This document shows positions 1 to 64,000 of a DNA stretch of 64,000 nt, in pieces. Made by a program: the position numbers and the translations under genes. Origin of the DNA: an uncultured Flavobacteriaceae bacterium (GTDB taxonomy: Bacteria > Bacteroidota > Bacteroidia > Flavobacteriales > Flavobacteriaceae); the NCBI GenBank assembly GCA_947488345.1, contig CANKZQ010000007.1, positions 62,001 through 126,000 of the forward strand. Reading direction: 5' to 3'. The notes below the pieces were generated by a model that ran no database searches, had not been told where the DNA came from, and saw nothing but the letters and a program-made list of their open reading frames with translations. Each line of letters opens with the position of its first letter. Within the stretch, counting starts at the first letter, position 1.

Positions 1-453
1 AACTCCTTGTTCGACATCGCCATAAATTTTATTGTCCTCTAGGCGGTAGGTAATCATTTGATAGGGGTAGGCAATTGCTTTCACTTCATTGCCATTATAT
101 GCTGTTAAAACTTCACCAGTTTCCAGATCTGTGTAAGCAAAGGTCTTTCGAGTAAGATGAATAATTTTGCCATCGGCTTCTTCAGGCCAGATAACTGTTG
201 AGCTATCGAATCCAATCATACCAAATAACTTTTTACCAGATGGATATTCATGTACATAACCATCGGCAATCCAATGCACCGCTTCACCAGTTCCTGCTCT
301 TGAATTTACCCAAATCTTTAAAGCTTCTGGAGCTGCTTCATAGGATGCCGTTGTATTAGTTTCTGTAATCTTTTCTGCTATCACAGTCGTGCTTACTTCT
401 TTTTTACAAGCAATAAGTGCAAATGGGATAAGGAAATAGAATTTTAATTTCAT
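1..453 (-). CDS. DUF1838-like lipoprotein, C-terminus outside window
   Basis: The first 151 codons are inside the window and the reading frame stays open to base 1, so the C-terminus is missing. It begins with a short lipoprotein signal (hydrophobic stretch, then LIACKK). The visible part contains phrases such as WIADGYVHEYPSGK and DLETGEVLTAYNGNEV, which parallel the proteins at 1962-2879 and 20956-21861. I place it in the DUF1838-type family, whose function is not established. Its start lies upstream of the oxidase gene, 18 bp beyond that gene's stop, so it is the downstream member of the minus-strand block. Its recurrence next to flavin oxidases suggests a shared extracytoplasmic role, but this is inference. 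Confidence 0.7.
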   Translation of the reverse strand, partial: MKLKFYFLIPFALIACKKEVSTTVIAEKITETNTTASYEAAPEALKIWVNSRAGTGEAVHWIADGYVHEYPSGKKLFGMIGFDSSTVIWPEEADGKIIHLTRKTFAYTDLETGEVLTAYNGNEVKAIAYPYQMITYRLEDNKIYGDVEQGV

Positions 454-471
454 GGTGTTTTGGTTTTTATA

Positions 472-1965
472 TTATCCGAGCAAATTCATGATTTCAAGGG
501 CAGCCCGTTCTCCTGATTCCATCGCACCTTCCATCCCACGATTCATCACAGCTGTATGTTCGCCCGCAAAATGTATTCTTTCGATAGGATCTGCGAGGTT
601 ATTGGCAAATTCGGTGATCTGTCCTGGCTTCCAATAAGCATAGGCACCACCAGCATATGGATTGTTAATCCAATTCCAATAGTACACAAATTTTAAATTT
701 CCTTTTAAACTAGGTCGCATCTCTTCGAGTGTTTTGGTTACGACTGCAATCGCATCTTGACGTTTCATTTTATTCACTTCGAGTGCTACATTACTATTCA
801 AAAAGGCGACGCAACTTGTTACCTTATCTGGATTTTGAAGATCATTTTTCAAGGCCATAAAACGGCCTGCTAGATTATCACACCACATACTAGGAGGTAA
901 TCCATCTTCTTCCCAATACTTTTTTGTAGGCACATAATGAATTTGCACAACAGGGGTATAATCTAAATTTTGAAAACCAGTTTTTTGATTATTGTTGGCA
1001 TCTGGTGAAATTTTGATGTTGCGCAAAGCAGAAGTAGGTAATGTAACCAATGCATATTTAGCCCTCAACTTTTTGTCACTTTCAAGTGTCAGAGTCACAC
1101 CATCTTTTTCAGATGCGATACTTTTGACAGGTGTAGATAATAAGATGTCCTGCTTAAATGCAGCGCCCATCGCCTCAGGAAGCCGCTGATTACCGCCAAC
1201 GATGGCTCCACCTTTACCAGTAGAGGCATTTTGTTGTTCTATCCATGTCATTATTTGAAAGAACATCATGACCGAAATATTCTTCGCGTCAACGCCATAA
1301 CTTGAGTTTGTGTTCATCGCTAACTTTATCGCATCTTCAGAAAATCCTTCCTGTTTGAGGACTGCGTGTACTGATTTGTCCCAATCTTTATATGTCGGAT
1401 TTCGCCAGGCCATTAAGTCTTTTTTTGGAAGTGGATTGAGTTTAGCAAATAGAGGCCAGGCGGTATAGGCGGGTAATGATTTTCTAAATCCCTCCGGTAA
1501 GGTATTGAATTCATGTGTTGGCCAATCGCTAGGTAAAATAAAGTCATTCTTAATTCTATAGATCAATTCACCCTTTCTAGCTTCTGTACGCGGACGCATA
1601 GGGCCCATTTCTACATTGTATTTTTGTGCAGCGTCCAATATTCGTGCATAACCACCTCCGATGCCGTTGGCTCCTAATTCGGGGTGACCTGGTACATTTT
1701 TGTCTTTGACGGTGTGAACACGTCCGCCTAGGCGATCAGTGGCTTCCACAATTTTTACTGTGAATCCAAATTGTTCTAATTGTAAAGCAGCATTCAAACC
1801 AGACAAACCAGCTCCAACGATGAGCACATCTGCATCAAAAGATTCTTTACCCGTATTTAAGCAGGAAGTCAATCCTAAAAAAGGAGTTGCCGCTACAAAA
1901 AGTCCTGTTTTTTTGAGCATCTCCCTGCGCCCAGTATCGTGTCGTTTGTGATTTTCTTTTTTCAT
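472..1965 (-). CDS. Tat-exported flavin amine oxidase-like lipoprotein
   Basis: This 497-residue FAD-dependent oxidase belongs to the flavin amine oxidase (MAO/phytoene desaturase-like) superfamily. The N-terminus has a twin-arginine motif (RREMLKK, R13-R14) and a lipobox ending at C35, so it should be exported folded and lipid-anchored. The dinucleotide-binding motif GAGLSG is at 51-56, followed by an acidic beta-2 end and a GGR motif. The C-terminal FAD motif FAGEHT and the GMEGAMESGERAA helix are intact. The ATG overlaps the stop of the upstream DUF1838-like gene by 4 bp, indicating translational coupling. The substrate is unknown; the family oxidises amines, amino acids and conjugated hydrophobic molecules. 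It is one of three such paralogues in the window. Confidence 0.85.
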   Translation of the reverse strand: MKKENHKRHDTGRREMLKKTGLFVAATPFLGLTSCLNTGKESFDADVLIVGAGLSGLNAALQLEQFGFTVKIVEATDRLGGRVHTVKDKNVPGHPELGANGIGGGYARILDAAQKYNVEMGPMRPRTEARKGELIYRIKNDFILPSDWPTHEFNTLPEGFRKSLPAYTAWPLFAKLNPLPKKDLMAWRNPTYKDWDKSVHAVLKQEGFSEDAIKLAMNTNSSYGVDAKNISVMMFFQIMTWIEQQNASTGKGGAIVGGNQRLPEAMGAAFKQDILLSTPVKSIASEKDGVTLTLESDKKLRAKYALVTLPTSALRNIKISPDANNNQKTGFQNLDYTPVVQIHYVPTKKYWEEDGLPPSMWCDNLAGRFMALKNDLQNPDKVTSCVAFLNSNVALEVNKMKRQDAIAVVTKTLEEMRPSLKGNLKFVYYWNWINNPYAGGAYAYWKPGQITEFANNLADPIERIHFAGEHTAVMNRGMEGAMESGERAALEIMNLLG

Positions 1966-2879
1966 TTCTCATCCCATATTAATGGTTCAGCAAAAACATC
2001 GGGTTGCTTTTCTTCAGTAGCCGCTATAAAATCTGCTGGTAAATCTTCTTTACTGAAAAAAGTACTTCCGCTAGACGTCCATATCATATGTCCAGGTGTG
2101 CCGCTCATATTCAATAGCGACAACCAAGAAGTTTGACTGGTCCAATGATAGTCAGATGGAATATGGGTATAAGATCTGTCGTATAAGTATTTTTTATCGA
2201 CATCGTAGGTGTCTAAGGTCATTTCTGTGCGCCAGGTTTGCGATTTTTTTTCAAACCATTTTGTAAAAGCATGTCTTGTTATATGCATTTTGTCTCCCAT
2301 ATCAGTAAATACTAAATCAAGTGGGGCTCCAATAGCTGTACTTTCCATAGTAAAACTAGCATCAACCTCGGGGCCTTCGGGTGTCATAACGCCTCCTCGA
2401 ATGCCTGCTCTAAAAGGAGGAACTTCTACTTCTTGACCCGTATAAGGATTGGTCATTTTACTCAAAAAAGCTCCAGTTGCTGGATCTCTATATAATAACC
2501 ATCCTTTGGATTTGGTTTCTACATTGCCATTGTCAAGCAAACGCATAATTTTCATTCCACAACCAGAATATCTAAAGACTTCTTTCCCAAAAACATTCAA
2601 ACTATCTGGTTTGTCAGGCCGAATGCCAAAAACGCGACCCTCTGAATATGAATAGGTCATTTTACCAGATAGATCACCTTGCATTTTTTCAAAAATTAAG
2701 AGCTTGTCTTTTGGGTCATTGAGGTCATAGTCAATTTTCTGATTGCTCAACTCAACAGCATCTTTAATTTTTGTAGAGGTTGATTCTTTTGAAGTACAGT
2801 TCAAAAATAGAGTTAATGTAAAAAAACTACATACTGTAATTTTGCCTATTGAGTAATATTTTGTAGAACTTAGTTTCAT
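1962..2879 (-). CDS. DUF1838-like lipoprotein
   Basis: This is a 305-residue lipoprotein: a signal segment ending in LFLNCTSK precedes a soluble domain. The domain carries the DUF1838-like pattern of a DPKDKL start, a SGKMTYSYSEGRVFGIRP segment, an NPYTGQEVEVPP segment and a late Trp-rich part (DYHWTSQTSWLSLL, GTPGHMIW). No catalytic residues can be assigned and the family has no known reaction to my knowledge. It overlaps the downstream flavin oxidase by 4 bp, so the two are probably produced together. A partner or substrate-binding role for the oxidase is a reasonable guess only. Confidence 0.75.
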   Translation of the reverse strand: MKLSSTKYYSIGKITVCSFFTLTLFLNCTSKESTSTKIKDAVELSNQKIDYDLNDPKDKLLIFEKMQGDLSGKMTYSYSEGRVFGIRPDKPDSLNVFGKEVFRYSGCGMKIMRLLDNGNVETKSKGWLLYRDPATGAFLSKMTNPYTGQEVEVPPFRAGIRGGVMTPEGPEVDASFTMESTAIGAPLDLVFTDMGDKMHITRHAFTKWFEKKSQTWRTEMTLDTYDVDKKYLYDRSYTHIPSDYHWTSQTSWLSLLNMSGTPGHMIWTSSGSTFFSKEDLPADFIAATEEKQPDVFAEPLIWDEK

Positions 2880-2895
2880 GATTTAAGAGTATTAG

Positions 2896-3900
2896 TTAAT
2901 CTTCACATTCGCATACAGCAGAGGCCCAACCCATTTGAAATCCAATTTTCTTTCCTTTTGGTTCCGCGAAGGCCAGTGCAACCGAAGCTTTTTGACCAAC
3001 TTCTTTCAAACGAAGAAAGAAAAAGTCAGAATCTTCAAGGTTATAAAATGGGTATTCTTTATCTCTTAATTGGATAAAATATTTTTTTCCGTTAATAGGA
3101 TTTAAAACTTCAGCAGTGCCTCCTTGGTTATGAACTCGTAAGCCTTTATACTTTTTGTCTTTGTCACTAGGGGCATAATAGGCTGTTTCAAAAAACGAAA
3201 CATCACAAGTATAATATTTTACTTTTTTCATTTTGTGTGGTTCACTATTTGGGTGTCCTTTGTAAAATGAATTATCACTTACTAGAAAAGTACGATCTAC
3301 ACGCCAGTAGTTTTTTTCTGAAATGACAATGTCATGAACAGAATATCTTTTTTTATCACCTTTTCCAAATTGACAAGCTTTATCAACCATACTACCATGA
3401 TATTGATCTCCATTTCGTTGAAAAATAACATCACAACCGTCAAGTCCAAATAGGTCTTCTTTGGTTACATTTTTCAATGTGCTTTCGTGGGTTTCAGATG
3501 CTAATAAGAATTTTTTGGCATCTTTTAAAAAATAGAGTTTCATCGCAATACCCAATTTTTTTTCACCAAGACTCTCAAAAGAAACAATGCGCTGACGTAC
3601 AATATTTTTCGGATCATTATTCATATATTCTTCGACATAGAAAACATAGTTACCTATATTTTCTGCCTGAATACGTTTGTGAATAGCATGCATTTGATCA
3701 TGTTTTTCGTCGGCTTTACCCCACCAATCACTGCGAGCTTCAACCCATAATTGGTCGTCATTATCAAACTCTCCTTCGAACCATTTCGCTAATACCTGTA
3801 AGTCTCTAACATTAGGGTCTCCAAAAGCTGAAGCAGCAAAACTCATGGGTGCCATGAAAAACACTAACATTAGGACCCAAAAAATATTCTTTGTTTTCAT
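2896..3900 (-). CDS. Exported CpcT/CpeT-like protein
   Basis: This 334-residue protein has a cleavable signal peptide (MKTKNIFWV to SFAASA). The mature part follows the CpcT/CpeT chromophore-lyase pattern: LAKWFEGEFDNDDQ near the start, YVFYVEEYMNNDPKNIVRQRI, then GLDGCDVIFQRNGDQYHGS and a conserved downstream Cys (KACQFGKG). In cyanobacteria this lipocalin-like family attaches or carries bilins on phycobiliproteins. Here the protein is exported, about 130 residues longer than a typical CpcT, and has a Cys-rich C-terminal end (CECED). It lies between two flavin oxidase genes. Binding of a hydrophobic chromophore-like ligand is inference. Two relatives are at 36119-36835 and 52592-53683. Confidence 0.8.
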   Translation of the reverse strand: MKTKNIFWVLMLVFFMAPMSFAASAFGDPNVRDLQVLAKWFEGEFDNDDQLWVEARSDWWGKADEKHDQMHAIHKRIQAENIGNYVFYVEEYMNNDPKNIVRQRIVSFESLGEKKLGIAMKLYFLKDAKKFLLASETHESTLKNVTKEDLFGLDGCDVIFQRNGDQYHGSMVDKACQFGKGDKKRYSVHDIVISEKNYWRVDRTFLVSDNSFYKGHPNSEPHKMKKVKYYTCDVSFFETAYYAPSDKDKKYKGLRVHNQGGTAEVLNPINGKKYFIQLRDKEYPFYNLEDSDFFFLRLKEVGQKASVALAFAEPKGKKIGFQMGWASAVCECED

Positions 3901-3912
3901 AATTGTTATGCT

Positions 3913-5412
3913 TTAGGCGTTCAATATAATGTCGAGCGCGGCGCGTTCACCTGACTCAAAAGCTCCTTCCATCCCGCGTTGCATAATAGCAGTGTGCTCT
4001 CCTGCAAAGTGGATATTGCCATGGGATCTTCTCATTTCGTTACCAAATTTTTTGACTTGTCCGGGTTGCCAATAAACCCAGTCGCCAGCGCCGTGAATAT
4101 CTCGCTCACATGACTGTACCATGAGTCTTTCTAGTTTTCCTTTTGTCGATGGGCGCATTTCAGCCAATTTTTGTTCAACATAATTAAAGACTTGGTCATC
4201 TGTCATTAATCGAAATTTAAGAGATTCTGGACCATTGATAAAAGCCAATCCGGCATAAGGATCACCCTTCGCTCTTTTCGTTCGAACGGCAAATCTTTCT
4301 AAGGGTCCGTCTGTCCACATATTTGCATCCATACCGTCTTGTTCCCAATAAGGTTCTTTGATAAGAAAGTGTACTTGAACAGATAGACCATAATCCATTT
4401 GATCAATAGCTTCTTTGGTAATTCCAGTAATATGAGGTTCAAAAGTGACATTACGAAGTACAGAAATAGGAATGCTACAGATTACATGTTTGCCTTTGTA
4501 TTCACTTCCGTCGGCACAACTTACTTGTACGATACCGTCTTCTTCCTTAAAACCAACGACGGTTTTAGCTAAGTGTACATCATTTTTAAGGCTATCTGCC
4601 ATCGCCTTCGGTAAAAGTGAGTTACCTCCCTTTATCATTTTCCATTCTTTACCATCTCCAAAGGCTAATTTTCCATTGGCATGCGAGTTCACATGGTATC
4701 GACGTAATTCATTCATAGCGGATGTTTTGTGCATACCACCAGCGTGTATAACAACATTCATGAGTTTTATGGTTTCTTCATTCACACCTTTAGAACGTAG
4801 GTATTGATCATGCGGAATGTCATATTTGTGATACTCTGGTTTAAGCCAATCATCTAAGGGCTTATCCTGTAATGGATTATCTTTATGCGAAATAGTTGAT
4901 AAAAAGCGATGTGGCAACAACGAGCGATCTTCACCTTCTAAAGGATTCAGTTTATGAGCTTCCCAATTATCTGCTGTAATATAATTACCTTGAATGTTAT
5001 ATAACCATGGTCTATTTGGACCACCTGAAGCATCTGGATTATACAGGTCTAAACCTAGCTTGTCTACAGTATTGATCATACGTGCATAACTCGCACCGAT
5101 ATACTCTCCGGCTGCTTCTGGTTTTCCCGGAACATCATTTAACGTGTATACACGTCCGCCAAGGCGTTCGCGACCTTCAATAACTTGTACATCATACCCT
5201 GATTCTTCTAACAACATCGCCGAATGCAAGCCAGAAAGACCAGCACCAACAACAATGACATCATGAGAAGCCTTAATCGGTTTGCCCTTTTTACTAATGT
5301 AAGGAGCTTCAACAATTTTATCTTCTTCTTTCGTTGTACAACTAATAGGTACAAGCAATCCTGCCGACGCTCCGGCAAGTCCTTGTATGAATTTACGTCT
5401 GTTAGTTTTCAT
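3913..5412 (-). CDS. Tat-exported flavin amine oxidase-like lipoprotein
   Basis: This is a 499-residue member of the flavin amine oxidase superfamily. The N-terminus NRRKFIQG (R5-R6) followed by a hydrophobic stretch and lipobox ISC (C25) marks a Tat-dependent lipoprotein. The FAD motif GAGLSG is at 56-61, RLGGR follows the acidic strand, and FAGEHTAIMQRGMEGAFESGERAA closes the FAD site near the C-terminus. It sits 12 bp upstream of the CpcT/CpeT-like gene and 30 bp downstream of a cytochrome c gene. The arrangement fits electron flow from an extracytoplasmic flavoprotein to a cytochrome, though a classic oxidase would pass electrons to oxygen. The substrate is not identifiable. Confidence 0.85.
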   Translation of the reverse strand: MKTNRRKFIQGLAGASAGLLVPISCTTKEEDKIVEAPYISKKGKPIKASHDVIVVGAGLSGLHSAMLLEESGYDVQVIEGRERLGGRVYTLNDVPGKPEAAGEYIGASYARMINTVDKLGLDLYNPDASGGPNRPWLYNIQGNYITADNWEAHKLNPLEGEDRSLLPHRFLSTISHKDNPLQDKPLDDWLKPEYHKYDIPHDQYLRSKGVNEETIKLMNVVIHAGGMHKTSAMNELRRYHVNSHANGKLAFGDGKEWKMIKGGNSLLPKAMADSLKNDVHLAKTVVGFKEEDGIVQVSCADGSEYKGKHVICSIPISVLRNVTFEPHITGITKEAIDQMDYGLSVQVHFLIKEPYWEQDGMDANMWTDGPLERFAVRTKRAKGDPYAGLAFINGPESLKFRLMTDDQVFNYVEQKLAEMRPSTKGKLERLMVQSCERDIHGAGDWVYWQPGQVKKFGNEMRRSHGNIHFAGEHTAIMQRGMEGAFESGERAALDIILNA

Positions 5413-5442
5413 AATTAAGTAGTTTAAAAATGAATTATAATT

Positions 5443-5934
5443 TTATTTCTTAGTTACTTCTTTTAAATAGGCAATAAGAGCATCTTGTTGTGCTGGTTTT
5501 TTGACTCCTACAAATGCCATTTTTGTTCCGGGTACATATTCGGCTGGATTTTCGATCCATTTACGTATGGTTTCTTCATCCCAAATAATATCTTTGTTTA
5601 TCAATTCTTCAGAAAACACAAAACCTTTAGTAACTCCCGCCTGTTGACCAAATATTCCATGTAAATTCGGACCTACCTTATGAGGTTCTCCTTTTTTAAC
5701 GTTATGACAAGATGCGCAAAGTATGAAAAGACGTTTTCCTAAACTATTGACCGCAACCTTGGTCGGTTGATTCGAATCATTTTTATCAGATTTGATTGAT
5801 TCATTACTGGGTACTGTTGTCTTTTCGATGGCTGTTTCACTTTCTTTCTGTTGTTTATCACATGAAATTAAAACACCTGTAAACATGAGCAGGAGTAAGA
5901 TAGTGATATTTTGTTTTACTAATTGTACTTTCAT
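5443..5934 (-). CDS. Lipoprotein class I cytochrome c
   Basis: From the ATG at 5934 this is a 163-residue lipoprotein with signal segment ending LISC (C25), a low-complexity linker of about 45 residues, and one cytochrome c domain. The haem site CASCH is at 73-77 and the likely axial Met is in GTKMAF (M139). The domain resembles small soluble cytochromes such as the c2/c-550 type. An in-frame ATG at 5955 would add MKAKRLK; I prefer 5934 because it gives a standard signal peptide. It is the promoter-proximal gene of the leftmost minus block, with an operator-like repeat directly upstream. It is a plausible electron acceptor for the exported flavin oxidases. Confidence 0.85.
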   Translation of the reverse strand: MKVQLVKQNITILLLLMFTGVLISCDKQQKESETAIEKTTVPSNESIKSDKNDSNQPTKVAVNSLGKRLFILCASCHNVKKGEPHKVGPNLHGIFGQQAGVTKGFVFSEELINKDIIWDEETIRKWIENPAEYVPGTKMAFVGVKKPAQQDALIAYLKEVTKK

Positions 5935-5959
5935 TTTCAATCGTTTAGCTTTCAAAATA

Positions 5960-5994
5960 GTTTAATTCATTAATAGTTAATAAAATTAACTATT
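5960..5994. promoter_or_regulatory. Operator-like inverted repeat, site A
   Basis: The core is GTTAAT (5976-5981), spacer AAA, ATTAAC (5985-5990), within perfect 10-bp arms (5972-5994). One base upstream is another half-site, ATTAAT (5969-5974), and its partner position (5960-5965) reads GTTTAA, a degenerate half. The site lies between divergent genes for cytochrome c (minus) and the PTGR-like reductase (plus). A TATTTTTA box at 6002-6009, 11 bp after the repeat, is a candidate -7 element for the plus gene. Confidence 0.65.
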
Positions 5995-6092
5995 TTTTTT
6001 ATATTTTTACTGTATTCAAGTGAAAAAATTAGGCAAACCCTTGTTTTTTCTTGTAAAATTTGAATTTTTAACAGCATCTTAACGTTTCAATT

Positions 6093-7109
6093 ATGAAAAA
6101 CAGACGGCTAGTATTAGCGGCTCGCCCCAAAGGGCTTTTGGTAAAAAAAACCGACTTTAGAATGGAAGAGATTGAATTACCAGCCATAAAAGAGGGTGAA
6201 TTTCTGATAAAGGTATTATTTCTTTCCGTTGCTCCTGTCATGAAGTTTTATATGCAAGATGGCGCCGGAATTGAGGCTCCTCTACAATTTGGTGATACCA
6301 TGCGCGGCCGAGGAGTGGGAGAGGTAGTCGAAAGCAAAAATTCAGCTTTTCAAATTGGTGATATTGTTCAGGGTAAATGCGGATGGCAAGAATACAAAAT
6401 TTGTGATGGCACACCATATCATATGATGTACAAAGTGACTCAAAGAAAAGCACCTTTTTCAACTGCATTAGGCGTTTTAGGAATGACTGGTTTTACCTCT
6501 TATTTCGGTTTATTTCATGTTGGTGAGTTAAAGGCTGGTGACAACGTGTTGGTATCGGCAGCCACGGGAGGTGTTGGTTCTAATGTGGGTAATTTGACTA
6601 AAATTAAAGGAGCAAGGGCGGTAGGTTTAGCCAGTACCGATGAGAAATGTCAATTGCTTACTGAAAAGTTAGGATATATTGGAGCCATCAATTATAAAAC
6701 GGAAAATGTGAGTGAGCGAATAGATCACTTTTTTCCTGACGGAATAGATGTTTATTTCGATAATGTCGGTGCTGAAATGTTAGATATAGCGTTGAGCAAA
6801 ATTAAAAGATATGCGAGAGTGGTGCTATGTGGTCGCATCTCACAGTATGAAAAAAGACAAGATAATTCAGAGTATGACCTAAAAAATTGGTATAAATTAG
6901 GGCTTAATAGAGCAAAAATGCAAGGCTTTTTTATTTATGACTTCGAGGATCAATTCGATAAAGCAGAAAAAGAAATGGCGCAATGGATTGAAGATGGGCT
7001 ATTGACCTACCAAGAAGATATACTTATTGGTCTAGAAAATATGCCAATTGCTTTAAACAGATTATTTGAGAAAAAGAATGTCGGAAAACAACTGGTGAAA
7101 ATTAATTAG
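6093..7109 (+). CDS. NADP-dependent PTGR/CurA-like MDR oxidoreductase
   Basis: This 338-residue zinc-independent medium-chain reductase resembles prostaglandin reductase/leukotriene B4 dehydrogenase and CurA. Family features are an N-terminal GroES-like domain (LAARPKG, VAPVMKFYM, GDTMRGRGVGEV) and a Rossmann domain with AATGGVGSNVG. There are no structural zinc cysteines. Members reduce the C=C bond of alpha,beta-unsaturated carbonyls with NADPH. It is transcribed alone, divergent from the cytochrome c gene, under site A. It converges with and overlaps the amidohydrolase gene by 4 bp. In the pathway it may saturate an enone intermediate; the substrate is unknown. Confidence 0.85.
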   Translation: MKNRRLVLAARPKGLLVKKTDFRMEEIELPAIKEGEFLIKVLFLSVAPVMKFYMQDGAGIEAPLQFGDTMRGRGVGEVVESKNSAFQIGDIVQGKCGWQEYKICDGTPYHMMYKVTQRKAPFSTALGVLGMTGFTSYFGLFHVGELKAGDNVLVSAATGGVGSNVGNLTKIKGARAVGLASTDEKCQLLTEKLGYIGAINYKTENVSERIDHFFPDGIDVYFDNVGAEMLDIALSKIKRYARVVLCGRISQYEKRQDNSEYDLKNWYKLGLNRAKMQGFFIYDFEDQFDKAEKEMAQWIEDGLLTYQEDILIGLENMPIALNRLFEKKNVGKQLVKIN

Positions 7110-8563
7110 TTACTTTCTTTTAGTTTTTTTAATAAGGCGTCGAGGTCATTTCTACTGTAGTACTTACCCTCTTTAAAAATGGCATCAATATTTTTGGTGT
7201 TCTCTATATCTTCTAAAGGATTAGAATTTAAAATGACTAAATCGGCCCACATAGTCTCTTTAATACCACCGAGCTCTTTTTCAAGATTAAAATATTTTGC
7301 TGGATTCGTTGTTGCCGTCTTCAGTGCATCGATGGGCGTTAATCCTGCTTGAACCAACGCGGCCAATTCCTCATGAAGACTCGTTCCGGGGGTTAAATAC
7401 GCAATAGGCGTGTCTGTGCCAGCCATTATTGGAATATCAAATTCGTATATTTTTTTTATCATTTTTTTATTAAAGTCCGATTGAATTTCAAAGACTTTCG
7501 ACATAGGATAATTTTTTAATATAAGGGAGCGTTTTTTCCAATACTGACCAATAGAATCAGGCAAATATTGATAGCTATTCTGATAGATCGAATCTGCAAA
7601 ATATTTATTAGATAAAAATGTATTTAATGCGAGCGTCGGTACTTGCCAGGTATCATTCTTTTTTAAAATACGTAATACTTTTTCGGCCTTTGTAGTATCG
7701 TAATTTGAAATGGCTTTGGCTTTTTGCGCTCTATGAATACTAGATCTTAATTCACCACCCGACAGTTTATTTGTGTTCTTTAAAAGTTCTTGTCGCTCTT
7801 TAAGGAGTTCTTCACTGTTTGAGGCACATGAAAGTTCGAGATTACGCATATGTTCCATGCTACTCATTCCGGCATTTGATGCTGAAATTACATCCATACT
7901 CAACGGAACATGACCCGTAATTTTAAGATTGTTCGCTATACCCAGTTCACATACTTTTATAAACTGTTCTGGAGTCAACATTTCATAAGCTTTTAATAGG
8001 TCAACTTCTTTAGAAATTAATAGTTCAATTTGTTCTTCAGCAGCATTCACCGAACTGAGTCTTACAGAAAGTTCAGGATGTGCAGCATCACTGCCATCAT
8101 AAACATTGGTTTCACCATCTAATAAAGGCCCGGCTATCATAACTCTTGGAGCCTCCGTAGGATTCGCAAGCGCCTTATCTTTCCATTTCTTTACAAAATC
8201 TAATTTACCACCAGTATCTCTAACGCTCGTGATACCATGTGCTAAGAAAAGATCAAACATTCTAGGTGCTAATTCTTCTATATACGCAAAGTGTACATGG
8301 GTATCCCATAAACCAGGAATTAAAAATTTGCCAGCGCCATCGATGATCTTGTTTGACGGAGAAAGGTTTAATTGTGAAGAAGCGGCAATTTTAAGAATTT
8401 TGCCACCTTTAAGAATAACAGTTTGGTTTTCTTTAAGACCATCGTTAGGATCTATGGTTGAAATATTCACAATACAGATAGCATCTTCATACACAGTATC
8501 CGTCGGTTTACAGTTAAATTGTAAAAGCACAACGACTAAAAATAGAATGTTATAATTTTTCAT
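7106..8563 (-). CDS. Amidohydrolase-superfamily lipoprotein
   Basis: This 485-residue metal-dependent hydrolase is of the imidazolonepropionase/prolidase-like amidohydrolase group. A lipoprotein signal ends at C18 (FNCK). The metal motif DTHVH gives H89 and H91. A likely bridging Lys lies in DLLKAYE, further His ligands in TGHVPLS and SMEHMRN, and the catalytic Asp in AGTDTPI. Family members hydrolyse cyclic or linear amide bonds, including lactams and imidazolones, so it is compatible with an N-heterocycle substrate. The lipid anchor places the reaction outside the cytoplasm. It is the last gene of the long minus operon, 10 bp after the SDR gene. Confidence 0.85.
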   Translation of the reverse strand: MKNYNILFLVVVLLQFNCKPTDTVYEDAICIVNISTIDPNDGLKENQTVILKGGKILKIAASSQLNLSPSNKIIDGAGKFLIPGLWDTHVHFAYIEELAPRMFDLFLAHGITSVRDTGGKLDFVKKWKDKALANPTEAPRVMIAGPLLDGETNVYDGSDAAHPELSVRLSSVNAAEEQIELLISKEVDLLKAYEMLTPEQFIKVCELGIANNLKITGHVPLSMDVISASNAGMSSMEHMRNLELSCASNSEELLKERQELLKNTNKLSGGELRSSIHRAQKAKAISNYDTTKAEKVLRILKKNDTWQVPTLALNTFLSNKYFADSIYQNSYQYLPDSIGQYWKKRSLILKNYPMSKVFEIQSDFNKKMIKKIYEFDIPIMAGTDTPIAYLTPGTSLHEELAALVQAGLTPIDALKTATTNPAKYFNLEKELGGIKETMWADLVILNSNPLEDIENTKNIDAIFKEGKYYSRNDLDALLKKLKESN

Positions 8564-8573
8564 AATAAGAGTT

Positions 8574-9347
8574 TTAACCCATAATGCCTTTTACCAAACC
8601 GCCATCTACAGTAATGGTTTGACCTGTGATATACTTACTAAAAGGGGATAACAACCACAGAGCTAACGACGCAAAATCTTGAGGATCTCCAATAGTTTTC
8701 ATAGCCGTTTGATTTTCGAAATTAGCTCTAATTTCCTTTTCGGGAATACCTTTTAATTCACTATTCTTTACAAAAAGATTCTCCATGCGCTGTGTGGCAT
8801 GATAACCAGGGCCCAAAATATTTAATGTTACTCCAGAGGGTCCAATTTCTTGGGATAAGGTTTTTACATAACCTGTAACTGCCAATCGCATAGCATTACT
8901 CAATACCAAATTTTCAACTGGTTGTTTGGTTGATACACTTTCGATAAAGACCAATCTACCATACCCATTTTCTATCATCTTAGGAAGCAATGCTTGGGTC
9001 AATACAATTTTCCAACGTACCACTGTTTTATAGGCATTATCCCAATCAGATATTTTGGTATCCAAAACGGGCATGGCCGGAGGGCCTCCAGAATTGACAA
9101 CCGCCCCCGTAAGAACGCGCGTTCCAATGGTATCAATAATTGTTTCGATAGTTTTTTCCTCAGAAAGATCACCAGAAATAATTTCGATGTTCGGACTGAT
9201 ACGTTGTAAGTCCTTAAGTTTAGACTTTGTACGGGCGACAGCAATAATATTAGCATCTTCGGCTACTAATTGCTCAGTTATCGCTTTTCCAAAACCACTG
9301 GTAGCTCCACCAACTAAAAAGAGCTTATTCTCTAATTGTAAATTCAT
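8574..9347 (-). CDS. SDR-family protein with altered catalytic site
   Basis: This 257-residue short-chain dehydrogenase-fold protein has a divergent cofactor loop (GGATSGFGKA) and a normal C-terminal end (GQTITVDGGLVKG). The usual YxxxK is not visible. At that position the sequence reads NLVLSNAMRLAV, with Ser still present in FIESVS. This resembles the BKR-like SDR subgroup in which the catalytic Tyr is not conserved, as I recall it. It may therefore not be an ordinary dehydrogenase. Its start overlaps the end of the BASS transporter gene by 23 bp, so the two are co-transcribed. Confidence 0.8.
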   Translation of the reverse strand: MNLQLENKLFLVGGATSGFGKAITEQLVAEDANIIAVARTKSKLKDLQRISPNIEIISGDLSEEKTIETIIDTIGTRVLTGAVVNSGGPPAMPVLDTKISDWDNAYKTVVRWKIVLTQALLPKMIENGYGRLVFIESVSTKQPVENLVLSNAMRLAVTGYVKTLSQEIGPSGVTLNILGPGYHATQRMENLFVKNSELKGIPEKEIRANFENQTAMKTIGDPQDFASLALWLLSPFSKYITGQTITVDGGLVKGIMG

Positions 9348-10230
9348 GCTTTTCTTCTTTTAATATCATATTTCTAAATAATCGAATCATCCCAATAGCA
9401 ATGATACACATTATCACTCCATAAACTCCTGCAGTTGCTGCCATTTTTGGAGAGTCTAATAATCCAATGGCTATTGCCATACCCAAAACATTATTCTGCA
9501 TACCACTTTCAATAGAAACGGTTGCCGCTTGTTTTGTAGTCAGTTTAAGACTTTTAGCGCTTAAAAACCCAATACCTAATGTTGATAAATTCAATAGCAG
9601 AACACTTACAAAAGATGCCTTGAGAAAAGCTAAACTGTCACCAATTTCTTCTAGTTTCATCACCATAAAAATTAAGGCAATGACGATTACGATAATCGAA
9701 CCCCATTTAATAATGGGTTTACTTTTGTTTGCTGTTAATGGAAATTTATAACTGAGTATCATACCAAGAAAAACAGGCAGTGCTGTCAATTTGAATATAT
9801 TAAATATCGTTTTCCCTAATGGAAGATGAATAGATTTGCCGCTAGCGCCTAAAATTGCATCTAAGGAAAAATTGATAATTAATGGAATGGTAAAAATAGT
9901 GACGATACTGCTAATTGCCGTCAATGAAATAGAGAGTGCCGTATCTCCTTTTGCGAGATACGTGAAGAGATTTGAAACAGCTCCTCCCGGACAACAAGCG
10001 CATATCATGAGGCCCATGGCAATCATGGGTTCCATCGGAACCAGTAACACAATACCGTAAGCGATACAAGGAACGAGAACGATTTGATTGACAAGTCCTG
10101 TTAAAACAGCTTTCGGAGCGGTACCTATTCTTGTAAAGTCAGGAATAGTAAGCGTCATACCCATGCCAAACATTATCAAAAAAAGTAATATTTGTAATAG
10201 TGTTGGAATAAGGGCTAGCAGCTCAGACAT
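9325..10230 (-). CDS. Bile acid:sodium symporter (BASS) family transporter
   Basis: This 301-residue inner-membrane protein has about nine hydrophobic segments and the BASS/SBF hallmark CACCPGGAVSNLFTYLAKGD in the first half. Bacterial members import organic anions such as bile acids, pantoate or 2-oxoacids with Na+. It sits in the minus operon between the SDR and the PuuE-like genes, so it probably imports the acid or imide processed by that operon. The substrate cannot be read from the sequence. Confidence 0.88.
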   Translation of the reverse strand: MSELLALIPTLLQILLFLIMFGMGMTLTIPDFTRIGTAPKAVLTGLVNQIVLVPCIAYGIVLLVPMEPMIAMGLMICACCPGGAVSNLFTYLAKGDTALSISLTAISSIVTIFTIPLIINFSLDAILGASGKSIHLPLGKTIFNIFKLTALPVFLGMILSYKFPLTANKSKPIIKWGSIIVIVIALIFMVMKLEEIGDSLAFLKASFVSVLLLNLSTLGIGFLSAKSLKLTTKQAATVSIESGMQNNVLGMAIAIGLLDSPKMAATAGVYGVIMCIIAIGMIRLFRNMILKEEKHEFTIRE

Positions 10231-10269
10231 ATAATTAAAAGTTTAATTGACATATAAGATCAAATATAT

Positions 10270-11196
10270 TTAGAGGTCTTGCTTCCAATGGTGAATTATT
10301 TCATTCGGCGATGTTGACCAAACAGCTTCATTTTTAGAAAAACGTTCCAACACCCGTTCTAAATATTGAATACGATGCGGTTGTCCGAGCACCCAAGGGT
10401 GAATATTGAGCCCTAAAACACGACCGCCTTGAGTGGTACTTTCTTGCAACATAAAGTCAAGCGCGTCTTCAACTTGATCAGCCCAATCCTCAGCAGCATG
10501 TAAATTGTTTAAAATGATAAAGTGATCATCTAACTCGGTGGGTAATGGCATCGCCGTTAATAAACCATTGTTGGTTTTGAATTGGTAAGGCATATCATCA
10601 TTTACCCAATCACAAAAATACTCTATGTCATTTGCTTTTAAAATGTCTGGTGTGTTTTCCGATTCGTTTTTTGCCGGGCTAATCCACCCATTAATTTCTT
10701 GCCCAGTTAATTTCCGCAATCCATCCAAAGAACGTTTTATTAGTTCATTTTCTTCGTGTATATTTTGGCCTCCATAATGCAAGGCATCCATATCAAATCC
10801 ATGACACATAATCTCATCTCCTCGTTCTTTTATCTTATCGATTAAATAAGGATAACGTTCTGCCAATCGTGTGTTCACTGCAAAGGTTGGTTTGATGTTA
10901 TAACGATCAAAAGCTTTTAAAAAACGATAAATTCCAACTCTATTGCCATAATCTCGTAAACTATAATGTCGAAGATCGGGATAGGGTTTGGTCATTCCTC
11001 CGGGCACCTTAAATGGAATCCCCTTTTGATTGAGTGGAAAAAACTGTAAGCCTACATTGATCCAAAGTGCTACCTTTTTTTTGTTCGGCCAACTAATTGG
11101 CTTTCGGTCTTGTAACATAGACCATTCGTAACGGTCATGATCCATTCCATAGGAACGCTCAGGATATTTTAAATACTCATCGTTTAACGTTCCCAT
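10270..11196 (-). CDS. PuuE-like polysaccharide deacetylase-fold hydrolase
   Basis: From the ATG at 11196 (MGTLNDEYLKYP) this is 308 residues; an upstream ATG at 11238 would overlap the previous gene by 62 bp. The fold is NodB/polysaccharide deacetylase, closest in style to PuuE allantoinase: SLRDYGNRVGIYRFLKAFD, TFAVNTRLAERYP, GDEIMCHGFDMD, NGWISPAKNESENTPDIL and NIHPWVLGQPHR. The metal-binding Asp pair of true chitin/peptidoglycan deacetylases is not visible (LWINVGLQFF at that place), as in PuuE. There is no signal peptide, so it is cytoplasmic. Hydrolysis of a five-membered cyclic amide or imide is the best guess. It is a diverged duplicate of the adjacent gene. Confidence 0.8.
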   Translation of the reverse strand: MGTLNDEYLKYPERSYGMDHDRYEWSMLQDRKPISWPNKKKVALWINVGLQFFPLNQKGIPFKVPGGMTKPYPDLRHYSLRDYGNRVGIYRFLKAFDRYNIKPTFAVNTRLAERYPYLIDKIKERGDEIMCHGFDMDALHYGGQNIHEENELIKRSLDGLRKLTGQEINGWISPAKNESENTPDILKANDIEYFCDWVNDDMPYQFKTNNGLLTAMPLPTELDDHFIILNNLHAAEDWADQVEDALDFMLQESTTQGGRVLGLNIHPWVLGQPHRIQYLERVLERFSKNEAVWSTSPNEIIHHWKQDL

Positions 11197-12133
11197 AGTT
11201 GCTATTTTTTTGTTGAATATCCGCTTGAGCGAACTCATAATAGTTGTCTAAAAAATATTGAGCAATTTCTTTTCCCGTGGTCACCCACACATCAGAATGA
11301 CCTGTGATATATTCTAGTGCTTCTTCGTATGCCTTGATCCGATGCGCATTACTTACTTGATAATTGTGCGTAGGAATACACATGATGGTGCCACTATCAG
11401 CTCCTTCAGTGTATAGACGATCAAAGTTGTCTTTGAGTTCTTGTCCGTAGCGACGCGGTGTTATTTTTTGAACCAAATAGGCAATGGTGTCATTCATTTC
11501 CAAAGAATAAGGAATGGATACAAATCTTTTTCCATTTCTTAAGTTAATCGGAGTAGGTTGATCATCATGAAAGAGATCACAAGAATAAAATCCTGCTTCA
11601 TCTCCAAAAAGCTCAGAGCCCACTTCTGCGAAAAGATCAAGGGTGTTTTCTGAATGTGAAAGGGCAGGAGCTAAATATCCGGCACATTTTTGTCCGGTAT
11701 GTTTATAAATAGTTTCGATAGAATCTTTTATCATTTCACGTTCTTGAGATTCAGTCATACCATATGTATATCGTGTGTTATAGATGCCGTGACTAAAGAA
11801 TTCCCAATCACGTTCTTTACATTGTTCAATGATTTCTGGATGATGATCACATAAGGCCGTTGATAAAGAAATGGAACCCCGAATACCATATTTTTCTAAC
11901 AATTTCATTTGGCGAGTATGACCGACTCTGTTGCCCCAATCGCGACTCGTATAACCTGGTAAGGCTGGACTCGGTTGTGGCCATGGTTTTCGAAAAGGAT
12001 TGTCAGGTGGATTTAATTCATAGAATTCTATATTCGGCGCAACCCAAAAGGCAACTTTTGCGCCGTTGGGCCATGTTATTTTTGGTCTATTTTCGTACGG
12101 CCAATAATCGTAATATCCAGGATCTTCTTTCAT
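11177..12133 (-). CDS. PuuE-like polysaccharide deacetylase-fold hydrolase
   Basis: The preferred start is the ATG at 12133 (MKEDPGYYDYWPYE, 318 residues), which overlaps the upstream stop in a TAATG arrangement; longer in-frame starts run into the isochorismatase gene. Motifs are SRDWGNRVGHTRQMKLLEKYGIR, FSHGIYNTRYTYG, AGYLAPALSHSENTLDL and IPTHNYQVSNAHR. It is cytoplasmic. It shares layout with the downstream gene, and the two may form a heteromer or act on two related rings. Allantoinase PuuE and, as I recall, some cyclic imide hydrolases belong to this fold. Confidence 0.8.
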   Translation of the reverse strand: MKEDPGYYDYWPYENRPKITWPNGAKVAFWVAPNIEFYELNPPDNPFRKPWPQPSPALPGYTSRDWGNRVGHTRQMKLLEKYGIRGSISLSTALCDHHPEIIEQCKERDWEFFSHGIYNTRYTYGMTESQEREMIKDSIETIYKHTGQKCAGYLAPALSHSENTLDLFAEVGSELFGDEAGFYSCDLFHDDQPTPINLRNGKRFVSIPYSLEMNDTIAYLVQKITPRRYGQELKDNFDRLYTEGADSGTIMCIPTHNYQVSNAHRIKAYEEALEYITGHSDVWVTTGKEIAQYFLDNYYEFAQADIQQKNSNYGNVKR

Positions 12134-12798
12134 TATTTTGTCTTGTTTAACCATTCGAATACTTCCGTCACTTCGAGCACATCGCAATACTTTAAAGACA
12201 AATCGGTGAGATTTGCATAATGATAACTTTCATGTTTATCAGCGACACACTCCTCGGGGATTATTGTACGATACCCCCTGGAAAGTGAATCCACGCCAGC
12301 AGCGCGCACACAACCTGAGGTAGATCCTCCAGTGAGAATAATCGTATCTACTTGATGCCAAACGAGCAGTGACTGTAAAGGTGTTTCAAAAAAAGGTGAT
12401 GGCATTTTTTTTTCGTAAAATACATCTGTAGAACGGTCTAACATTAATCGATCATCTAGCTGAGAGCGTTCAGAATTGAATTTAATATTCTGTAAGCTAT
12501 CTGGAGTGTCGGTGCGAGTTCCCCAAATTCCTGCATCTGCAGCCGTATCCATATATGCCACATTCGTCCAAACTACGGGCCAATCCAAACTTCTAAATAT
12601 CGCAGCGAGCTCGTTGATATAGTCTAGTTGTTTTGGGTCATTTTCATAAGCCGTTTTAAATAGATCAGTTCTTGTATAGGCTTTTTGAATATCGATATTT
12701 ACCAAGGCCGCTTTTTTTCCAAACCCGAAGCGTTTTCTTGCCGGATTAGCCTTAACTTCAAAATAGATTTCTTTGGCGGTTTTATCGGTAGTTTGCAT
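12133..12798 (-). CDS. Isochorismatase-family cysteine hydrolase
   Basis: This 221-residue cysteine hydrolase has the triad pattern of the family: D36 in NIDIQKAY, K130 in YEKKMPSPFF and C163 in GGSTSGCVRAAGVD. The family includes N-carbamoylsarcosine amidase, nicotinamidase and maleamate amidohydrolase, which release ammonia from amides. Next to two PuuE-like ring hydrolases, the likely job is hydrolysis of the half-amide formed when an imide ring opens. The stop overlaps the next start by one base. The exact substrate is inference. Confidence 0.87.
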   Translation of the reverse strand: MQTTDKTAKEIYFEVKANPARKRFGFGKKAALVNIDIQKAYTRTDLFKTAYENDPKQLDYINELAAIFRSLDWPVVWTNVAYMDTAADAGIWGTRTDTPDSLQNIKFNSERSQLDDRLMLDRSTDVFYEKKMPSPFFETPLQSLLVWHQVDTIILTGGSTSGCVRAAGVDSLSRGYRTIIPEECVADKHESYHYANLTDLSLKYCDVLEVTEVFEWLNKTK

Positions 12799-12812
12799 AG
12801 TTGTATGATTCT

Positions 12813-13247
12813 TTATTTTTTTATTCTTTCTTTAATTTTGGAGGATTGCATTGAAATAATTTGCCATCGTTCTTTTTCAAAAATCCAAATAACCGTTAGA
12901 CGAAATCTTCCTTTATCGAAGTCTTTATATTTTCGTTCATTAATATAATTTGTTAGCACTACATTTTCTGCCAAATTCAAGAATTCAATAGCTGAATTTT
13001 CGTAGCTCTCAAAGGTATTTTTAAGATTCAATAGCGCAACTTTCGTATTGTATTTTTTGCCACTTTGAGAAGTTAATATAAGATTAGGATGATAGATTTT
13101 AGTTGCTAGGTCGATATCACTATTCAAATGAGCCGTTCTTAACTGCGCTATTTGATCTTTTATTTGTTGTTTCTTCTCATTGCTAACTTCTTGAGCGATT
13201 CCGAAAAGGAAAAAAAAACAGCAGCAAAATGTGATTATACTTTTCAT
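12813..13247 (-). CDS. Exported DUF4440/NTF2-like protein
   Basis: This 144-residue protein has a signal peptide (MKSIITFCCC to FGIAQ) and a small alpha+beta domain of the DUF4440/SnoaL-like NTF2 fold. Features are an N-terminal helix with QIAQLRTAHLNSD, then IYHPNLILTSQSGKKYNTK, and a final strand RFRLTVIWIFEKERWQIISMQSS. Such proteins bind small hydrophobic ligands or act as non-catalytic partners. It lies 6 bp downstream of the CoA-transferase gene. No active-site residues can be assigned. Confidence 0.75.
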   Translation of the reverse strand: MKSIITFCCCFFFLFGIAQEVSNEKKQQIKDQIAQLRTAHLNSDIDLATKIYHPNLILTSQSGKKYNTKVALLNLKNTFESYENSAIEFLNLAENVVLTNYINERKYKDFDKGRFRLTVIWIFEKERWQIISMQSSKIKERIKK

Positions 13248-13253
13248 ATGTAT

Positions 13254-14435
13254 TTAATCTAATTTAACAATTCCAGCCGCGACCATTTTTTCAATGGTCG
13301 CATCGTCGATGTCTAGTTCTTTTAATACTTCCGAAGTATGTTCTCCAATCTTCGGAGGATCCATACGTTTCTCGATACGCGTTCCTTTGTATTCTAATGG
13401 AAATTTCGGAAGTTTCGTGAGTTTTCCGTCACCCATATCTACCTCCATGAGGCTATTACCCTCGTTTAACTGTTCATCTTCAAAGAGATCTTCAGGTCTA
13501 CTGATAGGGGCAAATGGGATATGCCCTTTGTCACACCTTTCAATAATTTCTTTTTTTGTGAATTCTTTGAAACGCTTTTCTAGTGCAGGAATAAACCATT
13601 CTCTTTCATCGATGCGTAAATTGTTGGTTTTTAATTTTTCATCAAGAAGCCAATCTTGCCAATTAAAGACATCGCATAATCGTTCCCAATGTTTTTCACT
13701 GATGATTCCGACAAATACCTTGTCATTATCTTTTGTATCAAATACTTTATAGATTGACCAAGCACTTACACGTGATGGCATGGGCGGTATTTTATAATCG
13801 ATTTGCGAGGCATAGGCCATATGTTGTCCCATTAAAAAAGCGCAAGTTTCGAATAATGCTGCTTTTACGAAACCACCTTTTCCTGTTTTTTCTCTTTCAA
13901 AAAGAGCTTGTAGAATTCCGATATAACCAAACATGCCACCTGTAATGTCAATTACCGATGTTCCGGCGCGCAATGGGTCACCTTCGCGTCCTGTCATATA
14001 GGCCAAACCTCCCATCATTTGAACCACTTCATCCATGGCGTGTCTTTTCTCATAGGGGCCACTCAAAAATCCTTTTAAAGAGCAATAAATAAGACGTTCG
14101 TTAAAAGTTTTGAGTTTCTCATATCCTAGACCTAAACGATCCATTGTGCCTGGCCCAAAATTTTCTACCACGACATCATATTCTTTGACCAATTGATAGA
14201 TTAGATCAATGCCTTCTTGCGATTTTAGATTGATGGCTAAACTCTTTTTGTTTCGATTGTAAAACCAAAAATAGCCTGTGCCAAAGCCTTGTAATCTTCT
14301 AGTATTATCACCATTGATTGGTTCTACATGTACGACTTCGGCGCCCATATCTGCGAGCATGAGTCCAGCACAAGGCCCCATAACCGCATGCGTAAATTCT
14401 AAAACTTTGATACCTTTTAAAGGAGCGCTACTCAT
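13254..14435 (-). CDS. Class III CoA-transferase (CaiB/BaiF family)
   Basis: This 393-residue family III CoA-transferase shows LEFTHAVMGPCAGLMLADMGAEV, the conserved VVENFGPGTMDRLGLGYE segment and the catalytic Asp at D135 (AMDEVVQMMGGL). The enzymes move CoA between carboxylic acids through an aspartyl-CoA thioester intermediate. In the operon it stands between LeuCD-type hydratase genes and amide hydrolases, so it probably activates the hydroxylated dicarboxylate, as citramalate and itaconate CoA-transferases do. The next gene upstream ends one base from its start. Confidence 0.9.
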   Translation of the reverse strand: MSSAPLKGIKVLEFTHAVMGPCAGLMLADMGAEVVHVEPINGDNTRRLQGFGTGYFWFYNRNKKSLAINLKSQEGIDLIYQLVKEYDVVVENFGPGTMDRLGLGYEKLKTFNERLIYCSLKGFLSGPYEKRHAMDEVVQMMGGLAYMTGREGDPLRAGTSVIDITGGMFGYIGILQALFEREKTGKGGFVKAALFETCAFLMGQHMAYASQIDYKIPPMPSRVSAWSIYKVFDTKDNDKVFVGIISEKHWERLCDVFNWQDWLLDEKLKTNNLRIDEREWFIPALEKRFKEFTKKEIIERCDKGHIPFAPISRPEDLFEDEQLNEGNSLMEVDMGDGKLTKLPKFPLEYKGTRIEKRMDPPKIGEHTSEVLKELDIDDATIEKMVAAGIVKLD

Positions 14436-14436
14436 T

Positions 14437-14997
14437 TTATTTTTTGTTTAGAGATTTATAAAAAGTTTCTGGAGCATTTTCTATAGTTGTATTTAAGGTA
14501 GAATTCCATCGATTCAAAAAACCGAACATGGCTATCACACTTACAATTTCTATCATTGCTTCGTTATCATAATATTTTTTGAGAATTTTAAAATCTTCAT
14601 CGTTTATTTGGTTTGGAACCATACTGCCTTTTAGGGCAACGTTTAACGCAGCCTTTTCTGCATCGGTAAACAAAGTCGAAGTTTGATATTCCCACAGTTG
14701 ATCTAGCTTCTCCTTTGCAACACCTTGTTCATTGGCTCCATATGCTGAATGTGCACTGCAATATTCGCATCCACTCGTTTTACTCGAAATATGACCGATC
14801 ATTCTTTTTAAACCTGCATCTATTTTCCCTTCGGCATAAATAGCCTTCGCTAAGTCAAAAAAGGAAGTTAAGACGGCAGGTTTATGAGCCATTGTTAATC
14901 CATCATTCGGCATAAAACCCATCCAAGCTTCTGCTTGCTTAAATAAAGGACCTAATTTGCCTTGTTTCGGTTTTGATATGGGGTCAACTCTACTCAT
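14437..14997 (-). CDS. AhpD/carboxymuconolactone decarboxylase-like protein
   Basis: This is a 186-residue all-helical protein of the CMD/AhpD superfamily. The signature GCEYCSAHSAYGA gives C77, C80 and H83, the CxxCxxH site of AhpD-like peroxidases. Family roles range from alkylhydroperoxide reduction to gamma-carboxymuconolactone decarboxylation; the intact CxxC favours a thiol peroxidase role. It lies 3 bp after leuD and 1 bp before the CoA-transferase gene. It could protect the pathway from peroxide made by flavin oxidases, but this is a guess. Confidence 0.83.
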   Translation of the reverse strand: MSRVDPISKPKQGKLGPLFKQAEAWMGFMPNDGLTMAHKPAVLTSFFDLAKAIYAEGKIDAGLKRMIGHISSKTSGCEYCSAHSAYGANEQGVAKEKLDQLWEYQTSTLFTDAEKAALNVALKGSMVPNQINDEDFKILKKYYDNEAMIEIVSVIAMFGFLNRWNSTLNTTIENAPETFYKSLNKK

Positions 14998-15000
14998 ATC

Positions 15001-15504
15001 TTACAGTGAATAGTTTCCATGTTTTGTTAAATAGTTTACCAATCCGCCTTCGTTTAAAATATCGATCATGATGTCTGGGAGTTTCGTGGCGCTGTATACT
15101 TTGTTTGCACTTAAGTCTTTGACGATCCCTGCTTTTAAATCGATGTCAAGTTCGGCCCCTTTTTGAATATTGTGGTCTGCTATTTCTAATACAGGCAATC
15201 CGATATTAATGGCATTTCTAAAAAATATACGTGCAAAATCATGGGCAATTACAACTGATACGCCGGCTTGCTTTAAGGCCAGTGGAGCTTGTTCTCGAGA
15301 AGATCCACAACCAAAGTTGATACCCGCTACAAGGATATCTCCTTGTTGAACAATTTTATTAAAGTTAGGATCTAAATCTTCTAAAACATGATCAGCCAAC
15401 GTTGAAAGATCTAATGTCTTCGTATACTTTCCAGGAATGATACGGTCAGTATCAATATGGTCACCATACACATGTGCTTTCGCATGTATCGTTGTTGCTT
15501 TCAT
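15001..15504 (-). CDS. LeuD-type hydratase small subunit
   Basis: This is the 167-residue swivel subunit of an aconitase-superfamily hydro-lyase. It has DHIDTDRIIPGKY near the start, the intact substrate loop GSSRE (67-71), DFARIFFRNAINIGLP and a short C-terminal domain. It pairs with the LeuC-type subunit encoded immediately upstream; the ATG overlaps its stop by one base. Leucine synthesis is unlikely because no leuA or leuB is present and the neighbours are catabolic. Homologues hydrate maleate, citraconate or dimethylmaleate, which fits this operon. Confidence 0.88.
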   Translation of the reverse strand: MKATTIHAKAHVYGDHIDTDRIIPGKYTKTLDLSTLADHVLEDLDPNFNKIVQQGDILVAGINFGCGSSREQAPLALKQAGVSVVIAHDFARIFFRNAINIGLPVLEIADHNIQKGAELDIDLKAGIVKDLSANKVYSATKLPDIMIDILNEGGLVNYLTKHGNYSL

Positions 15505-16739
15505 TACAATAAATATTTTTTAGGATTTACAATATAACCTTCCAGAGCAGCAGCAGCCACTGTAGATGGAGCTCCAAGATAAATATTAGAATTGGGATTT
15601 CCCATACGTCCCCTAAAGTTTCGATTTGCTGCAGAAATAACTACTTCACCATCTGCCGGCACCCCTTGGTGAGTACCAACACAGGGTCCACAACCAGAAG
15701 TAATGAGTGAAGCTCCTGCCTCAATTAATGTGCTCATACTTCCATTTTTCATGGCGTCTAATAATACACTTTGTGAGGCTGGTGCGATAACCATACGTAC
15801 ATCGGGATGTATTTTTTTGCCTTTTAAAATTTCAGCGGCAATGTCTAAATCTTCGAGGCGACCATTACAGCAAGTGCCTATAAATGCGTAGTCAATTTTT
15901 GTGCCTTCGTAAGCCGAAATATTATGCACATTATCTGGAGATTCAGGAGCACTCACTTGAGGCTCTAAATCCGAAACATCGAAATCAAATACTTTCACAT
16001 AGTTGGCATGTTCGTCTGGTGTTATTGCTTCAAAATCATAATCCAGTTGTAGTCCTTTCGGATGTACAATACCAGTTTTCGCGCCCATTTCTGATGACAT
16101 GTTCGCGATGGTCATGCGGCTCGCTAAACTCAAACCTTCAAAAGCTTCACCCGAAAATTCAATTGCCTGATATGTGGCTCCCGAAACCGTTACTTTTCCT
16201 ACTAAAAAGAGAATCAAGTCTTTGGCGGTCACTCCTTCTTTTAGTTTTCCTGAGCAGTTAATTTTAATAGTTTGAGGCACTTTGAGCCAAATTTTTCCTG
16301 TCATCATGGTGGCGGCTAGATCTGTAGAACCTACACCACAAGCAAAAGCGTTTAATGCTCCATAAGTCGGTGTATGTGAATCGGCTCCAATAAAAATATC
16401 ACCTGGTTTTACATACTGATTTTCGACCATTACTTGATGGCAAATACCTTCTCCAATTTCAAACAATCGTATACCTTGTTCTTTAGCAAAATCGCGCATC
16501 ATTTTATGTAAATTGGCAATACGTTCATTCGGTGAGGGTGCCGCGTGGTCGATGATTAATGCACATTTTTCAGGATTAAAAACCTTTTTTCCGCCCATTT
16601 CATGAAAGGCTTTTATGGTTAATGGTCCAGTTGTATCACTCGCCATAGCGCCGTCAACATCGCTTATAACCAGTTCGCCGGCAAAGACTTTTTTGCCTAC
16701 ATGTTTTGATATTATTTTTTCTGATATTGTTTGTCCCAT
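15504..16739 (-). CDS. LeuC-type hydratase large subunit
   Basis: This is the 411-residue catalytic subunit of an isopropylmalate/homoaconitate-type dehydratase. The [4Fe-4S] cysteines are visible in GTCCNGRLEDL and SGCGPCVGTHQG. IGADSHTPTYGALNAFACGVGSTD and the GRMGNPNSNIYLGAPSTVAAAA end are typical. Both start and stop overlap neighbouring genes by one base. Predicted to act with LeuD on a cis-unsaturated dicarboxylate. A second diverged pair is encoded at 40211-41479 and 42840-43367. Confidence 0.9.
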   Translation of the reverse strand: MGQTISEKIISKHVGKKVFAGELVISDVDGAMASDTTGPLTIKAFHEMGGKKVFNPEKCALIIDHAAPSPNERIANLHKMMRDFAKEQGIRLFEIGEGICHQVMVENQYVKPGDIFIGADSHTPTYGALNAFACGVGSTDLAATMMTGKIWLKVPQTIKINCSGKLKEGVTAKDLILFLVGKVTVSGATYQAIEFSGEAFEGLSLASRMTIANMSSEMGAKTGIVHPKGLQLDYDFEAITPDEHANYVKVFDFDVSDLEPQVSAPESPDNVHNISAYEGTKIDYAFIGTCCNGRLEDLDIAAEILKGKKIHPDVRMVIAPASQSVLLDAMKNGSMSTLIEAGASLITSGCGPCVGTHQGVPADGEVVISAANRNFRGRMGNPNSNIYLGAPSTVAAAALEGYIVNPKKYLL

Positions 16740-17650
16740 TAGATCATTTTAATGTCTTCCTTATCTACTAATTGGTATAACTGTCCGGGTAGCTTTAGAC
16801 CCAATGTTGTTTCCATTTCTCTACTGATGGCTGCTATTTTATGAATATCTATACCGGTTTCATAACCCATTTGATGTATCATATGAGCACTGTCTTCTGT
16901 GGCAATATTACCTGTAGCACTTTTTATAAATGGGCAACCGCCCAAACCACCAAAAGCTGTGTCGAATATTTGCACTCCTGCTTCGATGGCAGCGTATAAA
17001 TTAGCATATCCTTTATTTTCTGTATTGTGAAGATGTAACACCACCGGTACGGTACCAGCTTTTTCAACAACTTTGTGCATAAGTTCGCCGAGTTGTTTTG
17101 GATTTCCCATACCCGTAGAATCTGCCAATGCGAGTTCATCAATGCCCGCGTCTAAATGATGATCTACCATATCTAACACATGATTTGGATCAATATGACC
17201 TTCATAACGACAACCAAAGGCACATTGAATACCTCCTCTAACAGTTATGTTATTTGATTTAGAAAGCTTCACCATTTCATTGAAGACTTTTTTAGCTTCC
17301 GACAAGGTAAGTCTCGCATTTTTTTGACTATGTGTATCACTTGCTGAAATTGAACAAGCAAGATGGTCTAAGTCAGCATCAATACCCCTTTCGACACCTT
17401 TTAAATTGAGAACGAGTCCGCTGTAAATGACATCAGGTTGTTTTTCTACTTGATTACAAATCGCCTCTGCATCGGCCATCTGTGGTACAAGTTTAGGATG
17501 TACAAAAGAGGCTATTTGTATCCGTTTGAGTCCTGCAGCCACCAATTGATCAATATAGGCCAGTTTTTTCGCAGTTGGAATGACCTGAGAAAGGGTTTGA
17601 AAACCATCTCTAAGACCCTGCTCTTCTAAGATAATGTGCTTAGTGTTCAT
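16739..17650 (-). CDS. HMG-CoA lyase-like enzyme
   Basis: From the ATG at 17650 this is a 303-residue TIM-barrel enzyme of the DRE metallolyase superfamily. LRDGFQ (R14, D15) replaces the common RDGLQ, and the HMG-CoA lyase signature GLGGCPF places the catalytic loop Cys at about 239. Metal-binding HLHN is also seen. Such enzymes split 3-hydroxyacyl-CoA thioesters into an acyl-CoA and a keto acid. As the first gene of the operon, followed by LeuCD and a CoA-transferase, it would cleave the activated hydroxy diacid. An ATG at 17668 is possible but falls inside the operator. A TATCTTTG box at 17657-17664 leaves almost no leader. Confidence 0.88.
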   Translation of the reverse strand: MNTKHIILEEQGLRDGFQTLSQVIPTAKKLAYIDQLVAAGLKRIQIASFVHPKLVPQMADAEAICNQVEKQPDVIYSGLVLNLKGVERGIDADLDHLACSISASDTHSQKNARLTLSEAKKVFNEMVKLSKSNNITVRGGIQCAFGCRYEGHIDPNHVLDMVDHHLDAGIDELALADSTGMGNPKQLGELMHKVVEKAGTVPVVLHLHNTENKGYANLYAAIEAGVQIFDTAFGGLGGCPFIKSATGNIATEDSAHMIHQMGYETGIDIHKIAAISREMETTLGLKLPGQLYQLVDKEDIKMI

Positions 17651-17656
17651 ATATAA

Positions 17657-17664
17657 CAAAGATA
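17657..17664 (-). promoter_or_regulatory. Candidate -7 element for the HMG-CoA lyase operon
   Basis: On the minus strand these bases read TATCTTTG, an exact match to the Bacteroidota -7 consensus TAnnTTTG. The box begins 9 bp after the proximal GTTAAC half-site of site B. The predicted transcript would begin within a few bases of the ATG at 17650, so the mRNA may be leaderless. The -33 element would lie under the operator. Confidence 0.5.
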
Positions 17665-17700
17665 ACAAAATTAGTTAACATAGTTAACTAATTTTGTTAT
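17662..17700. promoter_or_regulatory. Operator-like inverted repeat, site B (39-bp palindrome)
   Basis: Perfect 18-bp arms (17662-17679 and 17683-17700) surround the spacer ATA. The core is GTTAAC-ATA-GTTAAC. It lies between the divergent HMG-CoA lyase and aldehyde dehydrogenase genes, so its symmetry may serve both promoters. On the plus strand TATCTTTA (17700-17707) starts 11 bp after the core. Unlike sites C, D and E it is a single unit, but both half-sites are the symmetric GTTAAC. Confidence 0.75.
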
Positions 17701-17777
17701 ATCTTTACGTAGTTAAGTTGTTTTTCATGTTCAGAACCGAACTAGCTAACAATATTTCAATTAGATAAAACAAAATT

Positions 17778-19193
17778 ATGAAGATACGAAACCCTTATAC
17801 AGGTGTTTATGATTATGAATTAGTTGAAGATTCTGGTCAAGATATTTTAAAAAAAACCAACGACATTCGACTGGCGCAAAAAGAATGGAAGTTATTGGAT
17901 ATTACTGAACGAGTAGCGGTCCTAAAGAAATGGATTGCAAGCTTTACCGAATTTCAATTGGAAATTACTGAACAGTTAGCTATCGATACTGCGAGAAAAA
18001 GAATTGCCAAAGTAGAGGTATCAGGTATTATTGGTTTGATGCAAGCCTGGTCTTTTAGAGCTCCACAATTGTACAACCCGCCCTCAGAGCGTCCATCGGT
18101 CTCTGCGAATACCGTAATGATTGGTCAACAATGGGTACCGTATGGTGTTGTAGGGGTTATCAGTCCGTGGAACTTCCCTTTACTATTAGCATTAATTGAT
18201 ACTATTCCCGCACTAATGGCAGGCTGTGGAGTCTTGTTAAAACCTAGTGAAGTTACGCCGAGATTTATGGATGGTCTTGAAAAAAGTATTCAAGCCGTAC
18301 CTGAATTGGCTAAGGTTCTTAAATTGGTTAGAGGAGGGGCAGAAGCGGGCAAGGCAGTAGTGAATAATGCTGATGCTATTTGTTTTACTGGGAGTGTACC
18401 TACAGGTAAAAAAATTGGAGCCGTTTGTGCCGACCGTTTTATACCAGCTTTTTTAGAGTTAGGAGGAAAAGACCCAGGAATCGTGTTGAAGGATGCGGAT
18501 ATAGAAGTTGCTACCGACGCAGTACTTAGAAGTGCCGTTGGCGCTACAGGGCAGGCATGTCAGTCTTTAGAACGCATTTATGTTGATACGACCATTTATA
18601 GAGATTTTGTAAAAAAAATTACCGCAAAAGCAGCGGCAGTTACCTTAACTACTGACCAAAATAAAGGGCAGATGGGGCCATTGATTTTTGAACAACAGGC
18701 CGAAAAAATTCAGGAACAAATTGATGATGCTGTATCTAAAGGAGCAAAAGTACTTACGGGTGGAAAAGTTGAAGCAATTAACGGAGGACTTTGGTGTGCA
18801 CCTACTGTGCTGGTTGATGTTGATCATACGATGAAAGTTATGACCGAAGAAACGTTCGGGCCGTTGGTGCCTATTATGTCTTTTTCTACAGAAGACGAAG
18901 CGCTAAGGTTGGCAAATGATAGTATTTACGGATTATCAGCCTCGGTATTTTCAAGAGACATTGAGAAGGCTATTGCTATGGGTTCTCAAATTGAAGCAGG
19001 TGCTATAAGTATCAATGATGGTAGTTTAACGAATAAAGTATATGACGCCGAAAAGAACTCTTTTAAAGATTCTGGGATTAATGGTTCGAGAATGGGAGAT
19101 GCAGGTTTTCTGAGGTTTTTTAGAAAAAAGGCATTATTGATTCAAACGGCACATCCAGAGACTATGGCAAATTTTGAAGAAACAAGTTCCTAA
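17778..19193 (+). CDS. Aldehyde dehydrogenase
   Basis: This is a 471-residue NAD(P)-dependent aldehyde dehydrogenase. Catalytic residues are E227 in FLELGGKDP and C261 in GATGQACQSLERIYV; PWNFPLLLALIDTIPALMAGC and FTGSVPTGKKIG mark the cofactor domain. It should oxidise an aldehyde to the acid in the cytoplasm. It is the first gene of a plus-strand unit divergent from the HMG-CoA lyase operon under site B, followed within 4 bp by an exported VOC protein. The substrate is unknown; amine oxidation products or a semialdehyde are candidates. Confidence 0.92.
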   Translation: MKIRNPYTGVYDYELVEDSGQDILKKTNDIRLAQKEWKLLDITERVAVLKKWIASFTEFQLEITEQLAIDTARKRIAKVEVSGIIGLMQAWSFRAPQLYNPPSERPSVSANTVMIGQQWVPYGVVGVISPWNFPLLLALIDTIPALMAGCGVLLKPSEVTPRFMDGLEKSIQAVPELAKVLKLVRGGAEAGKAVVNNADAICFTGSVPTGKKIGAVCADRFIPAFLELGGKDPGIVLKDADIEVATDAVLRSAVGATGQACQSLERIYVDTTIYRDFVKKITAKAAAVTLTTDQNKGQMGPLIFEQQAEKIQEQIDDAVSKGAKVLTGGKVEAINGGLWCAPTVLVDVDHTMKVMTEETFGPLVPIMSFSTEDEALRLANDSIYGLSASVFSRDIEKAIAMGSQIEAGAISINDGSLTNKVYDAEKNSFKDSGINGSRMGDAGFLRFFRKKALLIQTAHPETMANFEETSS

Positions 19194-19197
19194 TTTT

Positions 19198-20862
19198 ATG
19201 TCTAATTGTGTGAGAGCAAGTGTTAACATATTGATATGCTTTTGTTGGGTTGCGATTATTAGTTCTTGTGCCCAAAACACTTTTAAAATTAACGATTACT
19301 ATCCTATTGCCAATGAAAACGAATGGCGCTATACCGCTCCCGCGGGGTGGAAAGATGGTGATTATATTTCTCGTATTGAAGAGGTGTCGCGTGGATTTCC
19401 ATCTCTTTTTACTGAAATACAGGGTGAAGATGGATCCAAACTTTTCGCATTAAATGAAAATGCTAAGACTTTACTACTATCAGTAAATGAAGAAGGGATT
19501 TTCTATCATGGAGAGACTTTTTCGAGTGATGGAAGTATTGCCGTTTTCGAAAAACCAATACGATGGTTTCAGACAAAGGAGTGGATAAAATCTAGCATAA
19601 ATGTGAAAAGAAATTATATCCGTTTTTTCAAAGATGGGACTCGGCAAAACGGTATTTTCACATTGACACAAAAAATTACAAAAAAAGAAGATGTAATAAC
19701 ACCTGCTGGAAATTTTAAAGATTGTCTACGAATTGAATTTGATACTTATTGGGATTTAGGAAAAGGTACGGAAGCGAAGTCAATAAATGTCTATTACCAC
19801 GCGAAAGATATTGGTGTGGTGAAGGCTTCGGCTCGTTTTATTATTCTGAAAAATGATCAAGAAATTATAAATAGACTGGTACAACCAAAACTGAAGTCCT
19901 ACACTTTGAATGATGGTTCTAATTCCTCCTTAAAACTACCTATCGCGCCTAAGATTTCTACTATGCATCGCATTAAAATGGCGACTATTGTTTCTCAAGA
20001 TATAGAAACATCAACAAGCTTGTATCAAGACTGGCTCAATTATAGTGTTGTAGAAGAAGGAGTATTAAGTAGTGCTATGACGAAAGTTTGGGGTACGCCG
20101 AAAATGACAGGTAAACGATACACCTTACTGCAGCCTGAAAGTGGTGATGATGTTTATTTAAGGGTGATACAAGGTACGGTGCCAAAAAATTATAAAGCGA
20201 TGACGACTTATGGATGGAATGCGATTGAATTAATCGTGGAGAATCCTGATGCTGTCTATGAGAAATTATTAAAGAGTCCTTTTACGCATTTAGATGGCCC
20301 GGCAAACTTAGGAGATGAATTTTCTACAATTCGCGCGGTTCAATTCAAAGGACCCTCTGAAGAAGTGTTTTATTTTACTACGGATACTGGCGATCGGTCG
20401 ACTTCAACTTTACTAACGCCTAGATCTTCTATAGACCGTGTATTTATTATGGTTGTTGGAGTTCCCGATGCACGAGTTGTGACCGACTTTTATAAAAGCA
20501 ATTTCGGCGTTAAGGAAGCTTTTTTTATCAATACACCAATTGGTTTAATCGCTTCTGCTCAAAACTTACCTATTGATCATAAATTCCCTCTTAGTTTAGT
20601 ACGACTTGGTGCTTTTAGTAATTCAATTGAAATAGACGAATATCCTAAAACCGCTCAAAAAAGACCTGTCGCTCAAGGTGAATTACCTCCTGGTATATCT
20701 ATTTCCTCTTTTGCAGTTGAGAATTTGGATTTAATAAACCCAACGTTATTTGTAAGTACTCCTGAGATACTCGATGGCATTGGGTATAATGGAAATCGAA
20801 CAGCCACCATTATTGGCCCTGCAGGTGAAATGATAGAATTGATTGAAGAGAAAAAGGAGTAA
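19198..20862 (+). CDS. Exported lipoprotein with two VOC modules
   Basis: From the ATG at 19198 this is 554 residues; a TTG at 19174 would extend it 8 residues into the aldehyde dehydrogenase gene. A hydrophobic segment ends in a lipobox (IISSCAQ). Residues about 25-230 form a beta-rich domain resembling lipoproteins with a DYYPIANENEWRY start. The C-terminal 300 residues contain two glyoxalase/VOC-like repeats (MHRIKMATIVSQDIETSTSLY and DRVFIMVVGVPDARVVTDFY). VOC proteins bind metal and act as dioxygenases, isomerases or binding proteins, but are rarely exported. The metal ligands cannot be assigned with confidence. Confidence 0.75.
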   Translation: MSNCVRASVNILICFCWVAIISSCAQNTFKINDYYPIANENEWRYTAPAGWKDGDYISRIEEVSRGFPSLFTEIQGEDGSKLFALNENAKTLLLSVNEEGIFYHGETFSSDGSIAVFEKPIRWFQTKEWIKSSINVKRNYIRFFKDGTRQNGIFTLTQKITKKEDVITPAGNFKDCLRIEFDTYWDLGKGTEAKSINVYYHAKDIGVVKASARFIILKNDQEIINRLVQPKLKSYTLNDGSNSSLKLPIAPKISTMHRIKMATIVSQDIETSTSLYQDWLNYSVVEEGVLSSAMTKVWGTPKMTGKRYTLLQPESGDDVYLRVIQGTVPKNYKAMTTYGWNAIELIVENPDAVYEKLLKSPFTHLDGPANLGDEFSTIRAVQFKGPSEEVFYFTTDTGDRSTSTLLTPRSSIDRVFIMVVGVPDARVVTDFYKSNFGVKEAFFINTPIGLIASAQNLPIDHKFPLSLVRLGAFSNSIEIDEYPKTAQKRPVAQGELPPGISISSFAVENLDLINPTLFVSTPEILDGIGYNGNRTATIIGPAGEMIELIEEKKE

Positions 20863-20897
20863 ATTATTAGATTTTTATGAGTCAATTCTTCGTTAAA

Positions 20898-20932
20898 AAA
20901 CCTCAACGCGTTATTTCTAAGTATTGAGGTTT
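20898..20932 (-). terminator. Intrinsic terminator after the DUF1838-like gene
   Basis: Arms AAACCTCAA (20898-20906) and TTGAGGTTT (20924-20932) form a 9-bp stem. On the minus strand the stem is followed by a T-run, so it should end the transcript of the 20956-21861 gene. It lies between convergent genes and may weakly act on the plus strand too. Confidence 0.65.
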
Positions 20933-20955
20933 AACTAAAATTAAATAAATGATGA

Positions 20956-21861
20956 TTAGTTGACTGGATTCATTTTCTTAAAATAGGTCCAGCTTGTTTC
21001 ATTTGGTTTAGTGTATTCTGTCGGAGCGTGTCTATATTCAGGTTTATTAGCCACGACATACTCGGTTAGTATCTTAGGCATTTTATCATAATCGGTTTCT
21101 AGCAATTTATAACCAGCTCCTTGATATACCATATTTCCTTGATGTTGCCCCATGTTTAACCACGGCAGCCATGGCCCCATTCGAGTCCATGAAATTGTAC
21201 AATCAATACTGTTTTTATCAGGGTCATTCATATCTTTTTCAGAAAAGAAAAACTGAAATAATTCAGCAGCTTCATAAAGGTCAGATTGAGAGTTCTTAGG
21301 ATATTCTTTCATAGATAGAGGAGAAGGGTACGCTAAAAATATATCTGCGTTCATACAAATAATATCATCACCTAACTTATTGTGATTTACGCCCCATTTA
21401 CCATATTTACCTTCTAAAGCTTGCTTTTGATTTACTGGCGAATTCCAAACATGTAAAACATCAACTGTTTCATTGGTGTAAGGATTTTCAAATTGCTCTA
21501 GTACTTCTCCTGTTTTTAAATCAGTGTAGAGTAATACTTCGTTCGTCAAGAGATCATAGCTGTGTTCACCTGTTTTGATTTGTCTTCCGATATTATACAT
21601 TTGGAAACCCATTAATGGCTTGTCGCGTTCGCCTTCTACAAAACCATAAACGGTTCCGTTGGCATAGAAAATCACTTCTTCACCATCTTTTAATGAACCT
21701 CGAACCTTTATAAAGGCCGTCAGGTTATCTTCAGGATTGTCTAAATTTAAGTTTAAGGAAGTCGACTTTTCTAATGATTCTTTTGAATCATCTGTCTTTT
21801 CTTGTTTACAAGAAACGAAAAGTAAAATCGAAAGCAAAATCGACATTATTTTAGTGTTCAT
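20956..21861 (-). CDS. DUF1838-like lipoprotein
   Basis: This is a 301-residue lipoprotein with signal ending LFVSCKQ. The soluble domain begins LNLDNPEDNLTAFIKVRGSL and contains DLKTGEVLEQFENPYTNETVDVLHVW and a late Trp-rich stretch (SWTRMGPWLPWLNMGQHQGNMVY). This is the third DUF1838-like protein in the window. It lies 91 bp downstream of the TonB receptor with a terminator between them, so it may rely on readthrough or its own promoter. The function is unknown; a role in ligand capture near the outer membrane is speculation. Confidence 0.78.
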   Translation of the reverse strand: MNTKIMSILLSILLFVSCKQEKTDDSKESLEKSTSLNLNLDNPEDNLTAFIKVRGSLKDGEEVIFYANGTVYGFVEGERDKPLMGFQMYNIGRQIKTGEHSYDLLTNEVLLYTDLKTGEVLEQFENPYTNETVDVLHVWNSPVNQKQALEGKYGKWGVNHNKLGDDIICMNADIFLAYPSPLSMKEYPKNSQSDLYEAAELFQFFFSEKDMNDPDKNSIDCTISWTRMGPWLPWLNMGQHQGNMVYQGAGYKLLETDYDKMPKILTEYVVANKPEYRHAPTEYTKPNETSWTYFKKMNPVN

Positions 21862-21893
21862 TGTTAATAGTTTTTATTGTCTTATTCAAAAAA

Positions 21894-21918
21894 GGGTAGG
21901 TTTTCAAAAAACCTACCC
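21894..21918 (-). terminator. Intrinsic terminator after the TonB receptor gene
   Basis: Arms of 11 bp (21894-21904 and 21908-21918), GGGTAGGTTTT paired with AAAACCTACCC, enclose a 3-nt loop. On the minus strand six T residues follow, the classic intrinsic terminator pattern, 35 bp after the receptor stop codon. Confidence 0.85.
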
Positions 21919-21952
21919 TCTCTTAACTAATTCAAATTCAATATTGATTTAT

Positions 21953-24607
21953 CTAAAATTGATATGCTAAAGTTACCAATGTTCTTCTTGGGTTTTGCAA
22001 GACAGCAAATCCAAGTTGGTCTGTGTAATTTGCGTCAGCAATTCGAGCCTGAATAACTTCATCTAAACCACCTCCAGTAAATAAGTTTTGTGCTTTCTCA
22101 CCGTCAAAGATGTTTTTAACTCTTACACTTATTTTGAACTTGTTTTTACCCATAGGGAAGGCATAATAACCACCAGCATTATAAACAGATAAACTTTGTT
22201 CGTCATAAATATTCGCTGCGTCATAGTAGATGCCTGAGTAGGTGAAACCACCAAAATCAAGTCCCCAAGTCTTCGAAGCATATCCCAGATTCAAGTTTAA
22301 AATAGTTTTAGGTTGTGCACGTACTTGGTTACCTGCTAAATTTAATGCAGTTTCTCCACCACCGGTAACTAAGTTCAGATTTAACGGATTGCCATTGTCA
22401 TTAATTGCAGTCACGGTTGCTCCAGCTAACCCTTCGATGAAATCATCATATTCAGATTTCTGAAGTGTTACTCCACCTCTTAATAAAAGGCCTTTAATTG
22501 CTTTCGGTGCATAAGCTAGTGCAATTTCCGCACCACTGATGCTATAAGAACCGGCTGGTCGATCTTCAAACCCTCCTGTATCATTATCGAAAATAGTCGA
22601 AATACTGTTATCAATAGTCGTATTGAAATATGTCGCGTCAATTGTGATATCACCTAATCCGGCACGATATCCTACTTCGAAATTTTGTACCGACTCATTA
22701 TCTAAAACTTCAGCGCCTAAATTAGCCACAGATGCAAAGGTGAAAGAACGGTTAAAATTCGCGTAAGCAGCAGAATTCTCTCCGATTAAGTAGTTAGCTC
22801 CAATAGAAAAGGAATAATCTTCTAAATCTATTTCCACTTCCTCAGTTGTAGCTGGATCCCAGTCAGTGCCTGTTTCACGTATTTTTTCTGGGTTATTATT
22901 GAAAGTGCCTTTTTGCCAGTCATACCTCCATGCTACATTTACACTAAGTTTTTCATTGAATACCATTTCGTCTCCTACAAAGATACCGGTCGCAGTTTCT
23001 GTTCTATTTGAAGAAGTATTTGAAAGATAAACTGTGGGTGGTAATGTTGGTGGGAAAGCAAAAGAACCTGTACTTAAACCAAACAATGGCGTAAAGGTTG
23101 GTCTTGTGCTTACGTCTGATCCATAAAAATAGTTGAATCCTAAACGATCTCTCTCCGCGTCACTATAATAGATACCAGCAGTAAGGTTATGTTCTGAATT
23201 TGAACCCTTTAAAACTTTTTGAATTCTAGCTTCCGTTAGTAAATCACGGGTCTGGTTAAGGGCATTGGCATTCAGCCTCTGAATAGTAGAGGAAGCTTCA
23301 AATATAGTTGTAAGTCCTAACTCATTAATATCTTGAAGAAAGAAGTTATTATATTTGACTTTTCCATTAACGTACCACTCATTACCTAAATGAAAAGTAG
23401 CATCAAAACCAATATTAGTTCCTTTGGTAGATTCTACACTTTCAGCAGGATTCCATGTGAATGGTCTACCGGTATCAGCATCGACTGCAGGTGTGGTATT
23501 AAAGAAAGCTGTTCTTACCCCTAGTTCTGTAAGGCCACTTGCCACCGGGTCATTGTAAAATGTATTATGTGTTCCCCATCCATCGGCAATGCGATCATTC
23601 TCCATATCCCAAACACCATCTACTACATTTTGAAATTCATTATTAAAGGTTCCGAAGTACACTCGAACTTTACTCTTATCAGAAACTAACCAATCTAAGT
23701 TAGCACGTAGTTGCACCCCTTTGTCTCTGTTGGCCTGCTCTTTCTGACCAGCATCGTTAAGGATATAACCACCAATATTGTAACGTACCTTGTCGCTTAT
23801 TGGTCCGTTAAAATTGATGTCAGCTCTATAATTGAACGCACCTGAAAATTTATGCTCACTATCAGATGTATTACTATAATTTGTTAAAGAAAATGATCCT
23901 TTATGTTCGGTACCTCCTGTTCTAGAGATAATATTGATAGCACCTGCAGCTGAAGATCTACCAAATAGCGTAGCTGCTGCTCCTCTAACTACCTCGATAC
24001 GTTCTACGTTAGGGTCAAAACCAAAAAATTCTTGAACTCCTCCAGAAAAACCTGCAATACCAGAAACGGGCATTCCATCAATCAAAGTGGTTAAGAAATT
24101 TCCTCCAGGAAATCCACGTATATTAAAACCACCTTTTCTACCTTGAGATTCATCGGTCGTAATACCTGGTGTATTCTGAATGGCTTCCGAAAAGGTCTCA
24201 GGTCTTATAGTTTCAAACTCTTGAGCTCCAACACTATTAATGGCCGTGGTTGCCTGCAGTTTGCGAATTGGCTTACGTGAAGACGAAACAACGACTTCAT
24301 CTAAGAGTCCTGATTCCTTCATTTGTACATCAATGGTTGTAGTGCTTCCTACTGAAACCTGTTGTGTTGAATATCCAAGAAATGAAAAGATAAGAACATC
24401 TCCTTCTTTTGCTTGAATCGAATACATACCATCGGCATCCGCAGTGACACCATTTGAGGTGCCTTTTACCTGAACGGTTGCGCCAAATAAAGCTTCTCCT
24501 GCTTCATCTGTGATTTTTCCTGTAATCGTACTCTGAGCGAAAATTGCTGTTGTAAACAATAAAAATCCTAGAGTACACATTAACTGAGTAAGGGTTTTTA
24601 GTTTCAT
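21953..24607 (-). CDS. TonB-dependent outer-membrane receptor
   Basis: This 884-residue receptor has a signal peptide (to FAQS), a carboxypeptidase-regulatory-like domain at about 25-105 (ITGKITDEAGEALFGATVQV), a plug domain (LDEVVVSSSRKP, NIRGFPGGNFLTTLIDGMPV) and a beta-barrel ending in an aromatic residue (VTLAYQF). It resembles siderophore-type receptors more than SusC, and no SusD partner is encoded, which points to a small ligand rather than a polysaccharide. A tandem operator-like site lies 120-150 bp upstream, so its expression is probably linked to the catabolic genes. It is the likely entry port for the pathway substrate. Confidence 0.92.
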   Translation of the reverse strand: MKLKTLTQLMCTLGFLLFTTAIFAQSTITGKITDEAGEALFGATVQVKGTSNGVTADADGMYSIQAKEGDVLIFSFLGYSTQQVSVGSTTTIDVQMKESGLLDEVVVSSSRKPIRKLQATTAINSVGAQEFETIRPETFSEAIQNTPGITTDESQGRKGGFNIRGFPGGNFLTTLIDGMPVSGIAGFSGGVQEFFGFDPNVERIEVVRGAAATLFGRSSAAGAINIISRTGGTEHKGSFSLTNYSNTSDSEHKFSGAFNYRADINFNGPISDKVRYNIGGYILNDAGQKEQANRDKGVQLRANLDWLVSDKSKVRVYFGTFNNEFQNVVDGVWDMENDRIADGWGTHNTFYNDPVASGLTELGVRTAFFNTTPAVDADTGRPFTWNPAESVESTKGTNIGFDATFHLGNEWYVNGKVKYNNFFLQDINELGLTTIFEASSTIQRLNANALNQTRDLLTEARIQKVLKGSNSEHNLTAGIYYSDAERDRLGFNYFYGSDVSTRPTFTPLFGLSTGSFAFPPTLPPTVYLSNTSSNRTETATGIFVGDEMVFNEKLSVNVAWRYDWQKGTFNNNPEKIRETGTDWDPATTEEVEIDLEDYSFSIGANYLIGENSAAYANFNRSFTFASVANLGAEVLDNESVQNFEVGYRAGLGDITIDATYFNTTIDNSISTIFDNDTGGFEDRPAGSYSISGAEIALAYAPKAIKGLLLRGGVTLQKSEYDDFIEGLAGATVTAINDNGNPLNLNLVTGGGETALNLAGNQVRAQPKTILNLNLGYASKTWGLDFGGFTYSGIYYDAANIYDEQSLSVYNAGGYYAFPMGKNKFKISVRVKNIFDGEKAQNLFTGGGLDEVIQARIADANYTDQLGFAVLQNPRRTLVTLAYQF

Positions 24608-24962
24608 GATTAAAATTTATCTGATTAAATTAGTTAGGTCCGGTGCTTTTTATCATAAGTTTTAACATCCGTAAAATGATAAAAACAGTGATAATTAGCC
24701 CCGATAATAATACACTAAATTAATAATTAATTTCATTAATCGTTAATTTAATTAACTATTTTTTACGAAAATATGACTTTTAGTGTTTCTTTTTCGTGAA
24801 AAATATAATGAGAATAATTTAATTTTCTCTAGGTTTTATAGGGGTTTCGCTTAATTTTTGCTTTTTATTTTTTAGAAATAAAAAAAAGATAGATAAAAGA
24901 TTTTTATCCAACATAAATACGAGATTTTATCCTTTTTTTCGGAAAAATACCTGTTTTAAAAA
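24608..24962. other. Intergenic region upstream of the TonB receptor
   Basis: This 355-bp very AT-rich stretch holds no credible gene. It contains the tandem inverted repeat of site C (24726-24756). The bases from 24760 to 24962 are poly-A/T-rich with no hairpin or reading frame I would call. Confidence 0.6.
24726..24756. promoter_or_regulatory. Operator-like tandem inverted repeat, site C
   Basis: Two 15-bp units are separated by one base: ATTAAT-TTC-ATTAAT (24726-24740) and GTTAAT-TTA-ATTAAC (24742-24756). The second unit continues into TATTTTTT. The site is about 120 bp upstream of the TonB receptor start and shares the exact geometry of sites D and E. No clear -7 box was found at the expected distance. 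Confidence 0.65.
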
Positions 24963-25628
24963 TTAATTCTGTTCAAAATTTTCACCAAAATGTTGTTGTA
25001 AATAGCCGTTGTATTTTTTTAAGATTTCTTGTCGTTCATTTGATGTAATTCTCGAAACGGCGTAGGCAACAAAAGGTGATTGCACGTCGAACCCAACCAA
25101 TCCTAAAATTCCTTCATGAATATTTCTTAGGATATCCGGTAAGGTTCTTTGATGCATTCCTTTTAGACTATAGAAAGATTCGGGACTTCCGGTGGTGATA
25201 CTTAAAAAGGCACGTTTACCTTTGAAACGTCCTTCTTTGTATAAACCATATTTTCCTCCATAAGCAAAACCATAGGCTAGAACACGATCTACCCATCCTT
25301 TTAAGATGGCAGGCATATCAAACCACCACAATGGAAAATTAAATATAAGTACATCTGCTTTTTCTAAGGCATCCATGGCTGCTTTTAAATCTGGTGCAAA
25401 AGAGTCTTCGTTATATGCGTGAAATTGTTCTAAGGCATATTTATAGTAATCGGTGGTAGAAAGTTTTTTAAAATCATGCTTTCCTCCGACTGCATTAAAT
25501 TGCTGATGATACAGATCGGAAACAGTCACTGCCGCTCCATTTCCCTCAAAATAAGTTTTGGCAGTTTCCGCTAAAGCGGAAGAAAAAGAATCAGGGTTTT
25601 CGTGGGCATGTATAATTAGAACGTTCAT
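24963..25628 (-). CDS. NAD(P)H quinone oxidoreductase-like flavodoxin-fold protein
   Basis: This 221-residue protein is of the NQO1/KefF/MdaB flavodoxin-like group. Typical segments are LIIHAHENPDSFSSALAETA (FMN/FAD phosphate loop), ADVLIFNFPLWWFDMPAILKGWVDRVLAYGFAY and SITTGSPESFYS. Members reduce quinones or other electrophiles by two electrons. It is the second gene of a minus-strand pair with the alpha/beta-fold gene 23 bp upstream. In this cluster it may reduce a quinone-like or conjugated intermediate, or defend against it. Confidence 0.85.
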   Translation of the reverse strand: MNVLIIHAHENPDSFSSALAETAKTYFEGNGAAVTVSDLYHQQFNAVGGKHDFKKLSTTDYYKYALEQFHAYNEDSFAPDLKAAMDALEKADVLIFNFPLWWFDMPAILKGWVDRVLAYGFAYGGKYGLYKEGRFKGKRAFLSITTGSPESFYSLKGMHQRTLPDILRNIHEGILGLVGFDVQSPFVAYAVSRITSNERQEILKKYNGYLQQHFGENFEQN

Positions 25629-25651
25629 AAGTATATATTAAGGTATGAAGA

Positions 25652-26467
25652 TTAACTTTTGGATAAAAAATCAGCAATAATTTGAGCGCATTCTTTCGCT
25701 CTGTCAAAGAATAAGAAGGCTCCGCCTGTCTCGATTACTTTTCTTTCGGCATTGGGCAATAGATCTAAGAGATTTTCTTGTTTACTTACAAATCCGTCTA
25801 ATTTGCCTTGTATAAAGAGAACAGGCATACCTAAGCTGGCTAATGCTTGTTTTCTATCCCATTTTAAAACCGCATCATGAGCATCAAAAGGGCGCATTCG
25901 CGACAAAACACTGTTCAAATAAGGTCTTAAAATTTCATCCACGGAAGTACCAGGCATATATGTAACAAAACGTTGCCAAGCTAATACCAATGATTGGCCA
26001 TCTTTATCAAGGATCACTTTCTTTTTGCTGGCGAGATTTTCTTTAAATGCCTCCGACTCTTCGGCGGTTTTGATGCCACTGGTACCCGATAAGATAACTT
26101 TATCTATTCTCTCTGGATAACGATAAGCAAGATTCATACTCATTAAAGCGCCACCATGATGTCCTAAAACGCTACATGTTTTGATATCTAAGTAATCAAT
26201 TAGGGCAATTGCAACATCGGTAAATTCTTCAACTCCAGGTTCTTCAATGGGGTCATCAGACATACCATGACCAGGCAAGTCAAACAGAACTAATTGATAG
26301 GCGTCGGCCAAATAAGGTACCAAACTAGCATATTCTTCTAGTGAAGACGAAGATTGGTGTATACATAACAGCGCGGGTCCTTTTCCAGCTACAGCATAAT
26401 GAATTTGACCATCGGCTGTATCAAAATATCCCTTTCTTATATTTCTATTTGATGTGATTTGTAACAT
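25652..26467 (-). CDS. Alpha/beta-hydrolase-fold protein lacking Ser nucleophile
   Basis: This is a 271-residue alpha/beta-fold protein with normal framework motifs (LFDLPGHGMSDDP, VLFIQGKLDGFV). The nucleophile elbow reads GHHGGA (102-107), so His104 takes the place of Ser. The segment that normally supplies the catalytic His reads ETGGAFLFFDR, giving Ala at about position 250. A standard Ser-His-Asp esterase mechanism is therefore unlikely. Other members with GHHTG-like elbows exist, but I do not know their reaction. It is cytoplasmic and divergent from the AceE-type operon under site D. Confidence 0.82.
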   Translation of the reverse strand: MLQITSNRNIRKGYFDTADGQIHYAVAGKGPALLCIHQSSSSLEEYASLVPYLADAYQLVLFDLPGHGMSDDPIEEPGVEEFTDVAIALIDYLDIKTCSVLGHHGGALMSMNLAYRYPERIDKVILSGTSGIKTAEESEAFKENLASKKKVILDKDGQSLVLAWQRFVTYMPGTSVDEILRPYLNSVLSRMRPFDAHDAVLKWDRKQALASLGMPVLFIQGKLDGFVSKQENLLDLLPNAERKVIETGGAFLFFDRAKECAQIIADFLSKS

Positions 26468-26562
26468 GATACTATTGTTTTGGGAATGTTTATAATAATG
26501 TTTCGCAATCTTTTAAAGTTATAAAATTTATCACCTCCTAAAGCATTGAAATTTTTCACTAA

Positions 26563-26601
26563 AATAGTTAATTGTATTAATAATTAATAAGATTAACTAT
26601 T
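26563..26601. promoter_or_regulatory. Operator-like tandem inverted repeat, site D
   Basis: The core consists of GTTAAT-TGT-ATTAAT (26567-26581), one base, then ATTAAT-AAG-ATTAAC (26583-26597). The outer flanks AATA and TATT (26563-26566 and 26598-26601) are complementary, so the whole block is also quasi-palindromic. It lies between the divergent alpha/beta-fold gene and the AceE-type gene. A TACTTTTA box (26608-26615) 10 bp downstream is a candidate -7 element. Confidence 0.7.
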
Positions 26602-26647
26602 TTTTATTACTTTTATACTGAATTTAACATGTCTAATTTTTAAGAGC

Positions 26648-29323
26648 ATGACTCAAATAGTAAAAGAAATAAACCAAGATTGGCAATTGGAATTAAAAGA
26701 ATGGATAGCTTCTATGGACGCTATTATTCAAGATCAGGGAGATGAGCAAGCTGCGCATTTAATTCGTGAATTAAGAGCATTTGCTATTCGCAAAGGTGTG
26801 AAACTTGCCGGTGAAGCATTGAATTCTCCTTATATTAATACAATAAATGTGAAACATCAACCCGCCTATCCCGGTAATGTTTCTTTAGAGACAAAGATAG
26901 AAAACATCAACAGATGGAACGCCATGGCCATGGTACTACAAGGATATGATAGCGGTGAAGGAGTAGGTGGGCATATTGCAACGTACGCTTCGGCGGCAAG
27001 TATGTATGAAGTAGGACTGAATCATTTCTTTAGAAAAAAATCTGAAGACTATGGTGGTGATCTAGTATCATTTCAGCCTCATGCAGCACCAGGTATTTAT
27101 GCACGAGCTCTGTTAGAAGGAAGATTGACCGAAGGTAATTTGAAGAATTTTAGACGTGAGTTACAAGAAGAGGGCGGTTTGCCTTCTTATCCACATCCGA
27201 GAAGATTACCATCTTTTTGGGAGATACCTTCGGCATCAATGGGATTAATTGGTGTGAGTGCTATTTATCAAGCGCGTTTTCAAAAATATCTAGAAAATAG
27301 AGGTTTAAAAGAAAAGAAAGGCGGTAGAATTTGGGCTTTCGTAGGCGATGGTGAAATGGATGAGCCAGAAACTTTAGGGACCTTAAATATTGCGGTGCGC
27401 GAACAACTTGATAATCTCGTCTTGGTAGTGAATTGTAATCTACAACGTTTAGACGGTCCAGTAAGAGGTAACGGAAAGGTGATTCAAGAGTTAGAACGAA
27501 GTTTTTTAGGTGCGGGTTGGAATGTTACTAAGGTGATTTGGGGAAGTGAATGGGATGCGTTGTTAGAAAGAGACCATCAAGGTATTTTGACTGAACGCAT
27601 GAATCAAGCCTTGGATGGGGATTATCAAATGTATTCGGTATTACCGGGTAATGAAGTACGACAGCATTGGGTAAAAGATAATCCTGAGTTAGAAGCCATG
27701 ATGCAATCGTTATCCGATGAAGAAATCAGAACAATAAAGCGAGGCGGTCACGACTATAAAAAAATATATGCGGCTTTCGAAAAGGCTGCCAAACCGAATG
27801 GAAAACCAAGTGTGATTTTGATGAAAACCTTGAAAGGTTATGGTATGGGCGATTCAGGAGAAGGCAAAAACACGACACATCAAAAGAAAAATATGAACGC
27901 TGAAGAACGTATCGCAGCGGCGAAGCGTTTTGGTATTCCGTTAAGTGAAAAAGATGCGGCGAAAGCAACATTCTATATGCCGAGTGCAGATAGTCAAGAG
28001 ATTACATATTTAAAAGAAAGAAGAGCGTCTTTAGGCGGATATCTTCCTGAACGCAAAGATGAGAGTGCTCCGATTAAAACGCCTGGAAAGGAGCTTTGGG
28101 GTGAATTCTATGAGGGCACAGGAGAGCGTGAAGTGTCAACAACAATGGTACTCGTTCGAATTGTTACGAAGCTCTTGCGTGATGAAGCTATTAAAGATTA
28201 TGTAGTGCCCATTATTCCTGATGAAGCTCGAACGTTTGGTTTGGATGGTTTGTTTCGCTATGCGGGAATTTACCAGCCTAAAGGACAATTATACAAGCCT
28301 GTAGATGCCGGAAGTATTTCATATTATAGAGAGAGTGTTGATGGTCAGATTTTGCAGGAAGGTATTTGCGAAGCGGGAGCCATTGCTTCTTTTATGGCAG
28401 CAGGGTCGGCATATGCTATGCATGGCTTGCCCATGATACCATTTTATGTATTCTATTCTATTTTCGGGTTTCAACGGGTTGGCGATATGATTTGGGCTTG
28501 CGGCGACATGATGTGTAAAGGGTTCTTAATTGGTGGAACTTCTGGACGTACAACCCTTAACGGAGAAGGTGTACAGCATCAAGATGGACACTCACATATT
28601 TTATCGAGCATTGTTCCCAATATGAAAAGTTATGATCCTTCTTTTGCATTTGAATTAGCATTAATTATAAAAGATGGTATCTATAAAATGTATGAACTAC
28701 AAGAAAAGATATTCTATTATATCACGGTGACGAATGAGAATTATCAAATGCCAGCAATGCCAAAGGGTGTTGAAGAAGGTATTATCAAAGGAATGTATCG
28801 ATACGAAAAATCTTCTCAAAAAGTAAAGACCGATAGAAAAGCGCATTTAATGGGAAGCGGTTCTATTATGATGCAAGTAATAGCAGCCAAAAAACTCCTT
28901 GAGGATATGGGTATTTCTACAGATATCTGGAGTGTTACAAGTTATACAGAATTGCAGCGCGACGCATTAAATGTTGAAAGGAAGCAATTATTATCTCCCA
29001 ATAAATCAAAAACAAAACCATATGTCCAACAATTAACTGAAAATGAAAAAGGTGTTTTTGTTTCAGTTTCTGACTACGTGAAGCAATGGGCACATGGTAT
29101 TGCTAAATGGATGCCTAAGGCTTATCACGTTTTAGGAACTGATGGCTATGGCTTGAGTGAGTCGAGAGATGATTTGAGGAATCACTTTGAAATAAGTCCG
29201 AAATTTATTGCGTTAGCCGCCTTGCAACTATTGAAAGAAGAAGGGAGTGTCTCCGTAAAAGAAGTAACAGATTTTATCAAAGAGCATGAAATCAACGGTG
29301 ATAAAATAAATCCGATGAATTAA
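26648..29323 (+). CDS. aceE: AceE-type 2-oxoacid dehydrogenase E1 (pyruvate dehydrogenase-like)
   Basis: This 891-residue homodimeric E1 uses thiamine diphosphate. The ThDP motif runs from GDGEMDEPET (233-242) to NCNLQ, nearly identical in layout to E. coli AceE. Downstream motifs GAIASFMAAGSAYA, IGGTSGRTTLNGEGVQHQDGHSH and SVTSYTELQRDA are also present. It would decarboxylate pyruvate, or a close 2-oxoacid, and acylate the lipoyl domains of the E2 encoded 30 bp downstream. Its location under site D inside a catabolic cluster suggests a dedicated role rather than the housekeeping complex. No E3 gene is present in the window. Confidence 0.93.
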   Translation: MTQIVKEINQDWQLELKEWIASMDAIIQDQGDEQAAHLIRELRAFAIRKGVKLAGEALNSPYINTINVKHQPAYPGNVSLETKIENINRWNAMAMVLQGYDSGEGVGGHIATYASAASMYEVGLNHFFRKKSEDYGGDLVSFQPHAAPGIYARALLEGRLTEGNLKNFRRELQEEGGLPSYPHPRRLPSFWEIPSASMGLIGVSAIYQARFQKYLENRGLKEKKGGRIWAFVGDGEMDEPETLGTLNIAVREQLDNLVLVVNCNLQRLDGPVRGNGKVIQELERSFLGAGWNVTKVIWGSEWDALLERDHQGILTERMNQALDGDYQMYSVLPGNEVRQHWVKDNPELEAMMQSLSDEEIRTIKRGGHDYKKIYAAFEKAAKPNGKPSVILMKTLKGYGMGDSGEGKNTTHQKKNMNAEERIAAAKRFGIPLSEKDAAKATFYMPSADSQEITYLKERRASLGGYLPERKDESAPIKTPGKELWGEFYEGTGEREVSTTMVLVRIVTKLLRDEAIKDYVVPIIPDEARTFGLDGLFRYAGIYQPKGQLYKPVDAGSISYYRESVDGQILQEGICEAGAIASFMAAGSAYAMHGLPMIPFYVFYSIFGFQRVGDMIWACGDMMCKGFLIGGTSGRTTLNGEGVQHQDGHSHILSSIVPNMKSYDPSFAFELALIIKDGIYKMYELQEKIFYYITVTNENYQMPAMPKGVEEGIIKGMYRYEKSSQKVKTDRKAHLMGSGSIMMQVIAAKKLLEDMGISTDIWSVTSYTELQRDALNVERKQLLSPNKSKTKPYVQQLTENEKGVFVSVSDYVKQWAHGIAKWMPKAYHVLGTDGYGLSESRDDLRNHFEISPKFIALAALQLLKEEGSVSVKEVTDFIKEHEINGDKINPMN

Positions 29324-29353
29324 TATGTATTCCAACGCATTATAACAAGAAAA

Positions 29354-30967
29354 ATGAAGGCACTAAAATTACCCTCTTTAGGAGAAGGAATCGAGAAAGG
29401 AACCGTGATTTCTATCATGGTCAACGTTGGAGATGTAATTACTACTGAGCAATCGCTGATGGAGATTGAAACCGATAAAGTGGTGGTTGAAGTTCCATCA
29501 GATGCTGCTGGGATAGTGACAGAAATACTGGTGGATTTGGGAGATGAGGTGAGCGAAGGAATGGCTATTTTGAAACTGGAGGCCAAAAATATGGAAACCA
29601 GTGATGAGCCTGCAGAAGCCAAATCTGTTGCGGATGTCGCTGTTGCGGAAGCTGTTATTTCGGCTCCTATACCTGTAACGAAGGCAAAAGGAAAAGATGC
29701 ACAAACAATAAAAGAGTTAGAGTTGCCCTCTCTAGGCGAAGGCATAGAAAAGGGAACTGTGATTTCTGTACTGGTCAATGTTGGTGACAATATTGTGGCC
29801 GAACAGGCGCTCATGGAAGTAGAAACTGATAAGGTGGTTGTAGAAGTGCCATCTGCAGAGGCGGGAATTATAGCAGAGATTTTAGTGAATTTAGGCGATG
29901 AGGTTTCTGAGGGAATCCCAATCGTCAGAATAAATGCCGCAACTGTTGAAGATGATGCTTTTGATGAGAAGAATAATTCACTCGTTGCAAAAGTGGAAAA
30001 GGAACAAATTAATGAGGAAGTAAAGGCGACTGAGCCAAGGATGCATCAACCAATCGATTCAGAACGAAAATCTGGCTATAGATCTTCGCCGTTAGCAAAA
30101 AAAATAGCTCGAGAAATAGGCATTGATATTGCGAGTATACCAGCGGTCAATCCAAGCAAGCGTATTTCGGTTCAAGATGTAAAGAATTATGCAAAACAAT
30201 TGAATCTGACAAGGGCCGCTGGTGGAGTAGCGCCTAGCACAAATGTTGAACTTCCTGATTTTGCAAAATGGGGTGCGATTCGTAGAGAAGTAATGACGGG
30301 AATCATGCAAGCAACCAGTAAAAATATGACAACTTCATGGAGTCAGATTCCGCATGCATGGTTACAAGAAAAGATAGACATTACATATCTAGAAGAAAAA
30401 CGTCAATTGCATAAATCCGCAATTAAAGTAAAAGGAGGATCACTTACAATTACAGGGATCTTAGTAAAAACTATCGCAAAAGCATTGGAAGATTTTCCGA
30501 TCTTTAATGCTAGTATTGATCAACAAAATAATGCGATTGTTTATAAGGATTTTATCAACATTGGAGTTGCAGTAGATTCCGATAGAGGTCTGTTAGTTCC
30601 TGTACTAAAAGATGCGAATAAAAAGAGTATTTCAGAGATTGCGATGGAGTTACCAAGTTTGGCAACTAAAGTGAAACAAAAGAAAGTAACGGTGGCTGAA
30701 TTAGAAGGAGCAACGTTTACCATCTCTAATTTAGGAGGTATCGGTACGAGTGCAATTTTTCCTTTAGTTACCTTTCCGCAGGTGGCAATTATGGGTGTGG
30801 CTGCAAGTCAAACAGAAGCTGTATATATTGAGGGTCAATTTCAGCCCAGATTAATAATGCCATTAACTATTGGTTTTGACCATCGTATCATTAACGGGGC
30901 CGACGCTGCACGTTTTCTGAAACATATAAAGGCATTACTAGAAGATTGGTTTCAATGGAGCTTATAA
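29354..30967 (+). CDS. aceF: Dihydrolipoamide acyltransferase E2
   Basis: This is a 537-residue E2 with two lipoyl domains (lipoylated Lys K42 and K160, each in ETDKVVVEVPS), a peripheral subunit-binding domain at about 242-278 (YRSSPLAKKIAREIGIDI) and a catalytic acyltransferase domain. The active site FDHRIINGADAARF has His510, while the Asp of the usual HxxxDG is Asn514. The two lipoyl segments are strongly similar, showing an internal duplication. It works with the upstream E1; E3 must come from elsewhere in the genome. The acyl group transferred to CoA is presumably acetyl, but another short acyl chain is possible. Confidence 0.92.
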   Translation: MKALKLPSLGEGIEKGTVISIMVNVGDVITTEQSLMEIETDKVVVEVPSDAAGIVTEILVDLGDEVSEGMAILKLEAKNMETSDEPAEAKSVADVAVAEAVISAPIPVTKAKGKDAQTIKELELPSLGEGIEKGTVISVLVNVGDNIVAEQALMEVETDKVVVEVPSAEAGIIAEILVNLGDEVSEGIPIVRINAATVEDDAFDEKNNSLVAKVEKEQINEEVKATEPRMHQPIDSERKSGYRSSPLAKKIAREIGIDIASIPAVNPSKRISVQDVKNYAKQLNLTRAAGGVAPSTNVELPDFAKWGAIRREVMTGIMQATSKNMTTSWSQIPHAWLQEKIDITYLEEKRQLHKSAIKVKGGSLTITGILVKTIAKALEDFPIFNASIDQQNNAIVYKDFINIGVAVDSDRGLLVPVLKDANKKSISEIAMELPSLATKVKQKKVTVAELEGATFTISNLGGIGTSAIFPLVTFPQVAIMGVAASQTEAVYIEGQFQPRLIMPLTIGFDHRIINGADAARFLKHIKALLEDWFQWSL

Positions 30968-31011
30968 TGTTGATCTAAAACCGAAAATAATGAGTATTAA
31001 AGCTATTCTAA

Positions 31012-31899
31012 ATGAGAAATAATGTAATTAACAAGCTCACCCTAGTATTTGTTTTAGTTGTATTTTTTAGCTGTAAACAAAAACAAGCCGATGTACCCGT
31101 GGCGGCGCAAAAGGAAGCACAAGGATCTCAAAGTGTCAAGTCTAGTCAGAGTGATATCGATATTCATTATTCTATAGAGGGCAAAGGAAATCATGCCTTA
31201 GTTTTTGTACATGGTTGGTCGTGTGATCAAACCTATTGGGAAAAACAAATATCTTATTTTAAGGATAGGTATAAAGTTGTTACAATTGATTTAGGGGGAC
31301 ATGGAAAATCTGGAACGAATAGAAATGATTGGACCATGGATGCATTTGCTACAGATGTTGCAGATGTTCTCAATACTATTGAATATACCGAATTGAATAT
31401 TGTTGGTCACTCTATGGGATCAGTGGTTGTTTTGAATACGGTACCTCGTTTAGATGATAAATTGAAGAATATAGTTTTTGTAGATTATTTTAAAAACAAA
31501 CCTCAGACAATACTACCCAAGGAACAAATCGAAAAGATGACAACTGGCTTCAAATTAGATTTTGTAAATACCACAAAAGGTTTTGTTAAAGGAATGTTTT
31601 TGAAAAACGCAGATACTATTTTAGTAAACCGTATTGCAACGAATATGTCGAAAGCGAATCCCGTCATTGCCATTGAAGCTATGGTGAGTATGATGCAATA
31701 TGACGTAGACACTGGCTTTAAGAAATTACGCGACGAAAATTTCAATGTACACCTAATAAATTCTGATCAAAGACCTGTAGATACCGCATATTTTGATTCG
31801 ATCGGTTTTAAATCAAATAGTATAGAGAATACAGGACATTTTTTGATGCTTGAACAAGACAAGGCTTTTAATGAGCTTTTAGAAAATATATTGAGATAA
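31012..31899 (+). CDS. Alpha/beta hydrolase lipoprotein
   Basis: This is a 295-residue exported lipoprotein (lipobox FFSCKQ, C21) with a complete alpha/beta-hydrolase domain. The oxyanion region is VFVHGWS, the nucleophile S134 lies in VGHSMGS, and the catalytic His276 in NTGHFLML. It should hydrolyse an ester or similar bond outside the cytoplasm. It lies 45 bp after the E2 gene in the same plus-strand run. Unlike the 25652-26467 protein its triad is intact. The substrate is unknown; cleavage of an ester side chain from the imported compound is possible. Confidence 0.85.
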   Translation: MRNNVINKLTLVFVLVVFFSCKQKQADVPVAAQKEAQGSQSVKSSQSDIDIHYSIEGKGNHALVFVHGWSCDQTYWEKQISYFKDRYKVVTIDLGGHGKSGTNRNDWTMDAFATDVADVLNTIEYTELNIVGHSMGSVVVLNTVPRLDDKLKNIVFVDYFKNKPQTILPKEQIEKMTTGFKLDFVNTTKGFVKGMFLKNADTILVNRIATNMSKANPVIAIEAMVSMMQYDVDTGFKKLRDENFNVHLINSDQRPVDTAYFDSIGFKSNSIENTGHFLMLEQDKAFNELLENILR

Positions 31900-31929
31900 A
31901 TTTAATTATGTGTATAAAACCATTATGAT

Positions 31930-32592
31930 ATGAGCATATTTCTATTTTTAAAATTATTCCATGTACTATTGTTTGTTTTTTGGCTAGGTACAGATATGGG
32001 CACTTTTTATGCAAGTCGATTTGTTATCAATCCAAAATTATCTGGACCTCAACGATCTACGGCTTTACAAATTTTATTAGGTTGTGATCTGGGTCCGCGT
32101 ATTGCGATGACCTTAATTATACCTACAGGTATTCATATGGCTAGTATTTTGGGAGTTGTGGAAATTGGTAATACTGGTGTAGTTGCCATTTGGGCCACCG
32201 GCCTTCTTTGGTTAGCGCTGGTGCTTATCGTTCATTTTAGTAAAAATGAAGAGCGCAAAAAGAAATTAAAAAATGTAGACTTCTGGATACGTCCGATGTT
32301 GGTGCTTTTAATTGCGTCGATTGCAATTTATTCATTTTTTGAGCCTACTTACACTATGGCTCCTTTTATTGCTTATAAATTATTGATACTTTGTGGATTA
32401 ATTTTATGTGGTCTGGCAATTCGGTATCATTTAGCGCGATTTACACCCGCTTTTATTGATATGATGTCGGGTAAAAATATAGAAGAAGCTAATACAATTA
32501 TGAAAAAAAGAATGGACCTGTGTATGCCGTACGTATATGGAATATGGGTAGGAACTACAATAAGTGCCGCATTAGGATTACACCTTATATAA
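31930..32592 (+). CDS. Integral membrane protein of unknown function
   Basis: This 220-residue protein has about six hydrophobic segments. The first, KLFHVLLFVFWLGTDMGTFYASRFV, holds a His and an LGTD motif similar in style to DUF2269/CopD-like membrane proteins, some of which may bind haem or copper. Further His residues occur in GIHMAS and IRYHLARF. I cannot assign it to a characterised family. It lies between the hydrolase and a small cytosolic protein in the plus run, 6 bp before the latter. A redox or transport role is open. Confidence 0.7.
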   Translation: MSIFLFLKLFHVLLFVFWLGTDMGTFYASRFVINPKLSGPQRSTALQILLGCDLGPRIAMTLIIPTGIHMASILGVVEIGNTGVVAIWATGLLWLALVLIVHFSKNEERKKKLKNVDFWIRPMLVLLIASIAIYSFFEPTYTMAPFIAYKLLILCGLILCGLAIRYHLARFTPAFIDMMSGKNIEEANTIMKKRMDLCMPYVYGIWVGTTISAALGLHLI

Positions 32593-32598
32593 AGCCAT

Positions 32599-33321
32599 AT
32601 GAAACATAAAACCATACGAGGATACATTCGATATACGAGTAAAAAACCTGAACGCTTAGATCAAGAGCGAGGGCGAGAATTTTTTACAATAACTACACAA
32701 AGTGATGGTGTCATTGTGATGGATGCTCATTGTGAAATTGACGATGAACCCAATGTAATTCGAGATGTTGTTTTGGCAATGAACCCTGACGTTTCACCCA
32801 TCGATTGTAGTGTGCGACTTTCTGTTGGCGATCAGTATGAAGGTTCTGGTTGGTTTAGATTTGAGAAAGATTACGCAGAGTGTGAAATGCACAACAGAAA
32901 TGATGGGCGCGTAACCCAGCGATTTGAGCTCGAAAAAAAGGTGCCTTGGTTACAAGCACATCCAATAGTCGGCGATGGCTTGCTTATGAAACTGTACGAC
33001 CTTTCTAAAGGTGTCGGAAAACAATTCGTAACCGATTTTATGCTGACCTCTCCAGATCATCGTGGGGCCACAGGACCTCAATTTTTTAAAATGCCGAAGA
33101 TGAGTATTTCATACCATGGCGAAGAAGAAATAACCATAGCGGCAGGAACATTTAGGGCACGTCATTTTTCTGTGGGTGATACTGCTGGGAATTTGCCCGA
33201 GGAGCACCCGCCGTATAATGTATGGGTTACTGCTGACGATAATTATCTATTCCTAAAAGCAGGAGTCGATGGATATATGCAAACACATTACGAACTAGAA
33301 AGTGTAGAATATTTTGAGTAA
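32599..33321 (+). CDS. Conserved hypothetical protein
   Basis: This 240-residue soluble protein has no signal peptide and no family that I recognise. It is rich in beta-strand patterns (GYIRYTSKKPERLDQERG, SVRLSVGDQYEGSGWFRFE, EEEITIAAGTFRARHFSV) and ends with a ligand-binding-like strand pair (NYLFLKAGVDGYMQTHYELES). The pattern recalls lipocalin-like or DUF3108-like beta-barrels, but this is weak. The gene overlaps the downstream VOC lipoprotein by 8 bp, which suggests coordinated expression. Confidence 0.65.
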   Translation: MKHKTIRGYIRYTSKKPERLDQERGREFFTITTQSDGVIVMDAHCEIDDEPNVIRDVVLAMNPDVSPIDCSVRLSVGDQYEGSGWFRFEKDYAECEMHNRNDGRVTQRFELEKKVPWLQAHPIVGDGLLMKLYDLSKGVGKQFVTDFMLTSPDHRGATGPQFFKMPKMSISYHGEEEITIAAGTFRARHFSVGDTAGNLPEEHPPYNVWVTADDNYLFLKAGVDGYMQTHYELESVEYFE

Positions 33322-34339
33322 AAAATTAATCATAAAAGATGCGTTAAATAAAATATTGATTGAAAGGATAATCTTAATTTTTGTCTTAACATCTATATCT
33401 TGTTCTTCTCCAAATACTGTCAAACAAGCGCCCATTCATTTAGATGATATTCATCTCATTGTGACCGATGAAGAAGCATCTGTAAAGTTTTTCGAAAAAT
33501 ATTTTGGTGCCAGAGAGATGGCTCATCCTGGAGATAGGTTTGATTTGGTGCGTTTTCTATCCTTAAAATGGCAAGGACCAACCATTACAATCACCCCTAT
33601 TGGTCCATATCCTGATCTTCCGCCTGATCGTAATCGACGTTGGCTTGACGCGAAAATTATAGCTCCAAAGTCCGAAAAAGTAAAACCAGTTTATGGAGTA
33701 AAATGGTTAGCGATATCTACTTCTTCTATTTCGAAATCCAAAGCTGAACTCTTGGATTATGGTGTTGAAATTTCTGAGGAAAACATTTCGCTTCCCTTGG
33801 AACCTAATACTGCAGCCTTTAGCGTTTTTGGGCCCGATGGTTTGGAAATTGTGATTGTAGAACGACCAACATACGACTTTGGTGATGCAAAGTACGCCAT
33901 TGATCATATTCAATTTCTCGTCAAAGATGTTGAAACAACACAGACATTTTTTGAAAAAACCTTCGGAGGTAAGCAATTAAAAAGAGGAAAAGAAAGTGCT
34001 AGCTTGCAAGTTGCAGATGCAAAACTTGTTTTATCTGAACCAGAGGCTTTCGGTATTGATTCGAAAGATGTCTCGTCAAGAAAAGTTGACGGTACCATTA
34101 GAATTGGTTTAGACCATTTGGGTTTTTTGTATAGCGACGTTCAGGCAGCTGTCGATCAAGCGACGATAAATGGGTATACACCTATTTTTCAGCCTCAAAG
34201 GTATCTCTACAAAAATAAGCCTACGGTATATACATTTACAGCGTTCTCCTTACCTGAGAATTTAAATATTGAAATGGTTCAGGCCGATGGTCGTGTTGGT
34301 CCTCATTCATATTATATGGATGAAAATAGTTCAAAGTGA
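33314..34339 (+). CDS. Lipoprotein with two VOC domains
   Basis: This protein has up to 341 residues. No ATG precedes the signal peptide; the frame can start at TTG 33314 or TTG 33356, the latter giving a short signal (MIERIILIFVLTSISC). Two VOC modules follow: one starting LDDIHLIVTDEEASVKFFEKYF and ending GLEIVIVERP, and one starting IDHIQFLVKDVETTQTFFEKTF and ending ENLNIEMVQAD. His in the first strand and Glu in the last strand of each module are typical metal ligands. It is the last gene of the plus run and converges on the reductase gene 6 bp away. It resembles the exported VOC protein at 19198-20862. Confidence 0.8.
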   Translation: MSKKLIIKDALNKILIERIILIFVLTSISCSSPNTVKQAPIHLDDIHLIVTDEEASVKFFEKYFGAREMAHPGDRFDLVRFLSLKWQGPTITITPIGPYPDLPPDRNRRWLDAKIIAPKSEKVKPVYGVKWLAISTSSISKSKAELLDYGVEISEENISLPLEPNTAAFSVFGPDGLEIVIVERPTYDFGDAKYAIDHIQFLVKDVETTQTFFEKTFGGKQLKRGKESASLQVADAKLVLSEPEAFGIDSKDVSSRKVDGTIRIGLDHLGFLYSDVQAAVDQATINGYTPIFQPQRYLYKNKPTVYTFTAFSLPENLNIEMVQADGRVGPHSYYMDENSSK

Positions 34340-34345
34340 CATTGA

Positions 34346-35353
34346 TTATAATTGCACGACTACTTTTCCACAACTCTTTCCTGCCAATAGATATTCAGAG
34401 GCCTCAGCAATTGATTCGATACCTTGAAAAGTAATTGGATCGACCTTTACCTGGAGCTCTTTCTGCTGATATAAGTCGAATAAGAAATTTCTAGCTTCGG
34501 CATGTTGTGATTTATAGAGATGATTCATAAAACAACGTACCGAGGCTCCTTTCCAATACATACTTTCATAAACACGAGCCGCATGTATTTTTTCAAATTG
34601 AGGTCGCGTTAATTCAGTAGCTAAACCACTTACTACAAGACGACCCATAGGAGCCAAATTTTCTAAAAAAGCATCAAACATATAAGTGCCAACCGAGTCA
34701 AAGCCAACATCTATTTTATTAGCATATTCATTTGTTAAAACTTCAGTGATAGCTTCTTCCTTGTAGTTAATAATACGATCACAACAATTTAAAGAATTCA
34801 ATAGTGTGACTTTTTCAGCTTTACCACAAATACCAACCACATGGCACTTTTTCTTTTTGGCTAGTTGCACAACAATATGGCCTAGACCACCTGCTGCTGC
34901 CGAAACAATAATGGTTTCTCCTTCTTGCAGTTCGGCTGTATTCTTTAATGCTAAATAACCCGAAACTCCTGTTGGATTTAAAGCGAGATATTCGGGTGTG
35001 GCGTCCGGAATTTTTATAGCGTCTTGTTCATTAATTATTTGATATTCTTGATAGGCTGTACCCACTTTAACGGTAGAAAGCGCTTGTCCGATTTTTACGT
35101 TCTTTACGGAGCTACCAATGTCAATAACAATGCCTACGGCTTCTACTCCAAAAACATAAGGAAAATTTACGTCTATATAAGGTACACGTCCCTTATATAA
35201 TTCTCGATCATAAAGAGCATTAATACCTACATATTTATGTCGTATTAAAATGTCTGAAGATCCTAATTTCGGAATTGGAGTTTCAATAATAGCACTTGCT
35301 GTTTCTATGTTACCGGCAAATTGAGTGATAACAAGCTGTTTGTTTTTATGCAT
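34346..35353 (-). CDS. MDR-family NADPH:quinone reductase-like enzyme
   Basis: This 335-residue medium-chain oxidoreductase has a GroES-like domain (IPKLGSSDILIRHKYVGINA) and a Rossmann domain with SAAAGGLGHIVVQLAK. Catalytic zinc cysteines are missing, as in quinone reductases and enone reductases. It should use NADPH to reduce a conjugated C=C or quinone in the cytoplasm. It is the distal gene of the minus unit 34346-39384 that begins with two MFS transporters. Together with the 6093-7109 enzyme it suggests repeated saturation of conjugated intermediates. Confidence 0.87.
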   Translation of the reverse strand: MHKNKQLVITQFAGNIETASAIIETPIPKLGSSDILIRHKYVGINALYDRELYKGRVPYIDVNFPYVFGVEAVGIVIDIGSSVKNVKIGQALSTVKVGTAYQEYQIINEQDAIKIPDATPEYLALNPTGVSGYLALKNTAELQEGETIIVSAAAGGLGHIVVQLAKKKKCHVVGICGKAEKVTLLNSLNCCDRIINYKEEAITEVLTNEYANKIDVGFDSVGTYMFDAFLENLAPMGRLVVSGLATELTRPQFEKIHAARVYESMYWKGASVRCFMNHLYKSQHAEARNFLFDLYQQKELQVKVDPITFQGIESIAEASEYLLAGKSCGKVVVQL

Positions 35354-35361
35354 GTCATGAG

Positions 35362-36099
35362 TTATTTTAAAACAAATAAACTGTCAGGTAATTCTTCATT
35401 TACTTCAAAATCTTCCCAAAACACCTCATTCGATAGTTTTCCATTATAAAAGAGTTCGACGCGACCCGCTTGGAGCCATGAATAGGATGGTTTCGAGAAA
35501 AATTCTGAATATTCTCGATGATGCCAGCCTCTAGGTGTTTGAAAAGCTACTTTAACAATTTTGAAGTCTATTGTATCAATGCCGAAAAAGGTTTCTCCAT
35601 TATTAGGATCCGTTACTTTTATAGTGTAGGCAATACTGTTTTTGATGGTGTCATTTGCTACTTTTTCTAAGGTATAGCCATCATCTAAAGCATGTCGTAT
35701 CGCACCATACCCAAAGTTCGAAGACCAACGATTATCAGCGGCTTGTTTTTCTTGCTTCCCATTAAGGTCGTAGGTATTTTTACCGTCAAAAGTTACAATG
35801 AATACGGGCGTGCTATCACGAAATGATTCAATGCGTACTTTTCCGTTTGCCTGATGTGCGGCATTTTTGGTTTGTTCGAATTCACGCCACATATTATGAG
35901 TCTCATGCTTTACGGATGTTCCATTACGATAAAAAATCCCATATCCTTTTAGGGTCAAACTTTTGGGTTGTTGCCAAAAAGAACCGCCTGCCTTATCATG
36001 CGCCGTTCTTATAATTTCAGTGGCAGTTAAAGGTTGGTTTTTTTTGCAGCTCATAAGCAGCGCCAAAAATAATAGTAATAGTGCTATTGCTTGTTTCAT
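35362..36099 (-). CDS. LolA-like outer-membrane lipoprotein
   Basis: From the ATG at 36099 this is 245 residues with lipobox LLMSCKK; an upstream ATG at 36135 would overlap the preceding gene. The mature part resembles outer-membrane lipoprotein-sorting (LolA/LolB-like) half-barrels: TATEIIRTAHDKAGGSFW, WREFEQTKNAAHQANGKVRIES, FDGKNTYDLNGKQ and FKIVKVAFQTPRGWHHREYSEF. Such half-barrels bind hydrophobic molecules. It sits between a CpcT/CpeT-like gene and a reductase gene, which fits a hydrophobic substrate. The function is inferred from fold only. Confidence 0.72.
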   Translation of the reverse strand: MKQAIALLLLFLALLMSCKKNQPLTATEIIRTAHDKAGGSFWQQPKSLTLKGYGIFYRNGTSVKHETHNMWREFEQTKNAAHQANGKVRIESFRDSTPVFIVTFDGKNTYDLNGKQEKQAADNRWSSNFGYGAIRHALDDGYTLEKVANDTIKNSIAYTIKVTDPNNGETFFGIDTIDFKIVKVAFQTPRGWHHREYSEFFSKPSYSWLQAGRVELFYNGKLSNEVFWEDFEVNEELPDSLFVLK

Positions 36100-36118
36100 A
36101 TTTTTAAAATTTACATAC

Positions 36119-36835
36119 TCAATTTTTTTTATCACAAGGTTTTTCCTTAAGGTTTATTGTGGGGCCTTTTTGATGTACTCCAAAAACAGGATTTCCTTTA
36201 CTGTCGGTTGCACTATCTTCTAATAGTAAGGCATCCTTTCGTAGTGTCAGGGTTTCGTTTAGATATACTTGCTTTTTGAATCTTTTAGAGTAGTAATTAC
36301 AGGCATTTTTTTTGAGATATCCTTCAAAAATAGCTCCTTTAAGTTTCCAAAAAACATCACATCCTGGTTTCAGAAAAAAATCTTCACGTTTTAACTCGGT
36401 GAATATTTCAGGTTGTAGGTGTCCATTTTTTAGTTTATTCGGATCTTTCGGAGTGTAAATTCTTAGTCTGATAGCCATTTCTGTCGTGTCAACTTCAAAG
36501 GCATAAATTCTTTGGCGATATAAATCGTCTAGATTGTAATGCTGTGATTGTTGAGCATATATTGTTTTACCTGGAATGAAATCAAGCTCTACCTCATAGA
36601 AGATATGATGCGTTTGCCGATGACGCTTTTCTAATGGTAATTTATTCACAGCTTCTTTATAAACCTGTTGATGATTATCATATTCACCAGGAAACCATGT
36701 CAGTAATGTTTTTAAATCTTTTTCTAAAACATCAACGGATATCGGTTTTATTTTCCGCTCTTGTGCATATTGCGTAGTTACATTAAGCAATGATAAGAAG
36801 ATGGTTAAAAGCGAGAAGTAAAGTGGTTTCTTCAT
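36119..36835 (-). CDS. Exported CpcT/CpeT-like protein
   Basis: This 238-residue protein has a signal peptide (MKKPLYFSLL to TTQYAQ). The CpcT/CpeT pattern is clear: LKTLLTWFPGEYDNHQQ, HIFYEVELDFIPGKTIYAQQSQHYNLDDLYRQRI, then FLKPGCDVFWKLKGAIFEGYLKKNAC. Its length is close to the cyanobacterial family. It lies directly downstream of an MFS transporter gene with a 2-bp gap. A bilin-lyase activity is not implied because no phycobiliprotein gene is seen; binding of a chromophore-like substrate is a reasonable hypothesis. Confidence 0.78.
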   Translation of the reverse strand: MKKPLYFSLLTIFLSLLNVTTQYAQERKIKPISVDVLEKDLKTLLTWFPGEYDNHQQVYKEAVNKLPLEKRHRQTHHIFYEVELDFIPGKTIYAQQSQHYNLDDLYRQRIYAFEVDTTEMAIRLRIYTPKDPNKLKNGHLQPEIFTELKREDFFLKPGCDVFWKLKGAIFEGYLKKNACNYYSKRFKKQVYLNETLTLRKDALLLEDSATDSKGNPVFGVHQKGPTINLKEKPCDKKN

Positions 36836-36837
36836 AG

Positions 36838-38103
36838 TTATTTATTTTTCTGATAAATCGGTAACATTTTTATTTTAGGAATGAAAATCATTACGAGAAC
36901 AGCCGAAATAATATGCAAAAATGCAACAATTACGAATACAGGTGAATAGGAGATGGTATCTACTAACCATCCTATGATTGGTGTAAATAGCATCGCGCCA
37001 AAGCTGCCTGCTGACCCTGAGATGCCCCAAACTGAGGCGGCATCTTTTTTAGGAAAAAGATCTATAGGTAGTGTAAACAAAGAAGCCTGTTTAAATTGGG
37101 TGGCAAATAGTGAAAAACTAATAAGGGCAATAGCCCAATAAGGAGATTCAATATACAAACAACCTAATACAGGTACGACCAAAATAGCGCCTATCCAAAT
37201 TACCCATTTTCGGGATGCATCTAATGAAAATCCATTTTTAATCAATTGACTTCCAGTCCAACCCCCAATAAAACTACCAATGTCAGACAGCAAAAAAGGA
37301 ATCCAGGCAAACATACCAATTTCAAGTAAGCTAAATCCTTTTACATCTGCCAACCATGATGGTAGCCAGAAAACGAAGAAATAAAAAGCGCCATCAGATA
37401 CAAATCTAGATAATGCTAAACCCCATACTTCCCGATATTTAAAATATTGAAGCCAAGGTAATTTTTCACCTTGAGTCTCGTTTTCTTGACCGTTTCTGAT
37501 CAATGCTAATTCTTCTTCTGATATTCTTGGGTGCTCTTCGGGTTCGTAATACACCCACCTCCATAGTAGGAGCCATAGAAAACCGATAGCTCCTGTAATT
37601 ACAAAAGCCATTTTCCACCCAACATCTGTAATAAGCCATGCCATTAATGGAGGCGCAATAATAGCGCCAAGTCCAGGTCCCATATTTAATATACCTACGG
37701 CCTTGGTGCGTTCTCCCTTTGGGAACCATTCGGAAATTGCTTTCATAGCAGCAGGATAATTTCCAGCTTCTCCAATTCCAAGAAGAAAACGAAAAAATCC
37801 GAGGCTCATCATACCCTTTCCGAATGCATGAAGCATGTTGGCAATAGACCACCATACAACTGCCAATGTAAACCCTTTTTTTGTGCCAAGATTATCAATT
37901 AAACGACCTGAAACCATTTGCATAATAGCATAGGCTAATAAAAAAGCACTAACGATCCAACCATACTGTTCATTTGATAATCCTAAATCTTCTCGAATAA
38001 CAGGTGCGGCAACAGAGAGTGCTTGTCTGTCAATATAATTGATGGTGGTGGCTAAAAAAATAGAACCAGCAACCCACCAACGAATATTGCTTGACTTTTT
38101 CAT
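36838..38103 (-). CDS. MFS transporter (ACS family, hexuronate-type)
   Basis: This is a 421-residue permease with 12 predicted transmembrane segments. The start TTINYIDRQALSVAAPVIREDLGLS and the motif RFLLGIGEAGNYPAAMKAISEWFPKGERTKAVGI are typical of anion:cation symporters such as ExuT-like proteins. Substrates of the family are organic acids and sugar acids. It is co-transcribed with a second MFS gene 6 bp upstream. It likely imports an acidic intermediate released outside the cytoplasmic membrane. Confidence 0.9.
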   Translation of the reverse strand: MKKSSNIRWWVAGSIFLATTINYIDRQALSVAAPVIREDLGLSNEQYGWIVSAFLLAYAIMQMVSGRLIDNLGTKKGFTLAVVWWSIANMLHAFGKGMMSLGFFRFLLGIGEAGNYPAAMKAISEWFPKGERTKAVGILNMGPGLGAIIAPPLMAWLITDVGWKMAFVITGAIGFLWLLLWRWVYYEPEEHPRISEEELALIRNGQENETQGEKLPWLQYFKYREVWGLALSRFVSDGAFYFFVFWLPSWLADVKGFSLLEIGMFAWIPFLLSDIGSFIGGWTGSQLIKNGFSLDASRKWVIWIGAILVVPVLGCLYIESPYWAIALISFSLFATQFKQASLFTLPIDLFPKKDAASVWGISGSAGSFGAMLFTPIIGWLVDTISYSPVFVIVAFLHIISAVLVMIFIPKIKMLPIYQKNK

Positions 38104-38109
38104 GCTTCC

Positions 38110-39384
38110 TTAATCAGTTATCACTTTACCATCTTCGGTAAATGTTCTGTATTTACCTAAGAGTAACAATGGTGCGGCCCCAAGAATAAATGCAAATATC
38201 GAATAGAATAAAATGGTGTCATAACTACCCGTTTCGGTATAAAATCTACTAAATATATAGGGCGCGAAACCAGCGCCAAAACCAAAGAAACTATAAATAA
38301 CACCATAGATCGAAGAATAGTATTTCATGCCAAAATATTTAGATACTAAAAAACCAATTAGGTCAAATTCAACACCTGTTGCGAAACCAAGAATAACGAT
38401 TGCTGTTGCGGCCATTGCATAGGTAAGTTCTGGCTGAATTAACAAATAGCATGAAATGGCAGGTAAACAGAGCAATATAAAAGAAACTCCGGGTGCCCAA
38501 AATCGGTCGATCAAATAGCCACCAACAACACGTCCAATAACCACTGCGACTCCTAAAAGACTGGCTAAAATCACTGCATCGTCGATTCCAAAACCTTTTG
38601 AAGTAAATAGTTTTTCAAGATTAGGAATAGGACCTCCTACTGCAAATGAAACGATAACGAAAGCAATCGCCATTATCCAAAATTTTGAATCGCCCAATGC
38701 TTGTTTTAAGGTCATTCCGGTGCGAGCAGATGAAGCCCCACTTTCTGGAAATTCTTTCTTTAATTGTGCAGCCCGATTAGCAATTTTTGGGTCGTCAATA
38801 TCTCTAAAGTATAAATAGGCAATGGGTAAGACAATAATAATAGGTAGTATTCCTACACCAATGTAGGCGACTTTCCATCCATAAGCATTTATAAGTTCAG
38901 AAGCGTAAATCTTGGCTAGTGCTCCGAAAATACCAGTACCCATCAATGTAAGACCTAAGGCTAAACCACGGTTTTTAGTAAACCAGTTATTTACCGCGCG
39001 AGTCCATGTTATAGGTAAGGTACCAACTCCGGTCGCGGCAAGAAGTCCCCATAAGGTTAACCATAAAGCTTTAGATCCTGTGTTGAAAGTGAACGCCATA
39101 AAAGCTAGGCTAAAGAGAATTACCGAAGTGAGTACGGTTTTACGAACACCAAATCTATCTGCAATATTTCCTGCAACGGGACCTAAAAACATTGAAACGG
39201 TTGTAAATACTGGCAATGCCAATAATACATCATCCATGCCCCAGCCATATTCTCCTGTTAAAGCAATAGCGAAAACGCCAATTGTATAAAATGGCAGAGG
39301 AGACATGCCTAATCCAATACCTAATGCTGATGAGAGGACAACGCGCCATCCATATTTAAATTCTTTGAGGTCCTTAAAATTCAT
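38110..39384 (-). CDS. MFS transporter (oxalate/formate antiporter-like)
   Basis: This is a 424-residue 12-TM permease of the OFA/monocarboxylate-type MFS group: VFTTVSMFLGPVAGNIADRFGVRKTV early, TWTRAVNNWFTKNRGLALGLTLMGTGIFGA in TM4-5, and VVIGRVVGGYLIDRF in the second half. It is the first gene of the minus unit, divergent from the DUF3598-like gene under site E. Carboxylate transport is the likely role; the substrate is unknown. Confidence 0.9.
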   Translation of the reverse strand: MNFKDLKEFKYGWRVVLSSALGIGLGMSPLPFYTIGVFAIALTGEYGWGMDDVLLALPVFTTVSMFLGPVAGNIADRFGVRKTVLTSVILFSLAFMAFTFNTGSKALWLTLWGLLAATGVGTLPITWTRAVNNWFTKNRGLALGLTLMGTGIFGALAKIYASELINAYGWKVAYIGVGILPIIIVLPIAYLYFRDIDDPKIANRAAQLKKEFPESGASSARTGMTLKQALGDSKFWIMAIAFVIVSFAVGGPIPNLEKLFTSKGFGIDDAVILASLLGVAVVIGRVVGGYLIDRFWAPGVSFILLCLPAISCYLLIQPELTYAMAATAIVILGFATGVEFDLIGFLVSKYFGMKYYSSIYGVIYSFFGFGAGFAPYIFSRFYTETGSYDTILFYSIFAFILGAAPLLLLGKYRTFTEDGKVITD

Positions 39385-39568
39385 AATAATCTAGTTTGTT
39401 TTTAAATACAATCGCTGATTTGGGCTGTTTCACGAAGTTGAAAATATTTTTTAAATCGATCTTACACCCAAAAAAATCAGGTTTTAATAATTGATAATAA
39501 GTGTTTTACATTCAAATTAAATGACGAATGTAATTAATAAATGTGTTATTTTATTTATAAAAATAATG

Positions 39569-39606
39569 ATTAATTATGTTAATTGTTAATTAAATTAACT
39601 AATTTT
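39569..39606. promoter_or_regulatory. Operator-like tandem inverted repeat, site E
   Basis: Units ATTAAT-TAT-GTTAAT (39569-39583) and GTTAAT-TAA-ATTAAC (39585-39599) are separated by one base and followed by TAATTTT. This is the same 15+1+15 geometry as sites C and D. It lies in the 263-bp gap between divergent MFS and DUF3598-like genes and may control both; nothing else was recognised in that gap. Confidence 0.68.
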
Positions 39607-39647
39607 ATACAATCAAAGTAAAAAAATAATCATTTTAATATAGAATT

Positions 39648-40166
39648 ATGAATCCGCCGGAATTAAAATTGTTTCCTAAACATGCAGGTATTTGGGAAGG
39701 TACTTATAGAAGAATTGATGCAGAAGGTAAATTAGTAGATCAATGGAAGAGTCGCTTAACCTGTGCAATGCTTCCTGATAGAAAATATCATCAAGTGAAT
39801 GAATATACATGGGATGATGGATTTAAAGAATGTCTTGATTTTGGGATATGTCCCTTTAACGAAAAGAGTGAACTGATTTTTGAAAACCCTAGACTTTCTG
39901 GTAAAGCTTGGGAAACAGGAAGAAGTGTTGTTCTTATTTGGGAATACAAGCATAGACCAGGAATGACTTTGTTTGAGCAAATAGATTTGATCGGAAATGA
40001 TGATCATCGAATTCGTGTTTGGAAATGGTCAGAAGGAGATACTTTCAATGGCATCACTATGATTGAAGAGCGTAAAGTATGCGGTCAAGATGGTATTGAT
40101 CCTCAGTTTTGGATTGACTTACCAAAAAATAGAACTAATGGTCAGGCATCAAGATCTGATAATTAA
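39648..40166 (+). CDS. DUF3598/lipocalin-like cytosolic protein
   Basis: This is a 172-residue protein without signal peptide. The opening (LFPKHAGIWEGTYRRIDAEGKLVDQWKSRL) and the pattern of short strands (YHQVNEYTWDDGF, SGKAWETGRSVVLIWEYKH, DHRIRVWKWSEGDTFNGITMIEERKV) resemble the N-terminal lipocalin-like domain of DUF3598 proteins, which are common in phototrophs. The ligand is unknown. It is the first gene of the large plus operon under site E. With three CpcT/CpeT-like proteins this makes a fourth probable small-ligand barrel in the cluster. Confidence 0.65.
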   Translation: MNPPELKLFPKHAGIWEGTYRRIDAEGKLVDQWKSRLTCAMLPDRKYHQVNEYTWDDGFKECLDFGICPFNEKSELIFENPRLSGKAWETGRSVVLIWEYKHRPGMTLFEQIDLIGNDDHRIRVWKWSEGDTFNGITMIEERKVCGQDGIDPQFWIDLPKNRTNGQASRSDN

Positions 40167-40210
40167 AGTAAATAAATAGAAGAACATTTTATAATAAAAC
40201 GCATCTCAAT

Positions 40211-41479
40211 ATGGGAATGACCATTACAGAAAAGATTATGGCCCGCAGCAGCGGTAGAGATAAAGTAGTACCTGGTGAACTCGTTTGGACAGATATAGAA
40301 TCTGTAATGACAATGGATTTTTTGGGTAAACAATGTTTTGACAAATTTAGATCACTCGGAAAAACTGAAGTGTTTGATAAAAACAAAGTCATCTGTGTAT
40401 CAGACCATCTAGTGCCACCACCAACTCAAAAATTTGCGAATATGTTGAATGAATGGCGAGAGGTGGTAAAACAGCATGATATTGCGAATTTTTATGACCT
40501 AGGACGTCAAGGAATAGCGCATCAAATAATGGTTGAGCAAGGGCATGTGCTACCTGGAACTATTAGTATTGGTACAGATTCTCATGCCAATACCTATGGT
40601 GCCGTTGGAGCAGTTGGTAACGCTATTGGAGTTACGGATGCTGCCGTGGCAATGGCAACAGGAAAAGCATGGTTTCGAATACCAAAAACAGTAAAATTCA
40701 ATATCACTGGTAAGTGGCAACCTTGGGTAATGGCGAAAGATTTAAGCTTGCACATTATGGGGATGATGCATTGGAATGGACATTTATTATACAAATCATT
40801 AGAATTTACGGGTCCTGCAATAAGTAGTTTGAGTATGGCAGGGCGTATGACCTTATGTAATATGACGGTGGATTTAGGTGCCAAAAATGGTATCGTTGCT
40901 CCAGATGTTGTAACCGAAAGATACCTGCGAAATAGAACCAATGAGAAATGGGATTTTGTAACGAGTGACGATGATGCGAAATATGATATGGTCTATGATA
41001 TTGATATTTCTGATTTAGCCCCGACAATTGCTCTGCCAGGAAAATTGGATGATACGGTGACAGTTGACAAATTAATCGGTAAAAAATTCAATAAAGCTTT
41101 TGTTGGTACATGTACCAATGGAAGATTAGAAGATATCGCTACAATGGCGGAAATCATGAAAGATAAGCAAGTGCATAGAGATGTGAATATGATATTAGTG
41201 CCTGCAAGTCAGACAGTCTATTTAGAAGCCCTACAGGCGGGTCATTTAGAAACATTAATCAAAGCCGGTGTTGCTATTGATACACCAAGCTGTGCCTCAT
41301 GCGCTGGTCTACACACAGGTGTAGCGGGTGATGGAGATATTGTTTTGAGTGCTGGAAATCGAAATATGACAGGTCGTATGGGAAGTAGAGAGGCTAAAGT
41401 ATATTTAACATCGCCTTCGGTGGTTGCAGCATCGGCTATACGAGGAGAAATTACCGATCCAAGAACTTTCGATATTTAA
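40211..41479 (+). CDS. LeuC-type aconitase-superfamily large subunit, second copy
   Basis: This is a 422-residue homologue of isopropylmalate dehydratase large subunit. The Fe-S cysteines are present in GTCTNGRLEDI and PSCASCAGLHTG; SIGTDSHANTYGAVGAVGNAIGVTD and GRMGSREAKVYLTSPSVVAA are typical. The motif around the second cluster ligand (CASC) differs from the first copy (CGPC). Its small subunit is probably the product of 42840-43367, separated by a flavin oxidase gene. It should act on a different unsaturated or hydroxylated diacid than the first pair. Confidence 0.88.
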   Translation: MGMTITEKIMARSSGRDKVVPGELVWTDIESVMTMDFLGKQCFDKFRSLGKTEVFDKNKVICVSDHLVPPPTQKFANMLNEWREVVKQHDIANFYDLGRQGIAHQIMVEQGHVLPGTISIGTDSHANTYGAVGAVGNAIGVTDAAVAMATGKAWFRIPKTVKFNITGKWQPWVMAKDLSLHIMGMMHWNGHLLYKSLEFTGPAISSLSMAGRMTLCNMTVDLGAKNGIVAPDVVTERYLRNRTNEKWDFVTSDDDAKYDMVYDIDISDLAPTIALPGKLDDTVTVDKLIGKKFNKAFVGTCTNGRLEDIATMAEIMKDKQVHRDVNMILVPASQTVYLEALQAGHLETLIKAGVAIDTPSCASCAGLHTGVAGDGDIVLSAGNRNMTGRMGSREAKVYLTSPSVVAASAIRGEITDPRTFDI

Positions 41480-41482
41480 AAA

Positions 41483-42829
41483 ATGAAAAGAAGAACCTTC
41501 ATACGAAATTCTGCGATGGCGAGTGCGGCCTTAGGTTTGTTACCGTTATCATGTGCGAAGGCTGCCCCAGATACTGAGTACCTTATTTTGGGTGCCGGAC
41601 TTTCGGGTTTATACCTTGCACACCTCTTAGACAAAGCAGGAAAGGATTATCTCGTTCTAGAAGGTAGTAAGCGGATAGGAGGTCGTATGTTTTCACGAGA
41701 CGATATTGGTCGTGAAGTTGGAGGTAGAGGAATAGGCGATAAGTATACGGAAGTGATGAAACTGGTAACAGAGTTTAACACTGAAATGATAGACATTACC
41801 GATTATATGCGTTCGCCGACAGCTACGTATGTTGACGGAAAATTATATGGAAAATGGGCCGATCCAACTACAAATCCAGCCTATTTACAATTTACAGCTT
41901 TTGGAAAATCTCCGCAATTGACGGCTTTGAATCAATGGTATAAACATCCCGAATTGGATGAAACGTACAGTGAATTATTGAAACGAAACGGCCTTACTGA
42001 AGCCCAAATAGATTTGGCGAATATCAGTGCAAATTATAACGATATTAGAAATACTTCTGCCATCAATGCTTACCATAGTTCGGCATTTCGCAAGTTTAAT
42101 GGCTCTGAGCGTATTTTAAATTTTAAAGGTGGCTCAAAACATTTCATTAATACAATTGCTAATAATTTGAGCAATTCTGTTGTCACCAACAAGATGGTCA
42201 ATTCAATTCATGACGATCAAAAAGGAGTTACGATTGGTTGCGTTGATGGATCTCAATATAAAGCTAAAAAAGTAGTTTCAACATTGCCATTTACAACCTT
42301 AAGAGATGTAGAGATGAATGGAACTTTTAATAGTAATCAGAAAAAGGCAATCGAACAGTTAAACTATACAAATATTACACAAATACATTTACAACATACC
42401 GAAGCTTTTTGGGAAGAAGATGGGATGCCTCTAGATATGTGGACGGATACGCCGTTAGAACGTATCATGAATATGAGTTCTTCAAGAACTGAAAAAGAAA
42501 TAGCATGCTGGGTAAACGGTACAGGGACAGCATTTTTTGACAAGATGTCTGAAAAAGAAGTTGCTGACTATACCATTAAAAAAATAAACGAAATTCGACC
42601 TTCAACTGTTGGTAAAATTGAATATCTAGGACAGCAAAATTGGGGAAAGTATCCTTTCAACAAGGGAGCTTATGTTGAATTTGGAGTTGGCCAAGCCGCC
42701 TGGTTTGAAGATATGATAAAGCCAGCAGGCAATATGCATTTTGCAGGTGAGCATGCGGCTCACGAAAGCAGAGGGATGGAAGCGGCAGCTGAATCTGCCA
42801 AAAGAGTGTTTAATGAATTAATAAACTAA
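41483..42829 (+). CDS. Tat-exported flavin amine oxidase-like lipoprotein
   Basis: This 448-residue oxidase, the third of its kind in the window, has twin arginines (MKRRTFIRN, R3-R4) and a lipobox LSC (C24). The FAD motif GAGLSG is at 37-42, RIGGR follows, and FAGEHAAHESRGMEAAAESAKR forms the C-terminal FAD site. It is shorter than the other two. The gene is inserted between the LeuC-like and LeuD-like genes with gaps of 3 and 10 bp, so a role in the same pathway is very likely. The substrate is unknown. Confidence 0.85.
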   Translation: MKRRTFIRNSAMASAALGLLPLSCAKAAPDTEYLILGAGLSGLYLAHLLDKAGKDYLVLEGSKRIGGRMFSRDDIGREVGGRGIGDKYTEVMKLVTEFNTEMIDITDYMRSPTATYVDGKLYGKWADPTTNPAYLQFTAFGKSPQLTALNQWYKHPELDETYSELLKRNGLTEAQIDLANISANYNDIRNTSAINAYHSSAFRKFNGSERILNFKGGSKHFINTIANNLSNSVVTNKMVNSIHDDQKGVTIGCVDGSQYKAKKVVSTLPFTTLRDVEMNGTFNSNQKKAIEQLNYTNITQIHLQHTEAFWEEDGMPLDMWTDTPLERIMNMSSSRTEKEIACWVNGTGTAFFDKMSEKEVADYTIKKINEIRPSTVGKIEYLGQQNWGKYPFNKGAYVEFGVGQAAWFEDMIKPAGNMHFAGEHAAHESRGMEAAAESAKRVFNELIN

Positions 42830-42839
42830 ATCAGTTAAA

Positions 42840-43367
42840 ATGATAAAAGGAAAATGCTGGGTCGCGGATGACTACGTAATGGCATACGATATTATAATTT
42901 CAGAATACTGGACTTCACCAATTGATCCTGTTGAAAACAGTAAAATGGTCATGGCTGGAGTGAAGGATGAATTTAATAAAGAGAATGGTTTTAAAGATAA
43001 TGACTTCACATTCATTGTGGCCAATCATAATTTCGCTGGTGGCGGAAAATCTATTGAACATGTAATTACAGGACTGATGGGCGCTGGTATAAGAGCAGTT
43101 TTCGCCACAAGTTTTGCCCGATTACAGTTTCGAAATGCCATTAATTATGGTTTACCATTTATAACTTCCGATGATGAAATGCACCTTGGATGTGAAACAG
43201 GCGATGAATTAGAATATGATGCCGATAAAGGTATTATTAGAAATATTACAAAAGGAACTGAATTCACTTCCATTCCGGCAGCTCCTTTTGTTTCGGAGGT
43301 GGCAGCATCTGGTGGCTTAATGAATTTTGTTCGCGATAAAATTGCTAAAGGAGAACCAATTGAATAG
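42840..43367 (+). CDS. LeuD-like small subunit with altered substrate loop
   Basis: This 175-residue swivel-domain protein keeps the general LeuD framework (FATSFARLQFRNAINYGLPF). The catalytic substrate loop GSSRE is replaced by GGGKSIEH (67-74), removing the Arg that binds the substrate carboxylate in the family and changing the Ser pair. It probably pairs with the LeuC-like protein of 40211-41479. The substitution predicts a different substrate or reaction rather than loss of function, because the gene is intact and in a tight operon. Confidence 0.82.
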   Translation: MIKGKCWVADDYVMAYDIIISEYWTSPIDPVENSKMVMAGVKDEFNKENGFKDNDFTFIVANHNFAGGGKSIEHVITGLMGAGIRAVFATSFARLQFRNAINYGLPFITSDDEMHLGCETGDELEYDADKGIIRNITKGTEFTSIPAAPFVSEVAASGGLMNFVRDKIAKGEPIE

Positions 43368-43370
43368 AAC

Positions 43371-44132
43371 ATGAAAGAAAATCAATTAAAGAAAAGAATT
43401 AATGAAGGAAAAGTAGGTTTTGGCCTCATCTCGCCCACTGTAGACCCAACTATTTGTGAATATGTAGGGCTGACAGGTATGGACTTTTATATGATCGATG
43501 CAGAACACGGTGCAATTACCGCTTCAGATGTGACTAATATGGTACGTGCATGTGAATTGAGAAATACCACGCCGCTAGCTAGAATAAGAAGTGTAGATCC
43601 TAAACTAATTTTACAATATATGGATGCTGGTGTCATGGGGGTAATGATGCCTACAATTGATACTATAGATGATGTAAAAGCGTTGGTTCAAGCAATTAAA
43701 TATCCACCTGTTGGTAAGCGGGGTCTAGGCCCAGTGAGGGCTGCAGATTATATGCAAGGAGCAATGACACAAGAAGAGTATGTACATTTTGCGAATTCTC
43801 AGACCTTGGTCATGCCGCAAATTGAAAGTATGGAATGCGTTCGAAACTTGCCAGATTTATGTAAAATAGATGGCGTCGATGGTTTCATCATAGGACCAAG
43901 AGATTTAGCGATGTCTATGGGATTTTATGATGGTCCGGGTCATCCTGAAGTAAAAGAAGTTCTAGATCAAATTTTTAAAACAATTTTAGATGCTGGGAAA
44001 TGGTATGGAACAGTGGCGGGAAATGCCGATCAGGCAACTGCTTTAATCGAGAAAGGAGCTTCGTTTGTCATGAACTCCGTTCAAGGCATGATAAAAACAT
44101 CTGCATCAGCATTTTTAAAAGCAAGAGACTAA
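43371..44132 (+). CDS. HpcH/HpaI-family aldolase
   Basis: This is a 253-residue class II pyruvate aldolase of the HpaI type. The catalytic His46 is in MIDAEHGAIT, the substrate Arg in LARIRSVD, metal-ligand Glu in MPQIESME, and Asp in GFIIGPRDLAMSMG. Members cleave 4-hydroxy-2-oxo acids to pyruvate and an aldehyde. It starts 3 bp after the LeuD-like gene. Pyruvate produced here could feed the AceE/E2 complex and the aldehyde could feed the aldehyde dehydrogenase; both links are inference. Confidence 0.9.
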   Translation: MKENQLKKRINEGKVGFGLISPTVDPTICEYVGLTGMDFYMIDAEHGAITASDVTNMVRACELRNTTPLARIRSVDPKLILQYMDAGVMGVMMPTIDTIDDVKALVQAIKYPPVGKRGLGPVRAADYMQGAMTQEEYVHFANSQTLVMPQIESMECVRNLPDLCKIDGVDGFIIGPRDLAMSMGFYDGPGHPEVKEVLDQIFKTILDAGKWYGTVAGNADQATALIEKGASFVMNSVQGMIKTSASAFLKARD

Positions 44133-44156
44133 ACAAAAAATATAAAATTAATACCA

Positions 44157-44468
44157 ATGGCAGCACTAGTCGTATTATTCAATTTAAAAGATCCATCATC
44201 AAAAATAGCATATGAAGCATGGGCAAAAGAAACGGATGTTCCTACCGCTTCTAAAATGAGTTGTGTTGATGATTTCAAAGTTTTCAGATTAGGAACCGTT
44301 ATGGGTACCGATAACCCTTCACCTTACCAATATTGCGAAGTTTTACAGATCAATGATATGAATAAATTGGGCGAAGAAGCAAGTTCAGAAGCGATGCAAA
44401 AAGTAGCAGCTCAGTTTCAATCTTTTGCTGATAATCCGATGTTTATTATTTCAGAACAAATAGCCTAG
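44157..44468 (+). CDS. HapK/RedY-like small protein
   Basis: This is a 103-residue protein with the pattern of a dimeric alpha-beta barrel. LVVLFNLKDPSSKIAYEAWAKETDVPTA, FKVFRLGTVMG, SPYQYCEVLQINDMNKL and MQKVAAQFQSFADNPMFI resemble the REDY-like protein HapK, named from a prodigiosin-type gene cluster. Its biochemical role is unclear to me; such barrels often bind aromatic or pyrrolic molecules. It lies between the aldolase and an SDR gene. The resemblance is from memory and should be treated as moderate. Confidence 0.7.
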   Translation: MAALVVLFNLKDPSSKIAYEAWAKETDVPTASKMSCVDDFKVFRLGTVMGTDNPSPYQYCEVLQINDMNKLGEEASSEAMQKVAAQFQSFADNPMFIISEQIA

Positions 44469-44477
44469 AATCTTACT

Positions 44478-45311
44478 ATGTATAATTTAAAAGGAAAAAC
44501 AGCAATAGTCACGGGCTCTGGTCGAATTGATGGTATTGGAGAAGCCATTGTCTTAAAACTGGCTGAACAAGGTTGTAATGTTGTTGTCACAGATATTGGC
44601 ATCAGCAAAGGCGCACAATTTAGTGAAGAGCATATTGGTACTACTGCCGATATGGAAACTATTGTTAAAAAAGCGAAGGACAAAGGTGTAAATGCCAAGG
44701 CTATTGTGTGCGATATTCGTTTCGAAGATCAAGTCATTGATCTCATAAATGAAACGAAAGAGACTTTTGGCAGTGTAGATATTATGGTGAACAATGCGGG
44801 AGTTGGTTATATTATGGAGCCTTTTACTGAATTTAAAGAAGAAAGTTGGGACGCCGTATTGGATGTCAATCTCAAGGGAGCATTTTTATGCTCGAAACAC
44901 GCAGCTGCCATAATGATCGCACAAAGTAAGGGTGGAGCAATTATAAATATTGCGAGTCAAGCAGCCAAATCTGGTTTTCCGTATGCCGCAGCATACACGG
45001 CTTCAAAGCATGGAATGATTGGTTTAACTAGATCGAATGCCGTAGAACTAGGAGTACATAAAATTCGTGTAAACGCTGTTTGTCCAAATCATATTACAAC
45101 AGGTTTAGGGCATTGGCAGAATAAATTTTTTAGCGAAAAAACAGGTCAAAATTATGACGCTTACTTGCAAGCCATCGTAGACAAAAACCCGTTAAAAAGA
45201 ACGGGGCTTGTAGAAGATATTGCAAAAGCTGTAGCCTTCTTGGCTTCCGACCAAGCTGACTATATCACCGGAGAAGCTATGAACGTAAGTGGTGGCGAAG
45301 AGTATCATTAA
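44478..45311 (+). CDS. Short-chain dehydrogenase/reductase
   Basis: This 277-residue classical SDR has a glycine motif TGSGRIDGIGEA, NNAG in the fourth strand region, Ser in INIASQAAKS, YxxxK in YTASKHG and a C-terminal ITGEAMNVSGGEE. It should oxidise or reduce a hydroxy/keto group with NAD(P). It is 9 bp after the HapK-like gene and 21 bp before the hydantoinase A gene. The intact catalytic site contrasts with the SDR at 8574-9347. Confidence 0.92.
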   Translation: MYNLKGKTAIVTGSGRIDGIGEAIVLKLAEQGCNVVVTDIGISKGAQFSEEHIGTTADMETIVKKAKDKGVNAKAIVCDIRFEDQVIDLINETKETFGSVDIMVNNAGVGYIMEPFTEFKEESWDAVLDVNLKGAFLCSKHAAAIMIAQSKGGAIINIASQAAKSGFPYAAAYTASKHGMIGLTRSNAVELGVHKIRVNAVCPNHITTGLGHWQNKFFSEKTGQNYDAYLQAIVDKNPLKRTGLVEDIAKAVAFLASDQADYITGEAMNVSGGEEYH

Positions 45312-45332
45312 AATAGTAGAAAATAAAGTAAT

Positions 45333-47405
45333 ATGAAGTTAGGCATAGACATTGGAGGAACATTTACAGATTTTGTATTGTTCGATTATGATAGTAATCA
45401 ATTATATTTTGCTAAGACATTGACGACATATCCTGATCCAACGAAGGGTATTTTCAATGGAATTAGAGAGATTGAAGAGAAGTTCAATTTTCCCGTGAAA
45501 AACATGGATGGAATTGTGCATGGTACAACCTTGGTAACGAATGCTGTTATTGAACGCAAAGGCGCAAAGACTGCTTTTATCACAACAAAAGGTTTTGAAG
45601 ATGTATTAGAAATAGGGCGCGAAATGCGCTATGATATATATGATATTTTCTTGACAATGCCTAAGCCTTTGATTCCAAGAAATTTAAGAATGGGCGTTAC
45701 TGAAAGAGTAGATATTGAAGGTAATGTGGTAACTCCACTTGATGAAGACGGAATGCAAACTCTGGCAAGTACGCTTAAACAAAACGGTATTGAAGCTGTT
45801 GGTGTGTGTTTGTTAAATTCTTTTGCGAACACGGCGCATGAAAAAGCATTAGGAGATTATTTATCGAAAAATGTACCAGAAATGTATTACAGCCTGTCTT
45901 CTGAAATTATGCCCGAAATTCGTGAATATGAACGGAGTTCTGCCACAGCTATGAACGCGTATGTACAGCCAATTACAGATAAATATCTGAAAGATTTTGA
46001 AACACAACTAAGAACCGCCGGTTTCGACGGAAATATAAATATTATGATTTCTAGTGGACGACTAACAACAATTGATGGAGCTAGAAAATCACCGATCCAC
46101 TTATTAGAATCTGGACCAGCAGGTGGAGCAATGGCAGGGGTTTTCTACGGAAAGCATTTAGGTGAAGAAAATCTCTTGTGTTTTGATATGGGAGGTACTA
46201 CAGCAAAAGCATGTGTTATTTATGAGGGGAAACCTGAAATTACCAATCATTTTGAAGCTGGTCGGGTCAAACGATTTAAAAAAGGTAGCGGATTGCCTGT
46301 GCGTATTCCTGTTATTGATTTAATTGAAATAGGTGCCGGTGGAGGAAGTATTGCACGCGTCAATAATATTGGACTGTTAACGGTAGGGCCAGATAGTGCT
46401 TCATCAACTCCAGGTCCGGCTTGTTATAATTTGGGTGGAGAAGATCCAACCGTGACCGATGCCGATTTGGTGTTGGGCTATTTAAATGCCGATTACTTTT
46501 TGGGAGGCGAAATGAAATTGAGTGTTGATGCCGCAAGAAAGGCTATTGAGACAAAATTAGCGAAACCTATGGGAATCTCTATTGAAGAGGCAGCAATGGG
46601 GGTTCATAAAATTGTGAATGAGAATATGGCGAATGCAGCTCGAGTTCACGTACTAGAAAAAGGAATGGATCCACGTCATTTTAACATGATCGGATTCGGT
46701 GGGGCCGGACCAGTTCATTCTTTTGGAGTGGCTAAATTATTAAATACAAAACGCTTAATTATTCCAGTAGGTGCAGGGGTAACTTCTGCAATAGGCTTTT
46801 TAGTATCACCCGTAGCGAGCGAAAAAATTCATAGTTATATTTCTGAATTAAAAACATTGAACTGGGATGAAGTCAATAGTTTCTTAACAGACATGGAAGA
46901 AGCTGGTTACAATTTTTTAGAAAAGTCAGATATTGATAGAAAAGAAGCTAGTGTACAACGAGTTGTAGAAATGAGATATTATGGTCAAGGCCATGAAATA
47001 ACAATAGACTTACCGGAAGGTGTATTGAGTGAGAATGACGTTGTTGAAATCCAAAAACGTTTTATAAAAGAATATGAATTCCGCTACAATCGTTCGATTG
47101 AAGGAATGCAACTAGAAATGGTTACCTGGAGAGTGGTTGTTCAAGGTCCTACACCAGAAATGAAAGTGAAGCAATTTTCTGCAACTGGTAGTGATAAAGA
47201 AGCATATAAAGGCACTCGAAAAGTATACTTTGAAGAAACAGGTTATTTAGAGTGTCCAGTTTATAATAGATATGGGTTGAAACCAAATGAAAAGTTCTAC
47301 GGTCCGGCGATTATTGAAGAGACAGAAAGTACGACTGTAATAGGTGTTAACACAACTATTCAAGTAGATAAAGATAAAAATATCCTCATTGATTTACACC
47401 AATAA
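45333..47405 (+). CDS. Hydantoinase/oxoprolinase family protein, subunit A
   Basis: This is a 690-residue ATPase-type subunit of the HyuA/5-oxoprolinase/acetone carboxylase-beta family. The N-terminus LGIDIGGTFTDFVLFD is the phosphate-binding motif, followed by HGTTLVTNAVIERKG, ESGPAGGAMAG, CFDMGGTTAKACVI and GFGGAGPVHSFGVA. Members hydrolyse lactam or hydantoin rings with ATP or carboxylate ketones. The B subunit is encoded at 48947-50566, after a flavoprotein gene and site F. Ring opening of a lactam and carboxylation of an acyl group are both possible; the sequence alone does not decide. Confidence 0.92.
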   Translation: MKLGIDIGGTFTDFVLFDYDSNQLYFAKTLTTYPDPTKGIFNGIREIEEKFNFPVKNMDGIVHGTTLVTNAVIERKGAKTAFITTKGFEDVLEIGREMRYDIYDIFLTMPKPLIPRNLRMGVTERVDIEGNVVTPLDEDGMQTLASTLKQNGIEAVGVCLLNSFANTAHEKALGDYLSKNVPEMYYSLSSEIMPEIREYERSSATAMNAYVQPITDKYLKDFETQLRTAGFDGNINIMISSGRLTTIDGARKSPIHLLESGPAGGAMAGVFYGKHLGEENLLCFDMGGTTAKACVIYEGKPEITNHFEAGRVKRFKKGSGLPVRIPVIDLIEIGAGGGSIARVNNIGLLTVGPDSASSTPGPACYNLGGEDPTVTDADLVLGYLNADYFLGGEMKLSVDAARKAIETKLAKPMGISIEEAAMGVHKIVNENMANAARVHVLEKGMDPRHFNMIGFGGAGPVHSFGVAKLLNTKRLIIPVGAGVTSAIGFLVSPVASEKIHSYISELKTLNWDEVNSFLTDMEEAGYNFLEKSDIDRKEASVQRVVEMRYYGQGHEITIDLPEGVLSENDVVEIQKRFIKEYEFRYNRSIEGMQLEMVTWRVVVQGPTPEMKVKQFSATGSDKEAYKGTRKVYFEETGYLECPVYNRYGLKPNEKFYGPAIIEETESTTVIGVNTTIQVDKDKNILIDLHQ

Positions 47406-47410
47406 ATACT

Positions 47411-48841
47411 ATGATGACATATGATATTCTTATTGTAGGTGCGGGTACTGCAGGAATGAGCTGCGCCATAACGGCTGCGCAACGCGGATTGAAAGTGGGA
47501 GTGATTGAAAAATCAGATTACTATGGTGGAGCTTTGCACTGGTCAGGAGGCCATATGAGTGCTGGGGGGACACATCTTCAAAGAGAAAAGGGAATTGAAG
47601 ATTCCGTAGAAAAACATCTTAAAGAAATCAATCAAATAAATAATAAATCAGGAGATCGTCTTCTTATCGAGAAGGCAGTTAATGAGGCGCCAAAAACTAT
47701 TGAATGGTTAGATGATAATGGCATGGAATGGGCTCCTGAGTGTCCGAGAATTATATATGGTCATGTACCTTATGAAACTCCTCGCACAATCTATGGTCCA
47801 GAAAAGGCTATGAGTATTTATAAAGTGATGGCCCCCTTATGGGATGAACAAGTCACAAAAGGCAACATTGAATGTCATTTTGAACATACGTTTATAGCTC
47901 TCGATAAAAAGGAAGGTCGTTTTGATACGGTAGTTTGTAATACAATCGATGGTGAACGTCGATATTCAGGTAAGAATATTGTAATTACTTCAGGAGGTTA
48001 TGGTAGTAATCCGGCTTATTTTCAAGAAAAACATCCAAACATTCCATTAGTAAGTTCGTGCTATCCAACAGCAACTGCCGACGGTCATGTAATTTTAGAG
48101 AAACAAGGAGCCAAATTTCGTTTTGGAGACTATCATTTACCAAGTTTAGGCGGAATGGAAGAGGAAGAAGGAAGCGGACGATGTGATTTCAATAAAGCTT
48201 GGGCAATGGTATTAACCTCTGTGTATAGAAATCCTAGAGATATTTATGTAAATGCAAACGGAGAACGTTTCATTGCAGAAGACGAAGTGAATCCCGAGAA
48301 AAGAGAATTAGCCACCATGCAACAACCAGATTGGTGTTTTTGGGTGGTTTTTGACGAAGATGGATTAACTTCAAATGATGAGAATGGAAATCACAATCCC
48401 ATCATTATCGGACGAACAGTTGAAGAAATGAAGGCCGAGGCAGCAAAAGGAAATGCCTTGTGCATGGCCGATACAATCGACGCTTTGGCGAACAAAACCG
48501 GATTGCCATCAGAATCACTTCAAAAAACTATCGCCCATTATAATACTATGGTGCAAACGAAGCGAGATGCAGATTTTGGAAGGACTTACTTAGAAGACGA
48601 GATTAAGACAGCGCCTTTTTATGCGCTGAAAGTACATGCGTCTGTGTTGGTGACCTTCGGTGGTATAAAGGTAGATAACGATTTAAGAGTTTTAGACGCT
48701 GAAGGAAAACCAATGATTGGTTTGTACGCTGCAGGAGAAGTACTCGGATTAGGAGCGACCAGTGGAAGTTCATTTTGTAGTGGTATGGCCATTACGCCTG
48801 CGCTGAGTTTCGGTCGTATGTTAGGAAGCACACTCTCCTGA
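47411..48841 (+). CDS. FAD-dependent dehydrogenase (KstD/fumarate reductase-like)
   Basis: This is a 476-residue flavoprotein of the succinate dehydrogenase/fumarate reductase/ketosteroid Delta1-dehydrogenase group. The FAD motif is ILIVGAGTAGMSCAI near the start, with LHWSGGHMSAGGTH and VITSGGYGSNPAYF. The C-terminal cap GLYAAGEVLGLGATSGSSFCSGMA is typical. Such enzymes introduce or remove a C=C next to a carbonyl. No Tat signal is present, so it is cytoplasmic. It lies 5 bp after the hydantoinase A gene. Confidence 0.88.
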   Translation: MMTYDILIVGAGTAGMSCAITAAQRGLKVGVIEKSDYYGGALHWSGGHMSAGGTHLQREKGIEDSVEKHLKEINQINNKSGDRLLIEKAVNEAPKTIEWLDDNGMEWAPECPRIIYGHVPYETPRTIYGPEKAMSIYKVMAPLWDEQVTKGNIECHFEHTFIALDKKEGRFDTVVCNTIDGERRYSGKNIVITSGGYGSNPAYFQEKHPNIPLVSSCYPTATADGHVILEKQGAKFRFGDYHLPSLGGMEEEEGSGRCDFNKAWAMVLTSVYRNPRDIYVNANGERFIAEDEVNPEKRELATMQQPDWCFWVVFDEDGLTSNDENGNHNPIIIGRTVEEMKAEAAKGNALCMADTIDALANKTGLPSESLQKTIAHYNTMVQTKRDADFGRTYLEDEIKTAPFYALKVHASVLVTFGGIKVDNDLRVLDAEGKPMIGLYAAGEVLGLGATSGSSFCSGMAITPALSFGRMLGSTLS

Positions 48842-48916
48842 AAATAGTAAATCAAACCGAAAAGTGTCGTGATAAAATTAAATTTTAAAAAATATTAACA
48901 GTAATACATTAAATAA

Positions 48917-48941
48917 ATAGTTAACTTAGTTAACTAATTTT
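48917..48941. promoter_or_regulatory. Operator-like inverted repeat, site F
   Basis: The core is GTTAAC-TTA-GTTAAC (48920-48934), as symmetric as site B, followed by TAATTTT. It ends only a few bases before the hydantoinase B ATG (48947), so it would lie in the leader or overlap the start of transcription. It allows separate control of the distal genes 48947-53683. Confidence 0.65.
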
Positions 48942-48946
48942 GAATT

Positions 48947-50566
48947 ATGCAAGAAGCGAAGACAACATTTGACCCAATAGCACTTAGTATACTGTGGTCA
49001 AGATTGATAAGTATTGTTGACGAGGCGGGCACAACGTTGCAACGTACTTCCTTTTCAACAGTGACGAGAGAGAGTAATGATTTTGCGGTGGTTTTGATGG
49101 ATAAGAAAGGACGGTCAATTGCACAATCTAGTGTTTCAGTACCTTCATTTTTAGGAGTGTTACCGATTTTAACAAAAGCACTATTGAAAGATTATTTTCC
49201 AGAAGATACTTGGAAAGAAGGAGATGTTGTAATGACCAATGATCCATGGTTGTGCGCAGGTCATAAACCAGATATTGGTATTGTTTCTCCTATTTTCTAC
49301 CAAGACAATTTAATTGGTTTTATTGGTACCATTGCCCATTCACCAGATATGGGAGGCCAATTATGGGGCGCAGGAACACGTGATCTCTATGAGGAGGGCT
49401 TGATGGTACCGCCAACAAAATTGATTTCTGAAGGGGTGCCGAATCAAACACTGTTTAATATTCTAGAACAAAATGTACGTGCAGCAGATCAAACTGTAGG
49501 AGATATACGTGCGCAGGTTGCCGCCAATGATCAAGGGATTAAATCGTTGATGAAATTAATGGAAGAAAACGATTTGGATGATCTTCAAGATCTAGCAGAT
49601 GCTGTCATTAACGCTTCTGAGAAAGCGATGCGAGAAGCTTTACTTGCTGCTCCAGACGGTAGCTATAATTACACCTATGATACTGACGGTGATGGTCGTG
49701 GTACGGGTTGCCATTTTGAAATTACAATTACGATAAAAGGTGATGAGATTGTGGCTGATTATACGGGTACTTCTGGCGCACATTATATGAGTATCAACGC
49801 AGTGTTAAACTATACATTTGCGTATACGGCCTATCCAATTAAATGTGCTTTTAGTCCGGATGTTCCAAATAACGACGGGTCTTTTTATCCCATAACGGTG
49901 ACAGCGCCGAAAGGTTGTCTAGTAAATGCACAAAAACCAGTGCCTTTAGGCGCACGTAATGTAACAGGTAATATGTTGCATTCGGTTGTTTTTGGTGCAT
50001 TGGCAAAAGCAGTTCCTACACAAGTACAATCAGATTGTGGAAGTGCATGTTGGTGTATTGTATTGAACGGAGAACATAAAGGGAAAGAATTTGTAGAGTA
50101 CTTCTTCTTAAATGGAGGTTATGGAGCCAGACCAAATATGGATGGTGAGCATGTACTGAGTTTTCCTACGAATGTAGCCAATGTTCCAATAGAAGTACTG
50201 GAGACAGATGTGGCCATCTTAGTAACTGAAAAGTCATTGATACCAAATTCTGCAGGTAATGGAAAATATCGAGGAGGTTTAGGTCAGCGATTTAGCTTTA
50301 GAAATATTGGCGAAAATCCGATCAACGTTTCAATGGTTGCTGAAAAAACGGTAACTTCAGCGAAAGGATTATTAGAAGGTAAAGATGGACAAATGGGCTC
50401 AGTTAAAATTAAACCAGAGCGCGAATTTCCATCAAAAGGACTGGATAAATTGTTCCCTGGAGAAGAGTTAATTTTAACCCTACCTGGAGGAGCGGGTTAT
50501 GGTAATCCCGCTGAAAGAGATAAAGAATTAATTGAACAAGATATTGCATTAGGCTATGTTTTATAG
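48947..50566 (+). CDS. Hydantoinase/oxoprolinase family protein, subunit B
   Basis: This 539-residue HyuB/acetone carboxylase-alpha type subunit begins with FDPIALSILWSRLISIVDEAG. GDVVMTNDPWLCAGHKPDIG, IAHSPDMGGQLWGAG, GCHFEITITIKGDEIVADYTGTS and LTLPGGAGYGNPAERD are typical. It should form a complex with the HyuA-like protein of 45333-47405. The direct neighbours downstream are a methyltransferase and a 120-residue helical protein, which might be an extra subunit, as acetone carboxylases have a small third one; the sequence similarity for that is not evident. Confidence 0.92.
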   Translation: MQEAKTTFDPIALSILWSRLISIVDEAGTTLQRTSFSTVTRESNDFAVVLMDKKGRSIAQSSVSVPSFLGVLPILTKALLKDYFPEDTWKEGDVVMTNDPWLCAGHKPDIGIVSPIFYQDNLIGFIGTIAHSPDMGGQLWGAGTRDLYEEGLMVPPTKLISEGVPNQTLFNILEQNVRAADQTVGDIRAQVAANDQGIKSLMKLMEENDLDDLQDLADAVINASEKAMREALLAAPDGSYNYTYDTDGDGRGTGCHFEITITIKGDEIVADYTGTSGAHYMSINAVLNYTFAYTAYPIKCAFSPDVPNNDGSFYPITVTAPKGCLVNAQKPVPLGARNVTGNMLHSVVFGALAKAVPTQVQSDCGSACWCIVLNGEHKGKEFVEYFFLNGGYGARPNMDGEHVLSFPTNVANVPIEVLETDVAILVTEKSLIPNSAGNGKYRGGLGQRFSFRNIGENPINVSMVAEKTVTSAKGLLEGKDGQMGSVKIKPEREFPSKGLDKLFPGEELILTLPGGAGYGNPAERDKELIEQDIALGYVL

Positions 50567-50597
50567 CCAAAATTTTAACGTATAATATGTAGAAAAT

Positions 50598-51782
50598 ATG
50601 GCAAAGAATTTAACCCCAGTTTGGAATAAAGTAGCAAAGCACGCCATGCTACCGGAAACAACACATGATGAACGTGCTCGTTACAATTTTCTATCGAATT
50701 TAAACAAGCACTTAGCCCATGTATCGCATGGCACCAAAACGGCTTACGAAACCCGTGTTGCGCCAAAGTTTAAGAAAGAACATGGTCGAGATATACAAAG
50801 TAGAGCTGAGTTGAAAGCGGCTATTGAACAAGATCCGCATTACCAAATTTGGTCTTCTTTACGAAGAAGCACCATGGAAATGCGCCAACAAGCAGGTCGA
50901 TCTTTAACCTTGCGCCAAGCAAAAGCACTAAGAGATAAAGCAGCTGCATTAAATGAAGGAAAATCTACCTTGGTGTTAAACCCAGAAGTGAAGGTTCCAG
51001 AATATCTATTGGCAGTCGATAACCATATCATGCCTGGTAGTTATCATACAGAGTTATTGGAGGGAGATGTTGCTCCAGCGGCAAATTATGATTCAGGAAT
51101 TTTTGTCACTACTGCAGGTTTAATTGGCCGGTATAACGATGGAGGAGGTAAGGCAATAACGACTTGGGTACGTCAAAACTATCCTGACTTTAAGCCAAAA
51201 CGAATCCTCGACATCGGTTGTGGTCTAGGGCATAATGTGCTGCCAATCGCCAAGGCCTATCCAGATGCAGAAATTATTGCAATCGATACGGGTGCGCCTA
51301 TGTTAAGGTATGGTCATGCACGTGCTATGGATTTAGGGTACAAGAATGTAACTTTTATGCAAATGGATGCAGCAAAAACAATTTTTGAAGATGAATCTTT
51401 TGATTGGATACAGTCGACAATGTTTTTGCACGAGACTGGCGGTAAATCTATTTATAAGATAATGGATGAGGTATATCGCTTGTTAAAGCCAGGAGGATTG
51501 ACGCTGCACATTGAACAGCCACAATATACGGATGATATGTCTGAATATGAAAAGTTCATGCGCGATTGGGATGCCTTGAATAATTCAGAACCTTATTGGT
51601 CTAAAATGCATGATATTGATCCCGTAGAATTGATGGAAGCATCAGGATTTAAAAAAGAGAATTTTATGCAAATTGGCGCTAAAGCGGAAAATGATTTAGT
51701 TGAAGATGGTGTCAATGCAGAAGAACCAGAAGATTTCGGACGCTCTCCGATTTGGAACGTATTTGGAGCATTTAAAAAATAA
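50598..51782 (+). CDS. Class I SAM-dependent methyltransferase
   Basis: This is a 394-residue protein. The C-terminal half is a Rossmann methyltransferase: motif I ILDIGCGLGHN (203-213), the acidic end IIAIDTG, QMDAA, and DWIQSTMFLHETGG. The first 190 residues are a helical, basic domain that I do not recognise (TKTAYETRVAPKFKKEHGRDIQ). Methylation of a pathway acid or ring is possible, but an unusual role such as demethylation cannot be excluded. It lies between hydantoinase B and a small helical protein with gaps of 31 and 3 bp. Confidence 0.85.
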   Translation: MAKNLTPVWNKVAKHAMLPETTHDERARYNFLSNLNKHLAHVSHGTKTAYETRVAPKFKKEHGRDIQSRAELKAAIEQDPHYQIWSSLRRSTMEMRQQAGRSLTLRQAKALRDKAAALNEGKSTLVLNPEVKVPEYLLAVDNHIMPGSYHTELLEGDVAPAANYDSGIFVTTAGLIGRYNDGGGKAITTWVRQNYPDFKPKRILDIGCGLGHNVLPIAKAYPDAEIIAIDTGAPMLRYGHARAMDLGYKNVTFMQMDAAKTIFEDESFDWIQSTMFLHETGGKSIYKIMDEVYRLLKPGGLTLHIEQPQYTDDMSEYEKFMRDWDALNNSEPYWSKMHDIDPVELMEASGFKKENFMQIGAKAENDLVEDGVNAEEPEDFGRSPIWNVFGAFKK

Positions 51783-51785
51783 AAA

Positions 51786-52148
51786 ATGGAAGAAGAATTA
51801 GATTATATAAAGTTAGCGTCGAATAAGTCGAAGGGAAAACGCCCTTATTTTCATGATGATCATGCTGTAGAGCGTGTATTGAATATTACCATGGCAATTG
51901 CTGGGGAGTTAGCGGTAATGCGGGAGCGAATGGACAGTATTGAACGCCTTTTGGAGAAAAAAGGAACAGTGTCAAGAGAAGAAATTGAAAATTTCGTACC
52001 CGAAACACCTGAACAAGAAGAACAGCGCCAATCATGGCATAGTGAGTACATCTCACGAGTATTGCGTATTGTGCAACAAGAACAGGAAGAAATGGAAAAT
52101 CCTGATAAGAGCATAGAAGAAATTGCAAACGATATTAATGAAATGTAA
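51786..52148 (+). CDS. Small helical protein of unknown function
   Basis: This is a 120-residue acidic protein predicted to be mostly helical, with a coiled-coil-like stretch (AVERVLNITMAIAGELAVMRERM, then SIERLLEKKG) and a Glu-rich C-terminus. I recognise no family. Its stop codon overlaps the next start (TAATG), so it is certainly translated within the operon. Its location between a methyltransferase and an NTF2-like protein suggests an accessory subunit, perhaps of the hydantoinase or methyltransferase. Confidence 0.75.
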   Translation: MEEELDYIKLASNKSKGKRPYFHDDHAVERVLNITMAIAGELAVMRERMDSIERLLEKKGTVSREEIENFVPETPEQEEQRQSWHSEYISRVLRIVQQEQEEMENPDKSIEEIANDINEM

Positions 52149-52573
52149 TGGCAGAATTACACGATAGAATTACAAAATTTTTCAATGCAATTATCGCTGA
52201 AGATATTGAAGAAATCAAAAATGGATATGTGCAAGATGAAAGAACCTATGTTGTTCTTGAAGGACCAAGATACAGCACAAAAGGGTATGCAATGATTGCG
52301 AAAGGATGGGGAGACTTTACAACTTCTCCAATCGCGATGACCAAAATAGTTTGGACAGAAGGTCCATTCGAGGAAATTGTTGGTGATATGGGATGGATTA
52401 GCGGAATTACTGAGTTGTATCTCAATGTAAACGGAAAAGAAGTCTTTAATACGTTTCGGTCTTCATTTGTATTTAAACGTGAAGATAATGATTGGAAGAT
52501 ACGTCATGAACATGTATCGGCACCACACCCCGACCCTTATGGAGTAGGTGATTGGCTAAAGAAAGATAAATAA
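52148..52573 (+). CDS. NTF2/SnoaL-like protein
   Basis: This is a 141-residue protein with the DUF4440/SnoaL-like layout: a helical start (HDRITKFFNAIIAEDIEEIKNGY), a central segment YVVLEGPRYSTKGYAMIAKGWGDF, and final strands SFVFKREDNDWKIRHEHVSAPH. The conserved His in the last strand is typical of members that isomerise or cyclise small molecules, although many are only ligand binders. It is cytoplasmic and overlaps the upstream gene by one base. Confidence 0.82.
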   Translation: MAELHDRITKFFNAIIAEDIEEIKNGYVQDERTYVVLEGPRYSTKGYAMIAKGWGDFTTSPIAMTKIVWTEGPFEEIVGDMGWISGITELYLNVNGKEVFNTFRSSFVFKREDNDWKIRHEHVSAPHPDPYGVGDWLKKDK

Positions 52574-52591
52574 TAACCAAAATTATTACAT

Positions 52592-53683
52592 ATGAAACCT
52601 GTTAAAAAAACAATCTTAACCCTTATTTTTTTAACGGGTTTTCTAATTGTCCATAGTCAAAAAAAGGACAAACCATTGGCTAGTTCACCTGCAATGGGTA
52701 AAACCTCGAATACAACCAAGAAGCGATTGGCCGATACTGTAGAGCCGAATAGAAAATTCTCTTATGCCGAACGTGAACTGGATTACCTCATGCATATTTG
52801 GAAAGGTGAGTACGACAACGTTGAGCAATTAGACGTTGATAAAATACAACGTAAAGATGATCCAGAAACAACTATTCATCAACGCGTGCATGCGTCAGTA
52901 AGGCAATTCCAAAATTCGAATTTTGGTGTTGGAGCGGTCTATGTTGAAGAATATAGAAATAACGACCCTACTCTAATTACAAGACAAGTGATCTATCAAC
53001 TAGTACCCGATGATCAAGAGAAAGCTATTCGTGTGAAAGTATTTCACTTTAAAAATAAAAAGCCAGTATTAGCTGCAGATAAAAGTTTTGATGATATTGC
53101 TAGTTTGACTCCATATTCTGATATGCTTACCCAAGGTTGTGAACTATTATTGAGAAGAGTAGGAAATGGGTTTTTGGCAACGACAATTAATAAAACCTGT
53201 ATAAAGAATGAAGCGAAGACTATTGATTACCATTTTGCTGTTTCGGAAGACAGTTTTAGTTTTCAAGAAGTCATTTACGTTGCGAACAAACGCCTGTCTG
53301 ATGATATGCAATTAGATGCGTATACTTTGGAAAAAGCGCGCTGTTTTACGTGCATGCTGGATTTTCCGAATGATACGAACGGAAGGCCCACAGAAACCAA
53401 ATATTATATCGATATCTATGATCAAGGAGGCGAATTTATTTTTGACTATCCTGATGGTCGCAATATGTTATTTGGTATGCGCAATACTTGGTCATTTGGT
53501 ATGCATAGAGAAACTTTCGTAATATATATTATTGATACGAAGTCTAAAAAGACATTGATTTACTCTTGGGGTGAACCTGGTGCTGATCGAATTGGTTTTA
53601 ATCCTAGCTGGATTCGGGCTCAATGCGATTTAAAAACACCTAGAAATGTCAAGTTACAACAAGAATTGCGTCCTAAATCTTAA
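52592..53683 (+). CDS. Exported CpcT/CpeT-like protein
   Basis: This is a 363-residue protein with a signal peptide (MKPVKKTILT to IVHSQ) and a CpcT/CpeT domain starting at about 60: LDYLMHIWKGEYDNVEQLD, GAVYVEEYRNNDPTLITRQVIYQL, then MLTQGCELLLRRVGNGFLATTINKTC. It resembles the 2896-3900 protein more than the shorter one at 36119, including the extra C-terminal region with YYIDIYDQGG. It is the last gene of the plus operon. Ligand binding in the periplasm is inference. Confidence 0.78.
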   Translation: MKPVKKTILTLIFLTGFLIVHSQKKDKPLASSPAMGKTSNTTKKRLADTVEPNRKFSYAERELDYLMHIWKGEYDNVEQLDVDKIQRKDDPETTIHQRVHASVRQFQNSNFGVGAVYVEEYRNNDPTLITRQVIYQLVPDDQEKAIRVKVFHFKNKKPVLAADKSFDDIASLTPYSDMLTQGCELLLRRVGNGFLATTINKTCIKNEAKTIDYHFAVSEDSFSFQEVIYVANKRLSDDMQLDAYTLEKARCFTCMLDFPNDTNGRPTETKYYIDIYDQGGEFIFDYPDGRNMLFGMRNTWSFGMHRETFVIYIIDTKSKKTLIYSWGEPGADRIGFNPSWIRAQCDLKTPRNVKLQQELRPKS

Positions 53684-53696
53684 AACTTAATGACCA

Positions 53697-54749
53697 TTAT
53701 TTAACTGCGTAGGTTATTGATTTATACTTTTTGGTAGACTCCCTAACTGTAAGTTCTGTGTCAACCATTTTCGTTTCATAGGGCAGCGGAGCATCATTAT
53801 TTTCAATACGTTTAACAATGGTTTTTACTGCATTTTTACCAATATCTAAGGCATGTTGACTCACTACTGTAAGAGGAGGAGTGGCCAGTCTAGAAATCTT
53901 ATTATCGGAGAAGCCTATGATAGAGATATCTCTCGGAATTTTATACTTGTTTTTATTGGCGATTTTAAGCGCCGTTGCGGCAGAGACATTATCGGTTGCA
54001 AGAATACCATCTACATCAGGATGTTCTTTAAATAAACGCGTTATTATTTTCTCATAATTGTTTTTATTGTCGATGGTAATTAACAAAGGTTTGTTTTTGT
54101 AGTTTGCGTACTCAGAAATAGCATCATTATAACCTTTTGATCTTAATTTGCCAATCCCTATTTCGTCAATAGAGCTTATTAGTACAATCTTTTTGCAATT
54201 GAGTTCTAATAAATACTTGGTTGCTTTATAAGCCGCTTTTACATCATCAATAATCACTTTATCGCAATTTGATATATCGTTCGATGTGCGATCAAACATC
54301 ACAATAGGATATCCTTCTTCAATGGCATTTTTGAAATGTGTACTCTTCTGTAAAATTTGAGTTTCTTTAGCAACAGAGAGTATCAGTCCATCAACACTTC
54401 CATCACATAATAGATTGAGACTATCGACCTCTTTTTTATATTGATTATTAGACAAGCAAATAATTATTTGATATCCTAACTCGTTTGCCTCTTGTTCAAT
54501 ACCCAAGAGAACTTTTGCAAAGAAGTAATTCAAAATATTTGGAATAATTACGCCAATAGTCTTCGTTTGTCTATTTTTTAAATTTAGCGCAGTTTTATTG
54601 GGTTTATAATTATATTTTTTTGCAAGTGCCTTTACTTTTTTGATCGTTTCTTCATTGATTTCGTAGCTATTTTTCAATGCTTTAGATACGGTTGAAATCG
54701 ATACGTTCAACTCATTGGCTAATTGTTTTAATGTTACTTTGCCGTTCAC
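53697..54749 (-). CDS. LacI-family transcriptional regulator
   Basis: This is a 350-residue regulator with an N-terminal helix-turn-helix (VTLKQLANELNVSISTVSKALKN), a hinge helix (PNKTALNLKNRQ) and a periplasmic-binding-protein-like sensor domain with IGVIIPN, MFDRTS and GILATDN. It is the only regulator gene in the window, lies at the end of the cluster and is convergent to it. It is thus a candidate for control, but the six operator-like repeats lack the central CG that LacI-type hinge helices usually need. It precedes, with the USP gene 5 bp upstream, no other target. Confidence 0.92.
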   Translation of the reverse strand: MNGKVTLKQLANELNVSISTVSKALKNSYEINEETIKKVKALAKKYNYKPNKTALNLKNRQTKTIGVIIPNILNYFFAKVLLGIEQEANELGYQIIICLSNNQYKKEVDSLNLLCDGSVDGLILSVAKETQILQKSTHFKNAIEEGYPIVMFDRTSNDISNCDKVIIDDVKAAYKATKYLLELNCKKIVLISSIDEIGIGKLRSKGYNDAISEYANYKNKPLLITIDNKNNYEKIITRLFKEHPDVDGILATDNVSAATALKIANKNKYKIPRDISIIGFSDNKISRLATPPLTVVSQHALDIGKNAVKTIVKRIENNDAPLPYETKMVDTELTVRESTKKYKSITYAVK

Positions 54750-54754
54750 TAAAA

Positions 54755-55585
54755 TTAAATTTTAAAAGTAATTACAGGTTTTAAAGCGTGATTCGCTAAA
54801 TCTTTCCCAATATTATCACTGAATAATTGATACAAACCACTTCTATTATGTGTGTTTATAGCAATAAGACTCGCATTTATTTCACTCGAAAAATTAAGAA
54901 TGCCTTCCTCTATAGTCGTATCGCTATATACATTTACAGTATAATTCTCCAAGTCTAAGTCCTTCGTAAAGGCTGCAATTTTTTCATTTAAGACCCTAGT
55001 TGAAACAAAATTATGTACAGTATTTATGTAGAGTAGATGGAGTTTGGCATCAAACATTTTCGCATACTCGATAATGTTTGGGAATGATTTTTTACTATCA
55101 TTTCCTAAATCTGATGCATATACGATATCTTTTATTTCAAAATCGTCAACATCTTGTTTAATAACAAGTACTGGAATATGGGATAATCTCACTACTTTTT
55201 CGGTATTCGATCCTACAAGCATTTCTTTCAAACCTGACGTGCCATGTGACCCCATGACAATAAGGTCTACATCTTTTTCTTTACTCTCTTCAATAACACC
55301 TTCGAAAGCCTTATGAAAACGAACGGATTCAATAACATTTAAACCTTCGAAAAATGGAAGCGCCATAAATTTTGCAAATTCTCTCTTGATACCTTTCATA
55401 TAATAGATATTTTGAGCACCTCCTTGCAGATTACTACTACTCGCTGGATCTATAGTATCTGCTGGAATATCAAACATATGGAGTAAAATAATTTCGCTGT
55501 TCGTTTTTCTTGCAATACTTGCTGCAACTTTACTTGCATACTTAGCTTGATCGGAAAAATCGACCGGAACTAAAATTCGCTTCAT
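54755..55585 (-). CDS. Universal stress protein with two UspA domains
   Basis: This is a 276-residue tandem UspA protein. The first domain (1-145) begins KRILVPVDFSDQAKYASK and has the ATP-binding motif MGSHGTSGLKEMLVGSNTEKVV. The second has DIVYASDLGNDSKKS and a degenerate end INTHNRSGLYQLFSD. Such proteins bind nucleotides and are induced by starvation or stress. It is in tandem with the LacI gene and divergent from rimP. Confidence 0.9.
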   Translation of the reverse strand: MKRILVPVDFSDQAKYASKVAASIARKTNSEIILLHMFDIPADTIDPASSSNLQGGAQNIYYMKGIKREFAKFMALPFFEGLNVIESVRFHKAFEGVIEESKEKDVDLIVMGSHGTSGLKEMLVGSNTEKVVRLSHIPVLVIKQDVDDFEIKDIVYASDLGNDSKKSFPNIIEYAKMFDAKLHLLYINTVHNFVSTRVLNEKIAAFTKDLDLENYTVNVYSDTTIEEGILNFSSEINASLIAINTHNRSGLYQLFSDNIGKDLANHALKPVITFKI

Positions 55586-55649
55586 AATATTTTGGTTTAA
55601 AATTTGAGAAGTATAAATATATAAATATTACTTATATAATTCAATCATT

Positions 55650-55680
55650 TTTGCTAATATCGAATAAGTTTGTATATTTG
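55650..55680 (+). promoter_or_regulatory. Bacteroidota-type promoter for rimP-nusA-infB
   Basis: A -33 TTTG (55650-55653) and a -7 TATATTTG (55673-55680) are separated by 19 bp, an excellent match to the Bacteroidota consensus. Transcription should start near 55685, giving a leader of about 60 nt before rimP. Confidence 0.8.
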
Positions 55681-55711
55681 CATCGCAAAATAACACAGTT
55701 ATAAGGAATTG

Positions 55712-55740
55712 GAGGGGACGTAAAGTCCCCTCTTTTTATA
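55712..55740 (+). terminator. Terminator-like hairpin in the rimP leader (possible attenuator)
   Basis: Perfect 8-bp arms GAGGGGAC (55712-55719) and GTCCCCTC (55725-55732) enclose the loop GTAAA and are followed by TTTTTATA. It sits between the promoter and the rimP ATG at 55747. Because the operon encodes NusA, a terminator in its leader suggests autoregulation by attenuation; alternatively the hairpin only affects rimP translation. Confidence 0.65.
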
Positions 55741-55746
55741 CAAAAA

Positions 55747-56208
55747 ATGAAGAGAGACGTTGTACAGAACTTGGTAGAAGAAGCCCTAGCAGAGAATAGT
55801 AGATTATTCTTAATCGATTTGAATTTTTTAGAGGATAATAAGATCATAGTTATTGTCGATGGAGATGACGGAGTTTCTGTAAAAGAATGTGTTAGAATAA
55901 GTCGTCATGTAGAGCATAATTTGGATAGGGAAAGTGAAGATTTTTCATTAGAAGTAACGACACCCGGAGCAACCACTCCGTTTACAAATAATAGGCAGTA
56001 TAAAAAGAATATCGGGAGAGTAATAAAAGTTAAGACTGAAACCGAAAATTTAGAGGGTACGTTGGTTGAAGTGACCGAGGAAGATATCACGCTTGAATGG
56101 AAAACAAGAGAGCCAAAACCCGTAGGTAAAGGAAAAGTTACCGTTGTGAAGAAAGCAACGTTAAAATATAATACTATTAAAGAAGCAAAAGTGAAAATAA
56201 TTTTTTAA
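55747..56208 (+). CDS. rimP: Ribosome maturation factor RimP
   Basis: This is a 153-residue protein with the two RimP domains: an N-terminal alpha/beta part with LIDLNFLEDNKIIVIVDGDDGVSVKECVRISRHVEHNL and the conserved LEVTTPGATTPF, and a small C-terminal SH3-like part (IGRVIKVKTETENLEGTLVEVTEEDITLEW). It assists 30S subunit assembly. It starts 7 bp after a terminator-like hairpin and is followed by nusA after 12 bp, the standard bacterial order. Confidence 0.93.
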   Translation: MKRDVVQNLVEEALAENSRLFLIDLNFLEDNKIIVIVDGDDGVSVKECVRISRHVEHNLDRESEDFSLEVTTPGATTPFTNNRQYKKNIGRVIKVKTETENLEGTLVEVTEEDITLEWKTREPKPVGKGKVTVVKKATLKYNTIKEAKVKIIF

Positions 56209-56220
56209 TTTGAGAATGAA

Positions 56221-57468
56221 ATGGAAAACATCGCATTAATTGAATCTTTTTCAGAGTTTAAAGATGATAAAAGCATAGATAGAGTAACCTTAATGGCAAT
56301 ACTCGAAGAGGTGTTTAGAGCTGCATTGAAAAGAAAATATGGTTCTGATGAAAATTTCGATATTATTATAAATCCTGATAAAGGAGATTTAGAAATTTGG
56401 AGAAATAGAGTGGTAGTAAATGATGGTGAAGTAGAAGAGCCTAATGAAGAGATATCATTAACGGAAGCACAAAAAATTGAGCCTGACTTTGAAGTCGGTG
56501 AAGATGTGTCTGAAGAAGTGAAATTGGTAGATTTAGGTAGAAGGGCTATCTTAGCATTACGTCAAAATTTAATTTCTAAAATACACGAACACGATAATAC
56601 CAATATCTTTAAACAGTTTAAAGATTTAGAAGGGGAGATTTACAGTGCAGAAGTACATCATATTCGCCACAATGCAATTATTTTGTTAGATGATGAAGGA
56701 AATGAAATAATTTTACCTAAAAGCGAACAAATTCGTTCTGACTATTTCCGTAAAGGAGAATCTGTAAGAGGGATTATCAAATTGGTAGAATTGAGAGGAA
56801 ACAAGCCTGCTATAATTATGTCTAGAACTTCACCAGATTTTCTAACAAAATTATTCGAGCAAGAAATTCCTGAAGTTTTTGATGGATTAATTACAATAGA
56901 AAGAGTAGCACGTATTCCAGGAGAAAAAGCAAAGGTTGCTGTTGATTCTTATGACGATAGAATAGATCCGGTAGGAGCCTGTGTTGGTATGAAAGGATCT
57001 CGTATTCACGGTATTGTGCGTGAATTGGGTAATGAAAATATTGATGTAATTAATTACACCAAAAATGATAAAATATTTATCGCAAGAGCATTGAGTCCTG
57101 CGAAAGTTGTTTCTATGGAAATCAAAGAAGCTGCCGAAGGAGAAAAACCAAGAGTCGATGTGTTCTTAAAACCAGAAGAGGTATCGAAGGCGATCGGTAA
57201 AGGCGGTGTAAACATTCGTTTGGCAAGTCAGCTAACGGGATATGAATTAGATGTGCAACGTGAAGGCTTAGAAGATGAAGATGTAGAATTAACAGAGTTC
57301 TCAGATGAAATTGAAGGTTGGGTAATCGATGAATTAAAGAATGTTGGTTTAGATACGGCAAGAAGCGTATTAGATCAAGATGTTACTGATTTAGTAAAAA
57401 GAACAGATTTAGAAGAAGAAACTATTATAGAAGTGCAACGAATTTTGAAAGAAGAGTTTGAAGACTAA
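56221..57468 (+). CDS. nusA: Transcription termination/antitermination factor NusA
   Basis: This is a 415-residue NusA with the N-terminal RNA-polymerase-binding domain (1-130), an S1 domain (about 135-200, GEIYSAEVHHIRHNAIILLDD), and two KH domains (DPVGACVGMKGSRIHGIVRELGNENIDV and KAIGKGGVNIRLASQLTGYEL). The E. coli-type C-terminal acidic repeats are absent apart from a short acidic helix, as usual in Bacteroidota. It modulates pausing, termination and antitermination, and may regulate its own operon through the leader hairpin. Confidence 0.95.
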   Translation: MENIALIESFSEFKDDKSIDRVTLMAILEEVFRAALKRKYGSDENFDIIINPDKGDLEIWRNRVVVNDGEVEEPNEEISLTEAQKIEPDFEVGEDVSEEVKLVDLGRRAILALRQNLISKIHEHDNTNIFKQFKDLEGEIYSAEVHHIRHNAIILLDDEGNEIILPKSEQIRSDYFRKGESVRGIIKLVELRGNKPAIIMSRTSPDFLTKLFEQEIPEVFDGLITIERVARIPGEKAKVAVDSYDDRIDPVGACVGMKGSRIHGIVRELGNENIDVINYTKNDKIFIARALSPAKVVSMEIKEAAEGEKPRVDVFLKPEEVSKAIGKGGVNIRLASQLTGYELDVQREGLEDEDVELTEFSDEIEGWVIDELKNVGLDTARSVLDQDVTDLVKRTDLEEETIIEVQRILKEEFED

Positions 57469-57541
57469 ATTTTTTAAAAAATAAGATTCGGTTGTTGTTC
57501 GCACTAAATAGATTAGAATAAAGAATAATACACAAAGTTAT

Positions 57542-60247
57542 ATGGCTACATTAAGGCTAAATAAAATTTTAAGAGAATTAAATATCTCATTAGATAGAGC
57601 TGTTGAGCATCTTTCAAAAAAAGGATTTGAAATTGAGGCAAGACCGACTACGAAAATATCTGATGAGATATATAACGTGCTTTTAGATGAATTTCAAACC
57701 GATAAAAGTAAAAAGGTTGCGTCTCGTGAGGTTGGTGAAGAAAAGCGTAAGGAGAAAGAAGCTCTTCGAATAGCGCAAGAGCAAGAGCAAGAAGAGAAGA
57801 GGTTAAAAGAGGAAGCTAAAAAAGAAATTTTTAAGGCAGAGCCAACGAAATTAGCCGGGTTGAAACCAGTGGGTAAAATAGACGTAGAGGCAAATAAAAA
57901 AGTTTCTAAGAAAGAAGATGTAAAGATAGAAGAAGCTCCTGTTACTGAAGAAAAACCAAAGGTTGCTGAAAAGGAAACTACCCCACCAGAGGTTGTGAAA
58001 GAAACGGCTGAGCCTGTAGCGGAGACTCCAAAATCTAAAGAGGAAAAACCTGAAGAACCTGTAGCAGATTCGGGTGTTATTACTACAAAATACCAAAAAT
58101 TATCTGGACCTAAAAAGGTAGGAGAGAAAATTGATTTAAAGCAATTCGAAAAGCCTAAAAAGAAAGTAGAGGATAAGAAGAAAGAAGATACGAAAGACGC
58201 GAATAGAAGAAAGCGAAAGCGTATTGTAAATAAACCAAGCACTGGATCAAAACCAGGCGGAGGATCAAGACCACAACGAGGTGGTTTTGCCGGAAGAAAT
58301 AGTGGGCCAGGAAGAGGAAGAAGTGTTGTTAAAGAAGAACCATCAGAAGCAGAAGTACAAAAACAAGTTAGAGAGACCTTAGAAAAATTACAAGGTAAAT
58401 CTAAGAAGGGTAAAGGTGCGAAGTACAGAAGAGACAAAAGAGATCAACATCGTCAACAAACGGAAATAGATCAAGAAATAGCAGCTGCAGAAAGTAAAAT
58501 TTTAAAGGTCACTGAGTTTGTTACAGTGAGTGAAGTCGCTACCATGATGAATGTGTCGGTTACTGATATCATTTCAGCTTGTATGTCATTAGGTATGATG
58601 GTGACGATGAATCAGCGTTTAGATGCTGAAACATTATCAATTGTGGCTGAAGAATTTGGTTATCAGGTAGAATTTGTTGGGGCTGAGGTTGAAGAAGCTA
58701 TAGAAGAAGTTGTAGACAAAGAGGAAGATTTAAAACCAAGAGCACCAATTGTTACTGTGATGGGACATGTTGATCATGGTAAAACATCTTTATTAGATTA
58801 TATTAGAGAAGCAAATGTAATTGGTGGCGAATCAGGAGGTATTACACAGCATATTGGTGCTTATGGAGTAACCTTACCAGATGGCCAAAAAATTACATTC
58901 TTAGATACACCGGGTCACGAGGCCTTTACTGCGATGCGTGCACGTGGAGCGCAAGTAACAGATTTAGTTATTATTGTTATTGCTGCTGATGATGCGATTA
59001 TGCCGCAAACGAAAGAGGCCATTAGCCATGCGCAAGCTGCAGGGGTGCCGATCGTTTTTGCTATAAATAAAGTTGACAAGCCTGATGCGAATCCTGAAAA
59101 AGTGAAGGAGGAGCTGGCGCAGATGAATTTATTAGTAGAAGATTGGGGCGGTAAAGTACAATCACATGATGTTTCTGCAAAGACCGGTTTAGGTGTGCCA
59201 GAATTATTAGAAAAAGTATTACTAGAAGCCGAGTTATTAGAGCTGAAGGCAAACCCAGGAAAGAATGCAGTTGGTACTGTAGTTGAGGCCTTACTGGATA
59301 AAGGTAAAGGATACGTTTCTACAATATTAGTTGAAGCAGGTACTTTAAGAGTTGGTGATTTCTTATTAGCTGGAAAAAACAGTGGTAAGGTAAAAGCGAT
59401 GCACGATGAACGTGGTAATGTGATTAAAGAAGCAGGTCCATCGACACCAGTATCAATTTTAGGATTGGATGGAGCACCGCAAGCGGGGGATAAATTCCAT
59501 GTATTTGATGATGAAAGAGAAGCAAAACAAATCGCAACGAAGAGATCACAATTACAACGTGAACAATCGGTAAGAACACAGCGTCATATTACCTTAGACG
59601 AAATTGGTAGAAGAATTGCCTTAGGAGACTTTAAAGAATTGAACATTATCCTAAAAGGTGATGTTGATGGTTCGGTAGAAGCCTTAACGGATTCGTTACA
59701 GAAGTTATCGACTGAAGAGATTCAAGTTAATATCATTCATAAAGCAGTTGGAGCGATTACAGAATCTGATGTGTTATTGGCATCAGCCTCTGATGCGATT
59801 GTAATCGGATTTAATGTTCGACCATCTACGAATGCACGTTCTTTAGCAGATAAAGAAGAAATCGATATCAGAAATTACTCTATCATTTACGATGTAATTA
59901 ATGATGTGAAAGATGCAATGGAAGGAATGCTATCTCCAGAGATGAAAGAAGAAATTACCGGTAATGCCGAGATTAGAGAGACCTACAAGATTTCTAAAGT
60001 TGGTACCATTGCTGGATGTATGGTTACAGACGGTAAGATCTTTAGAAATTCTAGAATTAGAATTATTCGAGAAGGTGTTGTTGTCTTTACAGGAGAATTA
60101 GCTTCGCTAAAACGCTTTAAGGATGATGCGAAGGAAGTAGCAAAAGGCTATGACTGTGGTATGCAAATTAAGAACTACAATGATATCAAAGAACTAGATA
60201 TTATTGAAGCATATCAAGAAGTTGCCATGAAGAAAAAATTGAAATAA
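57542..60247 (+). CDS. infB: Translation initiation factor IF-2
   Basis: This is a 901-residue IF-2. The N-terminal 400 residues are a long charged, low-complexity region rich in Lys, Glu, Pro and Arg after a small IF2_N-like start (LNKILRELNISLDRAVEHLSKKG). The GTPase domain has G1 GHVDHGKTS (from about 407), G3 DTPGHEAF and G4 NKVD, followed by domains II to IV. It delivers initiator fMet-tRNA to the 30S subunit. It follows nusA by 73 bp and ends before a strong terminator. Confidence 0.96.
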   Translation: MATLRLNKILRELNISLDRAVEHLSKKGFEIEARPTTKISDEIYNVLLDEFQTDKSKKVASREVGEEKRKEKEALRIAQEQEQEEKRLKEEAKKEIFKAEPTKLAGLKPVGKIDVEANKKVSKKEDVKIEEAPVTEEKPKVAEKETTPPEVVKETAEPVAETPKSKEEKPEEPVADSGVITTKYQKLSGPKKVGEKIDLKQFEKPKKKVEDKKKEDTKDANRRKRKRIVNKPSTGSKPGGGSRPQRGGFAGRNSGPGRGRSVVKEEPSEAEVQKQVRETLEKLQGKSKKGKGAKYRRDKRDQHRQQTEIDQEIAAAESKILKVTEFVTVSEVATMMNVSVTDIISACMSLGMMVTMNQRLDAETLSIVAEEFGYQVEFVGAEVEEAIEEVVDKEEDLKPRAPIVTVMGHVDHGKTSLLDYIREANVIGGESGGITQHIGAYGVTLPDGQKITFLDTPGHEAFTAMRARGAQVTDLVIIVIAADDAIMPQTKEAISHAQAAGVPIVFAINKVDKPDANPEKVKEELAQMNLLVEDWGGKVQSHDVSAKTGLGVPELLEKVLLEAELLELKANPGKNAVGTVVEALLDKGKGYVSTILVEAGTLRVGDFLLAGKNSGKVKAMHDERGNVIKEAGPSTPVSILGLDGAPQAGDKFHVFDDEREAKQIATKRSQLQREQSVRTQRHITLDEIGRRIALGDFKELNIILKGDVDGSVEALTDSLQKLSTEEIQVNIIHKAVGAITESDVLLASASDAIVIGFNVRPSTNARSLADKEEIDIRNYSIIYDVINDVKDAMEGMLSPEMKEEITGNAEIRETYKISKVGTIAGCMVTDGKIFRNSRIRIIREGVVVFTGELASLKRFKDDAKEVAKGYDCGMQIKNYNDIKELDIIEAYQEVAMKKKLK

Positions 60248-60263
60248 ATTTCTTACATAAATA

Positions 60264-60297
60264 AAAAAAAGCCTGAACAATTGTTCAGGCTTTTTTT
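60264..60297. terminator. Bidirectional intrinsic terminator after infB
   Basis: A perfect 20-bp palindrome centred on GCCTGAACAATTGTTCAGGC (60271-60290) has A-runs on the left and T-runs on the right. It can end transcription from infB and from the opposite direction. Confidence 0.92.
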
Positions 60298-60400
60298 GTT
60301 GAGTTTTAGTCAAGTTTATGAATAGGTAATCTTAGCAATTTTTAACCATTATTTTTTTGTCTAAAATAGGTCTTTCTTTATGCATAATTATATTCAGTTT

Positions 60401-61132
60401 TTAATCTGCCACAAGTTTGAACAAGGCAAACGCATCATACTTTGGTTTATACCCAACTTTTTCTATAGACTCTGTGATATCTAGTCGTTTGTGTCTATTA
60501 TTTGAAATTGCGTTGAGCACTTCGTATTGGATAGTAGTTGTTTCGATACATCCAATCAATAACTGGTTAAAATCATCAGGATGTAAAAATACCGATAAAT
60601 CACGTGCGTTCATTTCGGTAAAGTCCTTTGGGAATTCATAAGCTCCAATTCTCAAGCAAATGGCTGAAATTCTATGAGCATATGCATGATATGCAGCCAA
60701 AGCCTCTCCAAAACATTTTGAAACTCCGTAAATATTCTTTGGTTTTACCAGCATATTCTTGTTCACTTGAATGTCTATAGGATAGTTTTCAATAGTCTGC
60801 GCGCTACTGGCGAAAATCAACCTTTTACACTTTGATTTTATGGCGGCTTTAAAAATATGCTGTGTTGTTGTTGTATTTATTTCTAAAATCTTGTCTGATT
60901 CCGAAATGGGGTCAACTATTCCTGCTAGATGGATTACTGTATCGATTCCCTCGCACAGTTTCGAGCAAGCTGAAAAGTCCATCAAATCCGTTTTTTCAAT
61001 TCTAACATCGTCAGAGAAAGTTATGCTATCCGTTACAATGTCGGCAACTGTTATTTCGTATTTATGGCTGAAGTTTCGGACAAAATGTTTTGCTATTTTA
61101 CCAAACCCACCTGTTATTAAAATTTTTTTCAT
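60401..61132 (-). CDS. NAD-dependent epimerase/dehydratase family protein
   Basis: This is a 243-residue extended-type SDR. The cofactor motif GGFGKIAKHF at the start, DLMDFSAC, HLAGIVDP, Ser in FASSAQT and the YxxxK site YGVSKCFGE are present. It is shorter than typical UDP-sugar epimerases. The ATG overlaps the stop of the upstream hydrolase gene by 4 bp. The substrate is unknown; the location right of infB suggests no link to the catabolic cluster. Confidence 0.85.
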   Translation of the reverse strand: MKKILITGGFGKIAKHFVRNFSHKYEITVADIVTDSITFSDDVRIEKTDLMDFSACSKLCEGIDTVIHLAGIVDPISESDKILEINTTTTQHIFKAAIKSKCKRLIFASSAQTIENYPIDIQVNKNMLVKPKNIYGVSKCFGEALAAYHAYAHRISAICLRIGAYEFPKDFTEMNARDLSVFLHPDDFNQLLIGCIETTTIQYEVLNAISNNRHKRLDITESIEKVGYKPKYDAFALFKLVAD

Positions 61133-62040
61133 TTACTATTCTTAATGATCAAAGACTTTTGTTTTATCCATTGAACCGCAATGCCTATTGGTTCTGTTTT
61201 ATTAGTGTTGTGACCTAATGCTGGAAATAAAACATATTCGAAAGGTTTATTTTTTATTTTTAGAGTGTTTAGATGTTCAATACACATTTTCACAGGAATT
61301 TGAATGTCTTGTTCACCAAAAAGCCAAAGACCGGGAATTGAAAGAGTTTTTAGAGCATCTTTGGGGTCGGTAGCTTTAAATTGATATCTATCAGGGTCAT
61401 TCTTGATATGTTTACGTACGTCCTCCTCTGTATGATTTGTCCAAAAATCTGTTCTCCCATTTGTGTAAAATTGAAATCTTAATTGTTCAAGAGTAGTTAT
61501 CGTAGGGCAACTGAATAAAACCATAAATTCTACTATTGGGTTTTTATTTGCAACAATTGGAATTATCCACCCTGCTTGACTCGCACCCACAAGACCAATA
61601 GGTATATTTCTTTCTTTTTTACGGATTAAATCAACAGCAGCGCTTGCGTCTTTTGCTAATAAATTTAGATTGTCAATACTAATGTTATTTGTACCTACTT
61701 CAGGGCCCGCATAAACTCCACCAGACTCTCCAACTCCACGTTTATCATAAGTGAATACCAATATGTCATTTTGGGCTAATAGTTGAGCAAATTTTATCAT
61801 TCGAGTTACCCTGTCAGACCCGTGAACAATGACAACTGCTGAATGTGGATGTTTAGGACTATAAATTGTACCTGCCAATGTAATTCCCTCACTCTCGAAA
61901 GTTACATTTTGTGTTTTTATAGAATCTATAGATTGATTTTTTTCTTGAGTAAATGCAAGGTGTTTTTGTTTAGAAGATTTATTGCAACTAATGACATTTA
62001 TAAATATAGATAATAATAAAAGTCGACTTATTAATTTCAT
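61129..62040 (-). CDS. Alpha/beta hydrolase lipoprotein
   Basis: This is a 303-residue exported lipoprotein (lipobox VISCNK) with an alpha/beta hydrolase domain. It has VVIVHGSDRVTR, VFTYDKRGVGESGG, the nucleophile Ser in GLVGASQAGWIIP and a His in PALGHNTNKT. The style matches YqiA/BAAT-like serine hydrolases of Bacteroidota. The substrate is unknown. It lies 11 bp downstream of a class C beta-lactamase-like gene, and its start is an ATG that gives a normal lipoprotein signal. Confidence 0.85.
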   Translation of the reverse strand: MKLISRLLLLSIFINVISCNKSSKQKHLAFTQEKNQSIDSIKTQNVTFESEGITLAGTIYSPKHPHSAVVIVHGSDRVTRMIKFAQLLAQNDILVFTYDKRGVGESGGVYAGPEVGTNNISIDNLNLLAKDASAAVDLIRKKERNIPIGLVGASQAGWIIPIVANKNPIVEFMVLFSCPTITTLEQLRFQFYTNGRTDFWTNHTEEDVRKHIKNDPDRYQFKATDPKDALKTLSIPGLWLFGEQDIQIPVKMCIEHLNTLKIKNKPFEYVLFPALGHNTNKTEPIGIAVQWIKQKSLIIKNSK

Positions 62041-62051
62041 TCCTATTTTAA

Positions 62052-63140
62052 CTATTTATTCATTGGAATTTTGCTTAGTGATAATCGCAACAAATCGTTT
62101 GCGATAGGGTCAACACTAGATTGCGCTCGTGACGTATTCGCAAGAATAATACTTACCGCTTTTTTCTCTGGAACAATAAAAAGAAACGAAGTACATCCGG
62201 TCTGTGATCCAGGATGCCCTATGATAGCACCCTCGTAGGGTTTTGGGTTATACAAAAACCATCCGAAACCATAAGCGTTATTTTCTTTTTCTAGACTGTG
62301 ATGTTGTCTCATTAACTTTAACGTCTCTTCCTTAACAAATGTATTATTTATTAAGGCATCGCCAAATTTCAACATATCGACAACAGTCGTATAAAACCCT
62401 CCTGCCGGTATTCTGTTACTTAAATTATTTTCTTTTGCAGGTTTGGCTTTTCCTTTGCCGTTATTACGGGTATATAACTTTGATTCATTTTCTAATTCTT
62501 CTCCAAACTTTTCAACTCCCGTATTGGTCATTCCTGCTTTAGAAAAAATGTTTTCTTGTATATAGGCTTCAAAGGTTTGTCCCGTAACTTTTTCTAGAAT
62601 TGCTCCCAATACTGTATATCCGTAGGTGGAATATGAATATTGCGTACCGGGTTCAAATAATAAATCACGATCTTTAAATAAACTCAATGCGTCGTATAAA
62701 GTAGGATATGTTTTGATCGTATTTGACTCCCGACCATCTTTGTAACCCGAAATACCTGAAGTGTGCGATAACAAATGTCTTGTAGTAATTTGAGTTTTTG
62801 TGTGTTTAGGATAGTCGGGTAGGTATGTTTGGATCGGAGTATCTAAATCTAACTTCCCCTGTTCTACCAGTTGCATAACCCCAAGTGCTGTCATTGGTTT
62901 TGCGATAGAGCCCATTCGCAATTTGGTGTCGATTTTAAATTTTTCTCCATCCTTTTTATTTGCGTACCCCGCAGCTACTTGTTCTATGATTTTACCATCT
63001 ATCGAATAGGCGGCAGCGACACCCATCACCATTTTATCTGTTACTATTTTATCAAGCTGTTTCTGAATACTATTGTTTTTTTCTTGTGCGATGCTATTAA
63101 AAGCAAAAAGTAGTAAAATTAAAATACTATATTTTTTCAT
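62052..63140 (-). CDS. Serine hydrolase, class C beta-lactamase family
   Basis: From the ATG at 63140 this is 362 residues with signal peptide MKKYSILILLLFAFNSIAQ; an upstream ATG at 63167 would add nine residues without a better signal. The SxxK motif is in MGSIAKPMTA. The second motif reads YSTYGY instead of YSN, and the third is IIGHPGSQTG. Such proteins are exported esterases, peptidases or D-aminopeptidase-like enzymes rather than true beta-lactamases. A homologous gene follows downstream at the window edge. Confidence 0.87.
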   Translation of the reverse strand: MKKYSILILLLFAFNSIAQEKNNSIQKQLDKIVTDKMVMGVAAAYSIDGKIIEQVAAGYANKKDGEKFKIDTKLRMGSIAKPMTALGVMQLVEQGKLDLDTPIQTYLPDYPKHTKTQITTRHLLSHTSGISGYKDGRESNTIKTYPTLYDALSLFKDRDLLFEPGTQYSYSTYGYTVLGAILEKVTGQTFEAYIQENIFSKAGMTNTGVEKFGEELENESKLYTRNNGKGKAKPAKENNLSNRIPAGGFYTTVVDMLKFGDALINNTFVKEETLKLMRQHHSLEKENNAYGFGWFLYNPKPYEGAIIGHPGSQTGCTSFLFIVPEKKAVSIILANTSRAQSSVDPIANDLLRLSLSKIPMNK

Positions 63141-63243
63141 TTTTATTTGATTTAAAGGTTGAAACAAATTTAGAGAGGTTGTTTAAAATATATCTTGTTT
63201 TTATTGTGTTTGGGACGAATAGCCATGTTTTGGTGGTGAATGA

Positions 63244-64000
63244 TTATTTAATTGAGTTTACGATAGCTCGCAACATGGCCATTGACTCTTTTTCTCTAAA
63301 ACTACTTTCGTCATTTGTTGTACCATAGTTGTTATTTGCTGCTGATTTTACAATAACAATATTGCGTTTAGGATTGATGTAAATAAGTTGATTATAAATA
63401 CCCATAGCCGCATATTCACCTTCTTTACTCTCAAACACCCACCATTGATACCCATAGCCGAAATCATTATTAGAATTTTCATTTAAACCAGGGAGTAAAT
63501 GTGGAGCATCAGGTCTAGTAGATTGAGACACCCATTCTTTAGGGATTATTTGTTTGTTATTCAACTTCCCTTTATGGAGAAATAATAATCCAAATTTGGC
63601 ATAATCAATAAGAGAAGCGCTTAATCCCGCGGCGGCGAATTCATTGCTCTGATTGTCAATAACCCAATATCCTTTTCGTTCCATTCCCAAAGGCTGCCAT
63701 ATTTTTTTCTCCAAATAATCAGATACTGTAGTACCCGTAGCTTTGGAAATTATCATCCCTAAAACCTGTGTATCAGAACTATTGTACCGATTAAAAGTTC
63801 CTTGTGGTTTATCGTATTTTAATGTTTTTACGAATGATTCAAAAGAACGTCCAAGGGCTAGGGTTCTACCAAACCGATTAATATCAGAATTACGATCGCT
63901 ATAATCTTCATTCCAACTGACACCTGAAGACATTTGTAATAGATTTTTTATCGTAATATGTTCATAGGCAGAACCTTTTAATTCAGGAACATATTGATAT
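63244..64000 (-). CDS. Serine hydrolase, class C beta-lactamase family, N-terminus outside window
   Basis: The frame is open to the window end: codons before the internal Met at 63933 encode SAYEHITIKNLLQMSSGVSWNED, a normal continuation of the family, so the start and the SxxK motif lie beyond 64000. The visible part has FNRYNSSDTQVLG (YxN-like motif) and a C-terminal YGYQWWVF and IYNQLIYINPKRNIVIV. It has the same general function as the 62052-63140 gene. Confidence 0.88.
   Translation of the reverse strand, partial: YQYVPELKGSAYEHITIKNLLQMSSGVSWNEDYSDRNSDINRFGRTLALGRSFESFVKTLKYDKPQGTFNRYNSSDTQVLGMIISKATGTTVSDYLEKKIWQPLGMERKGYWVIDNQSNEFAAAGLSASLIDYAKFGLLFLHKGKLNNKQIIPKEWVSQSTRPDAPHLLPGLNENSNNDFGYGYQWWVFESKEGEYAAMGIYNQLIYINPKRNIVIVKSAANNNYGTTNDESSFREKESMAMLRAIVNSIK

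Follow-up and report, generated by a model that had tools for sequence, protein, structure and literature searches.

The window analysed here, a 64,000-nucleotide stretch of DNA from an uncultured Flavobacteriaceae bacterium, contains a run of minus-strand genes extending from 17668 to 9325 and onward to 7106, to which families were assigned by profile search (profile and E value in parentheses). Neighbouring frames are spaced by −62 to +39 bp, so that a single operon is the natural reading of this layout, as the earlier note on this DNA had proposed. From its upstream end, the run comprises an HMG-CoA-lyase-like C–C lyase (16739–17668; PF00682, 1.4e-41), whose frame starts at a TTG with the first ATG at 17650, the aconitase-family large subunit LeuC1 (15504–16739; PF00330, 5.4e-98), the LeuD/DmdB-family small subunit LeuD1 (15001–15504; TIGR02087), an AhpD/carboxymuconolactone-decarboxylase (CMD)-like protein (14437–14997; PF02627, 6.4e-10), a CaiB-type class III CoA-transferase (13254–14435; PF02515, 1e-107) and a DUF4440 (NTF2-like) protein (12813–13247; PF14534, 2.8e-06), the N terminus of which resembles a signal peptide by eye. 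These are followed by an isochorismatase-like amidase, the proposed half-amidase (12133–12798; PF00857, 1e-26), two polysaccharide-deacetylase/PuuE-like proteins, PuuE1, the proposed imidase (11177–12187; PF01522, 1e-09), and PuuE2, possibly a partner subunit (10270–11238; PF01522, 1.2e-10), a BASS/SBF transporter (9325–10230; PF01758, 4.7e-37), an SDR oxidoreductase (8574–9347; PF13561, 2.6e-34), whose frame overlaps that of the transporter by 23 bp, and a final amidohydrolase (7106–8563; PF01979, 1e-19) that was not found in the stretches compared from two other genera (genomes G215 and G026).

The gene families claimed for 9325–17650 are all present at that place and on that strand. The set described as complete had left out the AhpD/CMD-like, DUF4440, SDR and amidohydrolase genes of the run, and the operon is one module of a conserved island of roughly 70 kb, a connection that the earlier note does not make.

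Proteins of the operon

The amidase belongs to the isochorismatase family (PF00857), whose catalytic triad is Asp–Lys–Cys; the triad residues D36, K130 and C163 align with those of its PDB relatives and are invariant across five orthologues. The best PDB sequence match is 4l07 (6.1e-26), which, like 3ot4/3uao, we take to be a maleamate amidase. N-carbamoylsarcosine amidohydrolase (26st) matches at 9.4e-26, and the respective scores are nearly equal (94.4 bits for maleamate amidase, 93.8 bits for N-carbamoylsarcosine amidohydrolase).

PuuE1 and PuuE2 fall within the polysaccharide-deacetylase family related to PuuE and HpPgdA (PF01522; PDB matches 3cl6, 3s6o and 3qbu), and match the PuuE allantoinase 3cl6 at 1.2e-22 and 1.3e-24, respectively. 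Both score below the TIGR03212 equivalog cut-off for PuuE allantoinase (104.7 and 105.2 bits against 424.6). Residues H133, D204, D208, D209 and H274 of PuuE1 are near-invariant across 50 aligned rows. HpPgdA-type imidases typically carry an HxxxH metal motif, of which PuuE1 lacks the second histidine (HGIYNTRY where 3qbu has HGYSHEN). The 'HG' histidine of PuuE2 is lost in several of the lineages shown in the alignment, so the pair may be one enzyme with a partner; the two PuuE-like genes of the earlier note thus stand, its two ring hydrolases perhaps not.

LeuC1 scores above NCBIfam subfamily cut-offs and has a relative elsewhere, a separate 465-aa frame on contig C3. Against the equivalog models of 3-isopropylmalate dehydratase and homoaconitase, it falls below the LeuC and HacA cut-offs (469 versus 610.65 and 470 versus 550). 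LeuD1 exceeds the TIGR02087 LeuD/DmdB cut-off (201.9 bits versus 108.95) and likewise falls below the LeuD and HacB equivalog cut-offs (198 versus 246 and 199 versus 230). The CaiB protein is a class III CoA-transferase (PF02515, 360.9 bits) that reaches no cut-off of the substrate-specific NCBIfam equivalogs. The HMG-CoA-lyase-like protein falls in the NCBIfam HMG-CoA lyase subfamily PRK05692 (298.1 bits versus 246); at E ≤ 1e-10 the genome contains just one more match to it, 28% identical.

Conservation, lyase exchange and the surrounding island

A search with two peptide patterns taken from the amidase profile retrieved 56 loci. In 48 of the 50 that extend 1.2 kb or more downstream, PuuE1 follows the amidase (the exceptions are L071 and L091); PuuE2 does so in 44 of the 50 that extend 2.3 kb or more, and LeuD is present in 39/56. 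Both CaiB and the HMG-CoA lyase homologue (HMGCL) are present in 31/56 loci, 29 of these with LeuD, and a PrpB/alkylmalate-lyase-like protein in 9/56, all nine with LeuD. The two solutions never occur together (overlap 0/56; Fisher p = 2.7e-4, uncorrected for relatedness, which together with horizontal transfer inflates all p values), an exclusive exchange that fits a substituted-malate intermediate. The PrpB-like protein has PDB matches to methylisocitrate lyase, petal death protein and 2,3-dimethylmalate lyase; the copy at L085:8939–9841 scores below the TIGR02317 cut-off for PrpB methylisocitrate lyase (301.8 bits versus 354.4). Of the 37 loci flanked by 8 kb or more on each side, seven lack LeuD as well as all three lyase-step genes. 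The marker genes amidase–PuuE1–PuuE2 occur in Bacteroidota, Alpha-, Beta- and Gammaproteobacteria and Acidimicrobiales.

Of the 69 island proteins, 54 have counterparts of at least 50% identity within 100 kb of G215 and 56 within 100 kb of G026, and a compact version of the island is present in another Bacteroidota family (f19 clusters). The BASS importer, which the earlier note had listed in the operon, is encoded here and is missing from both compact clusters. Relatives of the island TonB-dependent receptor (21953–24607, minus strand; PF00593, PF07715) are found there at 32% identity. Two DUF1838 proteins lie on the minus strand (1962–2879; PF08894, 4.7e-13; and 20956–21861; PF08894, 1.3e-70), the second predicted to be mostly beta, with no convincing PDB match. 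On the plus strand, an aldehyde dehydrogenase (17778–19193; PF00171, 1.4e-106) is divergent from the operon, and an AceE-type pyruvate dehydrogenase E1 plus E2 (26648–30967; PF17831, PF00198), also found in G215, G026 and L104, is a possible sink for a 2-oxoacid product. Further along this strand are a second hydratase, LeuC2 (40211–41479; PF00330, 1.6e-90) and LeuD2 (42840–43367; PF00694, 2.1e-06; 88.5 bits, below the TIGR02087 LeuD/DmdB cut-off of 108.95), an HpaI-type aldolase (43371–44132; PF03328, 3.2e-34) that reaches no NCBIfam equivalog cut-off, and HyuA (45333–47405; PF01968) and HyuB (48947–50566; PF02538, 1.3e-142), whose closest NCBIfam models are caprolactamase alpha (NF050156, 549 bits) and beta (NF050157, 208 bits), each under a cut-off of 1000. 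The island also encodes VOC-like proteins and flavin oxidases whose N termini look export-type by eye. In a Pfam scan of 56 window proteins, which covers the island except for its left part, none matched a heme oxygenase or bilin reductase family.

All four CpeT/CpcT-family (phycobilin-lyase family) matches in the 3.8 Mb genome lie in the island, within 62 kb, and exceed the PF06206 cut-off; they include the two-domain CpeT1 (2896–3900, minus strand; 2.6e-24), CpeT2 (36119–36835, minus strand; 4.5e-25), which was not found in the compared G215 and G026 stretches, and CpeT3 (52592–53683, plus strand; 7.9e-13). An AF2 model of CpeT1 (pLDDT 88) has five PDB matches at E ≤ 0.001, exclusively CpcT, CpcT with PCB, CRL and CpeT (TMt 0.75–0.79; 20% identity). 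CpcT is the sole PDB sequence match of CpeT2 up to E = 0.1 (E = 0.0073) and, judged by eye, matches six of the eight positions that never vary in the CpeT alignment. By domain and predicted fold, CpeT1 is a T-type phycobiliprotein lyase homologue with putative bilin handling. For CpeT-family proteins of non-phototrophs, we know of no ligand. A passage of PMC10452541 describes CpeT itself as a putative lyase that helps to attach bilins.

Of 50 amidase carriers tested, 36 have CpeT, compared with 19 of 296 non-carrier genomes of Flavobacteriaceae. CpeT shares a contig with the marker trio in a Burkholderiales, a Saprospiraceae and an alphaproteobacterial genome. Three further genomes have CpeT and no amidase match: G570 and G626 (L111 and L112) with other island genes, and G611 (L113) with a long CpeT match and almost no island genes within 15 kb.

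Proposed pathway and natural substrate

Judged from the encoded families, imide-to-acyl-CoA chemistry is the likely function of the operon. PuuE1, perhaps with PuuE2 as partner, would open a substituted maleimide to the half-amide, from which the isochorismatase-like protein would release ammonia and a dialkylmaleate, to be hydrated by LeuCD to a dialkylmalate. CaiB would then form the CoA ester, and the HMG-CoA-lyase-like enzyme would split it into a 2-oxoacid and an acyl-CoA; where bacteria have the PrpB-like lyase instead, this enzyme would cleave without CoA. To our knowledge, no HMG-CoA-lyase-family enzyme acts on malyl-CoA-type esters, which counts against the proposed cleavage. The step order suggested earlier fits the families and is strengthened by their cross-phylum conservation and by the exclusive lyase exchange; its imide step is not obligatory, because L111 has LeuCD–CaiB and CpeT in a genome where the amidase search found no amidase.

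The CpeT link points beyond that earlier reading to a natural substrate. We put at roughly 0.45 the probability that the operon is an imide-to-central-metabolism module whose natural substrates are alkylmaleimides, which would arise by oxidation of linear tetrapyrroles (bilins, or fragments of chlorophyll and heme); as operon substrates, such tetrapyrrole-derived compounds are plausible. Pigment uptake and cutting would fall to the surrounding island, with its TonB receptor, CpeT-fold proteins, flavin oxidases, VOC-like proteins and lactamase-type HyuAB. By carbon arithmetic, hematinic acid would yield pyruvate and glutaryl-CoA, or 2-oxoglutarate and propionyl-CoA, and methylethylmaleimide would yield pyruvate and butyryl-CoA, or 2-oxobutyrate and propionyl-CoA. 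A passage of PMC7318184 cites maleimides and hematinic acid as known heme and chlorophyll breakdown products from senescent leaves and lake sediments; in the samples of that study, as reported there, hematinic acid was detected and maleimides were not, which counts against this substrate. Also speaking against parts of the reading are the carriers that lack CpeT, the CpeT-bearing genomes with no amidase match, the loci with neither LeuD nor a lyase-step gene, the failure to find CpeT2 in the G215 and G026 stretches, the missing second histidine of PuuE1, the near-equal amidase scores and the Pfam scan with no heme oxygenase or bilin reductase.

More tentatively, the whole island may be a dedicated bacterial pathway for the complete mineralisation of linear tetrapyrroles (phycobilins, or chlorophyll- or heme-derived bilins), in which CpeT-fold pigment-handling proteins are combined with an imide-to-acyl-CoA terminal module.

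We regard it as unlikely that the island instead degrades another complex natural product, such as an alkaloid or a different pigment, by way of an imide or lactam, with the CpeT-fold proteins binding a non-bilin hydrophobic ligand and the operon chemistry unchanged. The distance of the island proteins from CpcT favours such a ligand, as does a 395-genome phylum sample, in which three of the 28 genomes with CpeT have a PuuE1 orthologue, G422 has PuuE2 (at a contig end, with no amidase match) and 24 have neither PuuE; against it stand the exclusive structural matches of CpeT1, the CpeT-invariant residues matched by CpcT and, according to the same passage of PMC7318184, the status of tetrapyrroles as a known alkylmaleimide source.

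Still less probable is a route for simple maleimide, citraconimide or dimethylmaleimide, or one resembling the end of nicotinate fermentation, fed by any small imide and with the pigment-like genes as unrelated neighbours. Dimethylmaleate hydratase and dimethylmalate lyase act in nicotinate fermentation, a pair mirrored by LeuCD with the PrpB-like lyase in nine loci, and 14 of 30 tested carriers outside Flavobacteriaceae (genome completeness not given) have no CpeT match; yet the island is largely conserved as a unit in two other genera and, in compact form, in another family, and carriers have CpeT more often than non-carriers do. A pathway of the hydantoin, N-carbamoyl or lactam type (creatinine- or purine-like), in which HyuAB opens the ring, the isochorismatase-like protein is an N-carbamoyl hydrolase and PuuE acts on an allantoin-like ring, would suit the near-equal amidase matches, the PuuE matches to allantoinase and the presence of HyuAB, but is improbable, as it needs no LeuCD, CoA-transferase or C–C lyase although 39/56 loci have LeuD, the PuuE scores lie far below the allantoinase cut-off, and HyuAB is closest to caprolactamase models, though under their cut-offs.

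If the tetrapyrrole reading is true, it would supply concrete genes, a survey marker in the amidase–PuuE1–PuuE2 trio and cultured carriers for testing, and would hint that CpeT-family proteins have a function beyond phototrophs; should only the chemistry hold, the combination of imidase, half-amidase and hydratase with two interchangeable lyase solutions would still be new. A passage of PMC7318184 puts the yearly formation and breakdown of chlorophyll on a scale of 10^12 kg, and in the open-access PMC literature no description was found of a bacterial pathway from its pyrrole-derived fragments to central metabolites.

Relation to known systems

The amidase resembles the maleamate amidases NicF/Ami (4l07 and 3ot4/3uao) in fold family, aligned Asp–Lys–Cys and best PDB match; in contrast, an N-terminal E[IL]Y[FY]E[VI]KANP motif is common to its orthologues, and its half-amide substrate is putative. 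The end route of nicotinate fermentation, DmdAB plus dimethylmalate lyase, likewise has a LeuD/DmdB-subfamily hydratase followed by dialkylmalate C–C cleavage, and the PrpB-type cluster variants look alike; here, a CoA-transferase and HMG-CoA-lyase-like pair replaces the lyase, and the diacid would come from an imide.

Compared with CIH of P. putida and HxnM, PuuE1 lacks the HxxxH motif of HpPgdA-type imidases. The common feature is a PgdA/PuuE-type ring opener with an amide hydrolase as the next enzyme, HxnM of the Aspergillus nidulans HxnM–HxnN pair being described in a passage of PMC9304392 as a cyclic imidase resembling HpPgdA and PuuE. The operon differs in its pair of PuuE-type genes, in the isochorismatase-like family of its amidase and in the presence of LeuCD with a C–C lyase system.

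The T-type phycobiliprotein lyases CpcT and CpeT share their Pfam family and the predicted fold of CpeT1 with the island proteins, which by contrast occur in hosts without known phycobilisomes, number one to several per genome and have N termini that look export-type by eye; CpeT1 also has an extra C-terminal part.

Gene content and predicted chemistry of the operon

The operon is a tightly packed minus-strand run from 17668 to 7106, with inter-frame gaps of −62 to +39 bp. It encodes, in order, an HMG-CoA-lyase-like protein (HMGCL), LeuC and LeuD (LeuC1 and LeuD1), an AhpD-like protein, a CaiB CoA-transferase, a DUF4440 protein, an isochorismatase-like amidase, two PuuE-like proteins (PuuE1 and PuuE2), a BASS transporter, an SDR protein and an amidohydrolase. 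All families named in the earlier note are present in this run and were correctly identified; four genes had been omitted, two of which lie beyond the span that the note considered. The note proposed that the products could open a cyclic imide, remove ammonia from the half-amide, hydrate the resulting substituted maleate and convert it, as a CoA ester, into an acyl-CoA and a 2-oxoacid, and we consider this chemistry likely (probability about 0.6). Use of purines or allantoin is disfavoured by comparison with profile cut-offs, and a reading as ordinary leucine or homoaconitate genes is rejected, as the equivalog cut-offs are missed and other relatives occur elsewhere in the genome. The amidase is not distinguishable by score from N-carbamoylsarcosine amidohydrolase, and the 'HG' histidine position is variable in PuuE2.

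Distribution of the amidase loci and exchange of the lyase step

Two peptide patterns derived from the amidase alignment found 56 loci in a collection of 84,980 species genomes. By record title (many are MAG or 'uncultured' entries), the hosts belong to the Bacteroidota (Flavobacteriaceae, Saprospiraceae, Cytophagales, Chitinophagales and Bernardetiaceae), Comamonadaceae and other Burkholderiales, Rhodospirillaceae and other Alphaproteobacteria, Pseudomonadales and another gammaproteobacterium, and Acidimicrobiales. PuuE1 follows the amidase in 48 of the 50 loci with at least 1.2 kb downstream (the exceptions being L071 and L091), and PuuE2 is present in 44 of the 50 with at least 2.3 kb. With thresholds of 35% identity and half coverage, matches were obtained to LeuD1 in 39, to LeuC1 in 34 and to HMGCL and CaiB in 30 each of the 56 loci; ORF calling was poor in high-GC loci, and unmatched genes there were left uninterpreted. 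LeuD and every lyase-step gene are absent from 7 of the 37 well-covered loci.

The lyase step appears in two forms. Counting matches at E ≤ 1e-10 anywhere within a locus, 31 of 56 loci combine CaiB with HMGCL and lack a PrpB-like protein, nine (L072, L073, L080–L083, L085, L087 and L090) have a PrpB-like protein and lack the other two, three contain one of the CaiB–HMGCL pair alone, and 13 contain none of the three (Fisher test, P = 2.7e-4, ignoring relatedness). LeuD, on which the hydratase counts rest, is found in 9/9 PrpB-like loci and 29/31 loci with CaiB and HMGCL. The PrpB-like protein is similar to methylisocitrate lyase, petal death protein and 2,3-dimethylmalate lyase, enzymes that cleave alkylmalate-type acids. 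The simplest account is that LeuCD would form a substituted malate, to be cleaved either directly or as a CoA ester, and this exchange provides the best comparative support for the order of steps proposed earlier. An acyl-CoA dehydrogenase group found beside PrpB-type clusters in four loci looks like glutaryl-CoA dehydrogenase; as support for hematinic acid we treat it as a lead only, its score being 209 against an NCBIfam equivalog cut-off of 470 and the hosts looking related.

The island around the operon

The surrounding island of approximately 70 kb extends about 18 kb beyond the left edge of the window, where gene names are readings of the translations, except for CpeT0, Nit1 and DUF1838c (a 30% tblastn match to DUF1838b). 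The housekeeping genes rimP-nusA-infB begin at window position 55747. Also found in the window are three CpeT/CpcT-family genes, two DUF1838 genes (1962–2879 and 20956–21861), a DUF3598 gene, three flavin amine oxidases, a TonB receptor, HyuAB, for which the closest models are caprolactamase, and, within the island, AceE-type pyruvate dehydrogenase E1 and E2 (26648–30967; also in genomes G215 and G026 and locus L104). A second pair, LeuC2 and LeuD2 (40211–43367), with an amine oxidase gene between the two and an HpaI-type aldolase after them, suggests a second hydration–cleavage arm. Two adjacent beta-lactamase-family (PF00144) serine hydrolase genes lie outside the island at 62052–63933.

Among 299 family genomes, its own included, orthologues of PuuE1 with 88–89% identity occur in two others, G215 and G026, both of other genera. 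In the 100 kb fetched from each, 54 and 56 of 69 island proteins, respectively, are matched in reshuffled order (at least 50% identity over 80% of the length). None of five flanking proteins (LacI, USP, RimP, NusA and IF2) is matched in these stretches, and CpeT2, DUF1838a, DUF1838b, the amidohydrolase and some others have no match there at 50% identity and 80% length. In a 395-genome phylum sample, PuuE1 is present at approximately 60% identity in two genomes of another Bacteroidota family (f19), G311 and G330, and in a third genome, G422, PuuE2 lies at the end of a contig. G311 and G330 have a compact cluster with relatives, 22 to 77% identical, of the TonB receptor, DUF1838b, HMGCL, LeuC1, LeuD1, CpeT, CaiB, VOC_a, MFS2, DUF3598, LeuC2, LeuD2, HpaI, SDR2, HyuA, HyuB, MTase, SnoaL, the amidase, PuuE1, PuuE2, MarR and Nit1; BASS was not found in it, and 17/69 and 18/69 island proteins pass the 50% identity test. 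Because the island is conserved in G215 and G026, and compactly in f19, the operon is best regarded as one section of a larger pathway.

Elsewhere, DUF1838 genes neighbour CpeT on a Burkholderiales contig and in the genome of a Chitinophagales bacterium; one DUF1838 protein lies at L005:9152–10051. DUF1838 was considered as a possible lipocalin relative of CpeT: the model of DUF1838b (20956–21861) has high confidence and a predominantly beta fold, but no convincing PDB match, with TM-scores up to 0.38 among the 50 matches listed.

CpeT proteins and a possible tetrapyrrole substrate

The 3.8 Mb genome has four CpeT matches in all, every one of them between C7:53689 and C7:115266, on the contig of the window. 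The CpeT1 model (pLDDT 88) matches CpcT, CpcT with phycocyanobilin, CRL and CpeT, and no other at E 0.001. Among 50 tested genomes with an amidase locus (carriers; L039–L044 excluded), CpeT was found in 36: 20/20 Flavobacteriaceae and 16/30 others, the remaining 14 yielding no match. Within the family it is present in 22/299 genomes, comprising three carriers (the genome itself, G026 and G215, with 4, 3 and 3 copies) and 19/296 non-carriers with one copy each; the phylum sample, with CpeT in 28/395 genomes, was used instead of f19 as a matched background, f19 having three genomes only. Ignoring relatedness, Fisher tests give P = 1e-23 for 36/50 against 19/296, and P = 5e-10 for 16/30 against the same family background, which is unmatched to non-Flavobacteriaceae.

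CpeT lies at most 10 kb from the amidase in 9/56 loci (L039, L040, L042, L052, L054, L055, L057, L061 and L090), and contigs of equal length place it on the contig carrying the amidase, PuuE1 and PuuE2 in one Burkholderiales and one Saprospiraceae genome. The Burkholderiales copies adjoin a DUF1838b relative and a second CaiB–HMGCL–amidase set (L095:8576–12800), 33–35% identical to that of the window. Sixteen CpeT regions were retrieved from carriers; L109 and several of those from Alphaproteobacteria contain little else of the island. Three genomes without a match to the amidase profile also have CpeT: G570 (L111) in a related cluster with both LeuCD pairs, CaiB and HpaI; G626 (L112) with a HyuB end and relatives of DUF1838 and VOC_a; and G611 (L113) as a long match with almost nothing of the island recognisable. 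In long CpeT proteins of other carriers (compare window 2896–3900), the second half resembles a separate 249-aa protein (L005:6578–7327), which may be a split second domain. Four PrpB-type carriers, G706, G707, G715 and G719 (of L072, L073, L081 and L085), have 15, 7, 8 and 10 CpeT-family matches.

Alkylmaleimides from linear tetrapyrroles are a plausible substrate, which we hold more tentatively than the chemistry itself. The terminal rings of bilins are lactams, which would suit the caprolactamase-like HyuAB. The acyl and oxoacid products predicted for the route would be ordinary metabolites, and the island has its own 2-oxoacid dehydrogenase genes. Oxidation of heme and chlorophyll yields methylethylmaleimide, methylvinylmaleimide and hematinic acid. 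Maleimides and hematinic acid are cited from senescent leaves and lake sediments in PMC7318184; in the samples of that study itself, hematinic acid was detected and maleimides were not. One named carrier, Maribacter algarum, has a red alga as its source, and M. vaceletii a sponge (PMC10942906). This case from source and gene context is circumstantial. Counting against the substrate are the 14 carriers outside the Flavobacteriaceae that yield no CpeT match, the 7 well-covered loci lacking LeuD and the lyase-step genes, the three CpeT genomes without an amidase match, the variable histidine of PuuE2 and the ambiguous score of the amidase.

No description of the operon or of bacterial bilin mineralisation was found among the ranked literature matches listed, and the pathway would be new if the tetrapyrrole substrate is correct. 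The enzymes are of known kinds; their assembly is new.
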